From: a virus
Virus record (IMG/VR): IMGVR_UViG_3300020450_000017
Span: 1 to 64,000 of that record
Reading direction: 5' to 3' (one strand)
DNA length: 64,000 bases
Below the pieces are notes generated by a model that saw only the letters and a list, made by a program, of their open reading frames with translations, had not been told where the DNA came from and ran no database searches. How positions within the stretch are numbered: the stretch's first letter is position 1; every line of letters starts with the position of its first letter. Of the stretch, positions 1 through 64,000 are shown piece by piece. Made by a program: the position numbers and the translations under genes.

Positions 1-384
1 ACATTCCCTGGTCAGGGAGTAGTAGTATTTGGTCAAAAGACACTACAACAAGCTAGTAGCGCATTAGATAGAGTAAATGTACGCAGATTATTACTTGATG
101 TAAAAGATGTTATTAATGGATTTGCTCGTAATATAGTGTTTGAACAAAATACTGAAGCTACAAGAGAAACATTCGTTAAACAAGTAACTCCATATCTTGA
201 TAGCTTAGTACAAAGATCAGGATTATACGCTTTTAAAGTTAAAATGGACGGCGAATTAAATACTTCAGATATAATAGATGCAAATCAATTAGTAGGCCAA
301 GTATTCTTACAACCCACTAAAACAGCCGAATTTATACTACTTGACTTTATCTTAACTCCCACAGGTGCTTCATTTACCGACTAA
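1..384 (+). CDS. Tail sheath protein, C-terminal part (5' end outside window)
   Basis: The reading frame is open from the first base, so the gene starts upstream of the window; 127 C-terminal residues are visible. They match the C-terminus of the complete sheath protein that follows at all but five positions by direct reading (R/S, I/V, I/V, A/S, A/T). The sheath polymer contracts around the tail tube to drive it through the host envelope. The two genes are tandem paralogues separated by 11 bases. The ATG at 136 is internal and is not the real start. Confidence 0.9.
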   Translation, partial: TFPGQGVVVFGQKTLQQASSALDRVNVRRLLLDVKDVINGFARNIVFEQNTEATRETFVKQVTPYLDSLVQRSGLYAFKVKMDGELNTSDIIDANQLVGQVFLQPTKTAEFILLDFILTPTGASFTD

Positions 385-395
385 TATAAAATAAT

Positions 396-2429
396 ATGGC
401 AACAGAAACATTACTATCACCAGGTGTTCTTTTACAAGAAACTGATAGATCATTTACCCTTCAAGGTACCGATCCTTCAGGTATGGCAATTATTGGCCCT
501 ACACCTAGAGGCCCAGTAGAAATTCCTACTAATATAACTAATTATAATCAATTTAAAGAAGTTTACGGAACTGTATTAAGATCTGGCTCACAGGCTTATG
601 AATTATATACTAATCTAGCAGTTAGGAACTATTTTGATAATGGTGGTTCTTCTGCCCTTGTAGTAAGAGTTGCTCCTTCAGCGTCTTCTTTTTCAGCTGC
701 TTCAGGATCTGTAGTAAATAGTTTAGGATCTATTAGCTTTGCTGTTAATGAATTGAAAAATTCTATTACAACCCAACCTTCTGGTGCTGTAGACACATAT
801 GCGGGAGTAAGTTCCTCAGCAGTTACTAGTACTGGTACAGGAACCTCTGTTACAGCATCTATTGTTTTAGATACTGAAACAAATGTTAGTACTATAACAG
901 TAACAGGTCAAAACGGAACATTTGCTATAGGTGATGTAGTTACTTTCCCTTCACAGTCATTAGGAGGTACAGCAGGATCACAACAAGATTTAGTAGTTAC
1001 TTTAGTAAAAGACGATTTAGCAAATACAGCTTCAAATGCCTTTGAAATTAAATCCTTAGGACAAGGAGAATATTTAAACAGTGCTGGATCTGAAACAGCT
1101 GGTGGTATATTAACTAATGGTAATAAAGATAACATTAGATGGGAAATTACAGGAATAAATAAAAAATCTGGAACCTTTACCTTAGTAGTAAGAAGAGGTG
1201 ATGATAAAACTTCTAAACCTTTAATTTTAGAACAATTTACTAACTTATCTCTTGACCCACTAAATCCTAACTATATTGTTAAGGCTATTGGAGACCAAAA
1301 CCAAACTACTAATACCGTTAACGGAGTAACTTCTGTAATAATAAATGGTGAGTTTCCTAATAAATCAAAATATGTTAGAATCAGTCGAGTAGATACTCCT
1401 ACATACCGTTATCTAAATGCCGCTGGGTCACCTAGCACTGATGCAAATAATGTTACTTTTGAAAATTTAATCCCATTAGCACAAAGTGGCGCTCTTGCCG
1501 GAGGTGTAGGAAATAATTTCCCTCCCTTTGCAGCACTTTATGGATCATCATCAACAGCAACTAATATACAAGGTCTTGTAGCTACTGATTACACTAAAGC
1601 AATATCTATTCTTTCTAATAAAGAAGAATTTAAATTTAAAACTCTTATAGTCCCGGGCTTAAGCCAACAAAACCATAGTGGTACAGTAGATACTATTATA
1701 TCTAACACAGAAGTAAGAGGTGATAATCTATTCGTATTAGATTTAGTTGGGTATAATCAAAATGTAGCTACTGTTAAAGAAAAAGCAGAAGAATTAGACA
1801 CTTCATTTGCCACTTCTTATTATCCGTGGGTGCAAGTTGCAAGCCCTGAATTAGGTAAAACTTGTTGGGCACCCCCATCAACTGTAATACCTGGAGTATA
1901 CTCTCAAACAGATGCAATAGCTGCTCCATGGTTTGCTCCTGCTGGTTTAAATAGAGGTGGTTTAAGGAATGTTACTAAGGTTGAGACTAAATTAAGTAAA
2001 GCCCAAAGAGACGATTTATACGTGTCTAAAGTAAACCCACTAGCTACATTCCCTGGACAAGGTGTCGTAGTATTTGGTCAAAAGACACTACAACAAGCTA
2101 GCAGTGCATTAGATAGGGTAAACGTAAGACGTTTGCTACTTGATGTAAAGGATGTTATTAACGGATTTGCTAGCAATGTAGTGTTTGAACAAAATACTGA
2201 AGCTACAAGAGAAACATTCGTTAAACAAGTAACCCCTTACTTAGATAGTTTGGTGCAAAGATCAGGATTATACGCTTTTAAAGTTAAAATGGATGGTGAA
2301 TTAAACACATCTGATGTAATAGACAGTAACCAATTAGTAGGTCAAGTATTCTTACAACCTACTAAAACAGCCGAATTTATACTACTTGACTTTATTCTAA
2401 CACCAACTGGCACTTCTTTTACAGATTAA
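396..2429 (+). CDS. Tail sheath protein (T4 gp18-like)
   Basis: 677 residues, close to the T4 gp18 length (659). The N-terminus (MATETLLSPGVLLQETDRS) and the segment with GPTPRGPVEIPT are typical of contractile sheath proteins. The Thr/Ser/Gly-rich middle (about residues 100-270) looks like the surface-exposed variable insertion. The C-terminal third is the conserved polymerising domain and is nearly identical to the incomplete paralogue just upstream. The ATG follows an A/T-rich leader with no Shine-Dalgarno sequence. The tail tube gene follows, as in T4. Confidence 0.93.
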   Translation: MATETLLSPGVLLQETDRSFTLQGTDPSGMAIIGPTPRGPVEIPTNITNYNQFKEVYGTVLRSGSQAYELYTNLAVRNYFDNGGSSALVVRVAPSASSFSAASGSVVNSLGSISFAVNELKNSITTQPSGAVDTYAGVSSSAVTSTGTGTSVTASIVLDTETNVSTITVTGQNGTFAIGDVVTFPSQSLGGTAGSQQDLVVTLVKDDLANTASNAFEIKSLGQGEYLNSAGSETAGGILTNGNKDNIRWEITGINKKSGTFTLVVRRGDDKTSKPLILEQFTNLSLDPLNPNYIVKAIGDQNQTTNTVNGVTSVIINGEFPNKSKYVRISRVDTPTYRYLNAAGSPSTDANNVTFENLIPLAQSGALAGGVGNNFPPFAALYGSSSTATNIQGLVATDYTKAISILSNKEEFKFKTLIVPGLSQQNHSGTVDTIISNTEVRGDNLFVLDLVGYNQNVATVKEKAEELDTSFATSYYPWVQVASPELGKTCWAPPSTVIPGVYSQTDAIAAPWFAPAGLNRGGLRNVTKVETKLSKAQRDDLYVSKVNPLATFPGQGVVVFGQKTLQQASSALDRVNVRRLLLDVKDVINGFASNVVFEQNTEATRETFVKQVTPYLDSLVQRSGLYAFKVKMDGELNTSDVIDSNQLVGQVFLQPTKTAEFILLDFILTPTGTSFTD

Positions 2430-2473
2430 TATATGTATAATCAACAACAACAACAACATTAAAAATAAAAACT

Positions 2474-2977
2474 ATGGCAATCATTACGAATAACAACCCT
2501 GACCAAATAGGTATGTTTTATAAATCATACGAACCTAAAACTAAAAATAGATTCGTATTTGAAATTGAAGGCGTTCCTGCTTATTTAGTAAAAAAAGCAG
2601 ATAGACCCAAACCCCAATTTGAAGAAATTGTTCTCGATCATATTAATGTGAAAAGAAAATTAAAAGGCAAAGTTAATTGGCAAGATATAACTTGTGAATT
2701 ATATGATCCTATTAACCCTTCAGGTGCCCAATCTGTTATGAACTGGTTCAGATCCCACCATGAAGCCCTAACAGGTAGAGATGGTTATCAGGACTTCTAT
2801 AAAAGAGATATTAATTTTAAGTCTTTAGGTCCCGTTGGTGATGTTGTTGAGTTATGGGAAATTAAAGGGGCTTTCATTAAAGACCTTAACTTCCAGGATG
2901 CTGATTGGTCTACAGGTAATGCTGCCCAAACAATCCAAATGACTATGGCCATGGATTACTGCGTATTAAGATACTAA
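2474..2977 (+). CDS. Tail tube protein (T4 gp19-like)
   Basis: 167 residues, about the length of T4 gp19 (163), directly after the sheath gene as in T4-like phages. It should polymerise into the inner tail tube through which DNA passes. The sequence has the compact beta-rich layout of tube proteins, with KNRFVFEIEGVPAYLVKKADRP near the N-terminus (about residues 24-45) and a C-terminal strand before CVLRY. The start lies after an A-rich leader without Shine-Dalgarno. A strong terminator hairpin follows within 30 bases. Confidence 0.88.
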   Translation: MAIITNNNPDQIGMFYKSYEPKTKNRFVFEIEGVPAYLVKKADRPKPQFEEIVLDHINVKRKLKGKVNWQDITCELYDPINPSGAQSVMNWFRSHHEALTGRDGYQDFYKRDINFKSLGPVGDVVELWEIKGAFIKDLNFQDADWSTGNAAQTIQMTMAMDYCVLRY

Positions 2978-3001
2978 TTTAATACTAATATATTTAAAAG
3001 A

Positions 3002-3030
3002 AGAAGCGCCTTTTGGCGCTTCTCTTTATT
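3002..3030 (+). terminator. Rho-independent terminator after tail tube gene
   Basis: A perfect 9-bp stem (AGAAGCGCC / GGCGCTTCT) with a TTTT loop is followed by CTTTATTT. It ends the sheath-tube transcription unit. Confidence 0.85.
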
Positions 3031-3070
3031 TATTCATATATGTATATGCAACAATAAATAAGTTATAAAA

Positions 3071-3832
3071 ATGGCTGAAAAAAAATTACAAACAGAAAAG
3101 GTTGCACTACCCTCAAAGGGTTTATTGTATCCTGAAGGTTCTCCCTTAAAAGACGGTACTATTGAAGTTAAGTATATGACCGCTAAAGAAGAGGACATTT
3201 TAACTAACCAAAGCTTTATTAAAACAGGTGTAGTAATAGATAAACTTTTAGAAGCACTTGTAGTATCACCCATTAGGTTTAATGATCTATTAATAGGTGA
3301 TAAAAATGCTATTTTAGTAGCTGCAAGAGTATATGGTTATGGTCCCCATTATGTATTTAATTACACTAATCCTAAAACTGGGGAAGATGAAGAAGTAATG
3401 ATTGATCTTTCTTTAGTAGAAGATAAAGAATTAAATGAATCACTAATACAAACTCCTAATACCAATGACTTTGTATTTGAATTACCAATATCAGGTAAAA
3501 AGATTAATTTTAAGTTTCTAACTCAGGGAGATGAAAATAATATCCAATTAGAACTTAAAAATTTAAGAAAAATGAAGCGTGAAGCAGAATTAACTACACG
3601 CTTAAAACACACCATTACAGCAGTTGATGGTGATACTGATGATAAAACCATTAGAGAATTTGTTGATACTGAATTACTTGCAGTTGATTCAAGAGCGTTA
3701 AGAAACTATATTAAGGATGTATCCCCTGATGTAGATCTTTCGTTTAACTTCGAAGGAGAGGACGGAACCGTTGTTCAAAATGTCCAAATTCCCATCGGAG
3801 TGAACTTCTTTTGGCCTGACCTCCAGGTATAA
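3071..3832 (+). CDS. Baseplate hub protein (T4 gp26-like)
   Basis: 253 residues. The N-terminal LPSKGLLYPEGSPL and the following VKYMTAKEEDIL are characteristic of the T4 gp26 family (T4_baseplate family). In T4 this protein belongs to the central baseplate hub; it may also act as a tail assembly factor. The protein ends in FFWPDLQV. A second frame opens before this stop and continues for more than 80 codons into the next ORF, which raises the possibility of a frameshifted longer form. The ATG sits after the A-rich leader AAGTTATAAAA. Confidence 0.75.
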   Translation: MAEKKLQTEKVALPSKGLLYPEGSPLKDGTIEVKYMTAKEEDILTNQSFIKTGVVIDKLLEALVVSPIRFNDLLIGDKNAILVAARVYGYGPHYVFNYTNPKTGEDEEVMIDLSLVEDKELNESLIQTPNTNDFVFELPISGKKINFKFLTQGDENNIQLELKNLRKMKREAELTTRLKHTITAVDGDTDDKTIREFVDTELLAVDSRALRNYIKDVSPDVDLSFNFEGEDGTVVQNVQIPIGVNFFWPDLQV

Positions 3833-3851
3833 ACCAGTAATATATGATGAG

Positions 3852-4106
3852 GTGTTCGACCTCGTCTATTGGGGACAGGGAGGATTTAGTTTCGAACAAG
3901 TTTGGAATATGCCGGTTTTTTTAAGACGTTACTATATTAATAAAATTAGTGATATCCATAAAAAGCAAGAAGATGCATCACAAGGTAAATCTGAAAGTGA
4001 AAAAATCCAAGATTCATTAAATAATTTAAATGTAGATTGGAATAATTTACCAGAAGCACCTATTACAAAACCGCAAGGAGACGAATCAGTAGATACGGAC
4101 TATTAA
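3852..4106 (+). CDS. Small baseplate/tail-assembly protein, possibly a frameshift extension of the gp26-like gene
   Basis: The open frame runs back to 3804, but its only candidate start near here is GTG at 3852, with no Shine-Dalgarno. Residues upstream of that GTG (RYKPVIYDEVFDLVYW when read in frame) look like real coding sequence. Around FSFEQVWNMPVFLRRYYI it resembles the small proteins that follow gp26 in marine T4-like phages. It lies in the +1 frame relative to the gp26-like gene. It may be made only as a fusion by a +1 slip at UUC UUU UGG (3806-3814). If translated separately it has 84 residues with an acidic, disordered tail. Function is inferred from position. Confidence 0.6.
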   Translation: MFDLVYWGQGGFSFEQVWNMPVFLRRYYINKISDIHKKQEDASQGKSESEKIQDSLNNLNVDWNNLPEAPITKPQGDESVDTDY

Positions 4107-4109
4107 ATT

Positions 4110-4142
4110 CAAGGCAGTGATTACCACTGCCTTGTATTTTTT
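4110..4142 (+). terminator. Rho-independent terminator
   Basis: A perfect 10-bp stem (CAAGGCAGTG / CACTGCCTTG) with loop ATTAC is followed by a T tract. It separates the gp26-like unit from the tape measure gene. Confidence 0.88.
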
Positions 4143-4154
4143 TATATTTATATA
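4143..4154 (+). promoter_or_regulatory. Candidate late promoter element
   Basis: TATATTTATATA immediately follows the terminator and lies 16 bases before the tape measure ATG. The same core occurs upstream of several other structural genes, often just after a terminator. Its role is inferred from recurrence only. Confidence 0.45.
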
Positions 4155-4170
4155 GGAATATTTCTATAAT

Positions 4171-7100
4171 ATGGCGACACCAGAAGAAACAAGAGCTTTA
4201 CAAGAACAAATCAATCGGCTTATACAAGAGTATTTACAGTATGAGCAGCAGATTGGTACAAGCCAAGAACTTAGAAATAAAAGAGAACAGGAATACCGTG
4301 ATGCTCTTGCGGCCGCTGGCAATAACCAGCAAAAATTAAACAATTTAACCAACGAATTAAACACTGAACTTTTAAAGTCACAACAATACGCGCAAGCATT
4401 AGGTGATGACTTTAATTACGTTAGAACTCAGTTAGATGATATTGTTGAAGATTTAGGAACTTCTGGTGACTTAGGTAGAAACGTATTAAAGAATTTTAGA
4501 GATATTAGAAATATTACAAGTCAGATTCGTGATGATAGGAATTTGACTAATGTAATGTCTTTAAAAGAATTAGAAAAAGCACGAGAAAAATTAGCAGTTG
4601 ATAAAGCTAATTTAGCTAATGAAGTAGAGAGGGGTTTAGCACAGGTTAACCTAAATAATCTAAGAGGAGAAGAAAAAACCCGAGCAGAAGAAATCGTAGA
4701 CAACCTTAACAGAGGTAAAGATATTAGTTCTGAAGATTTAGAATTTTTAAGAACTAAAGAAGGCATCTTTAGAGGTATGAGCGATCAAGATAAAGCTCGC
4801 TTAATGTCTGCTATTGATTTTAATAATGTTACCGGAGAAACGGGAGATAGGTTTGCTATTATAAATGCTGAATTAGAAAAATCTATAGAAAGAGAAAAAA
4901 CCCTAAATAAAACTATGGGTATTACTGGAGAATTAATCAAGGGATTAGGTAAAATTCCAGGATTATCTGCAGTATTTAAAGCAGAAGACATAGAAGCTGT
5001 AAAACAGGAATTAAGAGAATCTGGTGAAGAAGGTAATCGCACTCTTGCTATGAGTAAGATGTTACAAAAATCTTTTGGTAACCTTAAAGATGCCCTAACT
5101 GATCCTGCTACTATTTTTACTTTCCTAGTTACTAAAGGAATACAATTTAACTCTGAAGTTACTAATATATCTAAAGGATTAGGTGTAACTGAAACCCAAG
5201 CTACTAGAATTCGAAATGAATTTACTAGTATCTCAGCTAATACTATGGATACTGCTATTAATTCTGAAAGAATATTAACAGCCCAATCAGAATTAAATAA
5301 AGAATTAAGTTTAGGGGTTCAATTTAGTGGTGATACACTTGTCAATTTTGTAAGATTATCAGAAAAAATTGGTTTATCAGCGCAACAAGCTGCTAAATTA
5401 ACTTTAGCAAGTGCTTCAACTGGTGAAAGTGCTACTGAATTTGCGGGTAAATCAGCACTAGCTGCTGCGGAACAAGCAAAAACACTGGGTATTACCGTCA
5501 ATATGAAAGAAATCATGGCGGATACTGCCGATTTAACTAATGAACAATTAATTTTATTCGGTAGGCAACCAGAAGCTATTGGTAAAACACTAGCTGAAGT
5601 CAAAAAATTAGGTATAGAATTAGGCGATTTAAACGCTATATCCAATAAACTCCTTGATTTCCAGGGTAGTATTGAATCAGAACTTCAAGCCGAATTACTC
5701 ACAGGTAAACAACTAAATCTCGAACGAGCTAGGGCGGCTGCGTTAGCAGGAGATCAGGCAACATTAGCTAAAGAAATAGCTAGCCAAGTAGGTACTATAA
5801 GTGAATTTGAAAGTATGAATGTCTTACAAAGACAAAAGCTTGCTGAGGCACTTGGTATGAATGTTGACCAATTAAGTGGTGTTTTAATTAGACAAGAAGC
5901 AATTAACCAAGGAATTGCTGGAGCTAAAGATTTAACTGACGAACAGTTAACAGCTGCAAAACAAATGGCTGATAGCCAAAATATATCATTAGCAGAAGCA
6001 GTTGTTAAAATACAAGAACAAAGAAGCGCCCAGGATAAATTCAACGATGCCGTTATGAAACTCCAAAGATTATTTGGAGAATTATTAGGTGGTCCTGTTG
6101 GCGAATTATTAGATGCTATAGTAGACGTAGCTTCAGTAATTATAGGACCTGTAGCTGCAGCTTTAAACTTTATATTAACTCCAGTTAAGATGTTTACTAC
6201 ACTCTTAACCAAAGTACCTAATATATTAAAAGTTATAGCAGCCGGTCTTATTGCACTTAATTTTACTAGCATATCAGCTACAGTAGGTGGTATAGTAGAT
6301 AAATTTAAAGGTTTAGGAGAATCTGTTACTAACTTTGGTAAAAAGATAATGGATACCTTTAGTGGAAGTGGAGAAGGAGTTAAAGGATTCTTTGATAAAA
6401 TTAGAGCAGGCTTTACAGGTGCCCAAGATCAGGCATCTGGTATAGTATTTGATCCTCGAATGGCTGGGGGAGGCAGATTCCGAGATACTGCTACAGGTAG
6501 AATGGTAAGTGAAGAAGCAGCTAATGCTGCGGGAGTATTTAAACCAGGAGCAGTTCCTACAGGTGCCCCTAATTTAGCCGAAGGTGCTGGTGATGTAGCA
6601 GATATCCCTACGGTAGCAGATGATGGTTCTATGCTTAAAGAAAAAATGAAAAATATAGCTGAGGGCCTTAAAGCCTTTGCTAGTATGGAAGTAGTAAAAG
6701 GCGGTTTAGCTTTATTAGTAGCATCACCTGGATTATTTGTTTTAAGTAAGTCTGTAGAAGGTTTAAGTAAAATTGCCCAAATTAAAGGTGAAGAATTTAA
6801 AGCTGCTATGGAAGGTATAGCAGGAGGTATTAAAGAATTTGGATCTGGATCTATATTACTTGGTTCGGCAGGTTTATTAATTGCTAGTCCTGGTTTATTA
6901 GCATTAGCAGTAGCATCACCTGGTTTAGCTTTATTAGGAGCTACGGGACCTGCTATTGAAGGTGGGTTAAAAGCCGTATCTAGGGGTATTGGTGCATTTG
7001 GTGAAAATCTGGTTAATATTTTGAAAGGAGCACTTGCCCTTACTGCTTTAGCAATTCCTATTGCGGCTGCTGCTGCTGCCTTTAGTTTATTAGAAGGGGT

Positions 7101-7935
7101 TGACCCAGGAGCTATAATAGCATTTAGTGTTTCTTTAGGAATTTTAGGAGCAGCCGCTGCTATTTTAGGTGGTATGCTTCCTGTTGTAGCTTTAGGTGCA
7201 TTAGCATTAACTACTTTAGCTATCCCTATAGCAGCTACTGCGTTAGCGTTTAGTTTATTAGAAGGCATAGACCCAGCTACAATGTTAGGGTTTGCAGCTG
7301 CATTAGGAGTTTTAGGATTAACAGCTGCAGGATTTGGTCTTTTTGCTCCTCTTATAGTTGCTGGCTCTGTAGCAATAGCAGCTTTAGGAATAGCATTATT
7401 ACCTTTATCTATCGCGGGTGAGGGGATTTCAATGTTAGCAGATGGATTTGTAAAAGTAGCAGAATCTATTCAATTATTAGACATAGGTAAAGTAGCAGCT
7501 TTAGCACTTTCTATTGTAGGTCTTACTGCCTCATTAGCGGGATTAATGCTTTTAGGCCCTGCTGGACTAGCAGCTTTAACAGTAGTAGGAGGAATAGCTG
7601 CAGTTGGGGTAGCAACAGCTACAACAGGAGGTGGTGGTGACCCAGGAGTAACAACAGCTTCTCCTGGGGTGGTAGCTCCTATAGCAGGAGCAGGTACACA
7701 AGCTGGTGCTGCTGCTGCTGAAGAAGAAACTAATACTGAAGTATTTATGGCTAACATAGAACCATTAGTTGCATCTACTGTAGAAACTACTATAAGGGCT
7801 TTAGTTCCACAAATGGTAGCAGCATTAAAAGAAGGCCAAGGTAATGTTAGGGTTGTTAATGATAACTTTGCTTCTTCTGGTCCTGGTGGTGATATTAATA
7901 CATTAAGAAGATTACCTTCTGAAAACTTTGGATAA
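4171..7935 (+). CDS. Tail tape measure protein
   Basis: 1254 residues, the longest ORF in the window, placed between tube/hub and baseplate genes. The N-terminal half is helical and charged with coiled-coil character. From about residue 660, and again from 830 to 1157, it becomes strongly Ala/Leu/Ile/Gly-rich with many membrane-like segments, typical of tape measure proteins that set tail length and may insert in the host membrane. Two related hydrophobic units, AIPIAAAAAAFSLLEGVDP near 961 and AIPIAATALAFSLLEGIDP near 1017, are tandem repeats. It is much longer than T4 gp29 (590), which suggests a longer tail. Overlaps the next gene by TAATG. Confidence 0.8.
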   Translation: MATPEETRALQEQINRLIQEYLQYEQQIGTSQELRNKREQEYRDALAAAGNNQQKLNNLTNELNTELLKSQQYAQALGDDFNYVRTQLDDIVEDLGTSGDLGRNVLKNFRDIRNITSQIRDDRNLTNVMSLKELEKAREKLAVDKANLANEVERGLAQVNLNNLRGEEKTRAEEIVDNLNRGKDISSEDLEFLRTKEGIFRGMSDQDKARLMSAIDFNNVTGETGDRFAIINAELEKSIEREKTLNKTMGITGELIKGLGKIPGLSAVFKAEDIEAVKQELRESGEEGNRTLAMSKMLQKSFGNLKDALTDPATIFTFLVTKGIQFNSEVTNISKGLGVTETQATRIRNEFTSISANTMDTAINSERILTAQSELNKELSLGVQFSGDTLVNFVRLSEKIGLSAQQAAKLTLASASTGESATEFAGKSALAAAEQAKTLGITVNMKEIMADTADLTNEQLILFGRQPEAIGKTLAEVKKLGIELGDLNAISNKLLDFQGSIESELQAELLTGKQLNLERARAAALAGDQATLAKEIASQVGTISEFESMNVLQRQKLAEALGMNVDQLSGVLIRQEAINQGIAGAKDLTDEQLTAAKQMADSQNISLAEAVVKIQEQRSAQDKFNDAVMKLQRLFGELLGGPVGELLDAIVDVASVIIGPVAAALNFILTPVKMFTTLLTKVPNILKVIAAGLIALNFTSISATVGGIVDKFKGLGESVTNFGKKIMDTFSGSGEGVKGFFDKIRAGFTGAQDQASGIVFDPRMAGGGRFRDTATGRMVSEEAANAAGVFKPGAVPTGAPNLAEGAGDVADIPTVADDGSMLKEKMKNIAEGLKAFASMEVVKGGLALLVASPGLFVLSKSVEGLSKIAQIKGEEFKAAMEGIAGGIKEFGSGSILLGSAGLLIASPGLLALAVASPGLALLGATGPAIEGGLKAVSRGIGAFGENLVNILKGALALTALAIPIAAAAAAFSLLEGVDPGAIIAFSVSLGILGAAAAILGGMLPVVALGALALTTLAIPIAATALAFSLLEGIDPATMLGFAAALGVLGLTAAGFGLFAPLIVAGSVAIAALGIALLPLSIAGEGISMLADGFVKVAESIQLLDIGKVAALALSIVGLTASLAGLMLLGPAGLAALTVVGGIAAVGVATATTGGGGDPGVTTASPGVVAPIAGAGTQAGAAAAEEETNTEVFMANIEPLVASTVETTIRALVPQMVAALKEGQGNVRVVNDNFASSGPGGDINTLRRLPSENFG

Positions 7936-9029
7936 TGGGATTAATTAAAAGATATAACGAAGAAGAATTTAGGCAAAAAGTTAGAATTAATCAAGCTGCT
8001 CCCCTTGAAAAATACGATAACTTAAATACGGATAAAGATCTAGATTATAGAAATAATAATCTTCAAATACCTTTTTTTAAAACCGAAGATAGCTTAAATA
8101 AAAAATTTGGTATAGGTAATGTAGGAAGTCCTTTTGAGCAAATAGAAAAAGATGGGCAAATAGATTATGAAGTAGTAAATGTAGGGGCTATTGATAATGT
8201 TAACGCATATGCTATTCAACAATATAAAGAACTTAATAGTATAGAAGACATCCCTACAGATTTTATTAAATTTAGAATTTCTGTAGTTGATACTGTAGAC
8301 CCATCAAAAATAGATTTAATAGTATTTAGAGCCTACTTAGATGATTTAAACGACGACTATACAGGTGCTTATAATAGCTACAAATATAATGGTAGGGCAG
8401 AAAAGTTTTATACTTACAATGAATTTGAAAGAAAAATTAATTTTAGTTTTAAAATAGCAGCTCATACTAGACAAGAATTACTTCCACTATATCAAAAACT
8501 AAATTATTTAGTAGCACAAACTTCACCAGAATATTCTCCCCAAAGAAGAATTAGACCTAAATTTAGTAGATTAACAATAGGTGATTGGTGTGATGATATT
8601 CCAGGATTTTTTACTAATGTAAGTTTAAAATGGTCATCTAAATACCCATGGGAAATAAATTTAGAAGATTCTATAACGCAACACCCACATGCTTTAGATG
8701 TAAGTTGTGCATTTATTCCGATTCATAATTTTGTTCCTGAAAATAAGATTACTACACCATATATTATCCCTAATGTACAAACTAAACCGGAATCCGCGGC
8801 GGATGAAATAGTTGAAACTAATATAGGACCACAACCGAAAACAGCAGTATTGCCCCCACCTATACAATTTGATCCTATCATAGCAGAAAGAGATAATACC
8901 CAAGTAAATTTACCTGGTTTACAACCCCCTACAGTAGCATTAGATCCAAGTCTTTTACCCCAGGGCAATAATATAGGAACAAATACAGGTACTGGTACAT
9001 ATTTACCCGGTTCATTTTTAGGAGATTAA
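7935..9029 (+). CDS. Baseplate tail-tube junction protein (T4 gp48/gp54-like)
   Basis: 364 residues. The central region (about 110-230), with FRAYLDDLNDDY, GRAEKFYTYNEFERKINF and an IGDWCDDIPGFFTNV block followed by PWEI, matches the gp48/gp54 type of baseplate cap. These proteins join the baseplate to the tail tube and start tube growth. The N-terminus is charged and the C-terminal 90 residues are Pro/Thr/Gly-rich and probably disordered. Translation is probably coupled to the tape measure gene by a one-base TAATG overlap. Confidence 0.72.
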   Translation: MGLIKRYNEEEFRQKVRINQAAPLEKYDNLNTDKDLDYRNNNLQIPFFKTEDSLNKKFGIGNVGSPFEQIEKDGQIDYEVVNVGAIDNVNAYAIQQYKELNSIEDIPTDFIKFRISVVDTVDPSKIDLIVFRAYLDDLNDDYTGAYNSYKYNGRAEKFYTYNEFERKINFSFKIAAHTRQELLPLYQKLNYLVAQTSPEYSPQRRIRPKFSRLTIGDWCDDIPGFFTNVSLKWSSKYPWEINLEDSITQHPHALDVSCAFIPIHNFVPENKITTPYIIPNVQTKPESAADEIVETNIGPQPKTAVLPPPIQFDPIIAERDNTQVNLPGLQPPTVALDPSLLPQGNNIGTNTGTGTYLPGSFLGD

Positions 9030-9033
9030 TAAT

Positions 9034-9342
9034 ATGAATAGATATAATAATTTAAATATTAAAAAAACATTTCAGGGTAAAAAATATTTTAATAATCCCA
9101 TTTATCCTAATATACCTGAAAGTTTAGACGATATATATGTTGAAACTGAGTTTGGGGATAGAACAGATATTTTAGCACATCAGTTTTATAATGATCCCTC
9201 TTTATGGTGGGTAATAACAATAGCTAATCCTAATAAATTAAGAAGAGATAGTTATGTATGTAAAGAAGGATTACAAATAAGAATACCCTTAAACCCTGAA
9301 CCTATAATAAGAGCTTATAATAGACTTAATTCTAATAGATGA
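9034..9342 (+). CDS. Baseplate wedge protein (T4 gp53-like)
   Basis: 102 residues. The pattern DRTDILAHQFYNDPSLWWVI followed by ANP and a final LQIRIPL is the LysM-like fold seen in gp53-type wedge proteins and in the small tail protein X family. In T4, gp53 bridges neighbouring wedges to the hub. It overlaps the next gene through ATGA. Confidence 0.7.
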   Translation: MNRYNNLNIKKTFQGKKYFNNPIYPNIPESLDDIYVETEFGDRTDILAHQFYNDPSLWWVITIANPNKLRRDSYVCKEGLQIRIPLNPEPIIRAYNRLNSNR

Positions 9343-12300
9343 GTATTTTTAAAGAAACATTTAGAGGGTTTGTTAAAAATCAACTTGGTGTTAGAAGACA
9401 AATACAAGCCCAATCCGTTAAAGATAATAACGCTTTAGTATGGCAACAGACTAAACAATGTGTTATAAGGGCTACTTCTTTAGTTGATTATAACCAAGAT
9501 ATAAACATTAGTTTAAATGAAGGATTTGAATCTTTAAATGGTTCACAATTATCTAAAAGATTTGTTTTACAAGGAGGTATAGGATTTAAAGGAGGTATTA
9601 ATGGTGCATATGGAGATCCATTATTAGCTTCCGAAGGAGATAATATTGAAGGCTATGGACAAGTTCCAATGCCTGGAATTACATCTTTAGACATTGAAAC
9701 TAAAACAGCATACGGTTCTTTACGTTCAGCTAAACTTAGTTTTGTAGTCCATAGTTTACGCCAATTAGAAATTATGGAGTTATTATACCTACGTCCTGGT
9801 TACCCTTTAGTAATAGAGTGGGGATGGAGTCCTTATATAGATAATAGTAATTCTATAATTAGTAATCTTCCAACAATAGCTGAAATCTTAGAAACTGATG
9901 GTGTTGATTTATTTTCAAAAAATATTACCCAAAATGATCTCTATAAAGCTATAAATCAATTAAGAATAGACTCTAATGGTAATGCTGATGGATTTTTAGG
10001 GTTTATAAATAATTTTGGTTTTAAAGCTCGCCCAGATGGGGGTTTTGATTGTTATTGTGAAATATCTTCTATGGGGGAATCTTTAGATAGTTTAAAAATA
10101 ATTCCTTTTAAAATCCCTGGTCCTGAAAACCTCCCAGTAGAGTTTGTTGTAGAAGAAACAGATGAAGAAATTAAAAAACCTGATGCTGTAAAAGCTATAA
10201 TATTACTTTTATTAAAATACGCTGAAAAACTAGATACGGACTCGGTAAGTAAACCAGGTTTTTGGAATGATGTAGATAATTCTAGTGACGTAACTGAGGC
10301 CGTTATAAATGACATAAAACAAAACTTTCCGTTACTACAAAAATTTACATCTCCACTAGAAAAACAATTAGCATTAGATAATTTTATTTTACGTAAAGAT
10401 CAAGAAATCCAATCTGCTGCTTTTAATAGCTTTATTAATACCTCTTATATAAGATGGGATTTATTTGCATGGCTTTTATCTGAATATGCTATACCTAAGA
10501 ACGAAAAGGGAGAAGTTACAGTAGAAGTTAATACTGTAAGATTTATACCTGATGGAAATAATCCCCCTAAAGTAGACCCTTTATATTATGTTCAATTTAA
10601 TAATTCAGATAATAAAACCCAATTAGATATAAGCTGTGACCCAGCTATATGTTTATTACCTCATATGTTTGCAGATGAATCTTTAGGAGATACTTTATCA
10701 TCTGAGACCGGTTGGGGAAGATTTTGGGAAGGGGCTTGGGACTTAGTTGAAGGAAGTAACGCTTATCTAGCTAGGGGTTTTAGAACAGCATTTACAGGCG
10801 GTCCTACAAGCACTGTTGCTTTTGATAGTAATGGGGAACAAAACCAAAATTTTATAGGAGGTATCTTTTTGAATATAAGAAATTTGATGAAAGCATATGA
10901 TGCTACTATTAGAGACCAAGAAGATCCGGATTTAGGCAGTTTTATAAAAAAAGTATGGGATGATGTAAATATAGCTTGTCCTATGCATAATTTTATTTTT
11001 AAAGTAGATAATGATTTCCCTAACCAAGCATATATTATAGATTTACCAGTTGATCACCAAGATGTAGCTAATATAGAAGAAATTTTTGAAGTGCCAGTAC
11101 AGGCAAAAGATAGTATAGTTAGAGACTATAATTTAGAAGCTAAAATACCAGACGCTTTAAAGTCTACTATAGCTATTCATGCTCAGGATCCTGGTGATCC
11201 CCAAGATATAGAAGATGTAACCTTTAATGCTTTTAATAGAGCTATAAAAAATAGGTTATTTTATGGAGATTCTAATGACCCCAGTGTTAGAACTACTTTT
11301 GAAAGCCCTTTAGCTAAATTAAAAAGGGATAGACAAGAAAGTATGGTAGCTTTTAATAAATTAAAAAGAACATATTTTGAAACCATTAATGGGGCAGAAA
11401 ATAGTAATATTGAAGATTCTACATCTCAAATAGATGATTTAAAAACTGCTTTAAAAAAAGCTCAAACTAACGTTATGCAAGAGTATAACTTAGAAACTAA
11501 AGAAACTAATGCATCATCAGTAATTCCTTTAGAATTTAGTATGACTTTAGATGGTATTTCTGGCATAGTAATAGGTAATGTATTTAAAATTGATACTACT
11601 AGATTACCTAGAGCATATAGAGGTAATGTAGAAGGTGGTGCTAATATAGGATTTGTAGTATTTGGAGAAAGTCAAAAAATAAACGCAGGACAAGACTGGA
11701 CAACTGATATTAATGGCAAAATGATTATATTACCTGGTGAAAATTATGGAATTGAAAAACCAGATTCTAATAATTTTGATGAAAGCGAACCTATATATTT
11801 TGATGAAGATTTAAGAGGTAATGAGGATTTTGAAATCAGCGATGAACAAACACTTATAGATCCCGGTTTAGATAGTGTATCTGTAGGAGACCAAATTTAC
11901 GTTAAAATAAATGGAGTATTTGATAGTGATGGTAATATTATATTTAATGACTCTAATGGAAATCCACAAGGGTATACTTATATTAGAGAAGAACCTCGCG
12001 TAGATAATGATACTGGTTTCTTTGATTTAGATGATAATATTATAGGTGCTATAAAACCTGGTAATAAAGGTTTATTATTAGGAACTGTAACTGAAATTGC
12101 TAATCAAGGGGTTACTGGAGTTTTAGGAGAAAGAGAAGTAATTTGGTATAAGTTTAACATGGACGAAAATACTTTCTCAAGTGGTGAATATGTAGATGAA
12201 TTTACTAATAAAGGAGCAGGTAAAGGTGATGGAGATTTTATTAGTGATAGCAAAGGAAAACGACAGGGGTGGGTAAGGATAGATGTAGTCCAGACAATAC

Positions 12301-12833
12301 CTGAATCTACACGCTCTACTACTAACCCACCGCCACCACCACCACCAACTAATAGTAATACACCTAATGCTGATAGACTAAGGGCAGCACTTAATCAATT
12401 TGGATACAAAGAAAAGGGAGAAGAACTTTCTAATGGGGGCGATATAACCCCTGAAATGGCAGATTATACTATAGCCGTATTTAGAAAAATAAAACGCAAA
12501 ATGCCCGATTTAAAAATCAGAGCTACTGGAGGTAATGATCAATATCACCAAGGCTTATCTTATCGTAGCCGACATAAAGATGGAAGGGCAGTTGATTTTA
12601 CAATTTCCCCTGCAACTGAAACTAATATAAGAAAAGTAGATAAAATATTACGGGGTTTTTCGGCAGGTGAAAATGATTTAGCACGTTTTATAAATGAATA
12701 CGATGATCCCACTAAAGCAGCAACCGGAAAACATTTCCACATGTCATGGGGTAAAGGAACTGAAGCATCATCAACTATAAGGGAATCTATAGCTCAAGCA
12801 GATAGAGGTGAAATAGAAGAATATAGAATATAA
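9339..12833 (+). CDS. Large baseplate hub-like protein with C-terminal M15-type peptidase
   Basis: 1164 residues. The N-terminal part includes RPGYPLVIEWGWSPYI (about residues 150-165), a block seen in unnamed structural proteins of marine T4-like phages. A polyproline linker near residue 996 leads to a domain at about 1010-1150 with SRHKDGRAVDF and GKHFHMSW. H1079, D1086 and H1132/H1134 fit the zinc ligands and active site of M15 / VanY-type D,D-peptidases, which cut peptidoglycan cross-links. The layout parallels the T4 hub, where gp5 carries a lysozyme domain. The peptidase role is well supported; the hub position is inferred from neighbours. Confidence 0.75.
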   Translation: MSIFKETFRGFVKNQLGVRRQIQAQSVKDNNALVWQQTKQCVIRATSLVDYNQDINISLNEGFESLNGSQLSKRFVLQGGIGFKGGINGAYGDPLLASEGDNIEGYGQVPMPGITSLDIETKTAYGSLRSAKLSFVVHSLRQLEIMELLYLRPGYPLVIEWGWSPYIDNSNSIISNLPTIAEILETDGVDLFSKNITQNDLYKAINQLRIDSNGNADGFLGFINNFGFKARPDGGFDCYCEISSMGESLDSLKIIPFKIPGPENLPVEFVVEETDEEIKKPDAVKAIILLLLKYAEKLDTDSVSKPGFWNDVDNSSDVTEAVINDIKQNFPLLQKFTSPLEKQLALDNFILRKDQEIQSAAFNSFINTSYIRWDLFAWLLSEYAIPKNEKGEVTVEVNTVRFIPDGNNPPKVDPLYYVQFNNSDNKTQLDISCDPAICLLPHMFADESLGDTLSSETGWGRFWEGAWDLVEGSNAYLARGFRTAFTGGPTSTVAFDSNGEQNQNFIGGIFLNIRNLMKAYDATIRDQEDPDLGSFIKKVWDDVNIACPMHNFIFKVDNDFPNQAYIIDLPVDHQDVANIEEIFEVPVQAKDSIVRDYNLEAKIPDALKSTIAIHAQDPGDPQDIEDVTFNAFNRAIKNRLFYGDSNDPSVRTTFESPLAKLKRDRQESMVAFNKLKRTYFETINGAENSNIEDSTSQIDDLKTALKKAQTNVMQEYNLETKETNASSVIPLEFSMTLDGISGIVIGNVFKIDTTRLPRAYRGNVEGGANIGFVVFGESQKINAGQDWTTDINGKMIILPGENYGIEKPDSNNFDESEPIYFDEDLRGNEDFEISDEQTLIDPGLDSVSVGDQIYVKINGVFDSDGNIIFNDSNGNPQGYTYIREEPRVDNDTGFFDLDDNIIGAIKPGNKGLLLGTVTEIANQGVTGVLGEREVIWYKFNMDENTFSSGEYVDEFTNKGAGKGDGDFISDSKGKRQGWVRIDVVQTIPESTRSTTNPPPPPPPTNSNTPNADRLRAALNQFGYKEKGEELSNGGDITPEMADYTIAVFRKIKRKMPDLKIRATGGNDQYHQGLSYRSRHKDGRAVDFTISPATETNIRKVDKILRGFSAGENDLARFINEYDDPTKAATGKHFHMSWGKGTEASSTIRESIAQADRGEIEEYRI

Positions 12834-13711
12834 TGGCATTTATACCTAAAAATAAAGTTAAATTTTTATCTACCAAAGGGAAAGAACTATATAACCCTAA
12901 AACCCAAAAAGAATACATTGGGGATTATATACAGTATGGAACTAAATTTTTTAAAGGAAATAACATAGCTAATTTAGGTGATGAATTAAAACTTATAGAT
13001 CAAGTATCTAAAAACTTAGATGCTTCTAAAACAAGTCAAATATACCACGTTTTAAATAAACCTTATTATAATAAAGCTAAACAACGAAAGCAACCACCTA
13101 ATAATAAACCTACACCAACAGAAGAAGATTATACTAAAGGCTATTTTTATAGGTACTTTGCAAAGAGAAAAAATTCCCCTACTAGCTTATACGAAATTAA
13201 TAAAACTGTTTATAAAGAATTAATTCAAGGGAAATATAATAATACATTATATTTGCCCGGTAGAATCCTATGGTCCTTAGAAGATGAAACAATAAATAAT
13301 GTTAATATATTAAAAGCCGAAAAAAATTATCCAGGAATAGGATATTTATTTGGTAATATTTTAGAATATATTTTCTTTGCTAGAGATATGGAAGCAGGAA
13401 CAGATTCAGGAACTGAAAATCTTATCGCTCAAGAAGGTGAATTAGTATACCTTGATGGTACTCCTTTTCCCGCGGGAGAAAAATACCATATTCATCCTAA
13501 TAAAGGACCTATGGAAGGGGGTAAACACATTTCAGAACCCCATTCTCGTTTAAGATACACAAATCCAGGATCTTCAATACAACCAACATCTAATGTAACA
13601 CCTCAATCACCTCAACCTAGTATGAGCACATATTCTCCAACTACACCACAGGTTAATATTAGTTCATCACCTAATTTAGGAGGAGGAGGTGGAGGAGGTG
13701 GCTCTTACTAA
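12833..13711 (+). CDS. Unknown virion-associated protein with Gly-rich tail
   Basis: 292 residues, TAATG-coupled to the hub-like gene and last in the tail block. I do not recognise a named family. A segment near residue 200 (LVYLDGTPFPAGEKYHIHPNKG, then PHSRL) resembles a short unnamed domain found in structural proteins of marine phages. The C-terminal 70 residues are Pro/Ser/Thr-rich and end in a run of glycines, so are probably flexible. A structural role is inferred from position only. Confidence 0.6.
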   Translation: MAFIPKNKVKFLSTKGKELYNPKTQKEYIGDYIQYGTKFFKGNNIANLGDELKLIDQVSKNLDASKTSQIYHVLNKPYYNKAKQRKQPPNNKPTPTEEDYTKGYFYRYFAKRKNSPTSLYEINKTVYKELIQGKYNNTLYLPGRILWSLEDETINNVNILKAEKNYPGIGYLFGNILEYIFFARDMEAGTDSGTENLIAQEGELVYLDGTPFPAGEKYHIHPNKGPMEGGKHISEPHSRLRYTNPGSSIQPTSNVTPQSPQPSMSTYSPTTPQVNISSSPNLGGGGGGGGSY

Positions 13712-13732
13712 ATTTGTTTGTATATTTAAGGT

Positions 13733-15058
13733 ATGTACTACCTTATAGAAACGCAAGATCAATTAAAAAGATTTTTTAGTGATGAGGGTAGTGAATGCTA
13801 CCTACAATTTATTACTAATAATGATAATGTACACCCTAAATTACAATCGTTAAGTGCCCTTTATATCTATTCGTTTAGTAAGGAGAAAGGATTTATTATT
13901 AATTTAAACCATCCTGAGGCATTTGAGCTTGAATTACCAATAAGTTATTTAAAATCTTATACAAACATATTTGTAAAAGAAAAAATAAAAAGCTTACTAT
14001 ACATCCCTACACTTCCTTATACGGATATACAAAGTATATACTACTTACTAAAAAATGAACCACTAGAGGGATTACCTAAAACGGGCACTCACACGTTCTA
14101 TGAGCGCAAATATGGCGCGAATAACGTGAATAAAATCATTCCACTTGCAAAACACTATGAGGCGTTGGAGGAGGAATTTAATGCGATTTACCCGTATATA
14201 CTTAATTATAAGAGTGAGGAATCAAATAGGTGGTATAACGAAATATTAACTCCTACATTAGCAAAAATGGTAAGTGAGGGCTTTAAAACTAATAAGGAGT
14301 TTAAAAAACACTTTGACATAAATGAGAAATTTAGCATTAATGAAAATAAGATTTACGGATGGTATAATTTTTGCACAACAACAGGACGCCCTACAAACAA
14401 CTTTAATAGCGTTAATTTCTCAGCTTTAAAACACGATACAGGTGAGCGAGATGGCTTTGAAGCAGATAATGATTTACTAATTGAAATGGATTTTGAGGGT
14501 TACCACCCACGAATTATAGCGCGTTTATCAGGAGGTAAATTAGATAAAAGCGAATCAGTTCATATACAAATGGCAAAAATGTATTTTGATACTGAAGAGG
14601 TAGATGCTAAAATGTATAAGCAAAGTAAGGAACTAACATTCCAACAAATGTATGGTGGGATAAATCGTAAATATCTTAAATACGAATATTTTAATAAAGC
14701 ACAACAATTTATAAACACATTATGGAGTGAGTTTAACACTAAAGGTTATGTTAAAACTGTAATTGCGAGACGCAAGCTTTTAAAAAGCAATTATAAAAAC
14801 ATGACACCTCAAAAACTATTTAATTATTATATCCAAGCATTTGAAACGGAGTATAATTTTACAATGTTATCTAGATTATTTAAGTTACTTGAGGGTAAAA
14901 AAAGTAAGATAATCTTATATGTGTATGACTCTATACTAATAGATTTTGCGGTCGAAGATGGTAAAGAAACACTTCAATCAATTAGGTCAATAGTTTCGTC
15001 TGATTTTCCAATTAAAATTAAAAAAGGATATATATACTCTTCTTTGAAGGACATTTGA
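13733..15058 (+). CDS. Family A DNA polymerase-like protein
   Basis: 441 residues. The motifs of Pol I-type polymerases occur in order: TTTGRP with R219, motif A MDFEGYHPRIIARLSG with D253, motif B K299-x3-F303-x3-Y307-G308, and motif C YVYDSILIDF with D399. Both metal-binding aspartates are present, so activity is plausible. It is shorter than the Klenow fragment (about 605), and the first 180 residues show no clear exonuclease motifs. The phage also has a family B replicase, so this is a second polymerase. GAG codons are commoner than in neighbouring genes, which hints at separate origin. TTTG-TATATTTAAG lies just upstream. Confidence 0.82.
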   Translation: MYYLIETQDQLKRFFSDEGSECYLQFITNNDNVHPKLQSLSALYIYSFSKEKGFIINLNHPEAFELELPISYLKSYTNIFVKEKIKSLLYIPTLPYTDIQSIYYLLKNEPLEGLPKTGTHTFYERKYGANNVNKIIPLAKHYEALEEEFNAIYPYILNYKSEESNRWYNEILTPTLAKMVSEGFKTNKEFKKHFDINEKFSINENKIYGWYNFCTTTGRPTNNFNSVNFSALKHDTGERDGFEADNDLLIEMDFEGYHPRIIARLSGGKLDKSESVHIQMAKMYFDTEEVDAKMYKQSKELTFQQMYGGINRKYLKYEYFNKAQQFINTLWSEFNTKGYVKTVIARRKLLKSNYKNMTPQKLFNYYIQAFETEYNFTMLSRLFKLLEGKKSKIILYVYDSILIDFAVEDGKETLQSIRSIVSSDFPIKIKKGYIYSSLKDI

Positions 15059-15091
15059 TATTTATTACAGAATAACACAATATATACTCAA

Positions 15092-15481
15092 ATGAACAAT
15101 AAACTTTATTGCACCTTTCTGCAAGATGAAGGGGTAAATGAAGTTGTAGAAAGAATTTTAGAGGAGCACGATATATTATTTAATAAGATTTTTGTTCTAG
15201 TTGCATTAGATGACAATAAAACAATGTTAACCTATAATATAGACGGACCAGTCTACAACCTACAATTGCCAAATACAATTCTTGTACATAGGAAAAAACA
15301 AACTAATACATTATACACTATAAATGCTTTAAATGAAGTAATAAGATACTTAAATAATGGTGTTTTAGATACTACGTATCAGGTGGATTGGACACGGTTT
15401 CGAAATTGCTTATTATTAACACGTCCTGGTGGATTTAAAAAGGTAAAAACACGTTTAAAAACTATAATTGAAGTAGAATGA
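15092..15481 (+). CDS. Hypothetical protein
   Basis: 129 residues, not recognised. Mixed alpha/beta composition without signal peptide, membrane segment or clear motif. It follows the Pol A-like gene after 33 bases that include TATTTATTA, and overlaps the next gene through ATGA, so the two are probably co-translated. Confidence 0.6.
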   Translation: MNNKLYCTFLQDEGVNEVVERILEEHDILFNKIFVLVALDDNKTMLTYNIDGPVYNLQLPNTILVHRKKQTNTLYTINALNEVIRYLNNGVLDTTYQVDWTRFRNCLLLTRPGGFKKVKTRLKTIIEVE

Positions 15482-16032
15482 AACTAAAAAAATTACTCAA
15501 CGAAGCTATAGATGATGCAGGGGTAAAAGAATGCCCTACAGCAACACAAGATTTACGTGTTAATACACTTAATCGTGATAGAGCTATTACTACACCCTTT
15601 ATTATGTATGGTCCCTTAAATGTTGAGGAACCAGGTGATTATTGGGAAAAAATAGCTAAAAAATGGGGAACTACAGAAAAAGCAGCATTTAAATCTAGAT
15701 GTGCTAATTGTGTTGCCTTTGATATTTCTCCACGAATGTTAGATTGTATACCTGGTTCTGTTTCCGAACCTGTAGAAGAACCCGGGGCTCAAAAAGATAT
15801 AGAAAAAGCTTTTTCTGATAGACCAGTAGTTGGTGAACTTGTTAAAAAGGGTGTATTAGGTTACTGTTGGATGCACCAATTTAAATGCCACTCAGCACGT
15901 GCCTGTAATACATGGGCTGCAGGTGGTCCTATAAATAAAGACGAAAATTCGTATGATTGGCAAAGGCGTAATTTAAAGGCTGCACTAAATCCCGATCCTA
16001 TACAATCTGAAGAAGAAGTATATGCTGAATAA
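15478..16032 (+). CDS. Cysteine-rich hypothetical protein
   Basis: 184 residues. After an N-terminal helix (MKLKKLLNEAIDDAG) come clustered cysteines: CANC, a lone Cys in RMLDC, then CWMHQFKCHSARAC. These could bind zinc or an Fe-S cluster. Similar unnamed proteins occur in marine T4-like phages. The N-terminal helix resembles those of several small proteins at the far end of the window. It lies directly before a cysteine synthase gene. Function unknown; the metal site is inferred. Confidence 0.65.
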   Translation: MKLKKLLNEAIDDAGVKECPTATQDLRVNTLNRDRAITTPFIMYGPLNVEEPGDYWEKIAKKWGTTEKAAFKSRCANCVAFDISPRMLDCIPGSVSEPVEEPGAQKDIEKAFSDRPVVGELVKKGVLGYCWMHQFKCHSARACNTWAAGGPINKDENSYDWQRRNLKAALNPDPIQSEEEVYAE

Positions 16033-16049
16033 TTTAAAGAAAAAAGGTT

Positions 16050-16928
16050 ATGTTATTATTAGATACGGTAGGCAATACTCCCCTACTAAAATTTGAGTTC
16101 CCAAATGGTACTCTATGGGGTAAAGCAGAGTTTTTAAACCCAGGAGGATCAGTAAAAGATAGACCTGTAGCATGGATACTTAAAGAAGCTATTCGTACTA
16201 AAAAACTTAAACCTGGAGATACTATAGTTGAAGCTACCTCGGGTAATATGGGTATTTCATTAGCAATGTTTAGTGCTAATTTAGGTTTTAAATGTGTTAT
16301 AGTAATGCCCTCTAATATGAGTAACGAACGTAAAGTTATGTTAAAATCATTTGGTGCTGAGTTAATAGAGGTACCTGCTGGTGACTTTGATGCTGCTATC
16401 TTACTAAGAAATAAATTAGCCAAAGATAATGGTTGGTTTAATTTTAACCAATTCCATAACCCGCTCAATATAGAATCACATTGGTATACTACGGGAATGG
16501 AGATATGCAGAGATATTCCATTTGGCACTTGTGTAGATGCATTTGTTGCTGGAACAGGAACAGGAGGGACAATAATGGGTGCGGGTAAATTTATCCAAAA
16601 CCAGTTTCCTATATGTAAATTAATAGCTTTAGAACCAGCCGAATCACCTGTTATGTCTGGTGGTGAGCCTGGTTTACATGGTATTCAGGGTATTGGTGAT
16701 GGTAGTAAGTTTTTAGTTGATTTAAATGATATCAATCGTATTGAAATAGTACCTACTGAAGAATCAGTTGAAAAATCTAAATCATTAGCTAAAGACTATG
16801 GCTTATTTGTAGGTTTTTCTGCAGCTGCTAATTTTTTAGTTGCAGAAAGGTTAATTGAAGAAGGGTATGCTAAAAATGTAGTTACTATCCTTTGTGATAG
16901 GGGAGAAAGATATTTTAGTTGTTTGTAA
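16050..16928 (+). CDS. cysK: Cysteine synthase (O-acetylserine sulfhydrylase family)
   Basis: 292 residues, a little shorter than bacterial CysK (about 320). It has GNTPLLKF at the N-terminus, NPGGSVKDRP with the PLP lysine at K36, the substrate loop ATSGNMGISLA, and the PLP phosphate-binding GTGTGGTIMG. The enzyme makes cysteine from O-acetylserine and sulfide. The fold also covers CysM and related beta-synthases, so exact substrate is open. As an auxiliary metabolic gene in a phage it could supply cysteine or reduced sulfur during infection. The only close neighbour of note is the Cys-rich gene upstream. Confidence 0.88.
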   Translation: MLLLDTVGNTPLLKFEFPNGTLWGKAEFLNPGGSVKDRPVAWILKEAIRTKKLKPGDTIVEATSGNMGISLAMFSANLGFKCVIVMPSNMSNERKVMLKSFGAELIEVPAGDFDAAILLRNKLAKDNGWFNFNQFHNPLNIESHWYTTGMEICRDIPFGTCVDAFVAGTGTGGTIMGAGKFIQNQFPICKLIALEPAESPVMSGGEPGLHGIQGIGDGSKFLVDLNDINRIEIVPTEESVEKSKSLAKDYGLFVGFSAAANFLVAERLIEEGYAKNVVTILCDRGERYFSCL

Positions 16929-16993
16929 AGGCCCGCTGGTAGAATTTGGATTCCCTGACCTAAGGTATTATATTTACCCAAAATTAAAAGGTC

Positions 16994-17746
16994 ATGAATC
17001 TAGATGAAATTAGAAAGCGCATGGACCGCTTGCAAAATAAGTCCAACGGCAAGTCAAAATCAGACTATAAAGCCAACTTTTGGAAACCACCTAGCGGTGA
17101 GAAATCAGTTATTCGTATTGTGCCCTATAAGCACAATAAAGAAATACCATTTACTGAATTGTATTTCTACTTCGGTATAGACAAACCTAGAATGATGTCA
17201 CTCTCAAATTTTGATGAGTCTGACCCGATTTTGGAGTTTGCATCACAATTACGTAAGTCTAATGACCCAGACAATATGGCATTAGCAAAGAAACTTTATC
17301 CTAAAATGCGTACGTTCGCACCTGTAATTGTTAGAGGTGAGGAAGATAAAGGTGTACGTTTTTGGGAATTTGGTAAGATGGTTTACCAAGAACTCCTTGG
17401 AGTTATGATGGATGAAGATTATGGTGACATTACTGACATTGCTCAGGGACGGGATGTTACCGTAGAAGTTATTCCGGCAGCAGAAACTGGTAAAATGTAC
17501 GACACAACTACTGTTCGTGTTAAGCCAGTTCAGACCCCACTTTCAGATAGTGCCGAAACAGTTGAATCATTCCTTGAAAACCAAAAGAATGTTATTGATT
17601 TATTCAATAAGTACTCATTTGATGAAATGAAGGAATCACTTCAAAAGTACTTAGCACCAAGTGAAGAACAGGAAACGGTAGAGGCAACGTCACCTGTAAA
17701 AGAAAAAGTTGACCTCGATTCTAAAATAGACGATTTATTCGGTTAA
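16994..17746 (+). CDS. Single-stranded DNA-binding protein (T4 gp32-like)
   Basis: 250 residues (T4 gp32: 301). The N-terminus is basic, followed by FWKPPSGEKSVIRIVP (about 29-44), the OB-fold entry typical of gp32 relatives. The tail is acidic and ends in LDSKIDDLFG, as expected for the partner-binding C-terminus. The Cys/His zinc site of T4 gp32 is not seen. It would coat single-stranded DNA in replication and recombination, and sits one base before the UvsX gene. Confidence 0.85.
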   Translation: MNLDEIRKRMDRLQNKSNGKSKSDYKANFWKPPSGEKSVIRIVPYKHNKEIPFTELYFYFGIDKPRMMSLSNFDESDPILEFASQLRKSNDPDNMALAKKLYPKMRTFAPVIVRGEEDKGVRFWEFGKMVYQELLGVMMDEDYGDITDIAQGRDVTVEVIPAAETGKMYDTTTVRVKPVQTPLSDSAETVESFLENQKNVIDLFNKYSFDEMKESLQKYLAPSEEQETVEATSPVKEKVDLDSKIDDLFG

Positions 17747-17747
17747 T

Positions 17748-18893
17748 ATGGCTAAAAAATCCAACAATAAAGCCCTGGATGGGGGAAGTCTTACTGACGA
17801 ACTAGCAATTTCGCTAAATAAAAAGTTCAGTAAAGAATATAATAAAGTTGCTTACTTCCTCAACGGCGGGGATGAATCACCAACAGATGTTACATCTTGG
17901 GTATCTACTGGATGTACACCACTCGACTTGGCGATCTCTAACAGACCAAATGGGGGTTTGCCTGTTAGTAAAATTGTTGAGATTACGGGCCTAGAGCAAA
18001 GCGGTAAATCCCTCCTAGCAGCTCACGTAATTGCTTCTACACAAAAGCAAGACGGTGTGGCAATATACATTGATACTGAATCAGCACTAGATGCACAGTT
18101 CTTAACCGCCATAGGAGTTGATGTTGATAAAATGCTTTACATCCCACTTGATACAATTGAGGATGTTTTTGAAGCAATGGAAGACATCATCGTAAAAATT
18201 CGCGAAAAGAACAAAGATAAACTAGTGACTATTGTAGTAGACTCTGTAGCCGCCGCAACCACGAAAATTGAGTCTGCAGCCGACTACGACAAAGATGGTT
18301 ATGCTACTGCTAAAGCAATCATCATGTCTAAATCAATGCGCAAAATTACTAATTTAATAGGTAAGCAAAAGATCCTGTGTGTATTTACTAATCAGTTACG
18401 TCAAAAACTAAACGCGATGCCGTTTGGAGATCAATATACAACATCAGGAGGTAAAGCGCTCCAATTCCACGCTTCAGTTCGCTTGCGACTCAAAGGAGTA
18501 GGCAAGATTAAAGAGAAAGTTAATGGTGTGGATGAAGTAGTTGGACAGGAAGTTGAATGCGTGGTTGTTAAAAACCGCCTAGGCCCACCTAACCGAAAAG
18601 TTCGTTATAACGTCTTTTACGATTCCGGGATTGATGACATTTATGGTACCTTAAAGTTGCTTAAAGAATACAAAATTGTTAAGCAAGGGGGAGCATGGTA
18701 TAAATACACCACAGCAGATGGAGAAACCCATCAGTTCTTAGCTAAAGAATTTGGAGATTTATTAGAAAGCCACCCCACAGCTAAAGAAGAATTGTATGAA
18801 GCCCTTTGTGAGAAATACATTATGAAGTATCGTCACGAAAAGGAGGATGGTCTAGATCGTGACCCCGAAGAAACCATAACTGAGAATGAGTAA
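17748..18893 (+). CDS. uvsX: RecA-like recombinase (UvsX)
   Basis: 381 residues (T4 UvsX: 391). Walker A is GLEQSGKS at 81-88, a Walker B-like strand TIVVDSVAAA follows, and there are RecA-type segments such as FTNQLRQK and TSGGKALQFHASVRLRL. It forms filaments on single-stranded DNA and drives strand exchange in recombination-dependent replication. Genes 32, uvsX, rnh and 41 are contiguous, forming a replication/recombination operon. The start follows the gp32 stop directly. Confidence 0.93.
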   Translation: MAKKSNNKALDGGSLTDELAISLNKKFSKEYNKVAYFLNGGDESPTDVTSWVSTGCTPLDLAISNRPNGGLPVSKIVEITGLEQSGKSLLAAHVIASTQKQDGVAIYIDTESALDAQFLTAIGVDVDKMLYIPLDTIEDVFEAMEDIIVKIREKNKDKLVTIVVDSVAAATTKIESAADYDKDGYATAKAIIMSKSMRKITNLIGKQKILCVFTNQLRQKLNAMPFGDQYTTSGGKALQFHASVRLRLKGVGKIKEKVNGVDEVVGQEVECVVVKNRLGPPNRKVRYNVFYDSGIDDIYGTLKLLKEYKIVKQGGAWYKYTTADGETHQFLAKEFGDLLESHPTAKEELYEALCEKYIMKYRHEKEDGLDRDPEETITENE

Positions 18894-19905
18894 TTTCGAA
18901 GATATCTTAAACAATATATCCCGTGAAGAGAAGCACCCTAATGACAGGGTGCTTCTTATTGACGGACTAAACATATTTCTAAGAGCATTTGCTGTAAATG
19001 GTGCACTAAATGAAAAAGGTGTTCCTGTAGGTGGTATTATGGGTTTTATGAAATCCCTTGCACTTGCCATTAGACAAATGGAACCAACTAGGGTAATTGT
19101 TGTTTATGATGGTGCCGGGGGTAGTAAAAGACGAAGAAAAATCAACCCAGACTATAAATCAAACAGAACCCCTAAGCGTGTAACTAAATTTGATGCTTTT
19201 AACTCATTGCAAGATGAGAAGGAAGCAATGAAGATTCAATTTAGAAGACTACTCAGTTACCTTGAGTTACTTCCAATTGATGTTTACAGCGTGGACAATG
19301 TTGAAGCGGACGATGTAATTGCGTATATCGCGCAAAATGTGCTAGGAAACGAAGCAATCATTATGTCCGCTGACCAGGATTTTTTACAATTAGTAAACGA
19401 TCGAATTGTAGTTTGGTCACCAAATAAGAAAAAATACTACACAAAAGAGCAAATATTTACTGAATATGGAATACCAGCCCATAATTTTTTAATGTATAAA
19501 TGTTTAATGGGTGATAAATCAGATAACCTTGAAGGTATTAAAGGTTTAGGCCCTAAAAAAATGGCTAAGGTACTTCCAGATATTACTGGAAAAGAGGTTA
19601 ATTTAGATTATCTTATACGTTATTCTTCAACACAAGATAGTTTAATGCATAAACGAATTATTGAAAATAGAGTAACGTTGGAAACAAACGAAAAGATGAT
19701 GTCACTTAAAGACCCAATTATGTCAGGTCAAATAAAAATTCAAATAAGTGATTTAGCTTCTCGTCCAACAAATTTGCTCCACCGAAATGATTTTATTATG
19801 TTATATAATGAAGATTATATGGGAAATAACTTACAGAATCCTGATATATGGTTAAATGAACATTTTCTTAAACTAAATAATCTTGCAAAATTAACACATG
19901 AGTAA
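18886..19905 (+). CDS. rnh: 5'-3' exonuclease of the FEN family (T4 RNase H-like)
   Basis: 339 residues (T4 RNase H: 305). Acidic metal-site motifs are visible: VLLIDGLNIF with D26, VEADDVIAYI, and SADQDFLQL, then the helix-3-turn-helix GDKSDNLEGIKGLGPKK. It removes RNA primers and 5' flaps from lagging-strand fragments. It overlaps uvsX by 8 bases and gene 41 by 8 bases, so translation is probably coupled. Confidence 0.9.
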   Translation: MSNFEDILNNISREEKHPNDRVLLIDGLNIFLRAFAVNGALNEKGVPVGGIMGFMKSLALAIRQMEPTRVIVVYDGAGGSKRRRKINPDYKSNRTPKRVTKFDAFNSLQDEKEAMKIQFRRLLSYLELLPIDVYSVDNVEADDVIAYIAQNVLGNEAIIMSADQDFLQLVNDRIVVWSPNKKKYYTKEQIFTEYGIPAHNFLMYKCLMGDKSDNLEGIKGLGPKKMAKVLPDITGKEVNLDYLIRYSSTQDSLMHKRIIENRVTLETNEKMMSLKDPIMSGQIKIQISDLASRPTNLLHRNDFIMLYNEDYMGNNLQNPDIWLNEHFLKLNNLAKLTHE

Positions 19906-21241
19906 GTTAGAACAGTACGGCCACAATTTCCAGGTTAAAGTACTATCTACACTTGTTAAAGATAGAGAATTTATCCAACAAGTAGCAGATATTGTATCTC
20001 CTGATTTTTTTGATAATGAAGCTAATAAGTGGATTGTAAGCAAAACCTTAGAATACTTTAATGAATTTAGAACTACCCCTACAATGGAGGTATTTAAAGT
20101 TGAAGTAGAAAAGATCCGTAATGAAATTCAACAAGTTGCTGTAAAAGAACAACTTAAAGAAACATTTAAATCTACTAAATCACAGGATCTTGATTTTGTT
20201 AAACAAACATTTCTTGATTTTTGCAGGAACCAAACACTTAAATCCGCCCTTCTTTCCTCAGTTGATCTACTTGAAATAGGAAATTATGAAGATATCCGTA
20301 GACTTATTGATAATGCACTTAAAGCAGGTGTAGAAAAAAATCTTGGTCACGATTATATGGATGAAATTGAAGCCCGTTACCAAGAAGAAGCCCGAAACAC
20401 AATTGAAACCCCATGGAATGAGATTAATAGTTTATTAAGTGGTGGTTTAGGTACAGGTGATTTAGGTTTACTTGTAGGTAATCCTGGTGGAGGTAAATCG
20501 TGGGCACTTGTTGCTTTAGGTGGACATGCCGTTAAACTTGGTTATACAGTTTTACATTATACACTTGAACTTTCTGACATGTATGTTGGTCAGAGATATG
20601 ATGCTTTCTTTACAGAAATACCAGTTAATGAGATTAAAATCCATAAAACAACTGTTAAAGAAGAACTAGGAAATATGAGAGGAAAATTGTATATTAAACA
20701 ATATCCTGCGGGTAAAGCCAACGTAAATACGATATTAGCGCATGTAGATAAATGTCGCGGCCAAGGCATTGAGCCTGATCTTATTGTATTAGATTACGCG
20801 GATCTTTTATATACCAGGAATGGAAAAGAAAAACGAGATAAATTGGATGACATTTATACTTCATTAAGAGGATTAGCTACTGAATTAAAAATCCCTATTT
20901 GGACAGCATCACAAAGTAATAGATCAGCAGCTCGAGATAATATTATACAAGGTGACCAAATTGCAGAAAGTTATTCAAAAATTATGATTTCAGATTTTGC
21001 TCTCTCATTATCAAGAAAAACCGAGGATAAAGAAAATGGTACTGGAAGATTCCATGTTATGAAAAATAGATATGGAGCGGATGGCTTAACATTTAATGCA
21101 CTTATGGATACATCTATAGGAAAAATTGATTTTACTAACCGTATAAATAATGAAGAAACCAGCAGTCCTGATGGAGCAGGTTTTACAGGAAATGAAAGAA
21201 GAAATCTCCAAAGGGCTGCTGAAAATATTTTTAACTTTTAA
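19898..21241 (+). CDS. Replicative DNA helicase (T4 gp41 / DnaB family)
   Basis: 447 residues (T4 gp41: 475). Walker A GNPGGGKS is at 194-201, Walker B is LIVLDYADLL, and the sensor region includes TASQSNRSA. The C-terminal QIAESYSKIMISDFALSLSR and MKNRYG segments are typical of the DnaB RecA-like core. It unwinds DNA ahead of the fork as a hexamer. No primase gene is recognised in the window. Confidence 0.92.
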   Translation: MSKLEQYGHNFQVKVLSTLVKDREFIQQVADIVSPDFFDNEANKWIVSKTLEYFNEFRTTPTMEVFKVEVEKIRNEIQQVAVKEQLKETFKSTKSQDLDFVKQTFLDFCRNQTLKSALLSSVDLLEIGNYEDIRRLIDNALKAGVEKNLGHDYMDEIEARYQEEARNTIETPWNEINSLLSGGLGTGDLGLLVGNPGGGKSWALVALGGHAVKLGYTVLHYTLELSDMYVGQRYDAFFTEIPVNEIKIHKTTVKEELGNMRGKLYIKQYPAGKANVNTILAHVDKCRGQGIEPDLIVLDYADLLYTRNGKEKRDKLDDIYTSLRGLATELKIPIWTASQSNRSAARDNIIQGDQIAESYSKIMISDFALSLSRKTEDKENGTGRFHVMKNRYGADGLTFNALMDTSIGKIDFTNRINNEETSSPDGAGFTGNERRNLQRAAENIFNF

Positions 21242-21254
21242 CAGTATATACTGT
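21241..21254. promoter_or_regulatory. Perfect 14-bp palindrome upstream of nrdB
   Basis: ACAGTATATACTGT starts at the last base of the helicase stop codon and lies 37 bases before nrdB. It is similar in form to the bacterial NrdR box (an ACA...TGT palindrome around an AT core). A TGTATTTATCG motif follows at once. A regulatory role is a guess from position. Confidence 0.35.
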
Positions 21255-21291
21255 ATTTATCGCTACAACAATAAAAAAAATTTAAATTAAA

Positions 21292-22275
21292 ATGGCAAAG
21301 AAAGACTTAAAAGAAGAACGGATTGTATATAAGCCATTCGAATATCCAGAAGCTTTTGATTACTGGTTAAAACAACAACAGGCACATTGGATTCATACTG
21401 AAGTACCTATGATGAGTGATATCAATGATTGGAAGCAAAATCTAACAGAAACGGAAAAAAATATAATTGGTTCTATCTTAAAAGGCTTTGCCCAAACCGA
21501 AACAGTAGTAAACGACTATTGGACAGGATTGGTTACAAAATGGTTTAGAAAACCAGAAATCATAGCAATGGCGACCACCTTTGGGGCTATGGAAACAATA
21601 CACGCCGAAGCATATTCACTATTAAATGAAGAACTTGGACTTGACGACTTTAGCGAATTTCTCGAAGACGAGACTACAATGGCTAAGATTGAGAATCTTA
21701 TGTCAGTTAGGGATAGTTTTAATAACGAAAAAGATTGGCATGAAATTGCCAAATCGCTTGCAATATTTTCTGCTTTTACAGAAGGAGTTAACTTATTTTC
21801 TTCCTTCGCCATACTTCTCTCTTTCAAGATGCGAAATAAACTTAAGGGAGTGGGACAGATTGTTGAGTGGAGCATTAGAGACGAAAGCATGCACTCAGAT
21901 GCGGGATGCTGGTTATTTAGAACACTTATCAAGGAAAACCCTGAGCTCGACACTCCGGAGCTCAAAACGGCGATAACAGAAGCCGCATTACTTTCTTTAC
22001 AACTCGAACTTGATTTTATTGAAAAAGTTTATGAGTTAGGAGATCTTGAAGGGTGTTCTAAAGAAGATTTAATTTGCTTTATTAAACATAGAGTAAATAC
22101 AAAATTAGGTGATTTAGGGTATGATCCAGTAGTAAATGGAATTGATCCAAATGCACTTAAGAGAATGAAATGGTTTGATAGCTTATCAGCGGGTAAGCAA
22201 CACACTGATTTCTTTGCAAACAGAGTAACAAATTATTCAAAAGGAACCCATAACTGGGACGAATCAATATTTTAA
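21292..22275 (+). CDS. nrdB: Ribonucleotide reductase small subunit (class I NrdB)
   Basis: 327 residues. The di-iron ligands can be placed by family spacing: E70, E101, H104, E164, E198 and H201. A candidate radical tyrosine, Y108, lies four residues after H104 as in class Ia proteins. It stores the radical used by NrdA to reduce ribonucleotides. The order nrdB then nrdA, three bases apart, forms one operon. The start follows a purely A/T leader with no Shine-Dalgarno. Confidence 0.93.
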   Translation: MAKKDLKEERIVYKPFEYPEAFDYWLKQQQAHWIHTEVPMMSDINDWKQNLTETEKNIIGSILKGFAQTETVVNDYWTGLVTKWFRKPEIIAMATTFGAMETIHAEAYSLLNEELGLDDFSEFLEDETTMAKIENLMSVRDSFNNEKDWHEIAKSLAIFSAFTEGVNLFSSFAILLSFKMRNKLKGVGQIVEWSIRDESMHSDAGCWLFRTLIKENPELDTPELKTAITEAALLSLQLELDFIEKVYELGDLEGCSKEDLICFIKHRVNTKLGDLGYDPVVNGIDPNALKRMKWFDSLSAGKQHTDFFANRVTNYSKGTHNWDESIF

Positions 22276-22278
22276 AAA

Positions 22279-23988
22279 ATGGATGGAAATTTAGTAGCAG
22301 ACACAACCCAGTGGGTTGCAGGGAAGGACTACCCTGAATGGATGGATGAAGTTGGAGTAGCAACTATATCAAAAGGATATTTATTACCAGATGAAACACC
22401 AAAAAAAGCATATAGAAGAGTCGCACATGCAATCGCAACCCGGATTAATAGACCGGATTTGGAAAATAAGTTCTACAGATACATTTGGAACGGTTGGATT
22501 GGCCTTGCTTCTCCCGTGTTGTCTAACACTGGGACCGATAGGGGTCTTCCCATCAGCTGTTTTGGTATTGATACACCTGACAGCATTAGGGGAATTGGAT
22601 TAACTAACGCTGAACTTATGAAACTTACAGCACTTGGGGGTGGTGTAGGTATTAGTGTTTCTAGAATCAGACATAGAGGTACCCCCATATCAGGTAATGG
22701 TAAATCAGAGGGAGTTGTACCGTGGTGTAAAATTTATGATTCTGCAATTATTGCTACTAATCAAGGATCAGTTCGCAGAGGTGCTGCTTCAGTAAATTTA
22801 GATATTAATCACCTTGATATAGAAGAATTTATGCAAATTCGTAGACCTAAAGGTGACCCTAATAGACAATGTCTTAATCTCCATCAATGTGTAGTTGTAG
22901 ATGATGCCTTTATGAGGCGTTTACAAGATAGAGATGGTGAAGCAATGAAACTTTGGTTAGAAATTCTTAAAACCAGAGTAGAAACAGGTGAACCTTATAT
23001 TATGTTTAAGGATAATGTTAATAAAAATAATCCTTTAGCATACGCTATGAATAATTTAGACGTTACTATGACTAATATTTGTACTGAAATTACGCTCCAT
23101 ACAGATGAAGAACATAGTTTTATTTGTTGCTTATCATCTCTTAATCTTGCTAAATATGATGAATGGAAAGATACAGATGTAGTAGAAATAGCTACTCGTT
23201 TCTTAGATGGTGTAATGCAAGAGTTTATAGATAAAAGTAATGGTAAAGATTCACTCATAAGAACCCACAGACATGCTTTAAAGGGTAGAGCATTAGGTTT
23301 AGGGGTAATGGGTTGGCATTCTTTCTTACAACAAAAAGGATTACCATTTAATTCTATAGCTTCAACAGCTTGGACACATACGATTTTTAGCGATTTAAGA
23401 AATAAAGCAGAAGCTACTTCTAGAGAATTAGCCCAGGAATATGGTGAACCTGTATGGTGTAGAGGTACAGGTATGAGAAATACCCATTTAATTGCTATTG
23501 CTCCTACAGTATCTAATTCTCGTTTAAATAGTTGCTCTGCAGGTATTGAACCTATTCCTGCAAATATCTATACTTTTAATGGAGCTAAAGGAACATTTAT
23601 TGTTAAAAATAAAGAGTTAGAAACATTATTAGAATCTAAAGGTAAAAACACTGAAAAAGTATGGGACCAAATATTAGCTGATAATGGGTCAGTTCAAAAT
23701 TTACATCATGATATACTTACTGAATCCGAAAAGGAAGTATTCCTTACATTTAGTGAAGTAAATCAATTAGAATTAGTACGCCAAGCAGCTATAAGACAAA
23801 AATATATTGATCAAACACAATCACTTAATTTAAGTTTTGACCCTACAGATTCTCCGAAATGGATTAATCAGTGTCACTTAGAAGCTTGGAAATTAGGAGT
23901 AAAGACATTATATTACCTAAGAACCGATTCTGTAATTAAAGGGGATTTAGGTTCACGAACAGCAGAATGTATAAGTTGCGATGGATAA
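22279..23988 (+). CDS. nrdA: Ribonucleotide reductase large subunit (class I NrdA)
   Basis: 569 residues, shorter than E. coli NrdA (761); an N-terminal ATP-cone is not seen. Active-site landmarks are C94 in LPISCF, NICTEI (N266, C268, E270), the CCLSSLNL pair at 283-284, and TLYYLRTDS near the end. The C-terminus carries the CISC thiol pair that passes electrons from thioredoxin. It makes deoxynucleotides for phage DNA. The phage thioredoxin at 30336 could be its reductant. Lack of the ATP-cone suggests loss of overall dATP feedback inhibition (inference). Confidence 0.93.
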   Translation: MDGNLVADTTQWVAGKDYPEWMDEVGVATISKGYLLPDETPKKAYRRVAHAIATRINRPDLENKFYRYIWNGWIGLASPVLSNTGTDRGLPISCFGIDTPDSIRGIGLTNAELMKLTALGGGVGISVSRIRHRGTPISGNGKSEGVVPWCKIYDSAIIATNQGSVRRGAASVNLDINHLDIEEFMQIRRPKGDPNRQCLNLHQCVVVDDAFMRRLQDRDGEAMKLWLEILKTRVETGEPYIMFKDNVNKNNPLAYAMNNLDVTMTNICTEITLHTDEEHSFICCLSSLNLAKYDEWKDTDVVEIATRFLDGVMQEFIDKSNGKDSLIRTHRHALKGRALGLGVMGWHSFLQQKGLPFNSIASTAWTHTIFSDLRNKAEATSRELAQEYGEPVWCRGTGMRNTHLIAIAPTVSNSRLNSCSAGIEPIPANIYTFNGAKGTFIVKNKELETLLESKGKNTEKVWDQILADNGSVQNLHHDILTESEKEVFLTFSEVNQLELVRQAAIRQKYIDQTQSLNLSFDPTDSPKWINQCHLEAWKLGVKTLYYLRTDSVIKGDLGSRTAECISCDG

Positions 23989-24172
23989 TGATAAAGAATT
24001 AGAACAATTATTAGGCGATTTAAATAAAATTATAAGCCTTTTTAAAAAAATGGAAAACTCTTCTTTAGATGATGTGGATTCCTTAAAAAAAGCGAGTACC
24101 TTACTACAAAAAGAATTAAAAGAACGTTATGGCGAAAAAAATACCCCCGAAACCGACACACCGGAAGCGTAG
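23981..24172 (+). CDS. Small coiled-coil hypothetical protein
   Basis: 63 residues, overlapping the end of nrdA by 8 bases. It is highly charged and helical, with a weak likeness in layout to exonuclease VII small subunits (a helical hairpin with LDDVDSLKKASTLL in the middle), too weak to name it. It overlaps the next gene by 44 bases. Confidence 0.5.
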   Translation: MDNDKELEQLLGDLNKIISLFKKMENSSLDDVDSLKKASTLLQKELKERYGEKNTPETDTPEA

Positions 24173-24656
24173 TCCATTTTATTGGTGGAGACGTTTTCCT
24201 ACCCATAAGGGTCTTCACCACTATAAACCCCTTATTGAGCGTATCAAAAACGGTGATTTCGATTATCCTGAGTATTTTGAGCAAGCTGAATGGGAGGAGC
24301 AATGGTGCCGAGAAGAAATTGAGTCAAAAAGACATCTATTTAAGGATACCCAAAATTTCTTAGAAGAGTCTCGTTCTATTGAGCGTAGATATCGTAAGCG
24401 TCAAAATCTCCTTATTAAGGACGGTTATGAGACTGAACAAAAACGACTCAAAGAGCTTATTAAGCAGTTTACTATTACATTTGGTGGTTCAAAACAGGAT
24501 GTAATTGCAGTTATGGAAAAATTTGATGGTACCCTTGAAGAAATGTACTATTATTACGCCGAACTTAAGGGCATTAAAAACGTTAGTTTGCTTGAAACTA
24601 TGCCTGTAAAAAGACGTGGAAGAGGGAGGCCTCGTAAAAATCCTTTGATACAATAA
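24129..24656 (+). CDS. Basic protein with C-terminal AT-hook-like motif
   Basis: 175 residues. The N-terminus is Lys/Arg/Pro/Trp-rich (KRSPFYWWRRFP), the middle is a charged helical region, and the end reads KRRGRGRPRKNP, which contains the RGRPRK core of an AT-hook. That suggests minor-groove binding to AT-rich DNA, perhaps the phage genome itself. It precedes queD by four bases. Function not known; DNA binding is inferred. Confidence 0.6.
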   Translation: MAKKIPPKPTHRKRSPFYWWRRFPTHKGLHHYKPLIERIKNGDFDYPEYFEQAEWEEQWCREEIESKRHLFKDTQNFLEESRSIERRYRKRQNLLIKDGYETEQKRLKELIKQFTITFGGSKQDVIAVMEKFDGTLEEMYYYYAELKGIKNVSLLETMPVKRRGRGRPRKNPLIQ

Positions 24657-24660
24657 TAAT

Positions 24661-25125
24661 ATGGGAAAATTTCAATCAACAAAATTATTTGACGGATTTA
24701 GCTGTGTGTTTCGTCAATGGAAAGCAGAAAATACACACTGTAGATTTATGCATGGCTATGGAGTCAGCTTTAGAGTTTGGTTTGAGGGTAGTTTAGATGG
24801 CCGAAATTGGGTATGGGATTTCGGTGGTATGAAACGTGCTCAAACTAAAATTGATGGTATGAGTCCTAAAGCATGGATGGATTATATGTTTGATCATACT
24901 ATACTCGTTGCTAAAGACGATCCTATGATAAATCTTATTAATGATTTAGAACATAACCAAATTGCTCAGGTAAGAGTAGTCGAAGCAACCGGAGCAGAAA
25001 AATTTGCTGAATTTATATTTGGTAAATTAAATACATTTGTACAAACAGAAACTAACGGTAGAGTTAGAGTAGCTAAAGTAGAATTTATGGAACATGGGAA
25101 GAACACAGCAATCTACGAAGGTTAA
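24661..25125 (+). CDS. queD: QueD-like 6-carboxytetrahydropterin synthase
   Basis: 154 residues, PTPS/QueD family. The Cys-His segment HCRFMHGYG, the WVWDFGG block, FDHTIL with the Asp-His pair, and a late Glu in FMEHGKNT follow the family order. QueD converts the FolE product to 6-carboxytetrahydropterin in preQ0 synthesis. Odd points: where the family usually has the first zinc His (CAHR type) this protein has Phe (SCVFRQW), and the HGH motif is HGY. Zinc binding may therefore differ. It overlaps dpdA by 32 bases. Confidence 0.75.
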   Translation: MGKFQSTKLFDGFSCVFRQWKAENTHCRFMHGYGVSFRVWFEGSLDGRNWVWDFGGMKRAQTKIDGMSPKAWMDYMFDHTILVAKDDPMINLINDLEHNQIAQVRVVEATGAEKFAEFIFGKLNTFVQTETNGRVRVAKVEFMEHGKNTAIYEG

Positions 25126-25906
25126 AGTATCCCATGAGGTACCTCTACAATTATTAGAGGAAAGTAAACAATTTAATGATTATGATTATTGTTTACCCCA
25201 TCTTTTAGACCAATATAAAGTATATAAAGATTATTTCTACCAAGCTAAAAAGGAAGGTAGATATATAATTATGGATAACTCACTCCATGAATTAGGTAAA
25301 GCATATGATACATCACGTTTGTTATATTGGATTTCTGAACTAGAACCAGACGAATTTATTGTCCCTGATGTTTGGGAAAACGGCCATTACAGTGTAAGAA
25401 ATGCTAAAACATGGTCTACAATTGAAATGCCCGATAACACTACTAAAGTAGCTGTAGTGCAAGGTAAATCATATTCAGATTTTGTTAATGGCTACCAATC
25501 ATATAAGTGGTTTGGTTATCAAAAAATAGCCTTTAGTTATGGTGCCTCTTGGTTTGAAGAATGTTTTAAACACCCAAACTTATACGTAGCTAAAATGATG
25601 GGCCGTTTAAAAACTATTACTAATTTATATAAGGGGGGACTTATCAGTGATACTGATAGAGTTCATCTTTTAGGTTGCAATTTACCTCAAGAATATCTTT
25701 ATTATAAAGATTTTAAATTTATAGAGTCTATAGATACTTCAAATCCTATCATACATGGTTTAGAAGGAATTAGGTATTCAGAGGGGGGCTTATTACAGAA
25801 AAGTAAACAAAAAATCGATAAAGACTTTACTCAAAAAGTCACACCTAAACAAAAAGAAAACATTCTATATAATATAGAAATGTTTAGAAAAATAAACAAT
25901 TTATGA
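25094..25906 (+). CDS. dpdA: DpdA/TGT-like base-exchange enzyme (7-deazaguanine insertion into DNA)
   Basis: 270 residues. The tRNA-guanine transglycosylase pattern is recognisable in order: IIMDNSLHELG with D61 (cf. DSGGFQ), FIVPDVW, VAVVQGKSY, KIAFSYG, VHLLGC, and FIESIDTSNP with D214, the expected nucleophile. The zinc-binding Cys cluster of tRNA-acting TGT is absent, as in phage DpdA proteins that exchange guanine for a 7-deazaguanine in DNA. It lies among queD, queC, queE and folE in one overlapping operon. Assignment is by motif pattern; tRNA as substrate cannot be excluded. Confidence 0.68.
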   Translation: MGRTQQSTKVKVSHEVPLQLLEESKQFNDYDYCLPHLLDQYKVYKDYFYQAKKEGRYIIMDNSLHELGKAYDTSRLLYWISELEPDEFIVPDVWENGHYSVRNAKTWSTIEMPDNTTKVAVVQGKSYSDFVNGYQSYKWFGYQKIAFSYGASWFEECFKHPNLYVAKMMGRLKTITNLYKGGLISDTDRVHLLGCNLPQEYLYYKDFKFIESIDTSNPIIHGLEGIRYSEGGLLQKSKQKIDKDFTQKVTPKQKENILYNIEMFRKINNL

Positions 25907-26373
25907 ATTTAGTCTTAATTACTATTACAATATGTGCATTAGCATTTACTTATTATGTATGGAGATTCCATGACCAATTAGCTGAAAGAAAAGCAGAAGC
26001 CCAATTAGCAAAATGGAAACTTAAAGAAGAAAAAGCAATTAGAGAAGATGCTTATCAGCGCTCTAGAGCAGTTAGTTTTGGAAAAACAATAGAACATTAT
26101 GTTCCATTTATGGAAAATTTTCCAATAAATCCTAACGATATAAGATTTTTTGGCAACCCAATTGATTATATAGCTTTTACAGATATGGGATCTAAAAAGA
26201 AATGTGCCGTACATTTTTTAGAAGTTAAAAGTGGAGAAAGTCAACTAAACGGTAGGCAAAGAAATATTAAAGATGCTATTCAAAAAGGTAGAGTATATTG
26301 GCATGAATATAATGCTAAGGGTATTTGGGAACATGAGACTAAGGACGAACATTTAAATAAAGAAATAAAATGA
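25903..26373 (+). CDS. Membrane-anchored Holliday-junction-resolvase-like endonuclease
   Basis: 156 residues. An N-terminal membrane helix (residues 2-20) is followed by a charged helix and then the PF10107-type endonuclease pattern: SFGKTIEHYVPFM, FFGNPIDYIAFTD, and CAVHFLEVKSGESQLNGRQ. The D...EVK series is the PD-(D/E)XK catalytic core. Overlaps both neighbours (dpdA and queC) by four bases. Its place inside the deazaguanine operon suggests a linked role, for example cutting DNA that lacks the modification (inference). Confidence 0.72.
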   Translation: MNLVLITITICALAFTYYVWRFHDQLAERKAEAQLAKWKLKEEKAIREDAYQRSRAVSFGKTIEHYVPFMENFPINPNDIRFFGNPIDYIAFTDMGSKKKCAVHFLEVKSGESQLNGRQRNIKDAIQKGRVYWHEYNAKGIWEHETKDEHLNKEIK

Positions 26374-27176
26374 AAAAACAAGCAGTATTGTCACTAAGTG
26401 GAGGTATGGACAGCTCCACAGTGTTGCTTCATCTACTCGCCAATGGCTATGAAGTGACAGCACTGTCTTTCGATTATGGGCAGAAACACAGAGTAGAACT
26501 CGAACGAGCCCAACAATTAGTCAATTATATTAACTTAAACAGGCTTACAGAACCTAATGTTAAATATGGAGTAATTAAACTTGATGGTTTAGCTCCTATG
26601 CTTAATAGTGCTCTTGTAGAAGGTGGAGATGAAGTACCTGAAGGACACTATGAACAAGAAAACATGAAAGAAACTGTTGTTCCTAACCGTAATAAAATAT
26701 TTTCATCATTAATCCAGGCTGTTGCCCTATCTATCGCAAATGAAAAACAAACAGAAGTCCATATCGCAATGGGTATTCACGCAGGTGATCACGCTATTTA
26801 CCCTGACTGTAGACAAGAATTCAGGGATGCTGACTATAAGGCTTTCACCGAAGGTAACTGGGACGCTGATCGCGTTAGCTATATTACCCCTTATCTTAAT
26901 GGGGATAAATACGATATTTTGGTTGATGGGGCCGAGTGCTGCGAGCGATTGGGGTTACAATTTGACGACGTTTATGCACTCACAAATACTTCTTATAAGC
27001 CCATTAATATTAATGGGACTTGGTACAGTGATTATAAATCAGCTTCATCGGTGGAAAGGGTTGAAGCCTTTCTTAAGATGGGAAAACCTGATCCAGTCGC
27101 ATACGCTGATGAATCAGGACCTGTCAATTGGAATGTTGTACAAAAGCATGTTGAACAAGTATTAAATAATGCGTAA
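26370..27176 (+). CDS. queC: QueC-like 7-cyano-7-deazaguanine synthase
   Basis: 268 residues. The ATP-pyrophosphatase loop LSGGMDSSTVLL (about 9-20) and SFDYGQKHRVEL are diagnostic, with VVPNRNKIF and MGIHAGDHAIYPDCR further on. QueC turns 7-carboxy-7-deazaguanine into preQ0. The C-terminal DPVAYADE is kept, but the four cysteines that usually bind zinc near this point are absent: the region reads TNTSYKP and SDYKSASSVER. It overlaps queE by 8 bases. Confidence 0.88.
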   Translation: MKKQAVLSLSGGMDSSTVLLHLLANGYEVTALSFDYGQKHRVELERAQQLVNYINLNRLTEPNVKYGVIKLDGLAPMLNSALVEGGDEVPEGHYEQENMKETVVPNRNKIFSSLIQAVALSIANEKQTEVHIAMGIHAGDHAIYPDCRQEFRDADYKAFTEGNWDADRVSYITPYLNGDKYDILVDGAECCERLGLQFDDVYALTNTSYKPININGTWYSDYKSASSVERVEAFLKMGKPDPVAYADESGPVNWNVVQKHVEQVLNNA

Positions 27177-27942
27177 AAGAATAGAAGATTATAATAAGGT
27201 ACTACCAATAGTAGAAATATATCGTTGTGTGCAAAGTGAGGGATCTCGTTTTGGGCGCCCTACTATTGCCGTTAGAACAACAGGTTGTACTCACCGCTGT
27301 TGGTTTGGTGAAGGGGGTTGGTGTGATAGTTGGTATACAAGTATTCACCCAGATAAAGGTACTTTTACTTTTAATGATATAATCGCTATTTATGACGAGA
27401 ACCCTCAAGTAAAGGAAATGATGCTTACGGGGGGTTCGCCTTCAATGCATTTTGCCTTAGTAAATGAAATTACACACTTTGCCAAAGAAAGAGGAATCCT
27501 CGTTACAATTGAAACCGAGGGATCCCATTTTCTCGAGACTGATTATCCGATTAATCTCATTTCTCTTAGCCCTAAGTTTTCTAATTCTGTGCCTAGGGTG
27601 GGTATTACTACTCCCGGTGGTAAAATTGTTGATGAAAGGTTTGTCAAAATTCATAATAGGCATAGATTACATTATGAAAACATTAGGAAAACTTTAGATT
27701 ATCATGAAGATTACCATTTTAAACCCGTTTGGGATGGTACAGATGAAAATTTAAAAGAAATAGAGGAATTTAGAGTTAAAATGGAAATTCCTAAGAATAA
27801 AACATTTGTAATGCCCGCAGGTGATACTCGTGAAACATTAGTTGAAATGTATCCTAAAGTATTTGAAATGGTAGCAGAACATGGTTATAATATGACGGGA
27901 AGAGATCATATTATAGCATACAACACAGAAAGGGGGGTTTAA
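27169..27942 (+). CDS. queE: QueE-like 7-carboxy-7-deazaguanine synthase (radical SAM)
   Basis: 257 residues. N-terminal LPIVEIYRCVQSEGSRFGRP and VRTTGCTHRC match QueE. The cluster cysteines appear as C40, C44 and C52 (CX3CX7C), an insertion relative to the usual CX3CX2C of radical SAM enzymes. The GGSP segment (MMLTGGSPS) and IETEGSH follow. It would convert 6-carboxytetrahydropterin to 7-carboxy-7-deazaguanine with S-adenosylmethionine and a 4Fe-4S cluster. TAATG coupling to the next small ORF. Confidence 0.87.
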   Translation: MRKRIEDYNKVLPIVEIYRCVQSEGSRFGRPTIAVRTTGCTHRCWFGEGGWCDSWYTSIHPDKGTFTFNDIIAIYDENPQVKEMMLTGGSPSMHFALVNEITHFAKERGILVTIETEGSHFLETDYPINLISLSPKFSNSVPRVGITTPGGKIVDERFVKIHNRHRLHYENIRKTLDYHEDYHFKPVWDGTDENLKEIEEFRVKMEIPKNKTFVMPAGDTRETLVEMYPKVFEMVAEHGYNMTGRDHIIAYNTERGV

Positions 27943-28085
27943 TGAAGGAACAAGCACTTGAGATTTTAGAAGAAATAAGAGATAATGTTACTATATGCTG
28001 TGCTGTAACTATGGAACCTGATGAGGTAGAAGAATTAATAGATAAGTTAAAAAAAGTTATAGAAGAAGAATGGAACAAGCAATAA
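27942..28085 (+). CDS. Small acidic hypothetical protein
   Basis: 47 residues beginning MKEQALEILEEIRDN, TAATG-coupled to queE and overlapping the next gene by 16 bases. It is helical and acidic with a CC pair at 19-20. Coding is supported by exact fit between its neighbours; function unknown. Confidence 0.55.
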   Translation: MKEQALEILEEIRDNVTICCAVTMEPDEVEELIDKLKKVIEEEWNKQ

Positions 28086-28582
28086 GTGAAAAAGATTTAG
28101 ATATTAAAATTAAAATCTTAGCTAAACAAATAAATGATGAACATAGAGGTGATCCTACTCCTATTGTAATGGTGTGTATATTAAATGGGGGATTTATGTT
28201 TTTTAGTGATTTAGTAAAAGAAATAGAGATTCCTGTTGAAATAGATTTTATTCGTTGTAAATCTTATTTTGGTAGAAAACAAGGTGATTTAGTTGTGTCA
28301 AAAGATCTAGAAACTAAAATTAAAGGTAAACATGTTTATTTAGTAGATGATATTTTAGATTCTGGAAATACTATGGTAGCTGTTAAAAAATTTCTATCTG
28401 TTAAAGAACCTAAATCAATAACTCCAGTAGTAGCAATTTATAAAGAAAGTGTGGATTTTGATAGGGTTCTTCATATATTATATCAAGATGTAGATTCTAT
28501 ATTTGATCCTTGGTATATAGGATATGGTATGGATGATGATAAGGGACATAATAGAAATTTAAAAACAATTTATACTATATAA
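28070..28582 (+). CDS. Purine phosphoribosyltransferase (hypoxanthine-guanine type)
   Basis: 170 residues, the usual length for Hpt. The PRPP-binding loop reads VYLVDDILDSGNTM, and CILNGGFMFFSDLV plus IDFIRCKSYFG are typical of the family; FDPWYIGYGMD near the end fits the purine-binding hood. It joins PRPP to hypoxanthine or guanine. Its place between queE and folE raises the question whether it salvages guanine released by base exchange, or acts on a deazapurine (inference). TAATG overlap with folE. Confidence 0.82.
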   Translation: MEQAISEKDLDIKIKILAKQINDEHRGDPTPIVMVCILNGGFMFFSDLVKEIEIPVEIDFIRCKSYFGRKQGDLVVSKDLETKIKGKHVYLVDDILDSGNTMVAVKKFLSVKEPKSITPVVAIYKESVDFDRVLHILYQDVDSIFDPWYIGYGMDDDKGHNRNLKTIYTI

Positions 28583-29277
28583 TGGAGAATAAGAGAAGAA
28601 AAGTACACGAAGAATTAGAAGTAGTACAAACAGGTTTTGCAAACGGTGTTGCTGAAGGTTTTCCACTCCAACAATCAGAAAAAGATAAGATGATTGATGA
28701 AGCCGAAGTAGCATATGGTAAATTTTTAGATGCTTTAAAATGTGATTGGAGAAACGATCCCAACTCAATGGAAACTCCAAGACGTGTTGCTAAAGCTTAT
28801 GTAAATGATTTATGGGCGGGACGTTATACAGCTATGTCGCCTATAACTTCTTTTCCAAGTGATGGTTATGATGGAGTTATTATAGAAAGAAACATACCCC
28901 TTACATCTATGTGTTCCCACCACCACCAAACAATTGGGGGTGTAGTCCATATTGGGTATATTGCGGGGACAGAAGGGCAAGTAATTGGTTTATCTAAATT
29001 AAATCGTATTGTAGAATTATTTGGCCGTAGGGGGGCAATTCAAGAACAACTAACCTCTGCAATTCATAATGCTGTAGATAAGATTACTGAAGGTAATAAA
29101 GGTGTTATTGTTACAATTGTAGGTACTCACAATTGTGTTAGTTGTAGAGGTGTTAAACACCAAGGTGCAGCAATGGTTACTACCAAAGCATCAGGCGCAT
29201 TTAGAGATGATACAAATCAAGCACGTAAAGAGTTCTTCGACAGCTTGAAAATTAATAATGGAGGACACAATATTTAA
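28582..29277 (+). CDS. folE: GTP cyclohydrolase I
   Basis: 231 residues (E. coli FolE: 222). Zinc and active-site residues are present: C111 and H114 in MCSHHHQT, and C185 in THNCVSCRG; TPRRVAKAY and IPLTSMCSHHH are family signatures. It converts GTP to dihydroneopterin triphosphate, the first step towards both folate and preQ0. Position at the end of the queD-dpdA-queC-queE operon argues for the deazaguanine route. Confidence 0.93.
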   Translation: MENKRRKVHEELEVVQTGFANGVAEGFPLQQSEKDKMIDEAEVAYGKFLDALKCDWRNDPNSMETPRRVAKAYVNDLWAGRYTAMSPITSFPSDGYDGVIIERNIPLTSMCSHHHQTIGGVVHIGYIAGTEGQVIGLSKLNRIVELFGRRGAIQEQLTSAIHNAVDKITEGNKGVIVTIVGTHNCVSCRGVKHQGAAMVTTKASGAFRDDTNQARKEFFDSLKINNGGHNI

Positions 29278-29282
29278 AAGTT

Positions 29283-29432
29283 ATGTTAGAGTTTTTATAC
29301 CACGCACTCGGAATTTGTGGTGAGCACGATCACCCACACTTAATTAACCTTGGCTTTTTAGCAGCTGGGGTATACGCAATCATTAAAATATCAAATAATT
29401 ATGGCATATTGGCTAGCAAAAGTAAAGGTTGA
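29283..29432 (+). CDS. Small hydrophobic hypothetical protein
   Basis: 49 residues starting MLEFLYHALGICGEHDH. A hydrophobic stretch (about 21-35) follows a His-rich turn. Similar short proteins with an LG-CGEH pattern occur in marine phages. It fills the gap after folE and overlaps the next gene by 32 bases. Function unknown. Confidence 0.55.
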   Translation: MLEFLYHALGICGEHDHPHLINLGFLAAGVYAIIKISNNYGILASKSKG

Positions 29433-29601
29433 AGAGGAAACCTCCCGTGGCGCTATGAGATGGACCACTGAACAATTCCTTGTTAATGCAGAAAATGCAA
29501 CAGACGCAGAAGTTAAATTAACTGAAGAATATTCATCATACCCACATGATTGGCATGTTGATCAGTTAAAGCAAATTAAACTAGTAAAAGTTATTGAGTG
29601 A
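29401..29601 (+). CDS. DUF4494-like small protein
   Basis: 66 residues. The layout (WLAKVKVEEET, TEQFLVNAENATDAEVKLTEE) resembles DUF4494, a small domain common in Bacteroidota and their phages. If correct it supports the host guess. Overlaps the next gene through TGATG. Confidence 0.55.
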   Translation: MAYWLAKVKVEEETSRGAMRWTTEQFLVNAENATDAEVKLTEEYSSYPHDWHVDQLKQIKLVKVIE

Positions 29602-30092
29602 TGAATAAAGTACCATTTGTAGATGAAGTGGAGGAATTTAATTTGTTAATGAATAAACCTAACAATTATGAGCCCACAATACCAGAAAAAAAGGAATGGG
29701 AGTTTGTATACAACTTCGTCCTGGAAGAACTTGAGGAATATAGAGAAGCATGTGAACGAGGTGACATCGTTGAGATTTTGGACGCTTTGTGCGACATTGC
29801 TTATGTCTCATTGGGGAATGGAACTATGTTACATGGCCTTAAGGATAAAATTTGGCCCGCTTATCAAGAAGTACAAGCCTCTAACCTATCTAAGGCTTGC
29901 AAAACTGAAGATGAAGCACGAGAAACGGTTAAAAAGAGATCCGAAGAACAAGGTGAGCCCTGCCACTATGAAATGGTCGGTGATAAGTATATTGTATACC
30001 GTACGCGTGACAGAAAAGTTATGAAAAATATTAATTATTTTAGACCAGACTTAAAACAGTTTTTTAATGAAAATGAATTAAAAAATGTCTGA
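29601..30092 (+). CDS. MazG-like nucleotide pyrophosphohydrolase
   Basis: 163 residues from the ATG at 29601, which overlaps the previous stop as TGATG (a GTG three bases earlier is less likely). VLEELEEYREACERGDIVEI followed by DALCDIAYV carries the EExxE...ExxD metal site of all-alpha NTP pyrophosphatases. These clear (d)NTPs or lower alarmone levels; phage versions are common. The C-terminal 60 residues are extra and include a DRKVMKN basic patch. Confidence 0.75.
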   Translation: MNKVPFVDEVEEFNLLMNKPNNYEPTIPEKKEWEFVYNFVLEELEEYREACERGDIVEILDALCDIAYVSLGNGTMLHGLKDKIWPAYQEVQASNLSKACKTEDEARETVKKRSEEQGEPCHYEMVGDKYIVYRTRDRKVMKNINYFRPDLKQFFNENELKNV

Positions 30093-30339
30093 TAGAGAAA
30101 TAATGAATTCAAAAGGTTTTAAAAAGAATAAAATGCCAATTAATTTTGATCCAAAACAACCCAAAGTACAAGTAAAAAATATTGACCAAATGCCTGACCA
30201 AAAATGGCATCGTAGAATTTCGTTTCTTAAATCAGGAATCAGGATTGTAGGTTATGTTTTTATCCCATTTAATTTAATCGCTGCTACAGCATTACTTGTT
30301 GTAAGTGAAGTAGTAGGAATTATAGAAGAATTAGTATGA
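30085..30339 (+). CDS. Small membrane protein
   Basis: 84 residues. The first half is basic and soluble; residues about 53-80 (GYVFIPFNLIAATALLVVSE) form one membrane helix. Overlaps both neighbours. Function unknown. Confidence 0.55.
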   Translation: MSDREIMNSKGFKKNKMPINFDPKQPKVQVKNIDQMPDQKWHRRISFLKSGIRIVGYVFIPFNLIAATALLVVSEVVGIIEELV

Positions 30340-30587
30340 AAAAGTTTTTATATTTTAGTGCCCCCTGGTGTGGGCCTTGTGAACAATTAAGTCCTGTTAT
30401 GGATGAACTTCATGCAGAAGGAATGACAGTCCAAAAAATTGATGTAGATTCTAACCCTGAAATTGTCCAATCATTTAATATTAGAAACGTTCCTACTGTA
30501 ATTTTACAAGTAGATAACGTAGAAAAGGGAAGGAAAATTGGCCTTGCGTCAAAATCTATGTATATTGACCTATATAATCAAGGTTAA
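30336..30587 (+). CDS. Thioredoxin/glutaredoxin-like protein
   Basis: 83 residues, shorter than E. coli thioredoxin (109). The active site is WCGPC in YFSAPWCGPCEQL, and the cis-proline loop is NVPTVI. It reduces disulfides; here the probable client is the phage ribonucleotide reductase. TAATG-type coupling to the DNA polymerase gene follows. Confidence 0.88.
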   Translation: MKKFLYFSAPWCGPCEQLSPVMDELHAEGMTVQKIDVDSNPEIVQSFNIRNVPTVILQVDNVEKGRKIGLASKSMYIDLYNQG

Positions 30588-32302
30588 TGTATAAAAATTG
30601 TTATGTTCAAAGAGGTGAAGAATGGAATCATTATAGAATCCATTTATGGACTGATGAGGGATACTCTATAGAAGATTACCAAAATTATGGTTATTTAGAA
30701 TGTACAGATAGTGCTGCTACTCATATTGGCCTTAAAGGAGAAAATCTTAAGAGGGTATTTAATTGGGAAAGAAATGACCCTCGTATGCACTATTCTGATC
30801 ATACTAGGGGAAATATTCACACTAAATTTCTTATAGACAAATATGGTGATGATGATACTCCCTCGGTAACTCATAGAGAAGTATTTTTTGATATTGAGAT
30901 TGAGATAGGAGGTGCTCTTACCCCTGAATATATCAAAAAAGCCCCTAAACCAGTTACTTCAATTGCCCTTTGGGATAAACAATTAGATGATTGGAAAATC
31001 ATTATCCTAGATAAGGATAATAATATTGAACATACAGTTGATAAACAGGGGAGAGAAGTAATCCCTGTTAAGAGAGAATCTGATTTACTAGAAAAATTTC
31101 TTAACACATTAGAAGAGATAGAACCAGATATCCTTATAGGATATAATAGTGATTATTTCGACATTCCTTATCTTTACTATAGAATTAAAAATACATTAGG
31201 AGATAGATATGCTAATAGAATGTCTCCTATTAAAATAGTAGAAGAACAAACATGGAATGAAGATGTACCTATCAGAATAGCCGGAGTTACTTCTCTTGAT
31301 TATATGCGCTTACATAAAAAGTATAGTTTTAAAGATGAACCATCTTTTAAATTAGATGCTTTAGGTGAAAAATATGTTGGTCAAAAGAAGATTGAATATG
31401 AAGGTTCACTTGATAGGTTATTTGCAGAGGATAAAGAAAAATTTATTGAATATAACTTTGTTGATGTTTTAATACTTAAAAAACTAGACGAAAAATTTCA
31501 ATATATTGATCTAACTAAAAACCTTGCCCATAAAGGAAAAGTGTTATATGAAGAAGTGTATTTATCTTCTAAAATTCAGGATGGTGCTATTTCAAGTTGG
31601 TTATTATCTGAAAATATTATTCCACCTAATAAGGACTTAGACCCACTTACTAAGAAAAATTATGCAGGTGGTTATTTATTTTGCCCTAAAACAGGTATTT
31701 ACAATTATATGTTTGATGAAGACCTTACATCACTATACCCTTCTATTATCATGTCTTTAAATATAGGCAAGGAAACTTATGTAGGTAGAGTATTAGATTT
31801 ATTTGATGATAGGAATAATAGATTAGGTTTAAACGACTTAGAAAAAATGGTCAACGAAGACCCCGAAAAAGAGATGCCTGTTGAAAATCTTCAACGTAAA
31901 CAAAATTATATGAAGGTTAAAGATGTTATAGATACTATCAAAAAGAATAATCTATCTGTAACAGCTAATGGTGTTATGTTTAGAACAGATAAACCATCTA
32001 CTCTAAATGTTATTCTGGATAAATGGTTTGATGAAAGGGTAATGTATAAGAAAGCTATGAAAAAAGCTTATAAAAATGGTAATAAAAAAGAAGGTGAATT
32101 AAATCATCTTAAGCAATATACTATGAAAATTTTGCTTAACTCACTTTATGGTGCTACCGCTTTACCATCATTTAGGTATGGTAGTGTTATTTTATCTGAA
32201 GGCATCACACTTACAGGACAACGTATCATTCAAGAATCGGCTTTATTTGCAAATACACATATGAATAAGGTATTACGAGGAGAATTAAAATTAGAATTAT
32301 GA
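30587..32302 (+). CDS. Family B DNA polymerase, N-terminal piece (gp43A)
   Basis: 571 residues. It carries the 3'-5' exonuclease motifs (FFDIEIEI with D102 and E104; IGYNSDYFDIPYL; YNFVDVLILKKLD) and palm motif A, DLTSLYPS with catalytic D379, then motif B near KILLNSLYGA. The protein stops just before motif C, which is on the next gene. T4 gp43 is a single 898-residue chain; the two pieces here total 877. The pieces must assemble to be active. The ATGA overlap would give balanced synthesis. Confidence 0.92.
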   Translation: MYKNCYVQRGEEWNHYRIHLWTDEGYSIEDYQNYGYLECTDSAATHIGLKGENLKRVFNWERNDPRMHYSDHTRGNIHTKFLIDKYGDDDTPSVTHREVFFDIEIEIGGALTPEYIKKAPKPVTSIALWDKQLDDWKIIILDKDNNIEHTVDKQGREVIPVKRESDLLEKFLNTLEEIEPDILIGYNSDYFDIPYLYYRIKNTLGDRYANRMSPIKIVEEQTWNEDVPIRIAGVTSLDYMRLHKKYSFKDEPSFKLDALGEKYVGQKKIEYEGSLDRLFAEDKEKFIEYNFVDVLILKKLDEKFQYIDLTKNLAHKGKVLYEEVYLSSKIQDGAISSWLLSENIIPPNKDLDPLTKKNYAGGYLFCPKTGIYNYMFDEDLTSLYPSIIMSLNIGKETYVGRVLDLFDDRNNRLGLNDLEKMVNEDPEKEMPVENLQRKQNYMKVKDVIDTIKKNNLSVTANGVMFRTDKPSTLNVILDKWFDERVMYKKAMKKAYKNGNKKEGELNHLKQYTMKILLNSLYGATALPSFRYGSVILSEGITLTGQRIIQESALFANTHMNKVLRGELKLEL

Positions 32303-33219
32303 AAGAAGAAATACCATGGTGGATCTGTAATGAGGAAGATAAAAACTTCTGCACATATGTGGATACAGATTCTAATTATTTTCATGCTGAACCACTTTTG
32401 AAGCACTTATATCCTAATTTTTCAGAATTACCTGCTGAAGAACAGGACGATTTACTTGAAAAAATGGCTTTAAAATACCAAGATTTAATTACAGAATATT
32501 ATGATACTTTAGCTAGGGAAGCATTTAATATAGATAAACACCGTTTAGAAATGAAAACGGAGTGCACTATTCGTTCTGGTTTTTTCTCAGGTAAAAGAAG
32601 ATATGCACAATATATTACTAAAAAAGAAGGTATTAAAGTAGAAGATATAGATGTTAAAGGTCTTGATTTTATGAAATCAAATTTCCCTCCCCTATTTAAA
32701 AAATTCTTTAATGGTATTTTAGATAAAATCCTATTTGGTGCTACTAGAAATGAAATCGATCAGGAAATTTTAGAGTTTAAAAATAGTTTAGATACATTAC
32801 CTCTAGAGTTACTAGGTAAGCCAACAGGAGTAAAGGATATTAAAAAGTATATTGAACGTCCCCCGGGTGCTGGAAATATATTTACTACCCTTAAAACCGG
32901 GGCCCCTGTAAATGTTAAAGCAGCAGTTAGATATAACGATTTCCTTAAATTTAAGGGTTTAGATAAAAAACACTCTCAAATAGTTGCTGGTGATAAAATC
33001 AAATGGGTTTATTTAAAAGATAATCCTTATAAAATTGATACTATGGGTTTCTTAGATTTTGATTTTCCAGAAGAAATTCGTACATTTGTAGAGCAATATA
33101 TTGATAGAGATAAAGCATTTGATTCTATACTTAAAAATAAGCTAGAATCATTTTATAAAGACTTAAGTTGGGGTAGTTTAACCCTTAATACACATGTAAA
33201 CAATTTTTTCTCATTCTAA
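32299..33219 (+). CDS. Family B DNA polymerase, C-terminal piece (gp43B)
   Basis: 306 residues. Motif C, TYVDTDSNY with D22 and D24, opens this piece; the rest is palm and thumb, with ECTIRSGFFSGKRRYAQYI corresponding to the KKRY region after motif C. The last residues (NNFFSF) resemble the clamp-binding tail of T4 polymerases. It has no independent polymerase activity by itself, since catalytic D379 is on the other chain. TAATG coupling to the clamp gene. Confidence 0.92.
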   Translation: MKEEIPWWICNEEDKNFCTYVDTDSNYFHAEPLLKHLYPNFSELPAEEQDDLLEKMALKYQDLITEYYDTLAREAFNIDKHRLEMKTECTIRSGFFSGKRRYAQYITKKEGIKVEDIDVKGLDFMKSNFPPLFKKFFNGILDKILFGATRNEIDQEILEFKNSLDTLPLELLGKPTGVKDIKKYIERPPGAGNIFTTLKTGAPVNVKAAVRYNDFLKFKGLDKKHSQIVAGDKIKWVYLKDNPYKIDTMGFLDFDFPEEIRTFVEQYIDRDKAFDSILKNKLESFYKDLSWGSLTLNTHVNNFFSF

Positions 33220-33947
33220 TGACAGATAAAAGAATAATAGATAGTTTTATAGGCAAATACCACTTAGGGGGCAATATAGAACGAACTAAATGGGTTTCAG
33301 ATGGTGAATCCCTTAAAGCTGATTTTATAAACGATTCACAAAATTTAGTAGGTAAAGTAGTATCTAAAAAATTTAAATTTCCAATAGGGGAATTTGGCAT
33401 TTACAGTACTTCTACTTTAAGTAAAATGTTAGGAATCCTCGAAAACGAGGTTATGTTTGACATAATAAAAGAGGGAGGAACACCTGCTAGGTTTAATATA
33501 GGTGATACTGCTATGGATATTAAGTTTAATTTAGCAGACCCACAAGTTATTCCTAATGTTCCTTCCATTAATAAAACAGAAGGTAATATTTATGTGGAAT
33601 TAACTGAAGAATTTACTACACGTTTTATTAAATCTAAAGACGCAGTAGGCGAAGAAGTGTTTTATGTTTCTACCCAAGACGGATTTACTTCACCTGAAGT
33701 AAAACTTACTATAGGAAATAGTACGTCTAATTCAGTATCATTTGCCGCCCATATAGAACCTGGTAGTGCTGAAGTAGAATTAGATAATATACCTTTTAAT
33801 GCAGATTTAGTTAAAGAAATATTCAAACATAATAAACGCTTTGAATTAGGTTGGATGGATATAAATCCAAAAGGATTAATGTCTTTTGCATTTAAATTTG
33901 GAGACCTAGAAAGTAATTATTATCTTGTAAGAAATCAAAATCAATAA
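33219..33947 (+). CDS. Sliding clamp (T4 gp45-like)
   Basis: 242 residues (T4 gp45: 228). Two similar beta-rich halves and its position directly after the polymerase identify it; segments such as FGIYSTSTLSKMLGIL and FNADLVKEIF fit the family. It forms a ring that holds the polymerase on DNA; in T4 it also activates late transcription. Confidence 0.82.
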   Translation: MTDKRIIDSFIGKYHLGGNIERTKWVSDGESLKADFINDSQNLVGKVVSKKFKFPIGEFGIYSTSTLSKMLGILENEVMFDIIKEGGTPARFNIGDTAMDIKFNLADPQVIPNVPSINKTEGNIYVELTEEFTTRFIKSKDAVGEEVFYVSTQDGFTSPEVKLTIGNSTSNSVSFAAHIEPGSAEVELDNIPFNADLVKEIFKHNKRFELGWMDINPKGLMSFAFKFGDLESNYYLVRNQNQ

Positions 33948-33950
33948 TAA

Positions 33951-34247
33951 ATGGAAAATATCCCAATTACACCGTTGGCTGATCGTGTGTTGATCCAACC
34001 GATTGAAGCTGAAGAATCAACCTACGGGAACATTGTTGTTCCTGATATGGGTAAGGATCGTCCTGACTTTGGAAATGTACTTGCAGTTGGTCCTGGCCGT
34101 TATGACAATAATGGTAATTTGGTCCCTATGCGGGTTGAAGTAGGACAAAAAGTTATTATGCCTAAGTACGGGGCAAATACCGTAGAAATTGAAGGTGAGG
34201 AATATGTTCTTGCCTCGGAATCAGAAATTTTAGGATTTATAAATTAA
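33951..34247 (+). CDS. groES: Co-chaperonin GroES
   Basis: 98 residues, full length. PLADRVLIQPIEAEES opens the protein, a mobile loop follows (STYGNIVVPDMGKDRP), and KVIMPKYGANTVEIEGEEY closes it. It caps the GroEL ring. This is a true GroES sequence, unlike T4 gp31, which is a highly diverged functional substitute. Six bases separate it from groEL. Confidence 0.95.
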   Translation: MENIPITPLADRVLIQPIEAEESTYGNIVVPDMGKDRPDFGNVLAVGPGRYDNNGNLVPMRVEVGQKVIMPKYGANTVEIEGEEYVLASESEILGFIN

Positions 34248-34250
34248 TAA

Positions 34251-35866
<1,616 letters not shown>

Positions 35867-35867
<1 letters not shown>

Positions 35868-36757
35868 TGGATTTATTTGTAGAAAAATATAGACCCCAAG
35901 ATTTAAATGGGTTTGTAGGAGACGATACTATTCGTCTTAAAATCCAAGAGTACCTTAAAACAGGTAAACTACAAAATCTACTATTGTTTGGTCCAGCGGG
36001 GACAGGAAAAACCTCGCTGGCCAAACTAATAGTAGGGCAACTGGGTGCGGATCACCTTTATATTAATGCCTCAGATGAAAGGGGTATTGACACAATTAGA
36101 GATAAAATTATCCCTTTTGCTTCTAGTATTGGGTTTAATGGATTAAAAGTAGTTATATTAGATGAATCAGATTACCTCACAGCCCAAGCACAGGCAACTC
36201 TTCGAAATGTTATGGAAAGTTTCAGCGCATCCTGTAGGTTCATTCTTACTTGCAATTACCTTGATCGTATCATTTCTCCCCTTCAGTCTCGTTGTATGGC
36301 TTTTGGAATTACTCCTCCTTCTAAAAAAGAAGTGGGACAACATGTTCTCCAAATCTGTGAAAGTGAAGGAATTAACTATACTAAGGAAGATCTGGGACAA
36401 GTAATTATTACTCATTACCCCGATATTAGAAAAATCCTTAATACCTTACAGGGCAGTTTAAAAGATAATCAATTAGTATTAGATACTAAATCCCTTAAAA
36501 ATACTGATTTTGAAAATAAAGTAGTTAATGGATTAAAAAATAAAACCCCTCTTAAAGATATAAGACAAATGATAGCAGATAGTGGTGCTACACAATTTGA
36601 ATCCTTATTTAGGTGTCTTTATGATAATGTAGAGGAATATACTACAAATATAGGTGATGCGATAATTATAATAGCTCAGTATCAATATGAGTATGGATTT
36701 GTAGTAGATAAAGAAATCTGTATTGCCGCAATGTTAAATAAATTATTAAAGTTATGA
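35867..36757 (+). CDS. Clamp loader large subunit (T4 gp44-like)
   Basis: 296 residues (T4 gp44: 319). AAA+ motifs: VEKYRPQDLNGFVG, Walker A GPAGTGKTS, Walker B VVILDESDYL, sensor 1 FILTCNYLDRI, and the SRC arginine finger (LQSRCMAF). It opens and loads the clamp at primer ends with gp62. Its partner gene lies two small ORFs downstream. Confidence 0.93.
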
Positions 36758-36885
36758 GTGTAAATTCACAAAGACAAAATTATGAACAATTCCAAGAATG
36801 GTATAAGTGGTTTAATAAAAAATATAATAGGTTTCATAAACTTAGATTTAAAAAGCCTGTAAAGAAAAATTATTATAATAGCTAA
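36754..36885 (+). CDS. Small basic hypothetical protein
   Basis: 43 residues, rich in Lys, Asn, Tyr and Phe (MSVNSQRQNYEQFQEWYKWF at the start). ATGA overlap with the clamp loader gene and TAATG overlap with the next gene show that it fills the gap exactly. Function unknown. Confidence 0.6.
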   Translation: MSVNSQRQNYEQFQEWYKWFNKKYNRFHKLRFKKPVKKNYYNS

Positions 36886-37103
36886 TGCAACAACAAAATT
36901 TTAATTTAGATCTTAGCCAAACTACTCCGGTAATATGTGAAAAATGTAGGCACGAACATTTTATTGAAGTTAACATAATACGTAAACTATCTCCTATGCT
37001 ATCGCCAACAGGACAACCAGCATTAATTCCTATTCCTGTTTATGCCTGTTCTAAATGTAGTCATGTAAATGAAGAATTCCTCCCGAAAGATGACGCCCTT
37101 TGA
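36885..37103 (+). CDS. Small zinc-ribbon protein
   Basis: 72 residues. Two Cys pairs, CEKC and CSKC, spaced about 35 residues apart, form a probable zinc ribbon. Similar small proteins beside clamp loader genes occur in T4-like marine phages. Role unknown. Confidence 0.65.
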   Translation: MQQQNFNLDLSQTTPVICEKCRHEHFIEVNIIRKLSPMLSPTGQPALIPIPVYACSKCSHVNEEFLPKDDAL

Positions 37104-37503
37104 TTTTTTAAAATTAGTACACGATAAAAAAATTAAATGGGAAGACCTTAATGAAGACGAACAAAAAACCTATAATAAATTTATTATTAATAGGGCGTTA
37201 GGGTTTAATAATAATATGTTAGATATAGTAAATCGTTTACAAGGATATGATGTTACTCCAAAAGAATCTTTTAAATACTACCAATCTATGACTGGTAATA
37301 AATTTAGGTTTAATAAGTGGATTAAAGGAAGCAAAGAAAAATCTTTTAACTCTGAATTATTACTTAAGATTGCTAATTATCTAGAGTGTTCTAAAAAACA
37401 AGCTAGTGAATATTTAAATATTCTATCTAAAAAAGAAACTAAAAATTTACTTAAACATATAGGTTTACAAGATTCTGAAATCAAGAAATTAATGAAAAAA
37501 TGA
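37090..37503 (+). CDS. Clamp loader small subunit (T4 gp62-like)
   Basis: 137 residues from MTPFDFLKLV; a start 21 bases earlier would overlap the previous gene more. The pattern of INRALGF, a VN-LQ helix, then FKYYQSM...RFNKWIKG, and a helical end with ASEYLNILS fits diverged gp62 of marine T4-like phages, and its place near gp44 agrees. Gp62 joins four gp44 subunits in the loader. Confidence 0.65.
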   Translation: MTPFDFLKLVHDKKIKWEDLNEDEQKTYNKFIINRALGFNNNMLDIVNRLQGYDVTPKESFKYYQSMTGNKFRFNKWIKGSKEKSFNSELLLKIANYLECSKKQASEYLNILSKKETKNLLKHIGLQDSEIKKLMKK

Positions 37504-37856
37504 TAAATTTTAACGAAGAAGACGATGCAGCTGTAAAATGGTGTGAAGAAAAATACCCTGAATTAACCCAGGAATATAAAAAAATCATGATGGAACAGTA
37601 TGTTTTGTTTTGTAAAAAACATAGGAACTATGGACCAACAAATATTAATGTAGGTACTAATCTAGAAACCGAAGCAGATATTAAATTAGCACTCACCGGC
37701 TTATGGTTTAGAATAAACGATAAAATACAGAGATTAAAAAACTTGGTTGTGCAAGGAGAACCTGATACAGTAGGGGAACCTATAGAAGATACGCTTAAAG
37801 ACCTCAGTGTGTACGGAATTATAGGCCAAATCGTACAACAAGGTAAATTTAAATGA
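37500..37856 (+). CDS. DUF1599-like protein
   Basis: 118 residues. CKKHRNYGPTNINVG, LWFRINDKIQRLKNLV, GEPIEDTLKDLSVYGIIGQI follow the DUF1599 pattern. This family has been proposed to take part in nucleotide modification in phages, though no reaction is established. ATGA overlaps on both sides. If that proposal holds, it might belong with the deazaguanine genes although it lies 8 kb away (inference). Confidence 0.65.
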   Translation: MINFNEEDDAAVKWCEEKYPELTQEYKKIMMEQYVLFCKKHRNYGPTNINVGTNLETEADIKLALTGLWFRINDKIQRLKNLVVQGEPDTVGEPIEDTLKDLSVYGIIGQIVQQGKFK

Positions 37857-38767
37857 TTTTAGAAAACGTACAGAACACAGTTGTCCCAAAAATGGATTGG
37901 GAAAAATATAAGATGGTTTCTTATACCCAATTTTCGGCATGGAGTGAATGCCCCCACAATTGGAAATTAATGTATATTGATAAACAAAAGCAACCCCCAA
38001 ATATTCATTTAGCTTTTGGATCTGCTATGCATGAAACCCTCCAGGAATATCTAGACTTAATGTATAATAAGTCTATTAGAGCCGCAGATGAATTTCCTAT
38101 TTATGAAGACTTTCAAGAACGTTTCATGAAAATGTATGGTGAATATAAAGAACAAATTGGGGATAATTTTGCAACTAAAAAAGATTTAGTTGAGTTTGTA
38201 AATGATGGGCTTAATATAATTGAATTTTTCTTGCAACGTCGCCAAATGCATTTTTCAAAACGTGGTACTAAATTACTTGGGGTTGAAATGCCTATATTAA
38301 CACCACCTCATGAAAAATTTCCTGATGTTATGTTATTTGGAAAATTAGATTTAGTATTTTATGATGAAGATTTACAAAAGGTAAGTATTTGGGATATCAA
38401 AACTTCTACTAGGGGGTGGACCAAATATGAAAAAGAAAATAAAATTAAAACCGCACAAATGGTTTTATATAAGCGTTACTTCGCCGAACAGTATAATGTT
38501 CCGGTTGAATCGATTGATTGCAAGTACTTTATCGTAAAACGTAAAATACCTAAAAATCCTAAATACCCAGCAATGGCTTCAAGAATACAAACATTTGAGC
38601 CTTCTTCTGGTAAAGTATCTTTAAATAGAGTAACTCGTCAGCTTCATGAATTTATTGAAAGCGTATTTGTCGAAGGAACTAATACGTATGATATAGATAA
38701 AATAGAACAGACGCTAGCTACCACAAAAAAATGTTCTTCTAAATGGTGTGTAGCTTGTAATAGCTAA
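37853..38767 (+). CDS. PD-(D/E)XK nuclease (RecB/Cas4-like)
   Basis: 304 residues. SYTQFSAWSECPHNWKLMYI at the N-terminus, AFGSAMHETLQEYL, then the catalytic LFGKLDLVF and SIWDIKTSTRG (D...D-x-K) identify the RecB-type nuclease domain. The C-terminus has CSSKWCVAC, which with the early Cys could form an Fe-S site as in Cas4/AddB relatives. It probably acts in DNA end processing or recombination. Confidence 0.82.
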   Translation: MILENVQNTVVPKMDWEKYKMVSYTQFSAWSECPHNWKLMYIDKQKQPPNIHLAFGSAMHETLQEYLDLMYNKSIRAADEFPIYEDFQERFMKMYGEYKEQIGDNFATKKDLVEFVNDGLNIIEFFLQRRQMHFSKRGTKLLGVEMPILTPPHEKFPDVMLFGKLDLVFYDEDLQKVSIWDIKTSTRGWTKYEKENKIKTAQMVLYKRYFAEQYNVPVESIDCKYFIVKRKIPKNPKYPAMASRIQTFEPSSGKVSLNRVTRQLHEFIESVFVEGTNTYDIDKIEQTLATTKKCSSKWCVACNS

Positions 38768-38771
38768 CCCC

Positions 38772-39746
38772 ATGAAACAAAAACTATTTCCTTTTATAAT
38801 CGCATTATCTGCATTATCTGTTTCGGCATCAGCTGCTTTTTATTCTGTAAGTGGATTAAGTAAACTTTTTGCTGGAGCAGCTTTTGCTGTTATAATAATG
38901 GCTGCTTCTCTTGAGGTAGCTAAATTGGTTATAGCTTCTCTTCTTTACCAATATAGAAAAAATCTACCTAAATTACTTAAATACTACCTTTCAGTAGCTT
39001 GCCTTATATTGATATTAATTACAAGTATGGGCATTTATGGTTTTTTATCAGCTGCCTATCAAGAAACAGCAGCTAAAGCTGGTAATATAGATTCTCAAAT
39101 AGCACTTATTGAAACTAAACGAGATAATATAAAAGAACAACTTGCGATATACAACGCAGAAAAAGAAACTATTAACGAGGCGGTGAGCAGTCTGAGGTCT
39201 GGCTTATCTAACAACGTAATACAGTATACTGACACATTAGGTAATGTGATTACTACAACTTCTTCGTCTACAAGACGTGCTTTAGAAAAACAACTTGACC
39301 AAGCAATAGGTAGACAAACCGAAATCAATACTAGAGTAGATGGCTTAAACCAACAATTATTTGAATACGAAACAGAAATAGTTGAAGTAACTAGTAATGC
39401 TAATATAGCGGGTGAGTTAGGACCACTTAAATATTTATCTGGTTTAACAGGAAAACCTATGGATCAAATTATAAACTGGCTATTATTAACTATTATATTT
39501 GTATTTGATCCTTTGGCTATTGCCCTAGTAGTTGCTGCTAACTTTGCTTTTGCACAATTAAAAATTAAAGGTGATAAAGAACCTGAAATTAAAGTAGTAG
39601 AAAAAATAGTAGAAGTACCTATAGAGGTAGAAAAAATAGTTAAAAAAAACGTTTATGGGGAAGAAGTAGAAAAAAAATTAAAACTATTTGACCACCCTAA
39701 AATACAAACAACTATAAAACACATGAGAAGAAACGGGGATTTATAA
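38772..39746 (+). CDS. Polytopic membrane protein with coiled coil
   Basis: 324 residues. Membrane helices lie at about 5-25, 30-55 and 70-95, then a long coiled coil (about 100-210), then one or two more membrane helices (about 235-265) before a charged tail rich in Lys, Glu and Val. Similar proteins occur in T4-like marine phages with no known role. It ends the replication block. Confidence 0.6.
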   Translation: MKQKLFPFIIALSALSVSASAAFYSVSGLSKLFAGAAFAVIIMAASLEVAKLVIASLLYQYRKNLPKLLKYYLSVACLILILITSMGIYGFLSAAYQETAAKAGNIDSQIALIETKRDNIKEQLAIYNAEKETINEAVSSLRSGLSNNVIQYTDTLGNVITTTSSSTRRALEKQLDQAIGRQTEINTRVDGLNQQLFEYETEIVEVTSNANIAGELGPLKYLSGLTGKPMDQIINWLLLTIIFVFDPLAIALVVAANFAFAQLKIKGDKEPEIKVVEKIVEVPIEVEKIVKKNVYGEEVEKKLKLFDHPKIQTTIKHMRRNGDL

Positions 39747-39757
39747 TTTATGTATAT

Positions 39758-39775
39758 GTATATGTAAACATATAC
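39758..39775. promoter_or_regulatory. Palindromic operator candidate before the RHH gene
   Basis: GTATATGT-AA-ACATATAC is a perfect 8-bp inverted repeat, five bases before the ATG of a ribbon-helix-helix protein. Two overlapping TATGTATATG units lie just upstream (39749-39764). Such sites typically bind RHH dimers and allow autorepression. A single TATGTATATG occurs at 3039-3048 before the gp26-like gene. Confidence 0.5.
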
Positions 39776-39780
39776 AATCA

Positions 39781-39971
39781 TGGCTTTAAAATTAACATCC
39801 GTAAAATTAGAAGAACGTTTATTTGAAGACTTTAAAGTAGCTTCAATTAGGCAAAAATTTAACCTCCAAAAATTAGTAAATAGAAGTATACATCTTTATT
39901 TAACTGATGAGGAGTTTGCAAAATCCCTTCATACACACACTGATCTCACTATTAGTGGTAGTGGGTTATAA
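39781..39971 (+). CDS. Ribbon-helix-helix transcriptional regulator
   Basis: 63 residues, with the ATG at 39780/39781 region next to the palindrome. LTSVKLEERLFEDFKVASIRQKF gives a strand followed by a helix, then NLQKLVNRSIHLYL the second helix; this is the Arc/MetJ layout. It stands alone before the glycan island, so it may control that island or itself. Confidence 0.7.
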
Positions 39972-39993
39972 ACAATAAAAAAGGTTTTATTTA

Positions 39994-41463
39994 ATGAAAA
40001 AAGGTTATATTCCTAAAGAGGAAAGAAAAAAGATACTATTCCTCTGCGATGATATTAGACTCCATAGTGGAATAGGAACTATGGGAAAAGAAATAGTCCT
40101 TAATACAGCTCACCATTTTAATTGGGTTAATTTAGGTGCAGCAGTAAAACACCCTGAACAAGGACAGGCATTTGATTTAAGTCCCGAAGTTAATCAAGTT
40201 ATAGGGATTGAAGACTCTAATGTAAAAGTGATTCCCTGGAGTGGATATGGAGATGATAATATAATTAGACAACTCCTTAATCGGGAAAAACCAGATGCAA
40301 TACTTCATTTTACTGATCCTAGATATTGGACCTGGCTTTATAGAATGGAAAAAGAAATTAGAACTAAAATCCCATTAGTATTTTATACTATTTGGGATGA
40401 TTTACCTTACCCCATGTATAATAGAGATTTTTATCGTTCTGATGATCTTCTTCTTTGTATTTCAAAACAAACTAAAAATTTAGTTGAAAATGTTCTTAAA
40501 GATTTTCCTAAAAAAGATTGGCAAACCCAATACGTTCCCCATGGTATAAATGAAACTTCATTTTATCCTGTTATTAATGATTTAGAATTTGAAGTATTTA
40601 AGGATAAATTCTTTGAAGAACAAGAATATGATTTTGTAGCATTTTGGAATAATAGAAATATTAGACGTAAAAACCCGGGTGACGTAGTTACTGCTTGGAA
40701 AATTTTCACAGATCAATTACCTAAAGAAAAAGCAGAACGTTGTTTACTTATTATGCACACGGATCCTGTAGATGGAAATGGTACAGATATACCTGCAGTA
40801 ATTAAAACTATGTGTGATCCTGAAAGAAATAAGGTTAAGTTTACCTTTGGTAAATGTGATCACAAAACCCTAAACTATTACTATAATTTAGCAGATGTAC
40901 AATTTATGATGACAGATAATGAAGGTTGGGGATTATCTCTTACTGAAGGGCTTATGGCGGGTAATATGATTATAGCTCCTGTTCAGGGTGGTATGCAAGA
41001 CCAAATGCGTTTTGAAGATGAAAACGGTGATTGGATTAATTTTACAACTGAATTCCCTACTAATAGTAATGGTAAATATAAAAAATGTGGTGAGTGGGCT
41101 ATACCAATGTGGCCTAAAACCCGTTCATTAAAAGGTTCACCTCCTACTCCTTATATCTATGCCACACAAGTAGATATTGAAGATGCTGGTTTAGCCTTAT
41201 TAGAATGTTATAACTTAGGTAAAGAAGAAATTAACCGTAGAGGACTTAAAGGAAGAGAATGGTTACTTTCTGATGAATCTAAAATGACTGCTTCTAATAT
41301 GGGACAAAATTTTATAGATAATATTGATAATTTATTTAAAAATTGGGAACCTGTAAGTAGGTTTTCTATAGAAAAAGTGGATAACGGGAATACCACATAT
41401 AACCCAAATTCGGTACAATATACTCCTGAATTTGAACAAAAATTAAAAAAAGTTTTAGCATGA
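39994..41463 (+). CDS. GT-B glycosyltransferase (GT4-like)
   Basis: 489 residues. The N-terminus has DDIRLHSGIGTMGKEIV, the VPHGINETSFYPV block, and the C-terminal donor site DNEGWGLSLTEGLMAGN, which matches the E-x7-E motif of GT4 enzymes. It transfers a sugar from a nucleotide donor. First gene of the glycan island; overlaps the next glycosyltransferase by ATGA. Confidence 0.85.
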   Translation: MKKGYIPKEERKKILFLCDDIRLHSGIGTMGKEIVLNTAHHFNWVNLGAAVKHPEQGQAFDLSPEVNQVIGIEDSNVKVIPWSGYGDDNIIRQLLNREKPDAILHFTDPRYWTWLYRMEKEIRTKIPLVFYTIWDDLPYPMYNRDFYRSDDLLLCISKQTKNLVENVLKDFPKKDWQTQYVPHGINETSFYPVINDLEFEVFKDKFFEEQEYDFVAFWNNRNIRRKNPGDVVTAWKIFTDQLPKEKAERCLLIMHTDPVDGNGTDIPAVIKTMCDPERNKVKFTFGKCDHKTLNYYYNLADVQFMMTDNEGWGLSLTEGLMAGNMIIAPVQGGMQDQMRFEDENGDWINFTTEFPTNSNGKYKKCGEWAIPMWPKTRSLKGSPPTPYIYATQVDIEDAGLALLECYNLGKEEINRRGLKGREWLLSDESKMTASNMGQNFIDNIDNLFKNWEPVSRFSIEKVDNGNTTYNPNSVQYTPEFEQKLKKVLA

Positions 41464-42782
41464 TACCAACTACAAAACCAACTTGTATAGTCAGTTGCCC
41501 TATAGATACTTTTAGTGGTTATGGGCATAGATCTAGAGATTTTGTTCGTTCTTTAGTTAAGGTTAAAGGAGAAGAATGGAATATACAAATCTTACCCCAA
41601 AAATGGGGCAATACACCTTGGGGGGCACTATCTGATAATGACCCATTAAAACAATTATACCACCCGGGAGGAGAATCTAAGCGCCCCGAAATTTGGGTGC
41701 AAATAACTATCCCTAGTGAATTTCAACCTACTGGACAATTTAATATAGGTGTAACCGCGGGTATAGAATCAACGGTACCGCCCCCAGACTGGATAAAAGG
41801 AATGAATAGAATGGATTTAAATTTAGTATCTTCAAACTTTACTAAAGATACTTTTAGCCAAGTTAAATTCACAGAAAATGACCCACAAGGGCAACCAATA
41901 GGTGAAGTAAAATTAGAAAAACCTATTGAAGTTTTATTTGAGGGATTAGATACAGGGGTATACTTTAAAGAAGTAAATAAATCAGGATTATTAGATGATA
42001 TAGATGAAAATTTTTGTTTCTTATTTACAGGCCATTGGTTACCTGGTAAATTTGGGGAGGATAGGAAAGACGTAGCTACACTAATTCAAACATTTTTAGA
42101 AACTTTTAAGGATAAAAAGAATAAGCCAGCATTACTGTTAAAAACAAATAAAGTAGATTATAGCTTATTAGATAAAGAAGAAATCCTTAATAATATTAGG
42201 CAGATTAGAAATAAGTTTAAAAATAAAGAAAACTTACCTAATATCTATATTTTACATGGTGAGTTTACAAATGAAGAACTTAATAAAATTAATAACGACC
42301 CTAAAATTAAAGCTTTTATATCATTTACAAAAGGTGAAGGTTTTGGTAGGCCACTTTTAGAACAAGCTATTACTGGTAAACCCGTAATTACTACAAATTG
42401 GAGTGGTCATACTGATTTTATCCGCCCAGAATACAATGTATTATTAGGAGGAGAATTAAAACCCGTCCACGAATCAGCTGCTAATAAATGGTTATTAAAG
42501 GAAGCAAATTGGTTTAATGTAGATACTAAAGTAGCCTCAAAAGCTATGAGTGACGTGTTTAAAAATTATAGAAAATATATTGAAAATAGCCGCAAACAAA
42601 CTAAATTCCTTACAAATAACTTTAGTATTGATAAAATGGCTGAGGTATTAAAATCCCATGTGGATAAAGTAAAACCTGTAATGAATGTACCATTAGTATT
42701 GCCTAAACTAAAGCAAGTAAAAAATACATTACCCGAAACACCAAAGTTAAAATTACCTAAATTAAGTAAAGTAAATGGATAA
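41460..42782 (+). CDS. GT-B glycosyltransferase (GT4-like)
   Basis: 440 residues. DTFSGYGHRSRDFVRSL at the N-terminus and the donor-site segment FTKGEGFGRPLLEQAITGKP (residues about 292-311) with the E-x7-E pattern indicate GT4. FLFTGHWLPGKFGEDRKDV marks the start of the C-terminal Rossmann domain. The last 50 residues are Lys/Leu/Pro repeats, probably flexible. Overlaps the next gene by 8 bases. Confidence 0.82.
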   Translation: MIPTTKPTCIVSCPIDTFSGYGHRSRDFVRSLVKVKGEEWNIQILPQKWGNTPWGALSDNDPLKQLYHPGGESKRPEIWVQITIPSEFQPTGQFNIGVTAGIESTVPPPDWIKGMNRMDLNLVSSNFTKDTFSQVKFTENDPQGQPIGEVKLEKPIEVLFEGLDTGVYFKEVNKSGLLDDIDENFCFLFTGHWLPGKFGEDRKDVATLIQTFLETFKDKKNKPALLLKTNKVDYSLLDKEEILNNIRQIRNKFKNKENLPNIYILHGEFTNEELNKINNDPKIKAFISFTKGEGFGRPLLEQAITGKPVITTNWSGHTDFIRPEYNVLLGGELKPVHESAANKWLLKEANWFNVDTKVASKAMSDVFKNYRKYIENSRKQTKFLTNNFSIDKMAEVLKSHVDKVKPVMNVPLVLPKLKQVKNTLPETPKLKLPKLSKVNG

Positions 42783-43230
42783 CTTAACAGAATGCCCTTG
42801 TTGTGGGTCTAATGCTTGTTCTAAAACTACTGCTCATGACGGCAATGAAATTTATTTATGCTGGACATGTGGTATGTCTACTACTAGTGAGTTAATTGAT
42901 GGAAGTGATTTTGAAAAAAATAATTTTTCTCAAACCGCTGAACTTATAAAAGACCTAAAACAAGTCCATAATAGTTTAGCCTGGTATCCCAAAGTTATTA
43001 ACTTACCTGAAAATGGAATGGTATTTCCGGAATGGAATAAAAGGATGAAAGATTGGTATTGGGCATCTGTGAAAGCAGTTCCCATAACTGAAGAAGAAAA
43101 GGATAAATACCCAAATCCTAATAACCCCGGAGAATACTATAATTTTAAAATGGACATCAAAAACATAAAAAGATTTAACAAAGTATGTTTTATGGATGCC
43201 GCCGAATATATTGGAATGTTTGAATCATGA
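42775..43230 (+). CDS. Zinc-ribbon hypothetical protein
   Basis: 151 residues. Two Cys pairs, CPCC and CWTC (about 8-37), make a zinc ribbon at the N-terminus. The remainder (KVINLPENGMVFPEWNKRMK and following) is an unnamed domain seen in marine phage proteins. Function unknown; in the operon with glycosyltransferases by ATGA overlap. Confidence 0.6.
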   Translation: MDNLTECPCCGSNACSKTTAHDGNEIYLCWTCGMSTTSELIDGSDFEKNNFSQTAELIKDLKQVHNSLAWYPKVINLPENGMVFPEWNKRMKDWYWASVKAVPITEEEKDKYPNPNNPGEYYNFKMDIKNIKRFNKVCFMDAAEYIGMFES

Positions 43231-43853
43231 AAAATCCAACAATAAGTTTTGCTATTCCTGTTCATAATGAACATGAAGAAATAGATAGGTTATTAAACCA
43301 ATTAATAAAATACAAAAAGACTGAAGACGAAATTATAGTCCAGTGTGACCAGGGAAATACTACGAGTAATGTGTATAAGGTATTAGATAAATATAAAGAT
43401 CAAATACATGTAATTGAATTTCCACTTAATCGTGACTTTGCTACTTTTAAAAATAATTTAAAAAATAATTGTAAAGGAGATTGGATATTTCAAATTGATG
43501 CCGATGAGATTCCCGATGAATACTTAATTGATACTGTACATTATTTCTTAAAAGAAAACCCCGAGATAGAAGTATTTTGGGTACCTAGAATTAATACTGT
43601 AGATGGAATTACCACAAAACATATGCAAAAATGGGGCTGGCAAAAAGATAACCAGGGCAGAATTAATTTTCCTGACTATCAATGCCGTATACTACAAAAC
43701 ACCCCTAAAATACAGTGGGTAAGTAAGGTACATGAAGTATTACATGGCCATAGTAGCCAAACTCAATTACCCGCAAATCCCGAATTTTGTTTAATCCACC
43801 CAAAAACTATAGATAGACAGGAACATCAAAATAAACTTTATAGTACTATATAA
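43227..43853 (+). CDS. GT-A glycosyltransferase (GT2-like)
   Basis: 208 residues. ISFAIPVHNEHEEIDRLLNQL opens a GT2 fold and GDWIFQIDADEIPD carries the D-x-D metal/nucleotide site; CLIHPKTIDRQEHQ near the end is typical of short GT2 proteins. It ends this transcription unit before a hairpin terminator. Confidence 0.82.
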   Translation: MKNPTISFAIPVHNEHEEIDRLLNQLIKYKKTEDEIIVQCDQGNTTSNVYKVLDKYKDQIHVIEFPLNRDFATFKNNLKNNCKGDWIFQIDADEIPDEYLIDTVHYFLKENPEIEVFWVPRINTVDGITTKHMQKWGWQKDNQGRINFPDYQCRILQNTPKIQWVSKVHEVLHGHSSQTQLPANPEFCLIHPKTIDRQEHQNKLYSTI

Positions 43854-43880
43854 TACATTTGGATTTGTAAATGTATTTTT
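43852..43880 (+). terminator. Terminator hairpin
   Basis: Stem AATACATTT / AAATGTATT with an 8-base loop (GGATTTGT) and a following T run, starting at the stop of the GT2 gene. Confidence 0.68.
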
Positions 43881-43890
43881 GTATATTCAC
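43881..43890 (+). promoter_or_regulatory. Candidate promoter motif GTATATTCAC
   Basis: GTATATTCAC follows the terminator and lies 20 bases before the SIS-HAD gene. The same 10-mer recurs at 63667-63676, also right after a terminator and just before a gene. Confidence 0.4.
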
Positions 43891-43910
43891 TAAATAAAAT
43901 AAAATAATTA

Positions 43911-44885
43911 ATGTTAAATTTTGAAAATATAGGAGATAAGTTTGTTCAAACTGTAAACTCCGCTGAATGGAATGCACTCCAAGATAAGTTTAATCAGTGC
44001 AATGAAATATTTGTATTAGGGCATGGTGGTAACTTAGCTATAGCTGACCATGCCGCAGTAGATATTACTCGTCTTTCTAACGGAAAGAAAAATGCTGTAG
44101 CACCTGGGTCTGCTATTGTTAATACTTCACTTATTAACGATACAAACTGGGACCAATGGATGGTTTCATGGCTAGAAGCTAGAACCCGAAACAGAACCAA
44201 ATCCCAACTTAAAAACACATTAGTATGGGGTATTAGTTCTTCAGGTAAAAGTACAGATATCATTAAGGCATTACAGTGGGCAGAGCAAAATGGCTTACAA
44301 ATAGCATGTACTACTTCATATCCTTTAGTTGAAAAGGTTCCTAATTTAACTGAGGTAGTTTTAGGTGCTGATTACTACCACACAGCAGAGGTATTAACAC
44401 TCCTTTTAAGTTACCAATTAACCCACGGATCAGGAGCTGAATGTCCCCCTATTGGTAGAAATACTCCTGAAGAACTTGAAAAACTTAACTGGAATAAGGG
44501 TATTAGAGAACATTCTTACCCTGATGAGCAAGTTAATTTAGGGGTTGACTTTGATAAAGTAATTCATAAATGCTCTAAAGGGTTCTATGATGGGACTGTA
44601 TATGATGATCCAGTAGATGGAGTTGAAGAAGCTCTTAAAACCCTATCAGAGAAATATACCCTTATTTGTTATACTGCTAAAGCTAAACCAGACCGAGGAC
44701 TAGTAAATGGTAAAACAGGAACCCAATTAGTTTGGGAATGGCTAAAACACCATAATTTAGATAAATATATATCCAAAGTAACAGCTGAAAAGCCAAGAGC
44801 AGTAGCTTATATTGATGATAAAGCAATAAGGTTTACTGATTGGAATTCTTGCATAACACAACTTAAGGATTTTAACATTTTATGA
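43911..44885 (+). CDS. SIS-domain isomerase fused to HAD phosphatase
   Basis: 324 residues. The first 170 form a SIS domain (FVLGHGGNLAIADHAAVD and GISSSGKSTDIIKAL bind sugar phosphate), as in GmhA sedoheptulose-7-phosphate isomerase. From about 210, VDFDKVIH (D213, D215), CYTAKAKPD, AEKPRAVAYIDDKA give the HAD motifs. An isomerase-phosphatase pair suggests one chain performing two steps of heptose or related sugar synthesis (GmhA/GmhB-like), which is inferred. It starts a new operon. Confidence 0.78.
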   Translation: MLNFENIGDKFVQTVNSAEWNALQDKFNQCNEIFVLGHGGNLAIADHAAVDITRLSNGKKNAVAPGSAIVNTSLINDTNWDQWMVSWLEARTRNRTKSQLKNTLVWGISSSGKSTDIIKALQWAEQNGLQIACTTSYPLVEKVPNLTEVVLGADYYHTAEVLTLLLSYQLTHGSGAECPPIGRNTPEELEKLNWNKGIREHSYPDEQVNLGVDFDKVIHKCSKGFYDGTVYDDPVDGVEEALKTLSEKYTLICYTAKAKPDRGLVNGKTGTQLVWEWLKHHNLDKYISKVTAEKPRAVAYIDDKAIRFTDWNSCITQLKDFNIL

Positions 44886-45862
44886 GTACAATTCAAATAT
44901 TAATCCATGCTCTTCCTAGAGAAATAGATGGCTTAGAAAGAGTTTGTGATCAATTACATAGGAGTTCATTTTTTTTAGAAAACTCCGATAAAGTAAATCT
45001 AGATATAACTTTAAACCTATCGGATGAATTTACTGACTGGGAAAATAGTTCTTTACCTAAAGAATTCTTTATTGATAAATTTAAAGCTATTGAAATAAGA
45101 TCTGATTGGACTAATAAAAATTATTTTGAAATCAGTCATGGTGATATCTGTTCTGGGTGTAATGATAAAAGAAGAAACAGTATAAGACAATATTCAGACC
45201 AAGTATCTCATTTTCTTTATGCTGATCCTGATATTGCTTTTCCTATATGGGGGCTATATTATATGTTTAGGGCTATAGAATCCATTAACACAAATTACCA
45301 TATTATTTCGGGAGAAGTTCTTAAATTATGGGATAATAGCTGGGATTCTATAGTTAATGAAAGATTCATAAATATACCCATAGATCTTGAAGATTTCCCA
45401 AATCGAAAAGTAAGATTTTATAAAGAATTTGACCCTTATAGATTAGACTCAGAATTTTTTACTAATATAGATTCTACAGATATTAAAACAGTTCCTAATT
45501 TTAAATTTGCAGGCGGTTTATTTACCTGTTTTTCTTCCAATCTATTAAAATTTATAGATATCCCGGATGAATTAGGATCATATGGATTAGATGATACTTA
45601 TGTACTACAGTGTTCTCAATTAATGAAACAAATGGGTTATGATATTCAACAATATGCTGTTAAAAATTTAGTAGTGTGTGAAAGTAGAAGATATAAGCAT
45701 TTCCCTGCGGGCTTTCAAGATAAAAACGTAGAACCTAACCCTTATATTAAATTTTTAGCCCAAAAAGTTAATGAAAATGACCGGGATAATTTAGCCGAAA
45801 ACGCTAAAAAAGCATATCCCCATCTTATAAATAAATTTATACAACGAGCCAATAAAAAATAA
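44882..45862 (+). CDS. Putative glycosyltransferase
   Basis: 326 residues. HFLYADPDIAFPIWG contains a D-x-D motif and LGSYGLDDTYVLQC resembles the acceptor-side acidic motif of GT-A enzymes; FAGGLFTCFSS lies between. The family is not certain. Overlaps the SIS-HAD gene by ATGA. Confidence 0.6.
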   Translation: MSTIQILIHALPREIDGLERVCDQLHRSSFFLENSDKVNLDITLNLSDEFTDWENSSLPKEFFIDKFKAIEIRSDWTNKNYFEISHGDICSGCNDKRRNSIRQYSDQVSHFLYADPDIAFPIWGLYYMFRAIESINTNYHIISGEVLKLWDNSWDSIVNERFINIPIDLEDFPNRKVRFYKEFDPYRLDSEFFTNIDSTDIKTVPNFKFAGGLFTCFSSNLLKFIDIPDELGSYGLDDTYVLQCSQLMKQMGYDIQQYAVKNLVVCESRRYKHFPAGFQDKNVEPNPYIKFLAQKVNENDRDNLAENAKKAYPHLINKFIQRANKK

Positions 45863-45865
45863 AAA

Positions 45866-46639
45866 ATGATTAAATATTTAAATTTTGTTTTACCCGAACC
45901 TGACAGAAATGGGGCTGATAAGCCTGATTATAAAATTAATTTAACATGGGAAATGTTTCAGTCTTTTAGAGATGAGGCGAGAATATCTAAAAAATTTAAT
46001 GATTTTCTTAAGGGAAAAAGTGTTGTATTAGTAGGTCCTTCCCCCTATTTAGAAGGAAAAAAAAGAGGTGAATTTATAGATTCACATGATGTAGTAATTA
46101 GAATGAATAAAGGGTGGAAAATTGAACCTAATATGGTAGAAGATTATGGTTCTAAAACCGATATTAGATGGCATTGTATGATGGATCATCACCACCACGG
46201 AGGGGACTTTGATGTAGAAGGTATGGTAGATTATGGGGTAGAATGGTTAGCATCTCAATTCCCTAGAAATCTAGATTATTTCCATAATGATAATATTAAG
46301 TTCGAAACAATAAATGAAGGAAGAGTTAAATTCCATTGTTTTGCTGATTTAATATATTTTCTTAATATACACATGGCTCTTGAAACCCGCCCTAATGTAG
46401 GACCTACAGCAGTAGCTGAATTAATTAATTATGATATTGATAGCCTTCATTTAATGGGTGTTTCGTTTTTTAGAGATGGGTGGCATAAGGGTTATAAGGA
46501 AGGATATGCCTTAGAACGAGCAACTGCTGCGGGGCATGCCCAAGAACCTCAAATGTATATGCTTAAATTAATTTTAGAAAACGAATCTAGATTTACTATG
46601 GATGAAGAAATAAAAAATATTATATATAATACTTTATGA
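45866..46639 (+). CDS. GT29 sialyltransferase-like protein
   Basis: 257 residues. VVLVGPSPYLEG, IDSHDVVIRMNKG and DYGSKTDIRW resemble sialylmotif L of the GT29 family, and TRPNVGPTAVAELI with SLHLMGVSFF the following part. GT29 enzymes transfer sialic acids from CMP donors. The next gene is a cytidylyltransferase, which supports a CMP-sugar route. The exact sugar cannot be told. Confidence 0.65.
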   Translation: MIKYLNFVLPEPDRNGADKPDYKINLTWEMFQSFRDEARISKKFNDFLKGKSVVLVGPSPYLEGKKRGEFIDSHDVVIRMNKGWKIEPNMVEDYGSKTDIRWHCMMDHHHHGGDFDVEGMVDYGVEWLASQFPRNLDYFHNDNIKFETINEGRVKFHCFADLIYFLNIHMALETRPNVGPTAVAELINYDIDSLHLMGVSFFRDGWHKGYKEGYALERATAAGHAQEPQMYMLKLILENESRFTMDEEIKNIIYNTL

Positions 46640-47268
46640 GTAAAAATATAGTTTTTATCCCTATAAAACAAATCTCAGAAAGAGTTCCAAATAAGAATTT
46701 TAGATCTTTTCAAGGAAAAACATTATGGGAACATACTATAGATAAACTTAAATCTTTTAAAGTTTATATAGATACTGATTCTTCTTCTATTATAGAAAAA
46801 TGCAAATCTAAACCATGGGTAACTACTTATAAAAGAAATTCTAATTTATTAGGTAATAGGGTTTCTGTAGTTGATATCCTAGATAATTTTATAACTAAGT
46901 ATAATATTACAACTCCTATATGTCAAATACATGTAACCTCTCCTCTTTTGCAAGTAGAGCATATTAATCATTCTTTTAGTTTAATAAATAAAGATTTTGA
47001 TAGTGTATTCGGTGTTACTAAAACACAAAAACGTTTTTGGGGAGAAAATGGTTTACCTTTAAATCATAACCCTAAAAAGTTACTTCCCACTCAGGATTTA
47101 CAAGTGTGGTATGAAGAAAATTCATACTTATATACTTTTAAACCTAAAGTTATAACGGAGTGTGGAAATAGAATAGGGGGACATTTCCATATGATGGAAA
47201 TAGGTTTTCCTTATAATTTAGATATAGACACAGAAGATGATTGGAATCTTATAAATAAGTTAATATAA
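46636..47268 (+). CDS. CMP-sugar cytidylyltransferase (NeuA/KdsB-like)
   Basis: 210 residues. IPIKQISERVPNKNFRSFQG is a variant of the IPARxGSKRxPxKN signature, and IHVTSPLL, NSYLYTFKPKV, and DIDTEDDW near the end follow the acylneuraminate cytidylyltransferase family. It would activate a nonulosonic or related acid with CTP. It overlaps both neighbours through ATGA/TAATG. Confidence 0.75.
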   Translation: MSKNIVFIPIKQISERVPNKNFRSFQGKTLWEHTIDKLKSFKVYIDTDSSSIIEKCKSKPWVTTYKRNSNLLGNRVSVVDILDNFITKYNITTPICQIHVTSPLLQVEHINHSFSLINKDFDSVFGVTKTQKRFWGENGLPLNHNPKKLLPTQDLQVWYEENSYLYTFKPKVITECGNRIGGHFHMMEIGFPYNLDIDTEDDWNLINKLI

Positions 47269-48680
47269 TGAAACCTATATTAATTAGTATTTCAGGTAAA
47301 TCAGGTGTAGGAAAAACTACTATATCTAATATATTAGCTCAATGTATTAGAAAGTCAAATTGTACTATATTAAGCACAGATGATCTCCATAAATATGAAC
47401 GTAATAATCCTGCATGGGATAGTGTAACTCACTTTAACCCTAAAGCTAATAATATAGAATTAGGGGATTTTCATATTTCTCAATTACTTAAAAGTAAACC
47501 CATTTATAGATCACATTATAACCATGATACAGGAGCTTTTGATCCCCCGGTTTGTATTTCACCTAAACCTTTTATTATTAATGAGGGATTACATGCTTTC
47601 TATAGTGATAAAATGGAACAACTTTCTGATTTTAAAATCTATGTCGATACGGATGAAGAGTTAACTAAATTATGGAAAATAAAAAGAGATACAAAACATA
47701 GAGGAAAATCTAAAGCAGAAGTATTAAAAACTATTAATTCTAGAAAAAAAGACGAACATTATATAGAATCTCAAAAATCTAAAGCAGATTTAATTTTAAA
47801 ATTTTATTTAAAAGATAATGTAGTTAATTTATCTGTATCTAAACCTATTAAATCTTTAGTATTTAAAAAAATTATAGATAACTTAATTGAATATTTTAAT
47901 AATATAAAAGTATTAGTATCTTTATCTAAAAAATATGGATGTAATCCTTCCTATATTCAGGGTCCCGCAGGTAATATTAGTGTAAAATATTTAAATAACA
48001 TGTTTATAAAATCAAGTGGAACTAAATTAGAAAACGTTGATTATTTTAAAGGATGGAGTAATATAGATACTAATTATGTTAATGAATATTTTTCATTTAC
48101 TAAAACTTTAGATGACACTAAATATTTTAACATATTAAATGAATCTGTACAAAACAATACAGTTCCCTCAATGGAAAGTGGAATGCACAGTGTTTTAAAA
48201 AAATATGTTATTCACACACACCCTAATGAGTTACTAGAAATATTAAGTAATAAAGATTGTGAAAATATACTTTTAAATCTTTATCCTGATTTAAACTATT
48301 GTTTTGTTCCTTTATTAATGCCCGGATTAGATTTATTTGAGTTTATATCTAAACAAAGTAAAATATATGATGTATATTTTTTACAAAATCATGGATTAAT
48401 AGTAAATTCTGATAATATAGATGAGTTAGAAAACTTACATAGTTTAGTACATACTAGAATTAAACAAGGTTATATTCCCCCAAAAGAAAAAACCTATAAA
48501 AAATTTGGGTATTTAACACCTGATGAGTACATTTTTCGTGAATGTAAAGAATCATGGTATATTAACATGAAAAATTATTATGATTTTATAAGAGATAATT
48601 ACGATTGTAATTTTATAAATAAAGATTTTTTATATAAACTAGATAATCTAGAATTTGAAAAACACCGAAAATCACTATGA
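47268..48680 (+). CDS. Kinase-class II aldolase fusion
   Basis: 470 residues. Residues 1-190 are a uridine kinase/phosphoribulokinase-like P-loop domain (SGKSGVGKTT at 9-18, STDDLHKYE). Residues from about 225 are a class II aldolase/adducin domain: GPAGNIS at 232-238, KSSGTKL, SMESGMHSVL, HTHP with H316 and H318, and NHGLIV. The second domain holds a probable zinc site. The fusion suggests linked phosphorylation and cleavage or condensation of a sugar. Substrate unknown. Confidence 0.75.
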   Translation: MKPILISISGKSGVGKTTISNILAQCIRKSNCTILSTDDLHKYERNNPAWDSVTHFNPKANNIELGDFHISQLLKSKPIYRSHYNHDTGAFDPPVCISPKPFIINEGLHAFYSDKMEQLSDFKIYVDTDEELTKLWKIKRDTKHRGKSKAEVLKTINSRKKDEHYIESQKSKADLILKFYLKDNVVNLSVSKPIKSLVFKKIIDNLIEYFNNIKVLVSLSKKYGCNPSYIQGPAGNISVKYLNNMFIKSSGTKLENVDYFKGWSNIDTNYVNEYFSFTKTLDDTKYFNILNESVQNNTVPSMESGMHSVLKKYVIHTHPNELLEILSNKDCENILLNLYPDLNYCFVPLLMPGLDLFEFISKQSKIYDVYFLQNHGLIVNSDNIDELENLHSLVHTRIKQGYIPPKEKTYKKFGYLTPDEYIFRECKESWYINMKNYYDFIRDNYDCNFINKDFLYKLDNLEFEKHRKSL

Positions 48681-49504
48681 AAGTTATAATTCCTATGGCT
48701 GGTTTAGGCCAACGTTTTGTTAATAAAGGGTATAAAAATCCTAAACCTTTTATTTGGGTAGATGATAATTGTATTATAAATAAGGTAGTCAATATGTTTG
48801 ATAAAAACGATGAACTTATTTTTATATGCAATGAACGCCATCTAAAAGAAACAGATATGCATGATAGGTTAAATAAAATACATAAAAATTCCCATGTTGT
48901 ATCTGTGCCTGAACATAATAGGGGTCCCGTATTTACTGTACTTCCTTATTTAGATATGATTGATGATGATGAACCCGTCATAATATGTTACTGTGATAAT
49001 CCTTATTTATGGGATTATGAAAAATTTAAAAAATGGGCTAAAACCACTAAAACAGATGGGTGTGTTTTAACTCATACTGGATTCCATCCCCATAGATTAG
49101 CTTCTACTTATATGGCTTATTGTAAAATGAAAGGTAATCAAATGGTTGAAATAAAAGAAAAAGAACCATATACTAATAATCATTGGGATGAACACGCTTC
49201 TACTGGAACTTATTATTTTAGAAAAGGTTCTTATATTAAAAAATATTTTCAAGAAACCATTGATAGAAAAATTAAACACACTAATGGTGAATATTATGTA
49301 ACTTTAGTATATAATTTACTTATTCAAGATGGTTTAGATGTTAGAATATATGATACAGATTTTGTTACTGTATTTGGCACTCCTAGTGAGCTAGAAAACT
49401 ATAAAGCCTGGTATACCATTATAAAAGGTGAGCAAGTAAAAAATAAAACAGATTTAATTAATTGTTATGAATACTGGAACAAGTACTTTTCACATAGCGA
49501 GTAA
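48677..49504 (+). CDS. Sugar-phosphate nucleotidyltransferase-like protein
   Basis: 275 residues. IIPMAGLGQRFVNKGYKNPK at the N-terminus is the nucleotide-binding loop of NTP_transferase enzymes; ICYCDNPYLWD is the metal-binding Asp region, and DEHASTGTYYFRKG the sugar-binding part. It would make an NDP- or CDP-sugar. Overlaps the HAD gene by 38 bases. Confidence 0.8.
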   Translation: MKVIIPMAGLGQRFVNKGYKNPKPFIWVDDNCIINKVVNMFDKNDELIFICNERHLKETDMHDRLNKIHKNSHVVSVPEHNRGPVFTVLPYLDMIDDDEPVIICYCDNPYLWDYEKFKKWAKTTKTDGCVLTHTGFHPHRLASTYMAYCKMKGNQMVEIKEKEPYTNNHWDEHASTGTYYFRKGSYIKKYFQETIDRKIKHTNGEYYVTLVYNLLIQDGLDVRIYDTDFVTVFGTPSELENYKAWYTIIKGEQVKNKTDLINCYEYWNKYFSHSE

Positions 49505-49826
49505 AAACTCAACTAACCAAAAAACAGCACTAGTAGATATTGATGAAACTATATGCTTTTATTCTGGAGAAAGAAGATATGATTTATCCGAACCTAATTT
49601 TAAAAATATAGCTAAAATAAATAAACTATATGATGAAGGGTGGAAAATAATATATTGGACTGCCCGGGGGTCTATGACAGGTAAAGATTATACCGAACAT
49701 ACTAAGACCCAATTAAGTGAATGGGGTTGTAAATACCATGAATTAACTATGGGAGTAGGTAATAACCCTAAACCCTATTTTGATTTAGTAATAGATGATA
49801 GAGCAAAACGAATTGAAGAATTATGA
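49467..49826 (+). CDS. HAD-type phosphatase (capsule-biosynthesis type)
   Basis: 119 residues. VDIDETICFYSG (D-x-D), IIYWTARGS, and YFDLVIDDRA are HAD motifs I, II and IV; length and form resemble small capsule-locus phosphatases. The first 20 residues overlap the preceding gene and may be a poor start call, but no later ATG precedes motif I. Confidence 0.75.
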   Translation: MNTGTSTFHIASKNSTNQKTALVDIDETICFYSGERRYDLSEPNFKNIAKINKLYDEGWKIIYWTARGSMTGKDYTEHTKTQLSEWGCKYHELTMGVGNNPKPYFDLVIDDRAKRIEEL

Positions 49827-50275
49827 AACTAATTTCACATAGGGGTAATATTAATGGTATAAATCCACTTTACGAAAACACTCCTGAATATATAGATAAA
49901 GCTATTAGTTTAGGCTATGACGTAGAAATAGATGTATGGTTTACTGATAAATTATATTTAGGTCATGATTTTCCTGAGTATAATATTAATGAATTATGGT
50001 TAAAAGATAGATCTGAAAATTTATGGGTTCACTGTAAAAATTTTAATGCTTTATCAAAATTAATAGATACCCCCCTTAAAGTATTTTACCACCAAAAAGA
50101 AAACCATACTATAATAGGGAATAGTAACATTATATGGTCTCATCAGATAGATGAAGCTAATAATAAATCAATAATTCCTCTTTTAGATAAAAAAACATTA
50201 CAGAATTGGGCCCCTAAACATGTATTTGGTGTGTGTTCTGATTATATAACCTTATTAGAAAATGAAAAAAATTAA
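49823..50275 (+). CDS. Glycerophosphodiester phosphodiesterase-like protein
   Basis: 150 residues, shorter than typical GDPD (about 250). ISHRGN, ENTPEYIDKAISLGYDVEID and LYLGHD match the catalytic start of the family (HRG..., ENT, EIDV, GHD). It could cut a phosphodiester in a glycan building block. The protein may be only the catalytic half of the barrel, so activity is uncertain. Confidence 0.68.
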   Translation: MKLISHRGNINGINPLYENTPEYIDKAISLGYDVEIDVWFTDKLYLGHDFPEYNINELWLKDRSENLWVHCKNFNALSKLIDTPLKVFYHQKENHTIIGNSNIIWSHQIDEANNKSIIPLLDKKTLQNWAPKHVFGVCSDYITLLENEKN

Positions 50276-51209
50276 AACATATATAGTAACTTATAAAAGA
50301 AACGATGTTCTAAATGAATTACTAGAGAATATATTTACTAGTAATATATCAGGATATAATTTAGAAGTTAATATAATAAACAATCATTCAGATTTTTTTA
50401 TTAATGATAAATTTAAATCGTTAGTAAAGGTCCATCATAATCAATGTAGAGTAGATTGGTCAAATGGTAACCTAGCGGCAGATTTTAATTTTGCATTATT
50501 AGATGGGTTTCGTGATTTAAATAACCCAGATTGTGATTATGTTGTAACTTTGCAAAATGACGCCCTATTACACCCCGACTGGTGTGAATGTATAGATAAA
50601 CAACTACAAAAATTTGATTTTGTTGTAGGTTATTTGGGGGATAATATAGTAGGTTATACCCCTGAAGTGATAAAAAATGTAGGGTTATGGGATGAAAATT
50701 TTTCAGGGGTACAAAATAAAGAAGCTGATTTTTATTTAAGAAGTTTAATCCACCATAATCCTGAAAAAATTCAAATAAATGATATTTTACATAGAAGGTT
50801 AATTAATTATGACCCTGCTTTAACTCTGGATTTAGTAGAAGATCGTGGATTTATAATTAATCAACACAATACTTCTAGATTCCCTGATGATGAAGAGCAT
50901 AAAGAAATAAGAGTAAATATGAATAGTCATAGAAATCAAGGAAAACATTATTTTATGTGGAAATGGGAGGGTACAAAGCCATCTTTACAAATGAAAGGAG
51001 GGAGTTGGGAAGAACCTGGTTGGTTAATTAATTGGCCAACTGATATGAAAGAAAATCCCCCTTCCCTGCCTAAAGTTACTCAACATATAAAATATCCATT
51101 TTTTGAAAAAAATATAATTGATATAGCTAATAAAGGATATATTACTGATGGTAATTTAATTGATAACCCCGGTAGAGAATTTACAATTAAAGAAGTTATT
51201 CGCAGATGA
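50262..51209 (+). CDS. GT-A glycosyltransferase (GT2-like)
   Basis: 315 residues. IKTYIVTYKRNDVLNELLEN opens a GT2 fold; VVTLQNDALLHPDW contains the metal-binding acidic position, and GLWDENFSGVQNKEADFYLR the acceptor-site acidic motif. The last 90 residues are extra and unrecognised. Overlaps the neighbours by 14 and 4 bases. Confidence 0.75.
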   Translation: MKKIKTYIVTYKRNDVLNELLENIFTSNISGYNLEVNIINNHSDFFINDKFKSLVKVHHNQCRVDWSNGNLAADFNFALLDGFRDLNNPDCDYVVTLQNDALLHPDWCECIDKQLQKFDFVVGYLGDNIVGYTPEVIKNVGLWDENFSGVQNKEADFYLRSLIHHNPEKIQINDILHRRLINYDPALTLDLVEDRGFIINQHNTSRFPDDEEHKEIRVNMNSHRNQGKHYFMWKWEGTKPSLQMKGGSWEEPGWLINWPTDMKENPPSLPKVTQHIKYPFFEKNIIDIANKGYITDGNLIDNPGREFTIKEVIRR

Positions 51210-51895
51210 AACTCCTTTGGCAACAGATACCCAGCAGTGAAATAACTACTATATACTGCAATACAGATTTTGAGGGCATTGTATTAGATGATGAACATGG
51301 TTGTTTTAATAATGAAACACTAGTAACCCTAGTAAAACTTATAAATGCCCACAATAAACGTTCATTTGTTAGATTAACAGAACCTAATAAAACTAAAATT
51401 CGAACTTTACTAGATTCAGGGGTTTCGGGTTTAATATTTTCTACTGTAGAAGAGGATAAAATAAGTGATATTATTGACAATTGTTTTTATCCCCCTAAAG
51501 GAAAAAGGGGCCAAGGATTAGTAACAGAAAATCTTTGGGGACAAAAACCTCACTTACTCCAAAATATATCTCCTATAATAATAGCACAAATAGAAACTCA
51601 AGAGGGTATAGCACAGTTACCTAGAATAAATCATTTATTTGACTATTATATGTTAGGACCCTATGATTTAACGGCAGATTTAGGATGTGTAGCTGAATGG
51701 GATAATTTGGAATATCAAAATGCTATTAATACATTTAATTCAATTATCCCTGAACCTAAAAGAGCAGTGCATATAGTTTCTAATATAGAAGATGAATTTA
51801 AGAACAAATTTAAAAACTATGGTTTAGTTGCACTAGGTATGGATACTACTCTATTAATTAATTCCTTATCAGATATAAAAAATTTAATAAAATGA
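51206..51895 (+). CDS. HpcH/HpaI-type aldolase
   Basis: 229 residues. IVLDDEHGCFNNETL, FVRLTEPN, QIETQEGIAQL and LGPYDLTADLG are family motifs; the Glu/Asp residues bind a divalent metal. It may cleave or make a 2-keto acid, possibly in nonulosonic acid synthesis. The substrate is unknown. Confidence 0.78.
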   Translation: MKLLWQQIPSSEITTIYCNTDFEGIVLDDEHGCFNNETLVTLVKLINAHNKRSFVRLTEPNKTKIRTLLDSGVSGLIFSTVEEDKISDIIDNCFYPPKGKRGQGLVTENLWGQKPHLLQNISPIIIAQIETQEGIAQLPRINHLFDYYMLGPYDLTADLGCVAEWDNLEYQNAINTFNSIIPEPKRAVHIVSNIEDEFKNKFKNYGLVALGMDTTLLINSLSDIKNLIK

Positions 51896-52524
51896 AAAAA
51901 GATTTAATAGTATATATAGCACATATTGATGATTTTGAATGTGCCTGTTATGGATATGTTTTAAACCATTATAAAGAGTATGATAAAGTAAAAATCATTA
52001 CTGCCACAACATGGCCGGCTAAAGTTAACGTTTGGGAAGAAAATAAAAAAGATTTTCCCCAAGATCTTCAAAACAAATTAATAGATATTAATTTAGGGTA
52101 TGAAGCAAGAACCTTATGGAAAAATCTAGATGATATGAAAGATGATTTTTATAGACTAATAGATTTTTCTACCCGTTTTGATTTATTAACCCATGATGGT
52201 GAAGATTGTCATACAGACCACACAGCATGTTTTACAATAGCAAAAGGTATGTTTAAATACTGCAATAGATTTTTAACTATATATTCACCTTCATCTGCTG
52301 GTTTAAGACCTAATTTTTTTGTTGGAATGACAGCCGAACAATATGCTATAAAGAAAAAAGCATTAGATAAATATGATATTCAGAAAGAACAATCATATAC
52401 AAAACTCGGTTATTATTTACAAAGTGATGAACATTATAATATAGGAAGGGCTCATGTATTAGAAAATTATGTTTTTGATGATTACCCCCACTACGAAATT
52501 TATAAAATACAAAAATGGCTATAA
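51892..52524 (+). CDS. PIG-L/LmbE-family deacetylase
   Basis: 210 residues. YIAHIDDFE is the AHxDD zinc-binding motif and HDGEDCHTDHTACF carries the HxxH-like second motif. Members remove acetyl groups from N-acetyl sugars. It would tailor an amino sugar in the island. Confidence 0.82.
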   Translation: MKKDLIVYIAHIDDFECACYGYVLNHYKEYDKVKIITATTWPAKVNVWEENKKDFPQDLQNKLIDINLGYEARTLWKNLDDMKDDFYRLIDFSTRFDLLTHDGEDCHTDHTACFTIAKGMFKYCNRFLTIYSPSSAGLRPNFFVGMTAEQYAIKKKALDKYDIQKEQSYTKLGYYLQSDEHYNIGRAHVLENYVFDDYPHYEIYKIQKWL

Positions 52525-53168
52525 TAGATATTTCAAATAATATTTCTTATAAGGAAATAGATAGAACTCATGGAATTAAAGAAGTAATAACAACTATGAA
52601 TGGCTGGGGAGTTGATATTAAAAACTCCAAAACATTAGATATGTTTGCCGGGGATGGTAGTTGGTGTAGTAATATTTTATTACCCCTAGTTAGTAAAAAC
52701 TCGGTATGTTGGGATATTAATTCTGATAAACTTAAAGTTCTTAACCAAAATTATGGGTTAAAAACAGTTAATAGTGATGTCTTAACATCTATAAAAAATA
52801 ACCAAGAAAATTTTGATATAATACATTGTGATAATCCTTCTTCTGTTTATGGGGAAAATACTAAAAGATATGAATATTTTGATGTGATCCCTTATATTAA
52901 AGATTTATTTAGTAAAGAATGTATTTTTATCCACAATTTAAACACAACACCTTATAATTTTAACCCGGATTCAAACTGGGCTAAAAAACGCTCAGAATTT
53001 TATAATTTACAGGATACTTCAGATTTAAATCCTAATGAAATTCTTTCCTACCACATAAATTATTTTAAAGATCAAGGTATAAAAGTATCTAAATCTAGCT
53101 ATATAGCTAGGGAAATGTATAATGGGAATGTTTATTGGTGGTATTTAGTCTATAAATTAAATAAATAA
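52515..53168 (+). CDS. SAM-dependent methyltransferase-like protein
   Basis: 217 residues. TLDMFAGDGSWCSNILL is motif I for S-adenosylmethionine, VCWDINSDKL motif II, and IIHCDNPSSVYG resembles the NPPY-type motif IV, which could indicate an amino-methyltransferase. In this context a glycan target is possible, but a nucleic acid target cannot be excluded. Overlaps the deacetylase by 10 bases. Confidence 0.65.
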   Translation: MAIIDISNNISYKEIDRTHGIKEVITTMNGWGVDIKNSKTLDMFAGDGSWCSNILLPLVSKNSVCWDINSDKLKVLNQNYGLKTVNSDVLTSIKNNQENFDIIHCDNPSSVYGENTKRYEYFDVIPYIKDLFSKECIFIHNLNTTPYNFNPDSNWAKKRSEFYNLQDTSDLNPNEILSYHINYFKDQGIKVSKSSYIAREMYNGNVYWWYLVYKLNK

Positions 53169-53170
53169 TC

Positions 53171-53848
53171 ATGAAAGTAGCTATACACCAACCTGAATTT
53201 ATGCCTTGGTTAGGGTATTTTCATAAAATGAGAGAGGCGGACATATACGTTATTTTAGATAATGTTCAGTTTAAAAAAAGATATTTTGAAAATAGAAATT
53301 ACATAAGAAATAATAATACTAAAGAATGGATTACTATTCCTGTTATTACTAAAGGTAAGTACAATCAAAATATATCTAATGTTGAAATTTCATATAATGA
53401 AAATTGGTGTAAAAAAATCTCAACAACTTTTATAAATAGATATGGTGTAAATAAAGTTACCGATTCATTTAATGATTTACTTTTCAACTATACAGCACTA
53501 CAAAACACTTCATTATTAAACCTTAACTTATCAATCATAGATTGGTTTAGGGATAATTTTAATATTACTACACCTATAGTATATCAAAGTGATTTTAATA
53601 TTAACTCTAATGGAAGTGATCTAATATTAGATATATGTAAAAATATAAAAGCTACAACTTATATATGTGGGCCATCAGGTAAAGACTATCTAAATATAGA
53701 TAATTTTAAAGCAGAAGATATAACAATAGAATGGCAAGAATTTAATGAGCCAGATTATAATAATTTAGGTTTATCACATTTATCTTCGTACGATTTTGTA
53801 CAACACTTTGGTTTACACTGTTCTGATAAATTTAATAAATTAATATGA
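53171..53848 (+). CDS. WbqC-family protein
   Basis: 225 residues. AIHQPEFMPWLGYFHKM, ADIYVILDNVQFKKR and LSHLSSYDFVQHFG are clear WbqC signatures. The family is common in O-antigen and capsule loci, with a proposed acyl- or amino-transfer role in sugar modification that is not firmly established. ATGA coupling to the next gene. Confidence 0.85.
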   Translation: MKVAIHQPEFMPWLGYFHKMREADIYVILDNVQFKKRYFENRNYIRNNNTKEWITIPVITKGKYNQNISNVEISYNENWCKKISTTFINRYGVNKVTDSFNDLLFNYTALQNTSLLNLNLSIIDWFRDNFNITTPIVYQSDFNINSNGSDLILDICKNIKATTYICGPSGKDYLNIDNFKAEDITIEWQEFNEPDYNNLGLSHLSSYDFVQHFGLHCSDKFNKLI

Positions 53849-54816
53849 ATATAAAATACTCTACATCAGAAATGGGGTTTGAGGGACTATTTACAGTAGA
53901 TTATCCCTATTTAAGAGTTTTAGAAACACAACTATTATTTCTAGAAGCTTATCATATTCCTATAACTAAAATCCTTCAGTCTACCACTAAATACGATGGA
54001 GATTTAATATATAATATAGGTAAGGGAGGGTTTGATAAACCCTATATAAAATATCTTTATGAAAACTGTAATAATATAGTAGAACATTTAAAACAAAAAT
54101 TTCCTAAAGTATACATTTATCAAGATGGAGAAATAGGATGGTGGAACCAAGTTGATGTAAAATTACAAGTTTGGTGGTATAATCAATTACAGGAAGCAGA
54201 TGGTATATTAGTTCCCAATGAAGATGATATACCCTTTTATGAGGGTATATTCCCCGGGGGTAATATAAAAGTTATCAGAAGCGTTATGACTGATAAAGGG
54301 TTAGATAAAACTAAATTTAAGCCTAAAGAAAATAGAGTAATCATTAATGGTCCCCTAACTATGGAATATAATGGTTTTTCTCAAATACTTCTAGCCCATA
54401 ATACAGGTATGGAAATAGATATCCCCCCTATGGGAGAAAGTAAAATGCCTAAAGACTCATGGGATATGGCTCCTAATTTAGGAGTAAGTTATTTAAAGTA
54501 TATGACTTGGACGGATTGGATGTATAATTTAAGCAGATATAAAATAGGTTATATGTTAATGCCTGCTATGGCTTCAGGTTCATTTGCCCTAAATTGTGCT
54601 TATCTAGGTATTCCTTGCATAGGTTGGAAAAAAGCTGATACACAAAGGATATTATTTCCAGATTTAGCTATTGATTTATTTGATAATAAAAAAGCATTAG
54701 AATTAACTTTAAAACTAACTAATGATTCTGATTTTTATAAAAAAGTAAGTGCTAAAGCTAAAGAAATATATCATAAAGAATTTACCCAAGAAAAAATGTT
54801 AGAATTATTGAAATAA
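53845..54816 (+). CDS. GT-B glycosyltransferase
   Basis: 323 residues. VYIYQDGEIGWWNQ and DGILVPNEDDIPFYEGIF lie in the N-terminal half, and YKIGYMLMPAMASGSFALNC resembles the donor-site region, with CIGWKKADT after it. The final helical segment (FYKKVSAKAKEIYHKEF) is typical of GT-B ends. Specific family unclear. Confidence 0.68.
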   Translation: MNIKYSTSEMGFEGLFTVDYPYLRVLETQLLFLEAYHIPITKILQSTTKYDGDLIYNIGKGGFDKPYIKYLYENCNNIVEHLKQKFPKVYIYQDGEIGWWNQVDVKLQVWWYNQLQEADGILVPNEDDIPFYEGIFPGGNIKVIRSVMTDKGLDKTKFKPKENRVIINGPLTMEYNGFSQILLAHNTGMEIDIPPMGESKMPKDSWDMAPNLGVSYLKYMTWTDWMYNLSRYKIGYMLMPAMASGSFALNCAYLGIPCIGWKKADTQRILFPDLAIDLFDNKKALELTLKLTNDSDFYKKVSAKAKEIYHKEFTQEKMLELLK

Positions 54817-55886
54817 TGGAAAAAATAACTTTTGTAATACCTAGTAGGAATAATTTAGAATTCTTACAATTAGCATATAAATCTATTCGTAATCTCGCGA
54901 TTAAACATGAGATACTTATATTAAATGATGCTAGCACAGATGGTACTGAGGAATGGATTACTTCATTAAATGATCCAGATTTAATAACTTATCATAACCC
55001 TGGACCTGAACGTATTGGTATAGTTGGTATGTTTGATAAGGGTATTGAAATAGCTAGAACTGAGATTATATTTGCATTTCACGCAGATATGGTTGCAGCT
55101 CCCGATTTAGATAAGCACATACTTAAACATCTTGAAAGAGGTAAAGTAGTTAGCGCTACTAGAGTTGAACCGCCCCTACACCCAGATGGTCCCGAAAAAA
55201 TGTTAGTTGATTTCGGAATCGAAGTAGAAGACTTTGATATAGATAAATTTAATAATTGGGTTACTAACGATTATAAACCAAAACACGGAGTACTAACTAC
55301 AGAAGGTATATTCGCTCCTTGGTGTATGTATAAAGATGATTTTCTTGCTATTGGCGGACATGATGAATTATTTGCCCCCCAATCGAAAGAAGATAGTGAT
55401 CTATTTAATCGATTTATATTAAACGGATATGATGTAGTACAAACTTGGGAAGGATTAGTATATCATTTTACTTCCCGTGGAAGTAGATTTAATAAACATG
55501 CTGGTGGTGCTGCTGGTAAAAACTCAGATGAATGGCTACATACCACAACTACTAATATGAAAAAGTTTATTAAAAAGTGGGGTACTGTAGTTCAACATGA
55601 TCCCCTAATGAAACCCATTATATCTCCTGTTTATAAAAAGAGTATTAATATTACTAATCCTAATCCCCAACTAGAAGAAGCATTAGAACCATGGGCTAAT
55701 GGGGGGAAAGATATTATAGTTGAGATTGATGGGAATACTTTTAATCAACAAGATTTTCAAGTAATACAAAAATTAAACGATATTATAAAAGATAGTGGTG
55801 AAATAGGAAAATTTGAATTAGGTAATTTAACTATAACCATTAATTCTTTAAAAGAATACCAAAACGAATTAATAAAAGTAAAATGA
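54816..55886 (+). CDS. GT-A glycosyltransferase (GT2-like)
   Basis: 356 residues. ITFVIPSRNNLEFLQLAYKS and ILNDASTDGTEEW are the GT2 nucleotide-binding region, IIFAFHADMVAAPD the D-x-D-like site, and GGHDELFAPQSKEDSDLFNR the acceptor-site ED motif. The C-terminal 90 residues form an extra small domain. TAATG-type coupling to the previous gene. Confidence 0.85.
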   Translation: MEKITFVIPSRNNLEFLQLAYKSIRNLAIKHEILILNDASTDGTEEWITSLNDPDLITYHNPGPERIGIVGMFDKGIEIARTEIIFAFHADMVAAPDLDKHILKHLERGKVVSATRVEPPLHPDGPEKMLVDFGIEVEDFDIDKFNNWVTNDYKPKHGVLTTEGIFAPWCMYKDDFLAIGGHDELFAPQSKEDSDLFNRFILNGYDVVQTWEGLVYHFTSRGSRFNKHAGGAAGKNSDEWLHTTTTNMKKFIKKWGTVVQHDPLMKPIISPVYKKSINITNPNPQLEEALEPWANGGKDIIVEIDGNTFNQQDFQVIQKLNDIIKDSGEIGKFELGNLTITINSLKEYQNELIKVK

Positions 55887-56782
55887 ATTTTAAAACAGCC
55901 GCAGTAACAGGAGGAGCCGGTTTTATTGGCTCAACATTAGTTGATAAATTAATATCTTCAGGGGTAGATGTTACTATTATAGATAACTTATCTACTGGTA
56001 AAAAAGAAAATATAAACCCAAAAGCTAAATTCTTACATAAAGATATTAGGGACATAACTAGTGGTATGCTAAATAGAATTGATATAGTTTTTCATACAGC
56101 TGCTTTAGCAAGGGTACAACCATCTATAACGGATCCTGTTGAATTTGATAAAATAAATGTAGGAGGAACAGTAAATTTATTAAAAGCATGTGTTGATGCT
56201 GGTGTAAAAAAAGTAGTATATAGTGCTAGTAGTTCATGTTATGGGGATGCTACAGTATTTCCAACTCCTGAAACCCATTCAACTAACCCACTTTCACCAT
56301 ATGGGTTGCAGAAATATATAGGTGAACAGTATTGTAAAATGTTTTCTCAAGTATATGACATAGATACAGTATGTCTTAGGTATTTTAACGTATACGGTGA
56401 GCGTATGAATTTTGAAGGTGCTTATAAATTAGTACTAGCTATATTCATTCAACAACACCTACAAAACACCCCCCTAACAATTACAAATACAGGTGATCAA
56501 CGAAGAGATTTTACATATGTAGACGATGTTATAGAAGCTAATATATTAGCAGCAAACCATCCTAATAAGTTAAATGGGGAAAGCTTTAACATAGGAAATG
56601 GTGATAATTTTTCTGTAAATGAAATTGCTGATATTTTTGGTGGTGAAAAATCTTATGGGATAGAAGTACTAGAGCCATTCCAAACGCTAGCAGATAATAG
56701 TAAAGCTAAAACCATATTAGGGTGGAACCCACAAGGAAATCTAAAACAATGGCTTAAAGATTATTTAGAAAATATCTCTTAA
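55883..56782 (+). CDS. NAD-dependent sugar epimerase (GalE/WbpP-like)
   Basis: 299 residues. The NAD-binding GGAGFIGSTLV, IDNLSTGKKENI, the SASSSCYG serine, catalytic SPYGLQK (Tyr-x3-Lys), and FTYVDDVIEANI are family signatures. It would interconvert UDP-sugars, for example C4 epimers. Last gene of the glycan island. Confidence 0.9.
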   Translation: MNFKTAAVTGGAGFIGSTLVDKLISSGVDVTIIDNLSTGKKENINPKAKFLHKDIRDITSGMLNRIDIVFHTAALARVQPSITDPVEFDKINVGGTVNLLKACVDAGVKKVVYSASSSCYGDATVFPTPETHSTNPLSPYGLQKYIGEQYCKMFSQVYDIDTVCLRYFNVYGERMNFEGAYKLVLAIFIQQHLQNTPLTITNTGDQRRDFTYVDDVIEANILAANHPNKLNGESFNIGNGDNFSVNEIADIFGGEKSYGIEVLEPFQTLADNSKAKTILGWNPQGNLKQWLKDYLENIS

Positions 56783-56793
56783 TATTTATAATA
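56781..56793 (+). promoter_or_regulatory. Candidate late promoter element
   Basis: AATATTTATAATA overlaps the epimerase stop codon region and lies 10 bases before the next ATG. Matches the recurrent TATTTATA core. Confidence 0.4.
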
Positions 56794-56803
56794 AACAGTC
56801 ACA

Positions 56804-57169
56804 ATGAAAAAAACGGAATTACACGATATAGTTCTTGAAACCCTTAATGATTATATTACAGAGGCCGAACTATCTACGGGGGATAATGATTTTACTATTA
56901 AAATAGATGTAAACAGAAATCCAACTAAAAAAGGTATCAAAATCCAATTAATTCCCAAAGGAGATACTGTATTAGTTGATCCAGATGAAAAAATTGATGT
57001 TAATGAAAAAGTACAATCAGCTATGAATTCTAAACTTAGAAAATATGATTTACAAGTTAACATTGACCCTGATATAAGACAGGCAACGGATAATCCTAAC
57101 GTGTTAGGTTATTATATTCCCTTGAATCAGTTTAAAAACTTAATTGTAAAAGCTCTTAAAGGAGAATAA
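56804..57169 (+). CDS. Hypothetical protein
   Basis: 121 residues. An N-terminal helix (ELHDIVLETLNDYITEAE) of the kind shared with other small proteins of this phage is followed by an alpha/beta region. Not recognised. A terminator-like hairpin overlaps the end of the gene. Confidence 0.6.
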   Translation: MKKTELHDIVLETLNDYITEAELSTGDNDFTIKIDVNRNPTKKGIKIQLIPKGDTVLVDPDEKIDVNEKVQSAMNSKLRKYDLQVNIDPDIRQATDNPNVLGYYIPLNQFKNLIVKALKGE

Positions 57170-57198
57170 TAAAAAATTTTGGTTTTAGGAGCTTTTTT
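57148..57198 (+). terminator. Terminator-like hairpin
   Basis: AAAAGCTCTTAAA (57148-57160) pairs with TTTAGGAGCTTTT (57184-57196, one G-U pair) across a 23-base loop, and a T tract follows. The left arm lies inside the end of the preceding gene. Confidence 0.6.
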
Positions 57199-57214
57199 CT
57201 TAAATTAATATAAG

Positions 57215-57514
57215 ATGAGAAAAAGACGAATTATTCCAACATTACCTGCTGATTTTTTTAATGACGCAAGCAATAAGGTAAAGTATCAAAAAATGTTATA
57301 CTCTAGCATATTAGACGGTGTTGAGCAAACATTAGAAAACGGTAAACCTAGTTTTATAATGGCTAGGGTATCAGATGGTAGAAATATTAAGGATGTCTCT
57401 ATACTTAAAGAATCATTTAAATCTAATCTAGAAACTGTATTAGATTTTTATGAACAAGTAGAAGAATATGAAAATTGTTCTCGTACTGTCAATCTTATTA
57501 AACAGATAAAATGA
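57215..57514 (+). CDS. Hypothetical protein
   Basis: 99 residues, basic N-terminus (MRKRRIIPTLPADFF), helical C-terminal half. Not recognised. Overlaps the next gene by ATGA. Confidence 0.6.
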   Translation: MRKRRIIPTLPADFFNDASNKVKYQKMLYSSILDGVEQTLENGKPSFIMARVSDGRNIKDVSILKESFKSNLETVLDFYEQVEEYENCSRTVNLIKQIK

Positions 57515-57699
57515 GTAAAACAACATATATTTTAGAAACTAAAACAACACAATCTGGGGTTAGGGGGGAAAGAATAAGCAAAGTAGTAGCAGAATCATTA
57601 TCTGAAGCTATCCATATGTTTGCGGGGATTAAGCAATTACGACCAGACCAATTAATAGAATTATTTTCAGTTTATGAACAACCAAGTGATGGCAAATGA
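57511..57699 (+). CDS. Hypothetical protein
   Basis: 62 residues, a small alpha/beta protein (TYILETKTTQSGVRGER then AESLSEAIHMFAGIK). Not recognised. Overlaps the next gene. Confidence 0.55.
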   Translation: MSKTTYILETKTTQSGVRGERISKVVAESLSEAIHMFAGIKQLRPDQLIELFSVYEQPSDGK

Positions 57700-58081
57700 T
57701 CAATTAAAACAGGATCTTAAAAATATACTTAAGATTAAAAGTAAAGTTACTAAAGAACGCCCTGTTAAAGGTTTACTTAAAAAAGAAGCATTTATCCGTT
57801 TTATAGAAAATTATAAATATGCTAATGATAGAGCATTAATGCTTAAAATGGAACATGCAATTGATTTTGTTAATTTTGAAGAACCATTTGTGCAGTCAAT
57901 TGAAGCATTACTTGAACTTAATTTTAATAAAAATCAACTCCAAATTATTCATTGGTGGTTATATGAAAAATGGAATACTGGGGATGAATCAGTTTTACAA
58001 TTAAATAATGTAGAAACAGGTGATGAATTACCTTCAGATACATCAGAAGAACTCTGGGACCTGATCCAATCATTAAAATGA
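57674..58081 (+). CDS. Hypothetical protein
   Basis: 135 residues, mostly helical; a second ATG at 57689 would reduce the overlap and is equally possible. Trp-rich segment IIHWWLYEKWNTGDE near the middle and an acidic end. Not recognised. Overlaps the next gene by ATGA. Confidence 0.6.
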   Translation: MNNQVMANDQLKQDLKNILKIKSKVTKERPVKGLLKKEAFIRFIENYKYANDRALMLKMEHAIDFVNFEEPFVQSIEALLELNFNKNQLQIIHWWLYEKWNTGDESVLQLNNVETGDELPSDTSEELWDLIQSLK

Positions 58082-58731
58082 ATAAAATAATCCTTACAAA
58101 GGACGACGTTTTAAGAGCCCAAAAACATACTTTAAGTAATAGAGCAGCAGCTCGTTATTTGGGTGTTTCATATAATGTATATAAGCGTTATGCGCTTACA
58201 TTTAATGATAATGAAACGGGCAAAACACTATTTGATAAACATTTAAATCGTCAGGGTAAGGGTATTAAAAAACATTTAGGTGGTTATGGTAAGCCAAAGA
58301 AAAATATTAAGGCACCGCTTGAAGATGTATTAGAGGGTAGAGTAGATGTTTCACACTATACCGTTGACATACTTAAATCACGATTAATACAAGAAGGTTA
58401 TTTAGAAGAATGTTGTAGTAGTTGTGGGTTTAATGAAAGGCGAGTAGTAGATTTTAAAGTACCACTTGTACTTAATTTTAAAGATAGTAATAAAAAAAAT
58501 TGGAAACGAGATAATTTAGAATTCCTTTGTTACAATTGTTACTTTTTAAATGTAGGTAATATTTGGAGTGATAACCAACTTAAACAAATGGAAGATTATC
58601 AAGTAAATAAAAACACTAATAATAAAGACGAGGAGCCAACTTGGGATTTAGATGATACTCATATTCAACACCTTAAAGAACTCGGTTTATGGGATGGTGA
58701 AGATGGAGATGAATTTATAGATAGAATATGA
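58078..58731 (+). CDS. HTH protein with degenerate HNH-like zinc domain
   Basis: 217 residues. A helix-turn-helix-like stretch (SNRAAARYLGVSYNVYKRYA, about 20-40) is followed by a zinc domain with CSSCGF and LCYNCYF. The frame is that of HNH proteins, but the usual LHHIDGN reads LNFKDSN, so the catalytic His is missing. It may bind DNA without cutting. The acidic C-terminus could contact a partner. Role unknown; transcription control is possible. Confidence 0.65.
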   Translation: MNKIILTKDDVLRAQKHTLSNRAAARYLGVSYNVYKRYALTFNDNETGKTLFDKHLNRQGKGIKKHLGGYGKPKKNIKAPLEDVLEGRVDVSHYTVDILKSRLIQEGYLEECCSSCGFNERRVVDFKVPLVLNFKDSNKKNWKRDNLEFLCYNCYFLNVGNIWSDNQLKQMEDYQVNKNTNNKDEEPTWDLDDTHIQHLKELGLWDGEDGDEFIDRI

Positions 58732-59207
58732 AACATTTAGTTTTAGCATTAGGATTAGTAGCATTGCCAATAGAGCAAAAACAAGAAAGCTTACTATCAC
58801 CCATCATACCCCTTACTCCGTATATACAAACAAGTAAACAAACTAAAACACTTAAAATAAACAAACCAAAATCGCTAGTAGATGCTTTAATTTTGGTTGA
58901 ATCCGCTGGTAACCCAAACGCGTTTAATAAAAAAGAAAACGCCTGTGGTTGTCTACAAATAAGACCCGTTATGGTTAGAGAAATAAATCGTATATTGCGT
59001 AAACAAAAGTCAGAACAACGATTCACTAAAGAAGACCGTTGGGATTGTGGATTATCAAAGGAAATGTTTTATATTTGGCGCGATTACCACCACAAGATAT
59101 CGAACGATGAAATAATCGCTCGAAATTGGAACGGTGGGCCAAGAGGATATAAAAAACAATCAACAGAGCATTACTGGCATAAAGTTCAATTACAATGGGC
59201 AAATTAA
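58728..59207 (+). CDS. Lysozyme-like lytic transglycosylase (lysis protein)
   Basis: 159 residues. A short hydrophobic N-terminus (MKHLVLALGLVALPIEQ) may be a signal peptide. The catalytic region reads ALILVESAGNPNAFN with E58, then GCLQIRPVMVREINRI, and NWNGGPRGY near the end, typical of SLT/transglycosylase-type enzymes. It would cut peptidoglycan glycan chains at lysis. ATGA overlap with the previous gene. Confidence 0.78.
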   Translation: MKHLVLALGLVALPIEQKQESLLSPIIPLTPYIQTSKQTKTLKINKPKSLVDALILVESAGNPNAFNKKENACGCLQIRPVMVREINRILRKQKSEQRFTKEDRWDCGLSKEMFYIWRDYHHKISNDEIIARNWNGGPRGYKKQSTEHYWHKVQLQWAN

Positions 59208-59374
59208 AAGAATATCACTTTGGAAACAAGTCATTTAAGGACTACGAGGACGATTTTCTAGATGACGATTACCAATACGCTAAATGGAAAAAAGATAAGA
59301 ACAAAAAGCGTAAGCGTCGTCAACAACAAGAAGGTGAATACGGTGATGAATGGATAGATGGAGTAGACGAATAA
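59195..59374 (+). CDS. Small charged hypothetical protein
   Basis: 59 residues, starting MGKLKEYHFGNKSFKD. Acidic segment, then a Lys/Arg cluster (KKDKNKKRKRRQQQ), then an acidic end. Overlaps the lysis gene by 13 bases. Function unknown. Confidence 0.55.
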   Translation: MGKLKEYHFGNKSFKDYEDDFLDDDYQYAKWKKDKNKKRKRRQQQEGEYGDEWIDGVDE

Positions 59375-59383
59375 AATATTAAA

Positions 59384-59701
59384 ATGGATAAAAAAGAAAG
59401 GTTTCAATTAGCAAAGAAAAACGTACTAAAACGTTTTCCTAAGGCTGTTACATTAGCAGACAGCAGGGGGAAATTTTATGTAGCGCAAGATGGTATAGAC
59501 ATCTGTAATAAAGAAATGCATAAAGCAGTCAAGCGAGGAGCGGGGCTTGAAGAGTTAAATTTAATTAAGGAAATTAAACACGCAGATACAGTATTTGAGG
59601 CTTGGCTTAATACTGAGAGTATGATAGTTGCTAATCGTGTTATTGAAAGCAATACAAAACGGTTTAGTGATGAGAAAGTAGCAAATAAAAACTTAGAATA
59701 A
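59384..59701 (+). CDS. Hypothetical protein
   Basis: 105 residues, basic, mixed alpha/beta, no membrane segment. Sequence like VLKRFPKAVTLADSRGKFYV recalls small unnamed proteins of Bacteroidota phages. Not recognised. Confidence 0.55.
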   Translation: MDKKERFQLAKKNVLKRFPKAVTLADSRGKFYVAQDGIDICNKEMHKAVKRGAGLEELNLIKEIKHADTVFEAWLNTESMIVANRVIESNTKRFSDEKVANKNLE

Positions 59702-60051
59702 TGAGTGATATAAAAGCAGTTATTATAGGTGTTGCTATATTTTTATTTGTGCACATCATTACTTGGTTTCAATTAAATGGTCAATTTTTTAGTGAGTGGT
59801 TTAAAAATAATAATTTTATATTAGCGTTATTTGGGATTCCCATTTCATATCTTTATATTTATGGAACTAAGTATTGTTATGAAGGATTTGATGGTTTAAT
59901 CTGGCCCGGGCGCTTTATAGGATTCGCTTGTGGTATGATCATATTTGCTATATTTGCCTCCTTAATTATGAATGAGGGAATAACAGCTAAAACAGGTGTT
60001 AGTTTAGCTTTAGCAACTGCATTAGTTGCTGTTCAAGTTTTTTGGAAATGA
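59701..60051 (+). CDS. Membrane protein with four helices
   Basis: 116 residues with hydrophobic helices at about 5-25, 40-58, 68-90 and 97-115. TAATG-type coupling to the previous gene. Lies after the lysis enzyme; a holin role is possible but nothing proves it. Confidence 0.6.
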   Translation: MSDIKAVIIGVAIFLFVHIITWFQLNGQFFSEWFKNNNFILALFGIPISYLYIYGTKYCYEGFDGLIWPGRFIGFACGMIIFAIFASLIMNEGITAKTGVSLALATALVAVQVFWK

Positions 60052-60317
60052 AACAATGTAGACATATTTGGTGGAGAAAGATACTTAAATCAATGGTGCG
60101 TGATAGAAAACTTACACCATTAGAACGAATGTCATCTCGAATTGGTTATATGGGATCTGGTTTTTTAGTAGCGGGACAATGGACATTAGAACCAGCTTTA
60201 TTTATAGCTGGTTTTTTATGTGTAATGTGTCAAGTATTAGTTAGAAAACAATGGAATCTAGTTGTATTATATATTAATGGTTTAGCAGCTTGGATTACAC
60301 ATTATTTTTATGGATAA
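60048..60317 (+). CDS. Small membrane protein
   Basis: 89 residues starting at the ATG at 60048, which overlaps the previous stop; an earlier TTG in frame is less likely. Basic N-terminus and two to three hydrophobic helices (about 30-88). Function unknown. Confidence 0.55.
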   Translation: MKQCRHIWWRKILKSMVRDRKLTPLERMSSRIGYMGSGFLVAGQWTLEPALFIAGFLCVMCQVLVRKQWNLVVLYINGLAAWITHYFYG

Positions 60318-60502
60318 TGAAAATAGGAGACAAAATAGAATTTTATTGCTTTAGTGCTTTAGAAAAGGGCACTATAGTAGAAATTAATAAGGATAAAACA
60401 CTACAAATAGCGTGTGGTGGAGTTATTTATCCTGGTGTTCAAACATTTAAAAAATTACCTAAACGAAAAAAAGAAATTCCACCATGGTATATATTAAAGT
60501 AA
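60317..60502 (+). CDS. Small hypothetical protein
   Basis: 61 residues from MKIGDKIEFYCFSALEKG, with the ATG in a TAATG overlap; an earlier TTG is not used here. Beta-rich, resembling a small SH3- or KOW-like barrel (KGTIVEI, LQIACGG), then a basic tail. Function unknown. Confidence 0.55.
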   Translation: MKIGDKIEFYCFSALEKGTIVEINKDKTLQIACGGVIYPGVQTFKKLPKRKKEIPPWYILK

Positions 60503-60876
60503 TATTATTTGTAATATACCCTATAATTTGCTATTTTTTATTAGCAAAATGGTTATATAAACAAGAATTTAAAAAATTAAAAACTGTTAAAGAACAATAT
60601 AATGAGTTAGAAACCAAATACAATCAGAAATTATCTGATGAGTATTTAGAGTTTAAACAAAAATTAACGAATGAGTTTGGTGATTTTCAAAAAGAACTTA
60701 GGGTTCAACTAAGTGATTTAAATAAGGATCTTAATTCTAAAAATAAAGAATATTTAGATAATCTTAGGAAAGAAATGTCTGGAGAAATTAACCGATATTT
60801 ATTAGAAATGAATAATAGGATTTCTAAAGAGATTAAGGAATTGCCTAGTAAAATTAATATTAAAAGGGTAATATAA
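60484..60876 (+). CDS. Membrane-anchored coiled-coil protein
   Basis: 130 residues. One N-terminal membrane helix (about 4-22) followed by a long charged coiled coil to the end. This is the shape of an inner-membrane spanin, and it is near the lysis enzyme, but a matching outer-membrane lipoprotein was not seen. Overlaps neighbours. Confidence 0.6.
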   Translation: MVYIKVILFVIYPIICYFLLAKWLYKQEFKKLKTVKEQYNELETKYNQKLSDEYLEFKQKLTNEFGDFQKELRVQLSDLNKDLNSKNKEYLDNLRKEMSGEINRYLLEMNNRISKEIKELPSKINIKRVI

Positions 60877-61229
60877 TGCAGCCAAGACTATGGAATAGGC
60901 ATATGACTTTTGAGGAGTGGAAATTACAACATCACCACCTTAATGATAGAGAAGCTCTACAGCTATATATGGCTGAACAACGTTTATTTGAAAACTATAA
61001 AAGAGACTTAATTAATCAACAGTTACTAGTACAAAATAATATTATAGCTGAAAATATTTATAATTTAGCGGATAATATATCAAATATATTTAATGTATCG
61101 ATTGATGTCCCGGCGGCTGGATTTAAATATGTGCTTCCACGAGATTCTAAAACAACTCCTAACCTAGAGTTAATAACTGATGATGGAGAATTATTAATTA
61201 CGGATGAAGGTAATTTCTTAATAACCTAA
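60876..61229 (+). CDS. Hypothetical, probably structural protein
   Basis: 117 residues, helical first 70 residues, then LELITDDGELLITDEGNFLI, a short beta repeat of the kind found at the ends of phage appendage proteins. A virion role is inferred. Confidence 0.55.
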   Translation: MQPRLWNRHMTFEEWKLQHHHLNDREALQLYMAEQRLFENYKRDLINQQLLVQNNIIAENIYNLADNISNIFNVSIDVPAAGFKYVLPRDSKTTPNLELITDDGELLITDEGNFLIT

Positions 61230-61230
61230 T

Positions 61231-61240
61231 TATATTTATA
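61231..61240 (+). promoter_or_regulatory. Candidate late promoter element
   Basis: TATATTTATA, 26 bases before the ATG of the dockerin-containing gene. Same core as other candidate late promoters. Confidence 0.4.
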
Positions 61241-61266
61241 ACAGAATCTATTCATTCCCTCTATAA

Positions 61267-62001
61267 ATGAGCACAGTAAAAATATCAGAATATACAGGCA
61301 ACATAAGTGGTAGCAATATAAATATTGGTGCCACTGGTTCTTTTGGTAGGATAATATGTACAACAATTTCATCATCTACTGGTGAATTTGATGCTAATAC
61401 TATTTTTATAGGAGGTACAGCATTTAGTAAATCTAACTTAGATGACCTTAAGGATGGAAAACCACTAGGAACAGGAATTAAACAGTTTAAAAGCCCTACT
61501 GATGATAGTGTTTATATTAGACAAAGTGTAGCAGGTAAATCTTGGCACTATGCTTCAGATGTTGCACTTATGAAAGTACAAACCTCTTCATTTGAATTAG
61601 GAGCGGGTAATGTTCCAACAACTTTAGAGGGAAGTGCTATTGCAATTACTGGTTCTACTGAAGTTACAGGTTCACTTAGAGTAGTAAGTAATAATCAGCA
61701 AATTGAATTCGATGCTGGTAGTGGAGGATTTAATGTAAATAATTTATTAGATCTTTTAGCTAATTTTAGTTCATCTGGAGTAGAAGGGGGAGTTGAAGAA
61801 GGAGATATTAATTTAGATGGCCAAGTCAATGTAAATGATTTATTATTAGGATTATCGGGTTATGGTAACCCTAACACTATAGCTAATAATATTTTAATTC
61901 CACATAATATAAATCATCAATACATAGGACCTACGATAACAATACTTTCTCCTGTTTCAATGTCTATTTCAACAGGATCTTTCGTTTCTATAACACTTTA
62001 A
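61267..62001 (+). CDS. Fibre-like virion protein with dockerin-like repeat
   Basis: 244 residues. The N-terminal 150 residues are Ser/Thr/Gly-rich and beta-rich, like phage fibre proteins. Residues 179-198 read GDINLDGQVNVNDLLLGLSG, a type I dockerin calcium loop (D180, N182, D184, D191). A second, degenerate unit at about 151-166 (GSGGFNVNNLLDLLANF) precedes it. Dockerins bind cohesins or calcium; here it may serve assembly or attachment. The final 45 residues are hydrophobic and Thr/Ser-rich. Confidence 0.7.
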   Translation: MSTVKISEYTGNISGSNINIGATGSFGRIICTTISSSTGEFDANTIFIGGTAFSKSNLDDLKDGKPLGTGIKQFKSPTDDSVYIRQSVAGKSWHYASDVALMKVQTSSFELGAGNVPTTLEGSAIAITGSTEVTGSLRVVSNNQQIEFDAGSGGFNVNNLLDLLANFSSSGVEGGVEEGDINLDGQVNVNDLLLGLSGYGNPNTIANNILIPHNINHQYIGPTITILSPVSMSISTGSFVSITL

Positions 62002-62014
62002 TATATTTATAATA
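62002..62014 (+). promoter_or_regulatory. Candidate late promoter element
   Basis: TATATTTATAATA, one base after the stop of the previous gene and 10 bases before the next ATG. Confidence 0.42.
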
Positions 62015-62024
62015 AAATACACAA

Positions 62025-62282
62025 ATGAGTACCCTTAAAGTTAATTCAATCCAGCCTTTTACCCCAACAGAAGCAGTGTTAATTGATTCAGCTAGTATAG
62101 TTTCAGGATCATTGGGTAAATTATCAGTGAAACATGTCGGCTTTGGTGCAACTACGCAAATTAGTTTTGAATCGTTACCTTCAAGTGACCCAGGAGTAGC
62201 AGGCAGATTATTTACTACCCAAAGTGCAGGGACTGGGGGTAATTTAGATGGTAAATTAGTATTATTAGTATCAGCTGGCTAA
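62025..62282 (+). CDS. Small fibre-like virion protein
   Basis: 85 residues. MSTLKVNSIQPFTP resembles the N-terminal attachment region of phage tail fibres and short structural proteins. Rich in Ser, Gly and Thr, probably all beta. It ends before a GC-rich hairpin. Confidence 0.6.
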   Translation: MSTLKVNSIQPFTPTEAVLIDSASIVSGSLGKLSVKHVGFGATTQISFESLPSSDPGVAGRLFTTQSAGTGGNLDGKLVLLVSAG

Positions 62283-62305
62283 TAGAATATAATATACATT
62301 ATTTG

Positions 62306-62323
62306 GAGGGGCTTTAGCCCCTT
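62306..62323 (+). terminator. GC-rich terminator-like hairpin before hsp20
   Basis: Stem AGGGGCT / AGCCCCT with a two-base loop (extendable by one G-U pair). Only a short T/AT stretch follows. A TATATTTATATA motif lies three bases after the stem. Confidence 0.62.
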
Positions 62324-62325
62324 CA

Positions 62326-62337
62326 TATATTTATATA
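62326..62337 (+). promoter_or_regulatory. Candidate late promoter element before hsp20
   Basis: TATATTTATATA directly after the hairpin, 70 bases before the hsp20 ATG. A closely similar hairpin plus motif lies on the other side of hsp20. Confidence 0.45.
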
Positions 62338-62338
62338 C

Positions 62339-62351
62339 GACTGATTGATCG
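62339..62351 (+). repeat. Left arm of inverted repeat flanking hsp20
   Basis: GACTGATTGATCG; its complement with one change lies at 62853-62865 (CGATCAGTCAGTC). In RNA the differing position would be a G-U pair, so all 13 could pair. Confidence 0.5.
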
Positions 62352-62407
62352 CAAGACAATCAAAAACAATTAACCCGGCACCTTAGGGGCCACAAAACTT
62401 AAATAAC

Positions 62408-62842
62408 ATGGTACATAAAATTGACCTATTTGACCCGCGATTTGTATCGCCACTAGACGTTCTTGTAAAGAACTTTTTTGACCAAGATGCGGTTTTTAAT
62501 AAACCAGATAACCGCTCAGTAAAACACCCAGTAGACGTATTTGAAGATGAAAACGGGCTAACTTTTGAAGTAGCTTGTACTGGGCTAGATAAATCCGATG
62601 TAGACATTACTATTGAAGGAGATATCTTAAAAATTTCCTATGATAAAGGTGAGGAGAAAAAATCCGATAGTTCAAGACGCTTTTATCACTCCGGAATTAA
62701 AAAATCAAGCTTTAATTTCGGTTGGAAAGTAGCTCGTCGCTTTGAATTAGCTAAAGCAAATGCCGAGATGAATAACGGATTGCTAATTATTGCTGTCCCA
62801 TATGCTAATGAATCAAAACCAAAATCACTTAAAATAAAATAA
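62408..62842 (+). CDS. Small heat shock protein (Hsp20)
   Basis: 144 residues. The alpha-crystallin domain runs from about residue 40 to 135, with VDVFEDENGLTFEVACTGLD, ITIEGDILKISYD, and the conserved end motif NNGLLIIAVPY; the C-terminal KPKSLKIK holds an IxI-like tail. It binds unfolding proteins without ATP. Isolated by hairpin terminators on both sides, so it is its own transcription unit with a 70-base leader. Confidence 0.9.
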   Translation: MVHKIDLFDPRFVSPLDVLVKNFFDQDAVFNKPDNRSVKHPVDVFEDENGLTFEVACTGLDKSDVDITIEGDILKISYDKGEEKKSDSSRRFYHSGIKKSSFNFGWKVARRFELAKANAEMNNGLLIIAVPYANESKPKSLKIK

Positions 62843-62852
62843 ACTGACAAAA

Positions 62853-62865
62853 CGATCAGTCAGTC
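62853..62865 (+). repeat. Right arm of inverted repeat flanking hsp20
   Basis: CGATCAGTCAGTC, complementary to 62339-62351 at 12 of 13 positions. It lies just before the second GC-rich hairpin. Confidence 0.5.
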
Positions 62866-62867
62866 AT

Positions 62868-62887
62868 GAGGGGGCTTCGGCCCCCTC
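62868..62887 (+). terminator. GC-rich terminator hairpin after hsp20
   Basis: Perfect 8-bp stem GAGGGGGC / GCCCCCTC closed by a TTCG loop. AATATTTATATAC follows immediately. Confidence 0.75.
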
Positions 62888-62900
62888 AATATTTATATAC
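62888..62900 (+). promoter_or_regulatory. Candidate late promoter element
   Basis: AATATTTATATAC directly after the hairpin, 5 bases before the next ATG. Shares ATATTTATATAC with the copy at 62327. Confidence 0.42.
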
Positions 62901-62905
62901 AACTA

Positions 62906-63010
62906 ATGGAACATCAAGAACCAGAAGAAAACGAAATCGCTGGACCAGTAGTATTTGCTTTAATGCTACTTAGTTTAGCTGTAACAATAATATATTTTTT
63001 ATCAACATGA
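62906..63010 (+). CDS. Small single-pass membrane protein
   Basis: 34 residues: acidic N-terminus (MEHQEPEENEIAG), then one membrane helix. ATGA overlap with the next gene supports it as real. Function unknown. Confidence 0.55.
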   Translation: MEHQEPEENEIAGPVVFALMLLSLAVTIIYFLST

Positions 63011-63225
63011 GTAAATTTAACGTACACGAATGGAACCACAAGCGTCGGTTAGCTGAAATAGAAGATAATACCGAAGAAATGAGATCAGAGGCAGTTACTA
63101 ATTTAATAGATGCTATTGAAATAGCTAAAAATTATAATCTTTTTAACACAGCTCAAGAATTAGCTTTAGGCCAAATAACAACCTCATTAATTAAAAATAT
63201 GGCTCGTGAACGAGGAGATATGTGA
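63007..63225 (+). CDS. Hypothetical protein
   Basis: 72 residues, helical and charged (MSKFNVHEWNHKRRLAEIED at the start). Not recognised. Overlaps the next gene by one base (TGATG). Confidence 0.55.
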   Translation: MSKFNVHEWNHKRRLAEIEDNTEEMRSEAVTNLIDAIEIAKNYNLFNTAQELALGQITTSLIKNMARERGDM

Positions 63226-63398
63226 TGGAAGATAAAGTAAGAAACCTAATCAGAGAAGCTATATTTGATGTTATGACAGAAGGTCTTTGCGCTAAGGGTA
63301 AGGCATATATAGCAAAACGTAAAAGAGCAGGTGAAAAATCATCTGCATATCTATCTGGTAGAGCAGTTAAAGTATGTAAGGGCCAGATGAAGGGGTGA
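63225..63398 (+). CDS. Small basic hypothetical protein
   Basis: 57 residues. N-terminal helix VRNLIREAIFDVMTEG, then LCAKGKAYIAKRKRAGEK and GRAVKVCKG, a pattern recalled from small proteins of other aquatic phages but without known role. The ATG overlaps the previous stop (TGATG), and the stop overlaps the next ATG. Confidence 0.6.
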   Translation: MEDKVRNLIREAIFDVMTEGLCAKGKAYIAKRKRAGEKSSAYLSGRAVKVCKGQMKG

Positions 63399-63631
63399 TG
63401 GACGATAAGTTAAGGAAATATATTAGGGAGTATGTTATGGCTCTTTATAAATCTAAAATGGAAGATGGTAGTGAAGATTATCAGTATAAATATACTAGTG
63501 ATGTAGAACACCCTATCCAACCTGGTTACCCAGGTGACTTAAAGGGATTTCCATTTGATAGTTCTCAAAATAAACTACCTCCTGCTTATAATCGAAGACA
63601 TCATAGTTATAGTGTAAAAAAATATTACTAA
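63398..63631 (+). CDS. Small hypothetical protein
   Basis: 77 residues from the ATG at 63398 (a GTG three bases earlier is less likely). N-terminal helix KLRKYIREYVMALYKSK similar to the two related helices above, then a Pro/Tyr-rich region. Function unknown. A terminator follows. Confidence 0.55.
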   Translation: MDDKLRKYIREYVMALYKSKMEDGSEDYQYKYTSDVEHPIQPGYPGDLKGFPFDSSQNKLPPAYNRRHHSYSVKKYY

Positions 63632-63634
63632 TTT

Positions 63635-63662
63635 AAGAGAGCCTTTTGGTTCTCTTTTTTTT
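63635..63662 (+). terminator. Rho-independent terminator
   Basis: 9-bp stem AAGAGAGCC / GGTTCTCTT (one G-U pair) with TTTT loop and a following run of T. Confidence 0.85.
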
Positions 63663-63666
63663 GTTC

Positions 63667-63676
63667 GTATATTCAC
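63667..63676 (+). promoter_or_regulatory. Candidate promoter motif GTATATTCAC
   Basis: Identical 10-mer to 43881-43890, again directly after a terminator; it lies 3 bases before the next ATG, so transcripts may be nearly leaderless or start upstream. Confidence 0.4.
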
Positions 63677-63679
63677 AGT

Positions 63680-64000
63680 ATGGATTATAAACAAGTTTTA
63701 AGAGGATACTACGATACAGATAAAAAAGTTAAAGCAATAGATTTACTTACAGATCAGCCTTATTATATTGAGGATAGGCCTGATATGAAGCAACGCGTTG
63801 AGCGAGCTATTAATTTTAAACAACTATTAGCTATATATCAACGTGGAACCCGCAATGGGTTTAAATACATTGAACAAGATAATTTTTATATTGAAGTTCA
63901 AGAATCAAAATCTGTTAAACCAGTTACAATGATAGATAAACCAGATGATTTTATTATTAGCGATCTTAAGTGGAAATATTTAACTCGCTGTATCAATAAG
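63680..64000 (+). CDS. Hypothetical protein, 3' end outside window
   Basis: 107 residues are visible from ATG (MDYKQVLRGYYDTDKKVKAI at the start) and the frame is still open at the window edge. Contains KQLLAIYQRGTRNGFKYIE. Not recognised. It starts a new transcription unit after the terminator. Confidence 0.6.
   Translation, partial: MDYKQVLRGYYDTDKKVKAIDLLTDQPYYIEDRPDMKQRVERAINFKQLLAIYQRGTRNGFKYIEQDNFYIEVQESKSVKPVTMIDKPDDFIISDLKWKYLTRCINK

What the first reader, a model, noticed from the sequence alone, without database searches (positions are those of the whole stretch)
13733..15058. Second DNA polymerase: a compact family A enzyme in a T4-like phage
Motifs A, B and C and the TGR motif of Pol I are present in order, with both catalytic Asp and the K-x3-F-x3-YG helix. 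T4-like phages normally use only family B gp43, which this phage also has. The protein is just 441 residues, sits between tail genes and cysK, and shows different codon preference (more GAG).
Basis: seen in the sequence. Interest (0 to 1): 0.75.

Follow-up and report, generated by a model that had tools for sequence, protein, structure and literature searches.

The report
Phage's conserved second DNA polymerase
A virus of bacteria carries, besides its main DNA-copying enzyme, a small second one of a different family; this second enzyme was described in 2024 in a few related phages and turns out to be widespread and nearly always paired with an unstudied small neighbour gene, but what it does has not been tested.

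Summary
Window 13733-15058 encodes a 441-residue family A DNA polymerase (Pfam DNA_pol_A E 7e-13; model pLDDT 93.8; VIA Z 28.0 to Bst Pol I, 410 residues, rmsd 3.4) with both catalytic Asp. It is a second polymerase: the same phage has a T4-type family B gp43, split into two overlapping genes. The family is already published as divPolA1 (Yutin et al. 2024), so this is a new member, not a new kind. The calls add: (1) the family is large (303 loci read here); (2) the residue at the ribonucleotide 'steric gate' (E. coli Glu710) is His in 302 of 302 readable copies, 85 of 85 among those not retrieved by that motif; (3) a 129-residue protein of unknown function follows in 274 of 278 loci; (4) 21 of 21 records of 50 kb or more also hold a full-size replicase, family B (16) or A (5), so divPolA1 stays while the replicase changes; (5) it shares a promoter-like element with the SSB gene. 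Best reading: a proofreading-free gap-filling/repair polymerase serving the SSB-UvsX-FEN-helicase module. Activity and role are inferred, not shown.

The parts
13733..15058 (+). divPolA1: compact family A DNA polymerase, 441 aa, with vestigial 3'-5' exonuclease-like N-terminal domain
15092..15481 (+). x129: 129-aa partner protein of unknown function, downstream of divPolA1 in 274 of 278 loci with room
13699..13727 (+). promoter-like element TGG-N19-TATATTT before divPolA1 (motif defined post hoc)
16947..16975 (+). same promoter-like element before the SSB gene
16994..17746 (+). gp32-type single-strand binding protein
17748..18893 (+). UvsX-like recombinase
18886..19905 (+). 5'-3' exonuclease (FEN / Pol I N-terminal type), possible working partner
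19898..21241 (+). DnaB-type replicative helicase (gp41-like)
30587..32302 (+). gp43 family B DNA polymerase, N-terminal half (exonuclease, motifs A and B)
32299..33219 (+). gp43 family B DNA polymerase, C-terminal half (motif C YVDTDS)
35867..36757 (+). AAA+ clamp-loader large subunit (the gp44 name is recalled)
37069..37503 (+). clamp-loader A subunit (Phage_clamp_A; the gp62 name is recalled)

Best explanation
The gene encodes divPolA1, an accessory family A DNA polymerase that works beside the phage's main replicase. Shown by sequence and model: Pol I palm and fingers with both metal-binding Asp, an N-terminal exonuclease-like domain without the catalytic Asp-x-Glu pair, and about 85 fewer residues where Pol I has its thumb. 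Shown by comparative genomics: it is a core, vertically inherited gene, accompanied by a full-size replicase of family B or A in every long record, fixed beside a small protein (x129) and upstream of SSB, UvsX, 5'-3' exonuclease and helicase. Inferred: it has DNA polymerase activity without proofreading; it fills short gaps or extends 3' ends that SSB/UvsX and the separate 5'-3' exonuclease create (primer removal, Okazaki maturation, recombination repair), so that polymerase and exonuclease act like a bacterial Pol I split into two proteins; x129 helps it bind DNA or other proteins.
For: Fold and motifs. Invariant active site: D253 and H258 302 of 302, D399 300 of 300, K299/F303/Y307/Q368 301 of 301 readable rows. 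No Asp-x-Glu in the exo I strand in any register for more than 3 of 105 rows (column counts); Yutin et al. report all three exonuclease Asp replaced. Co-occurrence with a replicase: 21 of 21 records >=50 kb. Synteny: x129 in 274 of 278, SSB 219 of 222, 5'-3' exonuclease 111 of 119, helicase 35 of 35 loci with room. Co-inheritance r 0.93-0.95. Shared promoter-like element with SSB. A family A enzyme with Ser in place of Glu883 is active (Tt72 polymerase, PMC9324360 passages), so motif C YD[S/A] does not preclude catalysis. A DnaG-type Toprim match is present in 4 of 5 records tested, so it is not needed as primase there.
Against: No biochemistry. The 5'-3' exonuclease lies four to six genes downstream, beside UvsX and helicase rather than beside divPolA1. 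In T4 the replicase itself fills such gaps (recalled), so a second enzyme is not required. The invariant His at the steric-gate position and the loss of Arg754 hint at altered nucleotide handling that a plain gap filler would not need. The gene sits 12-57 nt behind a baseplate-side gene in 75 of 78 loci, so late co-transcription is possible. Of 18 records shorter than 50 kb only 2 show a replicase, which fragments explain but which is not support.
Confidence: 0.55

Rival explanations
1. A lesion-bypass or end-joining polymerase (Pol theta/nu-like role): lack of proofreading and a reduced thumb let it extend damaged or mismatched ends.
For: Exonuclease pair lost; short thumb region; Pol theta structures are among the Foldseek hits, ranked below Pol I.
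Against: Best structural matches are Pol I enzymes; no lesion-related gene is consistently adjacent.
Confidence: 0.15
2. An initiation polymerase: with x129 as a DNA-binding partner it extends origin or D-loop primers and then hands over to the replicase.
For: Near-obligate pairing with x129; the only structural matches listed that run over x129's whole length as a repeated group are polyomavirus T-antigen origin-binding domains, VIA Z 6.1-6.6, 82-84 aligned, rmsd 3.5-3.9, and 3 of 39 members weakly hit Pfam T_Ag_DNA_bind, best E 0.013; promoter-like element shared with SSB.
Against: Z below 8 may be only a common arrangement; ACT-like domains score higher over the N-terminal half (Z 7.3); Foldseek best E 0.1; no PDB sequence hit at E<=10; other Pfam families hit as weakly.
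Confidence: 0.12
3. It uses ribonucleotides: a primase-like or RNA polymerase-like palm enzyme, since the Glu steric gate is replaced by an invariant His.
For: His at the Glu710 position in 302 of 302, 85 of 85 in rows not retrieved by that motif; Glu710 blocks ribonucleotides in Pol I (PMC9324360 passages); family A was co-opted as RNA polymerase in T7 (PMC11348598 section 13).
Against: His is still bulky and could itself gate; F303 and Y307 are kept as in DNA polymerases; best folds are DNA polymerases; DnaG-type match already present in 4 of 5 records.
Confidence: 0.1
4. The polymerase is catalytically dead or purely structural (scaffold).
For: Arg754 and Glu883 equivalents are not kept.
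Against: Both Asp and the Lys758, Phe762, Tyr766, Gln849 equivalents are invariant at 23-37% overall identity between distant members.
Confidence: 0.06

Closest known systems
divPolA1 (Yutin et al. 2024, Virol J 21:200, PMC11348598; Flavobacterium phage immuto group, 14 phages, 155-190 kb)
   Same: Family A palm with conserved catalytic residues, lost exonuclease residues, short thumb, extra to a regular polymerase, replication genes downstream, GroEL/GroES beside the regular polymerase (also in the window, 33951-35867). Immuto gp001 is 33% identical over 98%.
   Different: The window phage has a split family B replicase; partner x129 and the His at the steric gate are not named in the text I read (sections 13 and 14 and term searches; figures and supplements not seen).
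Bacterial DNA polymerase I large fragment (Klenow, Bst, Taq)
   Same: Overall fold, VIA Z 28.0 to 3hpo, 410 aligned, rmsd 3.4; motifs A, B, C.
   Different: 441 aa against about 540-605; about 16% identity; Glu710 to His, Arg754 not kept, His-Asp-Glu to Tyr-Asp-Ser/Ala; exonuclease pair lost.
Regular family A replicase of the same phage group (immuto gp199, 777 aa)
   Same: Family A.
   Different: Keeps exo I DTET and motif C HDQ; no usable profile match to divPolA1 by hhalign.
divPolA2 of barbaviruses (PMC11348598)
   Same: Diverged family A enzyme beside a PolB.
   Different: Described as having a unique N-terminal domain and a variable neighbourhood; not compared here by sequence.
Minimal split Pol III of group 2.2 jumbo phages (PMC7824862)
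   Same: Another accessory polymerase beside a family B replicase (passages).
   Different: A different, unrelated catalytic domain.

Membership tests
Family A DNA polymerase (PF00476) | Profile match above curated cut-off | tested here: met
   48.6 bits vs 34.3 for the window protein; 32 of 41 diverse members match at E<=0.001
Family A DNA polymerase (PF00476) | Catalytic Asp of motifs A and C, O-helix Lys/Phe/Tyr | tested here: met
   D253 302/302, D399 300/300, K299, F303, Y307 301/301 readable rows
Family A DNA polymerase (PF00476) | Template-directed DNA synthesis | not testable with these tools
   needs protein
divPolA1 | Homology to immuto gp001 and relatives | tested here: met
   tblastn E 3e-66 to MW353176, 33.1% over 98%
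divPolA1 | 3'-5' exonuclease catalytic residues lost | tested here: met
   exo I Asp-x-Glu absent; the places of the other two Asp were only judged by eye
divPolA1 | Truncated thumb | tested here: met
   profile positions 197-205 stand opposite Klenow-chain 233-326 (the N-terminal flank of that alignment is weak, 1.4 bits)
divPolA1 | Encoded in addition to a regular polymerase | tested here: met
   window: split gp43; 21 of 21 records >=50 kb
divPolA1 | Conserved replication genes downstream | tested here: met
divPolA2 | Unique N-terminal globular domain, no exonuclease fold | not tested
   the window protein's whole length aligns to Pol I 300-876 instead
x129 as T-antigen-type origin-binding fold | Fold match | tested here: inconclusive
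   VIA Z 6.1-6.6; Foldseek best E 0.1

The most novel reading that the evidence does not exclude
divPolA1 and x129 form a two-protein enzyme with relaxed or altered sugar selection, set by the invariant His in place of the Glu steric gate, that makes or extends RNA-containing or origin-bound primers in T4-like phages and has stayed in place while the main replicase was exchanged between families A and B.
Probability: 0.12. Interest if true: 0.72.

Novelty: new member of a known kind. Interest (0 to 1): 0.45.

Why it matters
A second polymerase that is retained whatever replicase is used points to a distinct task in phage replication or repair that textbook T4 does not show. In the 2024 survey, subtrees with two polymerases in one genome were rare (2 subtrees). 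The family is common in aquatic viral contigs, short enough to express easily, and its altered nucleotide-binding residues and fixed partner protein make clear, testable predictions.

Tried and rejected
Recent acquisition from codon bias: rejected; co-inheritance r 0.93-0.95 and no GAG excess in distant relatives.

Rhodothermus phage RM378 as a relative: its 'DNA polymerase' p024 is a family B exonuclease part, and neither p024 nor p025 matches divPolA1 or x129.

HMO-2011-type polymerase of Roseobacter phage CRP-3 (the type is recalled): only the palm matches (27% over 182 residues) and its motif A keeps Glu.

x129 as a sliding clamp: I suspected this from its strand order; no clamp appeared among the listed fold matches, which does not exclude it. 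The gp45 search of the own record rang nowhere, not even in the controls, so it says nothing.

Late-operon reading: tight spacing to the upstream gene first suggested it; the shared promoter-like element with SSB weakens it. The element was defined after seeing these sites and most matching loci are close kin: exact form 19 of 105 before divPolA1, 35 of 92 before SSB, 0 or 1 each before ten other genes. A strict TTG-N20-TAnnTTTG form is not enriched (1 match, 1.8 expected). The general sigma-70 scan found nothing above chance.

Replicase swap bringing its own recombinase: UvsX was not detected by the window query in the family A lineage, but immuto's recombinase is still UvsX-like, only 20% identical.

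Selection bias: 217 of 303 rows contain the motif A pattern with which their own scan was run; the 86 rows free of it were counted apart. Arg754 replaced by Tyr looked near-invariant in 105 rows (99 of 105) but is Tyr, Lys, Glu or Arg in the wider set.

Full report
What was claimed and what is there. The ORF at 13733-15058 reads as 441 residues. Pfam gives only DNA_pol_A, E 7.3e-13; the nearest solved sequences are Taq, Klenow and Bst Pol I. An AlphaFold2 model built on 41 sequences (the window protein and 40 viral-contig relatives) has mean pLDDT 93.8, pTM 0.91. The 50 Foldseek PDB matches listed are all family A DNA polymerases; VIA-align gives Z 28.0, rmsd 3.4, 410 aligned residues to Bst Pol I large fragment 300-876. 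The finding is real and more than chance.

A second polymerase. The own record (a virus record of 72,964 bases) also encodes family B polymerase, as two genes that overlap by four bases: 30587-32302 and 32299-33219. The first holds the exonuclease domain and motifs A and B, the second motif C (YVDTDS). T4-type SSB, UvsX, 5'-3' exonuclease, helicase and clamp-loader subunits are present.

Already described. Yutin et al. 2024 (PMC11348598; abstract, sections 13 and 14 read, plus term searches) name this family divPolA1, in 14 phages of 155-190 kb around immuto, beside a regular polymerase of family A, B or C, with short thumb and inactive exonuclease; they suggest a role in replication. A full-text search for the name found only this paper and its preprint (open-licence PMC library). 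The window protein is 33% identical to immuto gp001 over 98% of its length and meets every feature of the family that could be tested.

Size and spread. In 50,697 phage records tblastn finds a match in nine, of which six cover at least 80% of the query: four immuto records, LR756508 (484 kb) and Microcystis phage Mel-JY01 (annotated hypothetical); the other three are partial palm matches. Two bacterial MAG contigs also carry it, one labelled Rickettsiaceae; whether these are phage contigs binned with bacteria was not tested.

Active site. Over the 303 loci the motif A Asp and a His five residues on are present in 302 of 302 readable rows, motif C Tyr-Asp in 300 of 300, Lys, Phe and Tyr of the O helix in 301 of 301. 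The His stands where Taq and Klenow have the Glu that excludes ribonucleotides (alignments; role of Glu710 from PMC9324360 passages). Because several scans used a pattern containing this His, rows free of such a pattern were counted apart: 85 of 85 readable. The residue after the motif C Asp is Ser (187) or Ala (113), not Glu; in Thermus phage Tt72 polymerase a Ser at that place goes with an active enzyme. The place of Arg754 varies: Tyr 252, Lys 21, Glu 12, Arg 11 among 303. In the N-terminal domain no register between residues 20 and 33 can give Asp-x-Glu in more than 3 of 105 rows (column counts), yet H34, H60 and D98 are invariant in those 105 rows; in the wider set H34 is His in 287 of 292 and D98 Asp in 299 of 300 readable rows. 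The dead exonuclease domain is thus still constrained.

Neighbourhood. Order in relatives: baseplate-side genes, divPolA1, x129, (PALP/cysK in some), SSB, UvsX-like recombinase, 5'-3' exonuclease, helicase, NrdB, NrdA. Where enough downstream sequence is held, x129 is found in 274 of 278 loci, SSB in 219 of 222, exonuclease in 111 of 119, helicase in 35 of 35. In the phage collection x129 occurs in six records, the same six with a long divPolA1 match. Its model (pLDDT 92.2) has no clear match: Foldseek best E 0.1, VIA best Z 7.3 over 63 residues to ACT-like domains, and Z 6.1-6.6 over 82-84 residues to T-antigen origin-binding domains.

Persistence beside different replicases. Of 39 records searched with both polymerase families, 21 are 50 kb or longer and all 21 hold a full-size replicase besides divPolA1: 16 family B (5 of them in two pieces: G000, G005, G006, G032, W02) and 5 family A (G014-G017, W01); of the 18 shorter records 2 show one. 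On a 29-row tree the rows with split family B group together and the family A rows lie in one larger clade with unlabelled rows; two end branches are long and their place is unsure. Pairwise identity of divPolA1 tracks that of x129, SSB, exonuclease and helicase (r 0.93-0.95, 39 loci whose pairs are not independent), with divPolA1 the fastest changing (median 36% against 41-52%).

Expression hint. TGG-N19-TATATTT occurs five times in the window against 0.77 expected, at 13699 just before divPolA1 and at 16947 before SSB among others. Across loci it is found before divPolA1 (19 of 105) and SSB (35 of 92) but at most once before each of ten other genes of the cluster. It resembles Bacteroidetes promoters (recalled). 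It was noticed by eye first, so it is a lead only.

Mechanism. The simplest account is a Pol I split in two: a polymerase without proofreading (divPolA1) and a separate 5'-3' exonuclease in the same cluster, acting on gaps, primers and recombination ends coated by SSB and UvsX. The polymerase activity is strongly implied; the task is inferred. A primase role is unlikely where a DnaG-type primase is present (4 of 5 records). The His gate keeps open a role with ribonucleotides, and x129 a role at defined DNA sites.

Verdict. A real, well-conserved, published but functionally untested accessory polymerase. Added here are the reach of the family, the invariant His, the near-obligate partner and the 21 of 21 co-occurrence. 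Whether the partner or the His are shown in figures or supplements of the 2024 paper could not be checked.

Noticed in passing
window 30587-33219: gp43 is split between motifs B and C into two overlapping genes; the split is also seen in relatives G001, G005 and G006, and other two-piece PolBs in G032 and LR756508.
   Followed up: partly
L133 (G005) 1569-1835: An 88-aa ORF of unknown function sits between the two gp43 halves in one relative.
   Followed up: no
window 15092-15481: x129: strongly conserved small protein (HRKKxTNTLYT core) with no family or clear fold match.
   Followed up: partly
window 16050-16928: PALP-family enzyme (cysK-like) inserted in the replication cluster of some relatives and absent in others.
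   Followed up: no
window 33951-35867: Phage-encoded GroES and GroEL next to the split gp43, as Yutin et al. report for the regular polymerases of this group.
   Followed up: partly
window 28582-29277: GTP cyclohydrolase I; immuto is annotated with a deazaguanine set including DpdA, so modified guanine in this phage's DNA is possible.
   Followed up: no
L136 and L137, divPolA1 at 8001-9302 and 7902-9182: divPolA1 on contigs of an uncultured bacterium MAG and of a Rickettsiaceae MAG: a host hint or a binning artefact.
   Followed up: no
L001:3268-4341: The UvsX-like recombinase of immuto is only 20% identical to the window UvsX over 245 residues, low beside the cluster's SSB and helicase (medians 47-52%).
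   Followed up: partly

What the first reader, a model, noticed from the sequence alone, without database searches (positions are those of the whole stretch)
24661..29277. Compact operon for 7-deazaguanine synthesis and insertion into phage DNA
QueD, a DpdA/TGT-like enzyme, QueC, QueE and FolE lie in one run of overlapping genes. FolE, QueD, QueE and QueC make preQ0 from GTP. DpdA-type enzymes in phages swap guanine for deazaguanines in DNA, which blocks host restriction. No QueF is seen in the window, so dPreQ0 is the predicted modification unless later genes change it. A nuclease and a purine phosphoribosyltransferase are built into the same operon, which is an unusual gene content.
Basis: partly seen in the sequence, partly recalled or inferred. 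Interest (0 to 1): 0.85.

Follow-up and report, generated by a model that had tools for sequence, protein, structure and literature searches.

The report
Guanine-replacement gene set in phage
This marine virus of bacteria carries a gene set that very probably makes a 7-deazaguanine base and swaps it for guanine in its DNA; comparing hundreds of relatives shows that a guanine-salvage enzyme and a nucleotide-trimming enzyme belong to the same set, and leaves open whether the swap happens in finished DNA or in its building blocks.

Summary
QueD, a DpdA-like enzyme, a PF10107 nuclease, QueC, QueE, a purine phosphoribosyltransferase and FolE lie in one run at 24661-29277, which continues to a MazG/PRA-PH-type NTP pyrophosphohydrolase (29598-30092). 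The 25094 protein has no Pfam match over cut-off and no PDB relative by sequence, but its AlphaFold model (pLDDT 94) matches tRNA-guanine transglycosylase as best PDB hit. It is related (36-40% identity) to proteins of Flavobacterium phage immuto (annotated DpdA) and Campylobacter phages CP220/CPt10, whose dG is reported 100% replaced by dADG. It thus belongs to the short, full-replacement DpdA group ('DpdA3', name recalled), not the 9g or nt-1 groups.

New here: (1) the phosphoribosyltransferase is a core part (58/61 loci) and its slot beside FolE is held by two different families, Hpt and Gpt, exchanged at least 4-5 times; their relevant shared substrate is guanine, the expected leaving group, so it probably recycles guanine to GTP for FolE. 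(2) The NTPPase is equally conserved (56/61). (3) Other lineages place dNMP kinases of three families beside DpdA3, raising a mononucleotide-level exchange (unproven). (4) QueC lost its zinc cysteines. The exact base cannot be told.

The parts
21292..22275 (+). ribonucleotide reductase small subunit (upstream neighbour, often linked in relatives)
   Evidence: PF00268 6.8e-66; linked in relatives
22279..23988 (+). ribonucleotide reductase large subunit
   Evidence: PF02867 8.7e-104
24129..24656 (+). conserved protein of unknown function with AT-hook-like C-terminus (RRGRGRPRK), usually just upstream of queD/dpdA
   Evidence: no Pfam/PHROG hit; homologues in 64 loci
24661..25125 (+). QueD (6-carboxytetrahydropterin synthase family); C-x3-HGY motif instead of HGH
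25094..25906 (+). DpdA3-type guanine transglycosylase, TGT-fold barrel without the zinc subdomain; D61, D92, Q123, D214 invariant
   Evidence: AlphaFold pLDDT 94.1; Foldseek TGT E 1.7e-8, prob 1.00; homologues in CP220 and immuto; invariant columns
25903..26373 (+). PF10107 Holliday-junction-resolvase-related nuclease with N-terminal hydrophobic helix (accessory)
   Evidence: 33 loci
26370..27176 (+). QueC with canonical SGGxDS, YxQxHxxE, VPxRN, YPDC motifs but all four zinc cysteines replaced (S, D, S, S)
27169..27942 (+). QueE radical-SAM enzyme with C-x3-C-x7-C cluster motif
28070..28582 (+). Hpt-type (hypoxanthine-)guanine phosphoribosyltransferase, proposed guanine salvage
   Evidence: PRPP motif conserved in 118 homologues
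28582..29277 (+). FolE, GTP cyclohydrolase I, zinc/catalytic motifs intact
29401..29601 (+). DUF4494 protein (frequent member)
   Evidence: 50 loci
29598..30092 (+). MazG/PRA-PH-type NTP pyrophosphohydrolase with EExxE-x11-ExxD metal site
   Evidence: 56/61 loci
30587..33219 (+). family-B-type DNA polymerase in two overlapping ORFs (30587-32302, 32299-33219), downstream neighbour of the module
   Evidence: reading frames and homologous ORFs in relatives; family judged from the sequence, not scanned with Pfam

Best explanation
The block is a guanine-replacement module of a Far-T4-like phage. FolE, QueD, QueE and QueC turn GTP into preQ0 or its amide ADG (pathway inferred from families). The DpdA3-type enzyme, a TGT-fold transglycosylase reduced to its catalytic barrel, exchanges that base for guanine in phage DNA through an aspartate nucleophile (D214, assigned by motif), probably at most or all guanines as in its relatives CP220/CPt10, which shields the DNA from host nucleases. 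Each exchange releases one guanine; the phosphoribosyltransferase next to folE returns it to GMP, which host kinases turn into the GTP that FolE consumes, and this also pulls the reversible exchange forward. The NTPPase trims a nucleotide pool, most simply dGTP to dGMP, but its substrate is unknown. Shown here: gene content, fold, conservation, linkage. Inferred: chemistry, extent of replacement, salvage loop, biological benefit.
For: TGT is the top PDB fold match (E 1.7e-8, prob 1.00), and TGT motifs are in register: VVQGK with IIQGS and HLLGxxxPQE with YLMGVGKPED by profile alignment, plus D61, D92 and D214 by motif order, all invariant in 73 sequences. Homologues lie near que or folE genes in CP220, CC_R7, immuto, Youna2, D479 and BSTP8. 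CP220/CPt10 DNA has 100% of dG replaced by dADG (PMC8306585 citing Crippen 2019). Of 61 IMG/VR loci with at least 7.5 kb on both sides of dpdA3, PRT is in 58, NTPPase in 56 and FolE in 54; 9 loci with DpdA1 or DpdA2 have neither PRT nor NTPPase. PRT lies just before FolE in 101 of 112 loci, from two different families (Hpt 55, Gpt 63) exchanged 4-5 times on the DpdA3 tree. Conversely, 25 of 27 PRT-anchored loci carry que or folE genes and 32 of 32 NTPPase-anchored loci carry the PRT, and contigs lacking DpdA3 are all under 66 kb. HGPRT-like genes occur in only 18 of 50,697 phage records.
Against: No activity was measured. QueC lacks the zinc cysteines and QueE has an unusual cluster spacing, so the end product may not be preQ0. 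The CP220, BSTP8, Youna2, D479 and CC_R7 records have neither the PRT nor this NTPPase, so those parts are not needed for a DpdA3 system as such. dNMP kinases beside DpdA3 in other lineages fit a nucleotide-level reaction better. Most of the loci compared are related marine phages, so counts are not independent events. The HGPRT scores below NCBIfam's equivalog cut-off (121.7 against 150).
Confidence: 0.55

Rival explanations
1. Nucleotide-level replacement: the NTPPase turns dGTP into dGMP, DpdA3 exchanges guanine for preQ0/ADG on dGMP (or dGDP/dGTP), a dNMP kinase (phage or host) phosphorylates the product, and the phage polymerase incorporates it, as in T4 cytosine replacement and Z-genome phages. 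The phosphoribosyltransferase again salvages guanine.
For: dNMP/thymidylate-type kinases of three different PHROG families lie at or near DpdA3 in other lineages: phrog_2107 (CP220, CC_R7, immuto, L099), phrog_139 (D479), phrog_761 (BSTP8, Youna2); 48 of 61 loci have one; no such kinase or P-loop ORF lies near DpdA1/DpdA2 in the loci checked. A nucleotide hydrolase recurs from different families: PRA-PH (window, immuto), another PRA-PH (L206), MazG (L207), HD domain directly upstream of DpdA3 in CP220 (its only one), DCD/dUTPase-like in D479. The block often adjoins the phage polymerase. Replacement is 100% in CP220. A precedent for base exchange on a dNMP is DmtZ. The NTPPase has all five MazZ metal ligands at identical spacing.
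Against: DpdA/TGT enzymes characterised so far act on polynucleotides (PMC6884629); Cui et al. 2023 (recalled, not held) infer post-replicative insertion for all DpdA groups. The window's own lineage has no recognisable dNMP kinase. The NTPPase's nearest solved fold is DR2231, a MazG-like enzyme solved with dUTP/dUMP analogues, and the MazZ guanine-contact residues I56 and D60 fall on C65 and Y69. T4-like and other phages carry dNMP kinases for other reasons.
Confidence: 0.33
2. Ribonucleotide route: the phosphoribosyltransferase joins preQ0 to PRPP, kinases and the adjacent ribonucleotide reductase make the modified dNTP, and the DpdA-like protein does something else.
For: RNR subunits lie just upstream in the window and in 9 of 16 QueF-negative full loci.
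Against: RNR is near only 3-6 of 45 QueF-positive loci. The catalytic residues of the TGT-like enzyme are invariant. HPRT chemistry normally uses N7 of the purine, which 7-deazaguanines lack (established knowledge). Two PRT families that share guanine as substrate alternate in the slot. CP220-type phages do without a PRT.
Confidence: 0.05
3. Queuosine/tRNA-modifying auxiliary metabolism, as earlier metagenome papers on Far-T4 and Bacteroidetes phages proposed, with no DNA modification.
For: Same genes were so annotated (PMC4360716, PMC7198788).
Against: The transglycosylase lacks the C-terminal zinc subdomain of tRNA TGT (no Cys after D214; sequence); the TGT Pfam model finds nothing in the record; its relatives lie in phages with fully substituted DNA.
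Confidence: 0.07

Closest known systems
Campylobacter phage CP220/CPt10 system (gp056; 'DpdA3' of Cui et al. 2023, name recalled from memory)
   Same: 36-37% identical short transglycosylase homologue over 96-99% of its length; QueD in the same region; dNMP kinase and HD phosphohydrolase adjacent; 100% dG to dADG reported
   Different: CP220 has no phosphoribosyltransferase and no PRA-PH NTPPase; the window phage has no recognised dNMP kinase
Flavobacterium phage immuto (annotated DpdA, QueF, formyltransferase)
   Same: 40% identical DpdA; same PRT-FolE-DUF4494-NTPPase order; NTPPase 82% identical
   Different: immuto adds QueF, a formyltransferase and a dNMP kinase, uses a Gpt-type instead of Hpt-type PRT and a PolA instead of a family-B-type polymerase; its predicted product differs
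Far-T4 phage contigs, clade 1 (Roux et al. 2015)
   Same: queuosine genes with PRT, GTP cyclohydrolase, DNA polymerase and heat-shock gene reported on the same contigs
   Different: transglycosylase not mentioned in the passages read; interpreted as queuosine metabolism
Enterobacteria phage 9g DpdA1 and Vibrio phage nt-1 DpdA2 systems
   Same: preQ0 genes plus a TGT-fold transglycosylase
   Different: not found by sequence search with the window protein, nt-1 DpdA2 matched only by fold (1.3e-4); no PRT, NTPPase or adjacent kinase
Z-genome (2-aminoadenine) phage gene sets with MazZ, DatZ, PurZ, DmtZ
   Same: same logic of complete base replacement with pool-trimming hydrolases; DmtZ exchanges a base on a dNMP
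   Different: unrelated key enzymes; here the base is made by the preQ0 pathway; pool-level action not shown

Membership tests
TGT/DpdA transglycosylase superfamily | TGT-type barrel fold | tested here: met
   AlphaFold pLDDT 94, top PDB hits all TGT, E 1.7e-8, TMq about 0.6
TGT/DpdA transglycosylase superfamily | catalytic Asp pair and base-recognition Asp/Gln (Zm D102, D280, D156, Q203) | tested here: met
   D61, D214, D92, Q123 invariant in 73 sequences; register of the Q and LLG-PxE motifs confirmed by hhalign; the Asp assignments rest on motif order
tRNA-guanine transglycosylase (true TGT) | C-terminal zinc-binding CxCxxC...H subdomain | tested here: not met
   270 aa, no Cys after D214; PF01702 does not match
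DpdA3-type (CP220 group) | sequence homology to CP220/immuto proteins along the whole length | tested here: met
   36-40% identity over 96-99%. That CP220 gp056 is the published DpdA3 is recalled, not checked (paper not held)
DpdA3-type (CP220 group) | complete replacement of dG in virion DNA | not testable with these tools
   needs nucleoside mass spectrometry
DpdA1 (9g) or DpdA2 (nt-1) | detectable sequence homology | tested here: not met
   neither among 26 tblastn hits; nt-1 DpdA2 only by fold
QueC (preQ0 synthase) | SGGxDS, YxQxHxxE, VPxRN, YPDC motifs | tested here: met
   present in 101-103 of 103 relatives; the window sequence has all four (motif list from PMC13329287)
QueC (preQ0 synthase) | zinc motif C-x8-CxxCxxC | tested here: not met
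   replaced by S, D, S, S in 97-100 of about 104 aligned sequences including the window
QueE | radical-SAM C-x3-C-x2-C cluster motif | tested here: not met
   C-x3-C-x7-C in 122 of 133; C-x3-C-x2-C in the 9g-type and other control phages; family match otherwise clear
QueD | zinc His motif C-x3-HGH | tested here: not met
   HGY in 130 of 138, but also in some DpdA1 phages
FolE | C-x-HH and H-x-C..RG zinc/catalytic motifs | tested here: met
   115 of 118 including the window
Hpt-type HGPRT | family match and PRPP-binding DDIxDxG | tested here: met
   PDB Hpt enzymes 2e-25; motif conserved; NCBIfam equivalog cut-off not reached, so substrate unproven
MazZ-like dGTP pyrophosphohydrolase | five metal-ligand acids EExxE-x11-ExxD | tested here: met
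   E43, E44, E47, E59, D62 against MazZ E34, E35, E38, E50, D53
MazZ-like dGTP pyrophosphohydrolase | guanine-contact residues I56 and D60 of MazZ-1 | tested here: not met
   fall on C65 and Y69 when counted from the ExxD motif; best fold hit is DR2231, not MazZ. Substrate untested

The most novel reading that the evidence does not exclude
DpdA3 is not a DNA-modifying enzyme but a mononucleotide base-exchange enzyme: it makes 7-deazaguanine deoxynucleotides from dGMP before replication, with an NTPPase or HD hydrolase feeding dGMP, a dNMP kinase and the phage polymerase downstream, and a guanine phosphoribosyltransferase recycling the leaving base. That would be a guanine counterpart of the T4 and Z-genome replacement pathways built on a TGT fold.
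Probability: 0.3. Interest if true: 0.88.

Novelty: new variant of a known kind. Interest (0 to 1): 0.62.

Why it matters
It assigns a role to the unexplained phosphoribosyltransferase in these clusters (recycling the released guanine) and gives direct tests of how complete replacement is reached, including whether a TGT-fold enzyme can work on free nucleotides. A QueC without its zinc site, conserved across about 100 loci, gives a natural test of what the zinc does.

Tried and rejected
Profile search of PDB sequences with the DpdA3 alignment: no TGT hit, only noise, so sequence alone cannot place it. Net charge/pI as a sign of DNA binding: DpdA3 mean pI 5.7, but DpdA1 and DpdA2 are equally acidic, not informative. 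Size and loss of the zinc domain as a sign of a small substrate: DpdA1 (317 aa) also lacks it, so dropped. A dNMP kinase in the window lineage: not found by HMMs, P-loop scan or PHROG searches (the weak hits are P-loops of other proteins). Fusions of DpdA3 with nucleotide enzymes: none. MazG search in CP220, CC_R7, Youna2, D479, BSTP8: none. NTPPase as a MazZ orthologue: rejected on guanine-contact residues and fold ranking. NTPPase as plain dUTPase remains possible: no dUTPase (PF00692) in the window record or immuto, but one in G001. A query with the Youna2 protein in viral contigs found nothing. The 2023 paper that named DpdA3 is not in the library.
Full report
What is there. The window is bases 1-64000 of a 72,964-base virus record with no end repeats (G+C 33%). 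From 24661 to 29277 on the + strand lie QueD, a 270-aa protein, a PF10107 nuclease, QueC, QueE, a phosphoribosyltransferase and FolE, mostly overlapping by 1-32 bases. The block goes on with DUF4494 (29401) and a PRA-PH/MazG-type NTP pyrophosphohydrolase (29598-30092), thioredoxin and a family-B-type DNA polymerase; ribonucleotide reductase lies just upstream. Replication genes (gp32-like, RecA-like, clamp loader) are T4-like. The gene content fits the 'Far-T4' phages, whose clade-1 contigs carry queuosine genes, a PRT, GTP cyclohydrolase, DNA polymerase and a heat-shock gene (PMC4360716) and for which Bacteroidetes hosts were proposed (PMC7198788). Several relatives sit in marine Flavobacteriales bins. 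Host and lineage are inference.

The transglycosylase. Pfam TGT does not match anywhere in the record, and a profile of 73 relatives finds no TGT in PDB sequences. tblastn finds 26 phage records: Flavobacterium phage immuto (40%, annotated DNA guanine transglycosylase), Campylobacter CP220/CPt10 (36-37%), and distant ones in Vibrio, Bacillus and Weizmannia phages. AlphaFold gives a confident model (pLDDT 94.1, pTM 0.90) and Foldseek returns tRNA-guanine transglycosylases as the best PDB hits (E 1.7e-8, probability 1.00, TMq about 0.6); among viral models it finds a Cellulophaga phage phiST protein and, weakly, nt-1 DpdA2. Motifs are in TGT order: MDNS (D61), VPD (D92), VVQGK (Q123), HLLGxxxPQE, SIDTSNP (D214), with those residues invariant in 73 sequences; hhalign against E. 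coli TGT aligns the third and fourth motifs. The zinc subdomain is missing.

Which DpdA. CP220 and CPt10 DNA has 100% of dG replaced by dADG, whereas small amounts of dADG were measured in several DpdA1/DpdA2 phages (PMC8306585; PMC6884629). From memory, Cui et al. 2023 named this full-replacement group DpdA3; that paper is not held. By homology the window enzyme belongs to it, so near-complete replacement is the natural prediction, untested.

The module in relatives. I fetched about 187 loci by DpdA3 similarity (plus annotated phages) and searched their ORFs with profile HMMs grown from the window and reference genes. In 61 loci with at least 7.5 kb on both sides of dpdA3: PRT 58, NTPPase 56, FolE 54, QueE 57, QueD 54, dNMP kinase 48. 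Nine loci with DpdA1 or DpdA2 have FolE, QueC, QueD or QueE but no PRT, NTPPase or kinase hit and no P-loop ORF of kinase size near dpdA in the loci checked. Conversely, 25 of 27 PRT-anchored loci have que or folE genes and all 32 NTPPase-anchored loci have a PRT; of 17 records tested, the 7 without DpdA3 are fragments below 66 kb. The loci are related, so these counts show conservation of a module across rearranged gene orders, not independent events.

The phosphoribosyltransferase. It is directly before folE in 101 of 112 loci. Two families that do not cluster together at E 1e-12 fill this place: Hpt-type (55 loci, the window among them; nearest PDB entries are Hpt enzymes) and Gpt-type (63 loci; nearest PDB entries are Gpt/XGPRT enzymes). 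On the DpdA3 tree the type changes at least 4-5 times (quick tree with some long branches). The substrate shared by both that matters here is guanine, which is the leaving group of a TGT-type exchange. Such genes are rare in phage records (18 of 50,697, several looking like host contamination). I therefore read the gene as guanine recycling into GMP and GTP for FolE. HPRTs normally rely on N7, absent in 7-deazaguanines, which argues against preQ0 as its substrate (established knowledge).

The NTPPase and the question of level. The NTPPase is 82% identical between the window phage and immuto, although their DpdA proteins share only 40%. Its metal site EExxE-x11-ExxD has the same spacing as MazZ, but the MazZ guanine contacts are not conserved and the best fold match is the MazG-like DR2231; its substrate is open. 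In other lineages DpdA3 stands beside kinases of three PHROG families annotated as thymidylate or dNMP kinases and beside other nucleotide hydrolases: an HD domain in CP220, the only one in that genome, MazG in L207 and another PRA-PH in L206, a DCD/dUTPase-like gene in D479. This is the logic of phages that replace a base before replication: Z-phages use MazZ, DatZ and PurZ (PMC8342488), and DmtZ there exchanges a base on dAMP (PMC12884076). So a mononucleotide reaction of DpdA3 is a serious rival (about one in three). Against it: DpdA enzymes studied so far act on DNA, and the window lineage has no recognisable dNMP kinase. I keep the DNA-level reaction as somewhat more likely.

The modified base. 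QueF and GATase_6 are absent from the record, so dPreQ0 is possible, but so is dADG as in CP220. QueC of this clade keeps the catalytic motifs listed in a 2026 family survey (PMC13329287) but has lost all four zinc cysteines, and QueE has C-x3-C-x7-C instead of C-x3-C-x2-C. Both changes are conserved in about 100 loci, so they are not decay; their effect is unknown. Immuto-type relatives add QueF and a formyltransferase, which suggests a formylated preQ1 there (inference).

Verdict.

Noticed in passing
window 26370-27176 and about 100 related loci: QueC has Ser/Asp/Ser/Ser in place of the four zinc cysteines while keeping the catalytic motifs; conserved across the clade.
   Followed up: partly
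window 27169-27942 and relatives: QueE cluster motif C-x3-C-x7-C (GCTHRCWFGEGGWCDS) instead of C-x3-C-x2-C.
   Followed up: partly
window 30587-33219: Family-B-type DNA polymerase split into two ORFs overlapping by 4 bases; the N-terminal piece is 559-612 aa in many relatives and a full 860-890 aa chain in others.
   Followed up: partly
window 13733-15058: A second, short DNA polymerase A-like ORF (441 aa, PF00476) in the same genome.
   Followed up: no
window 39994-51895: Sugar/surface-polysaccharide cluster: glycosyltransferases, a GT29-like sialyltransferase, a CMP-sugar-type cytidylyltransferase, a uridine-kinase/aldolase fusion, nucleotidyltransferase, HpcH aldolase.
   Followed up: no
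window 33951-35867: Phage-encoded GroES and GroEL pair just after the polymerase; immuto has the same pair after its PolA.
   Followed up: no
window 24129-24656: Conserved protein of unknown function with an AT-hook-like tail, near queD/dpdA in more than 60 loci.
   Followed up: no
window 29598-30092 and L002 11279-11803: NTPPase is 82% identical between two phage lineages whose DpdA proteins are 40% identical, suggesting gene exchange or very strong constraint.
   Followed up: partly
L169 10331-11287, L170 6123-7079: dNMP kinase domain in a longer ORF with an extra C-terminal domain that looks acetyltransferase-like by eye.
   Followed up: no
L196-L204 (genome contigs): These phage-like contigs are binned into MAGs named Pelagibacter, Woesearchaeota, Legionellales, Spirochaetia; likely binning errors, so the organism names are weak host evidence.
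   Followed up: no
phage collection hits H29, H32-H44: Several 'phage' records with an hpt gene look like bacterial contamination of the collection.
   Followed up: no
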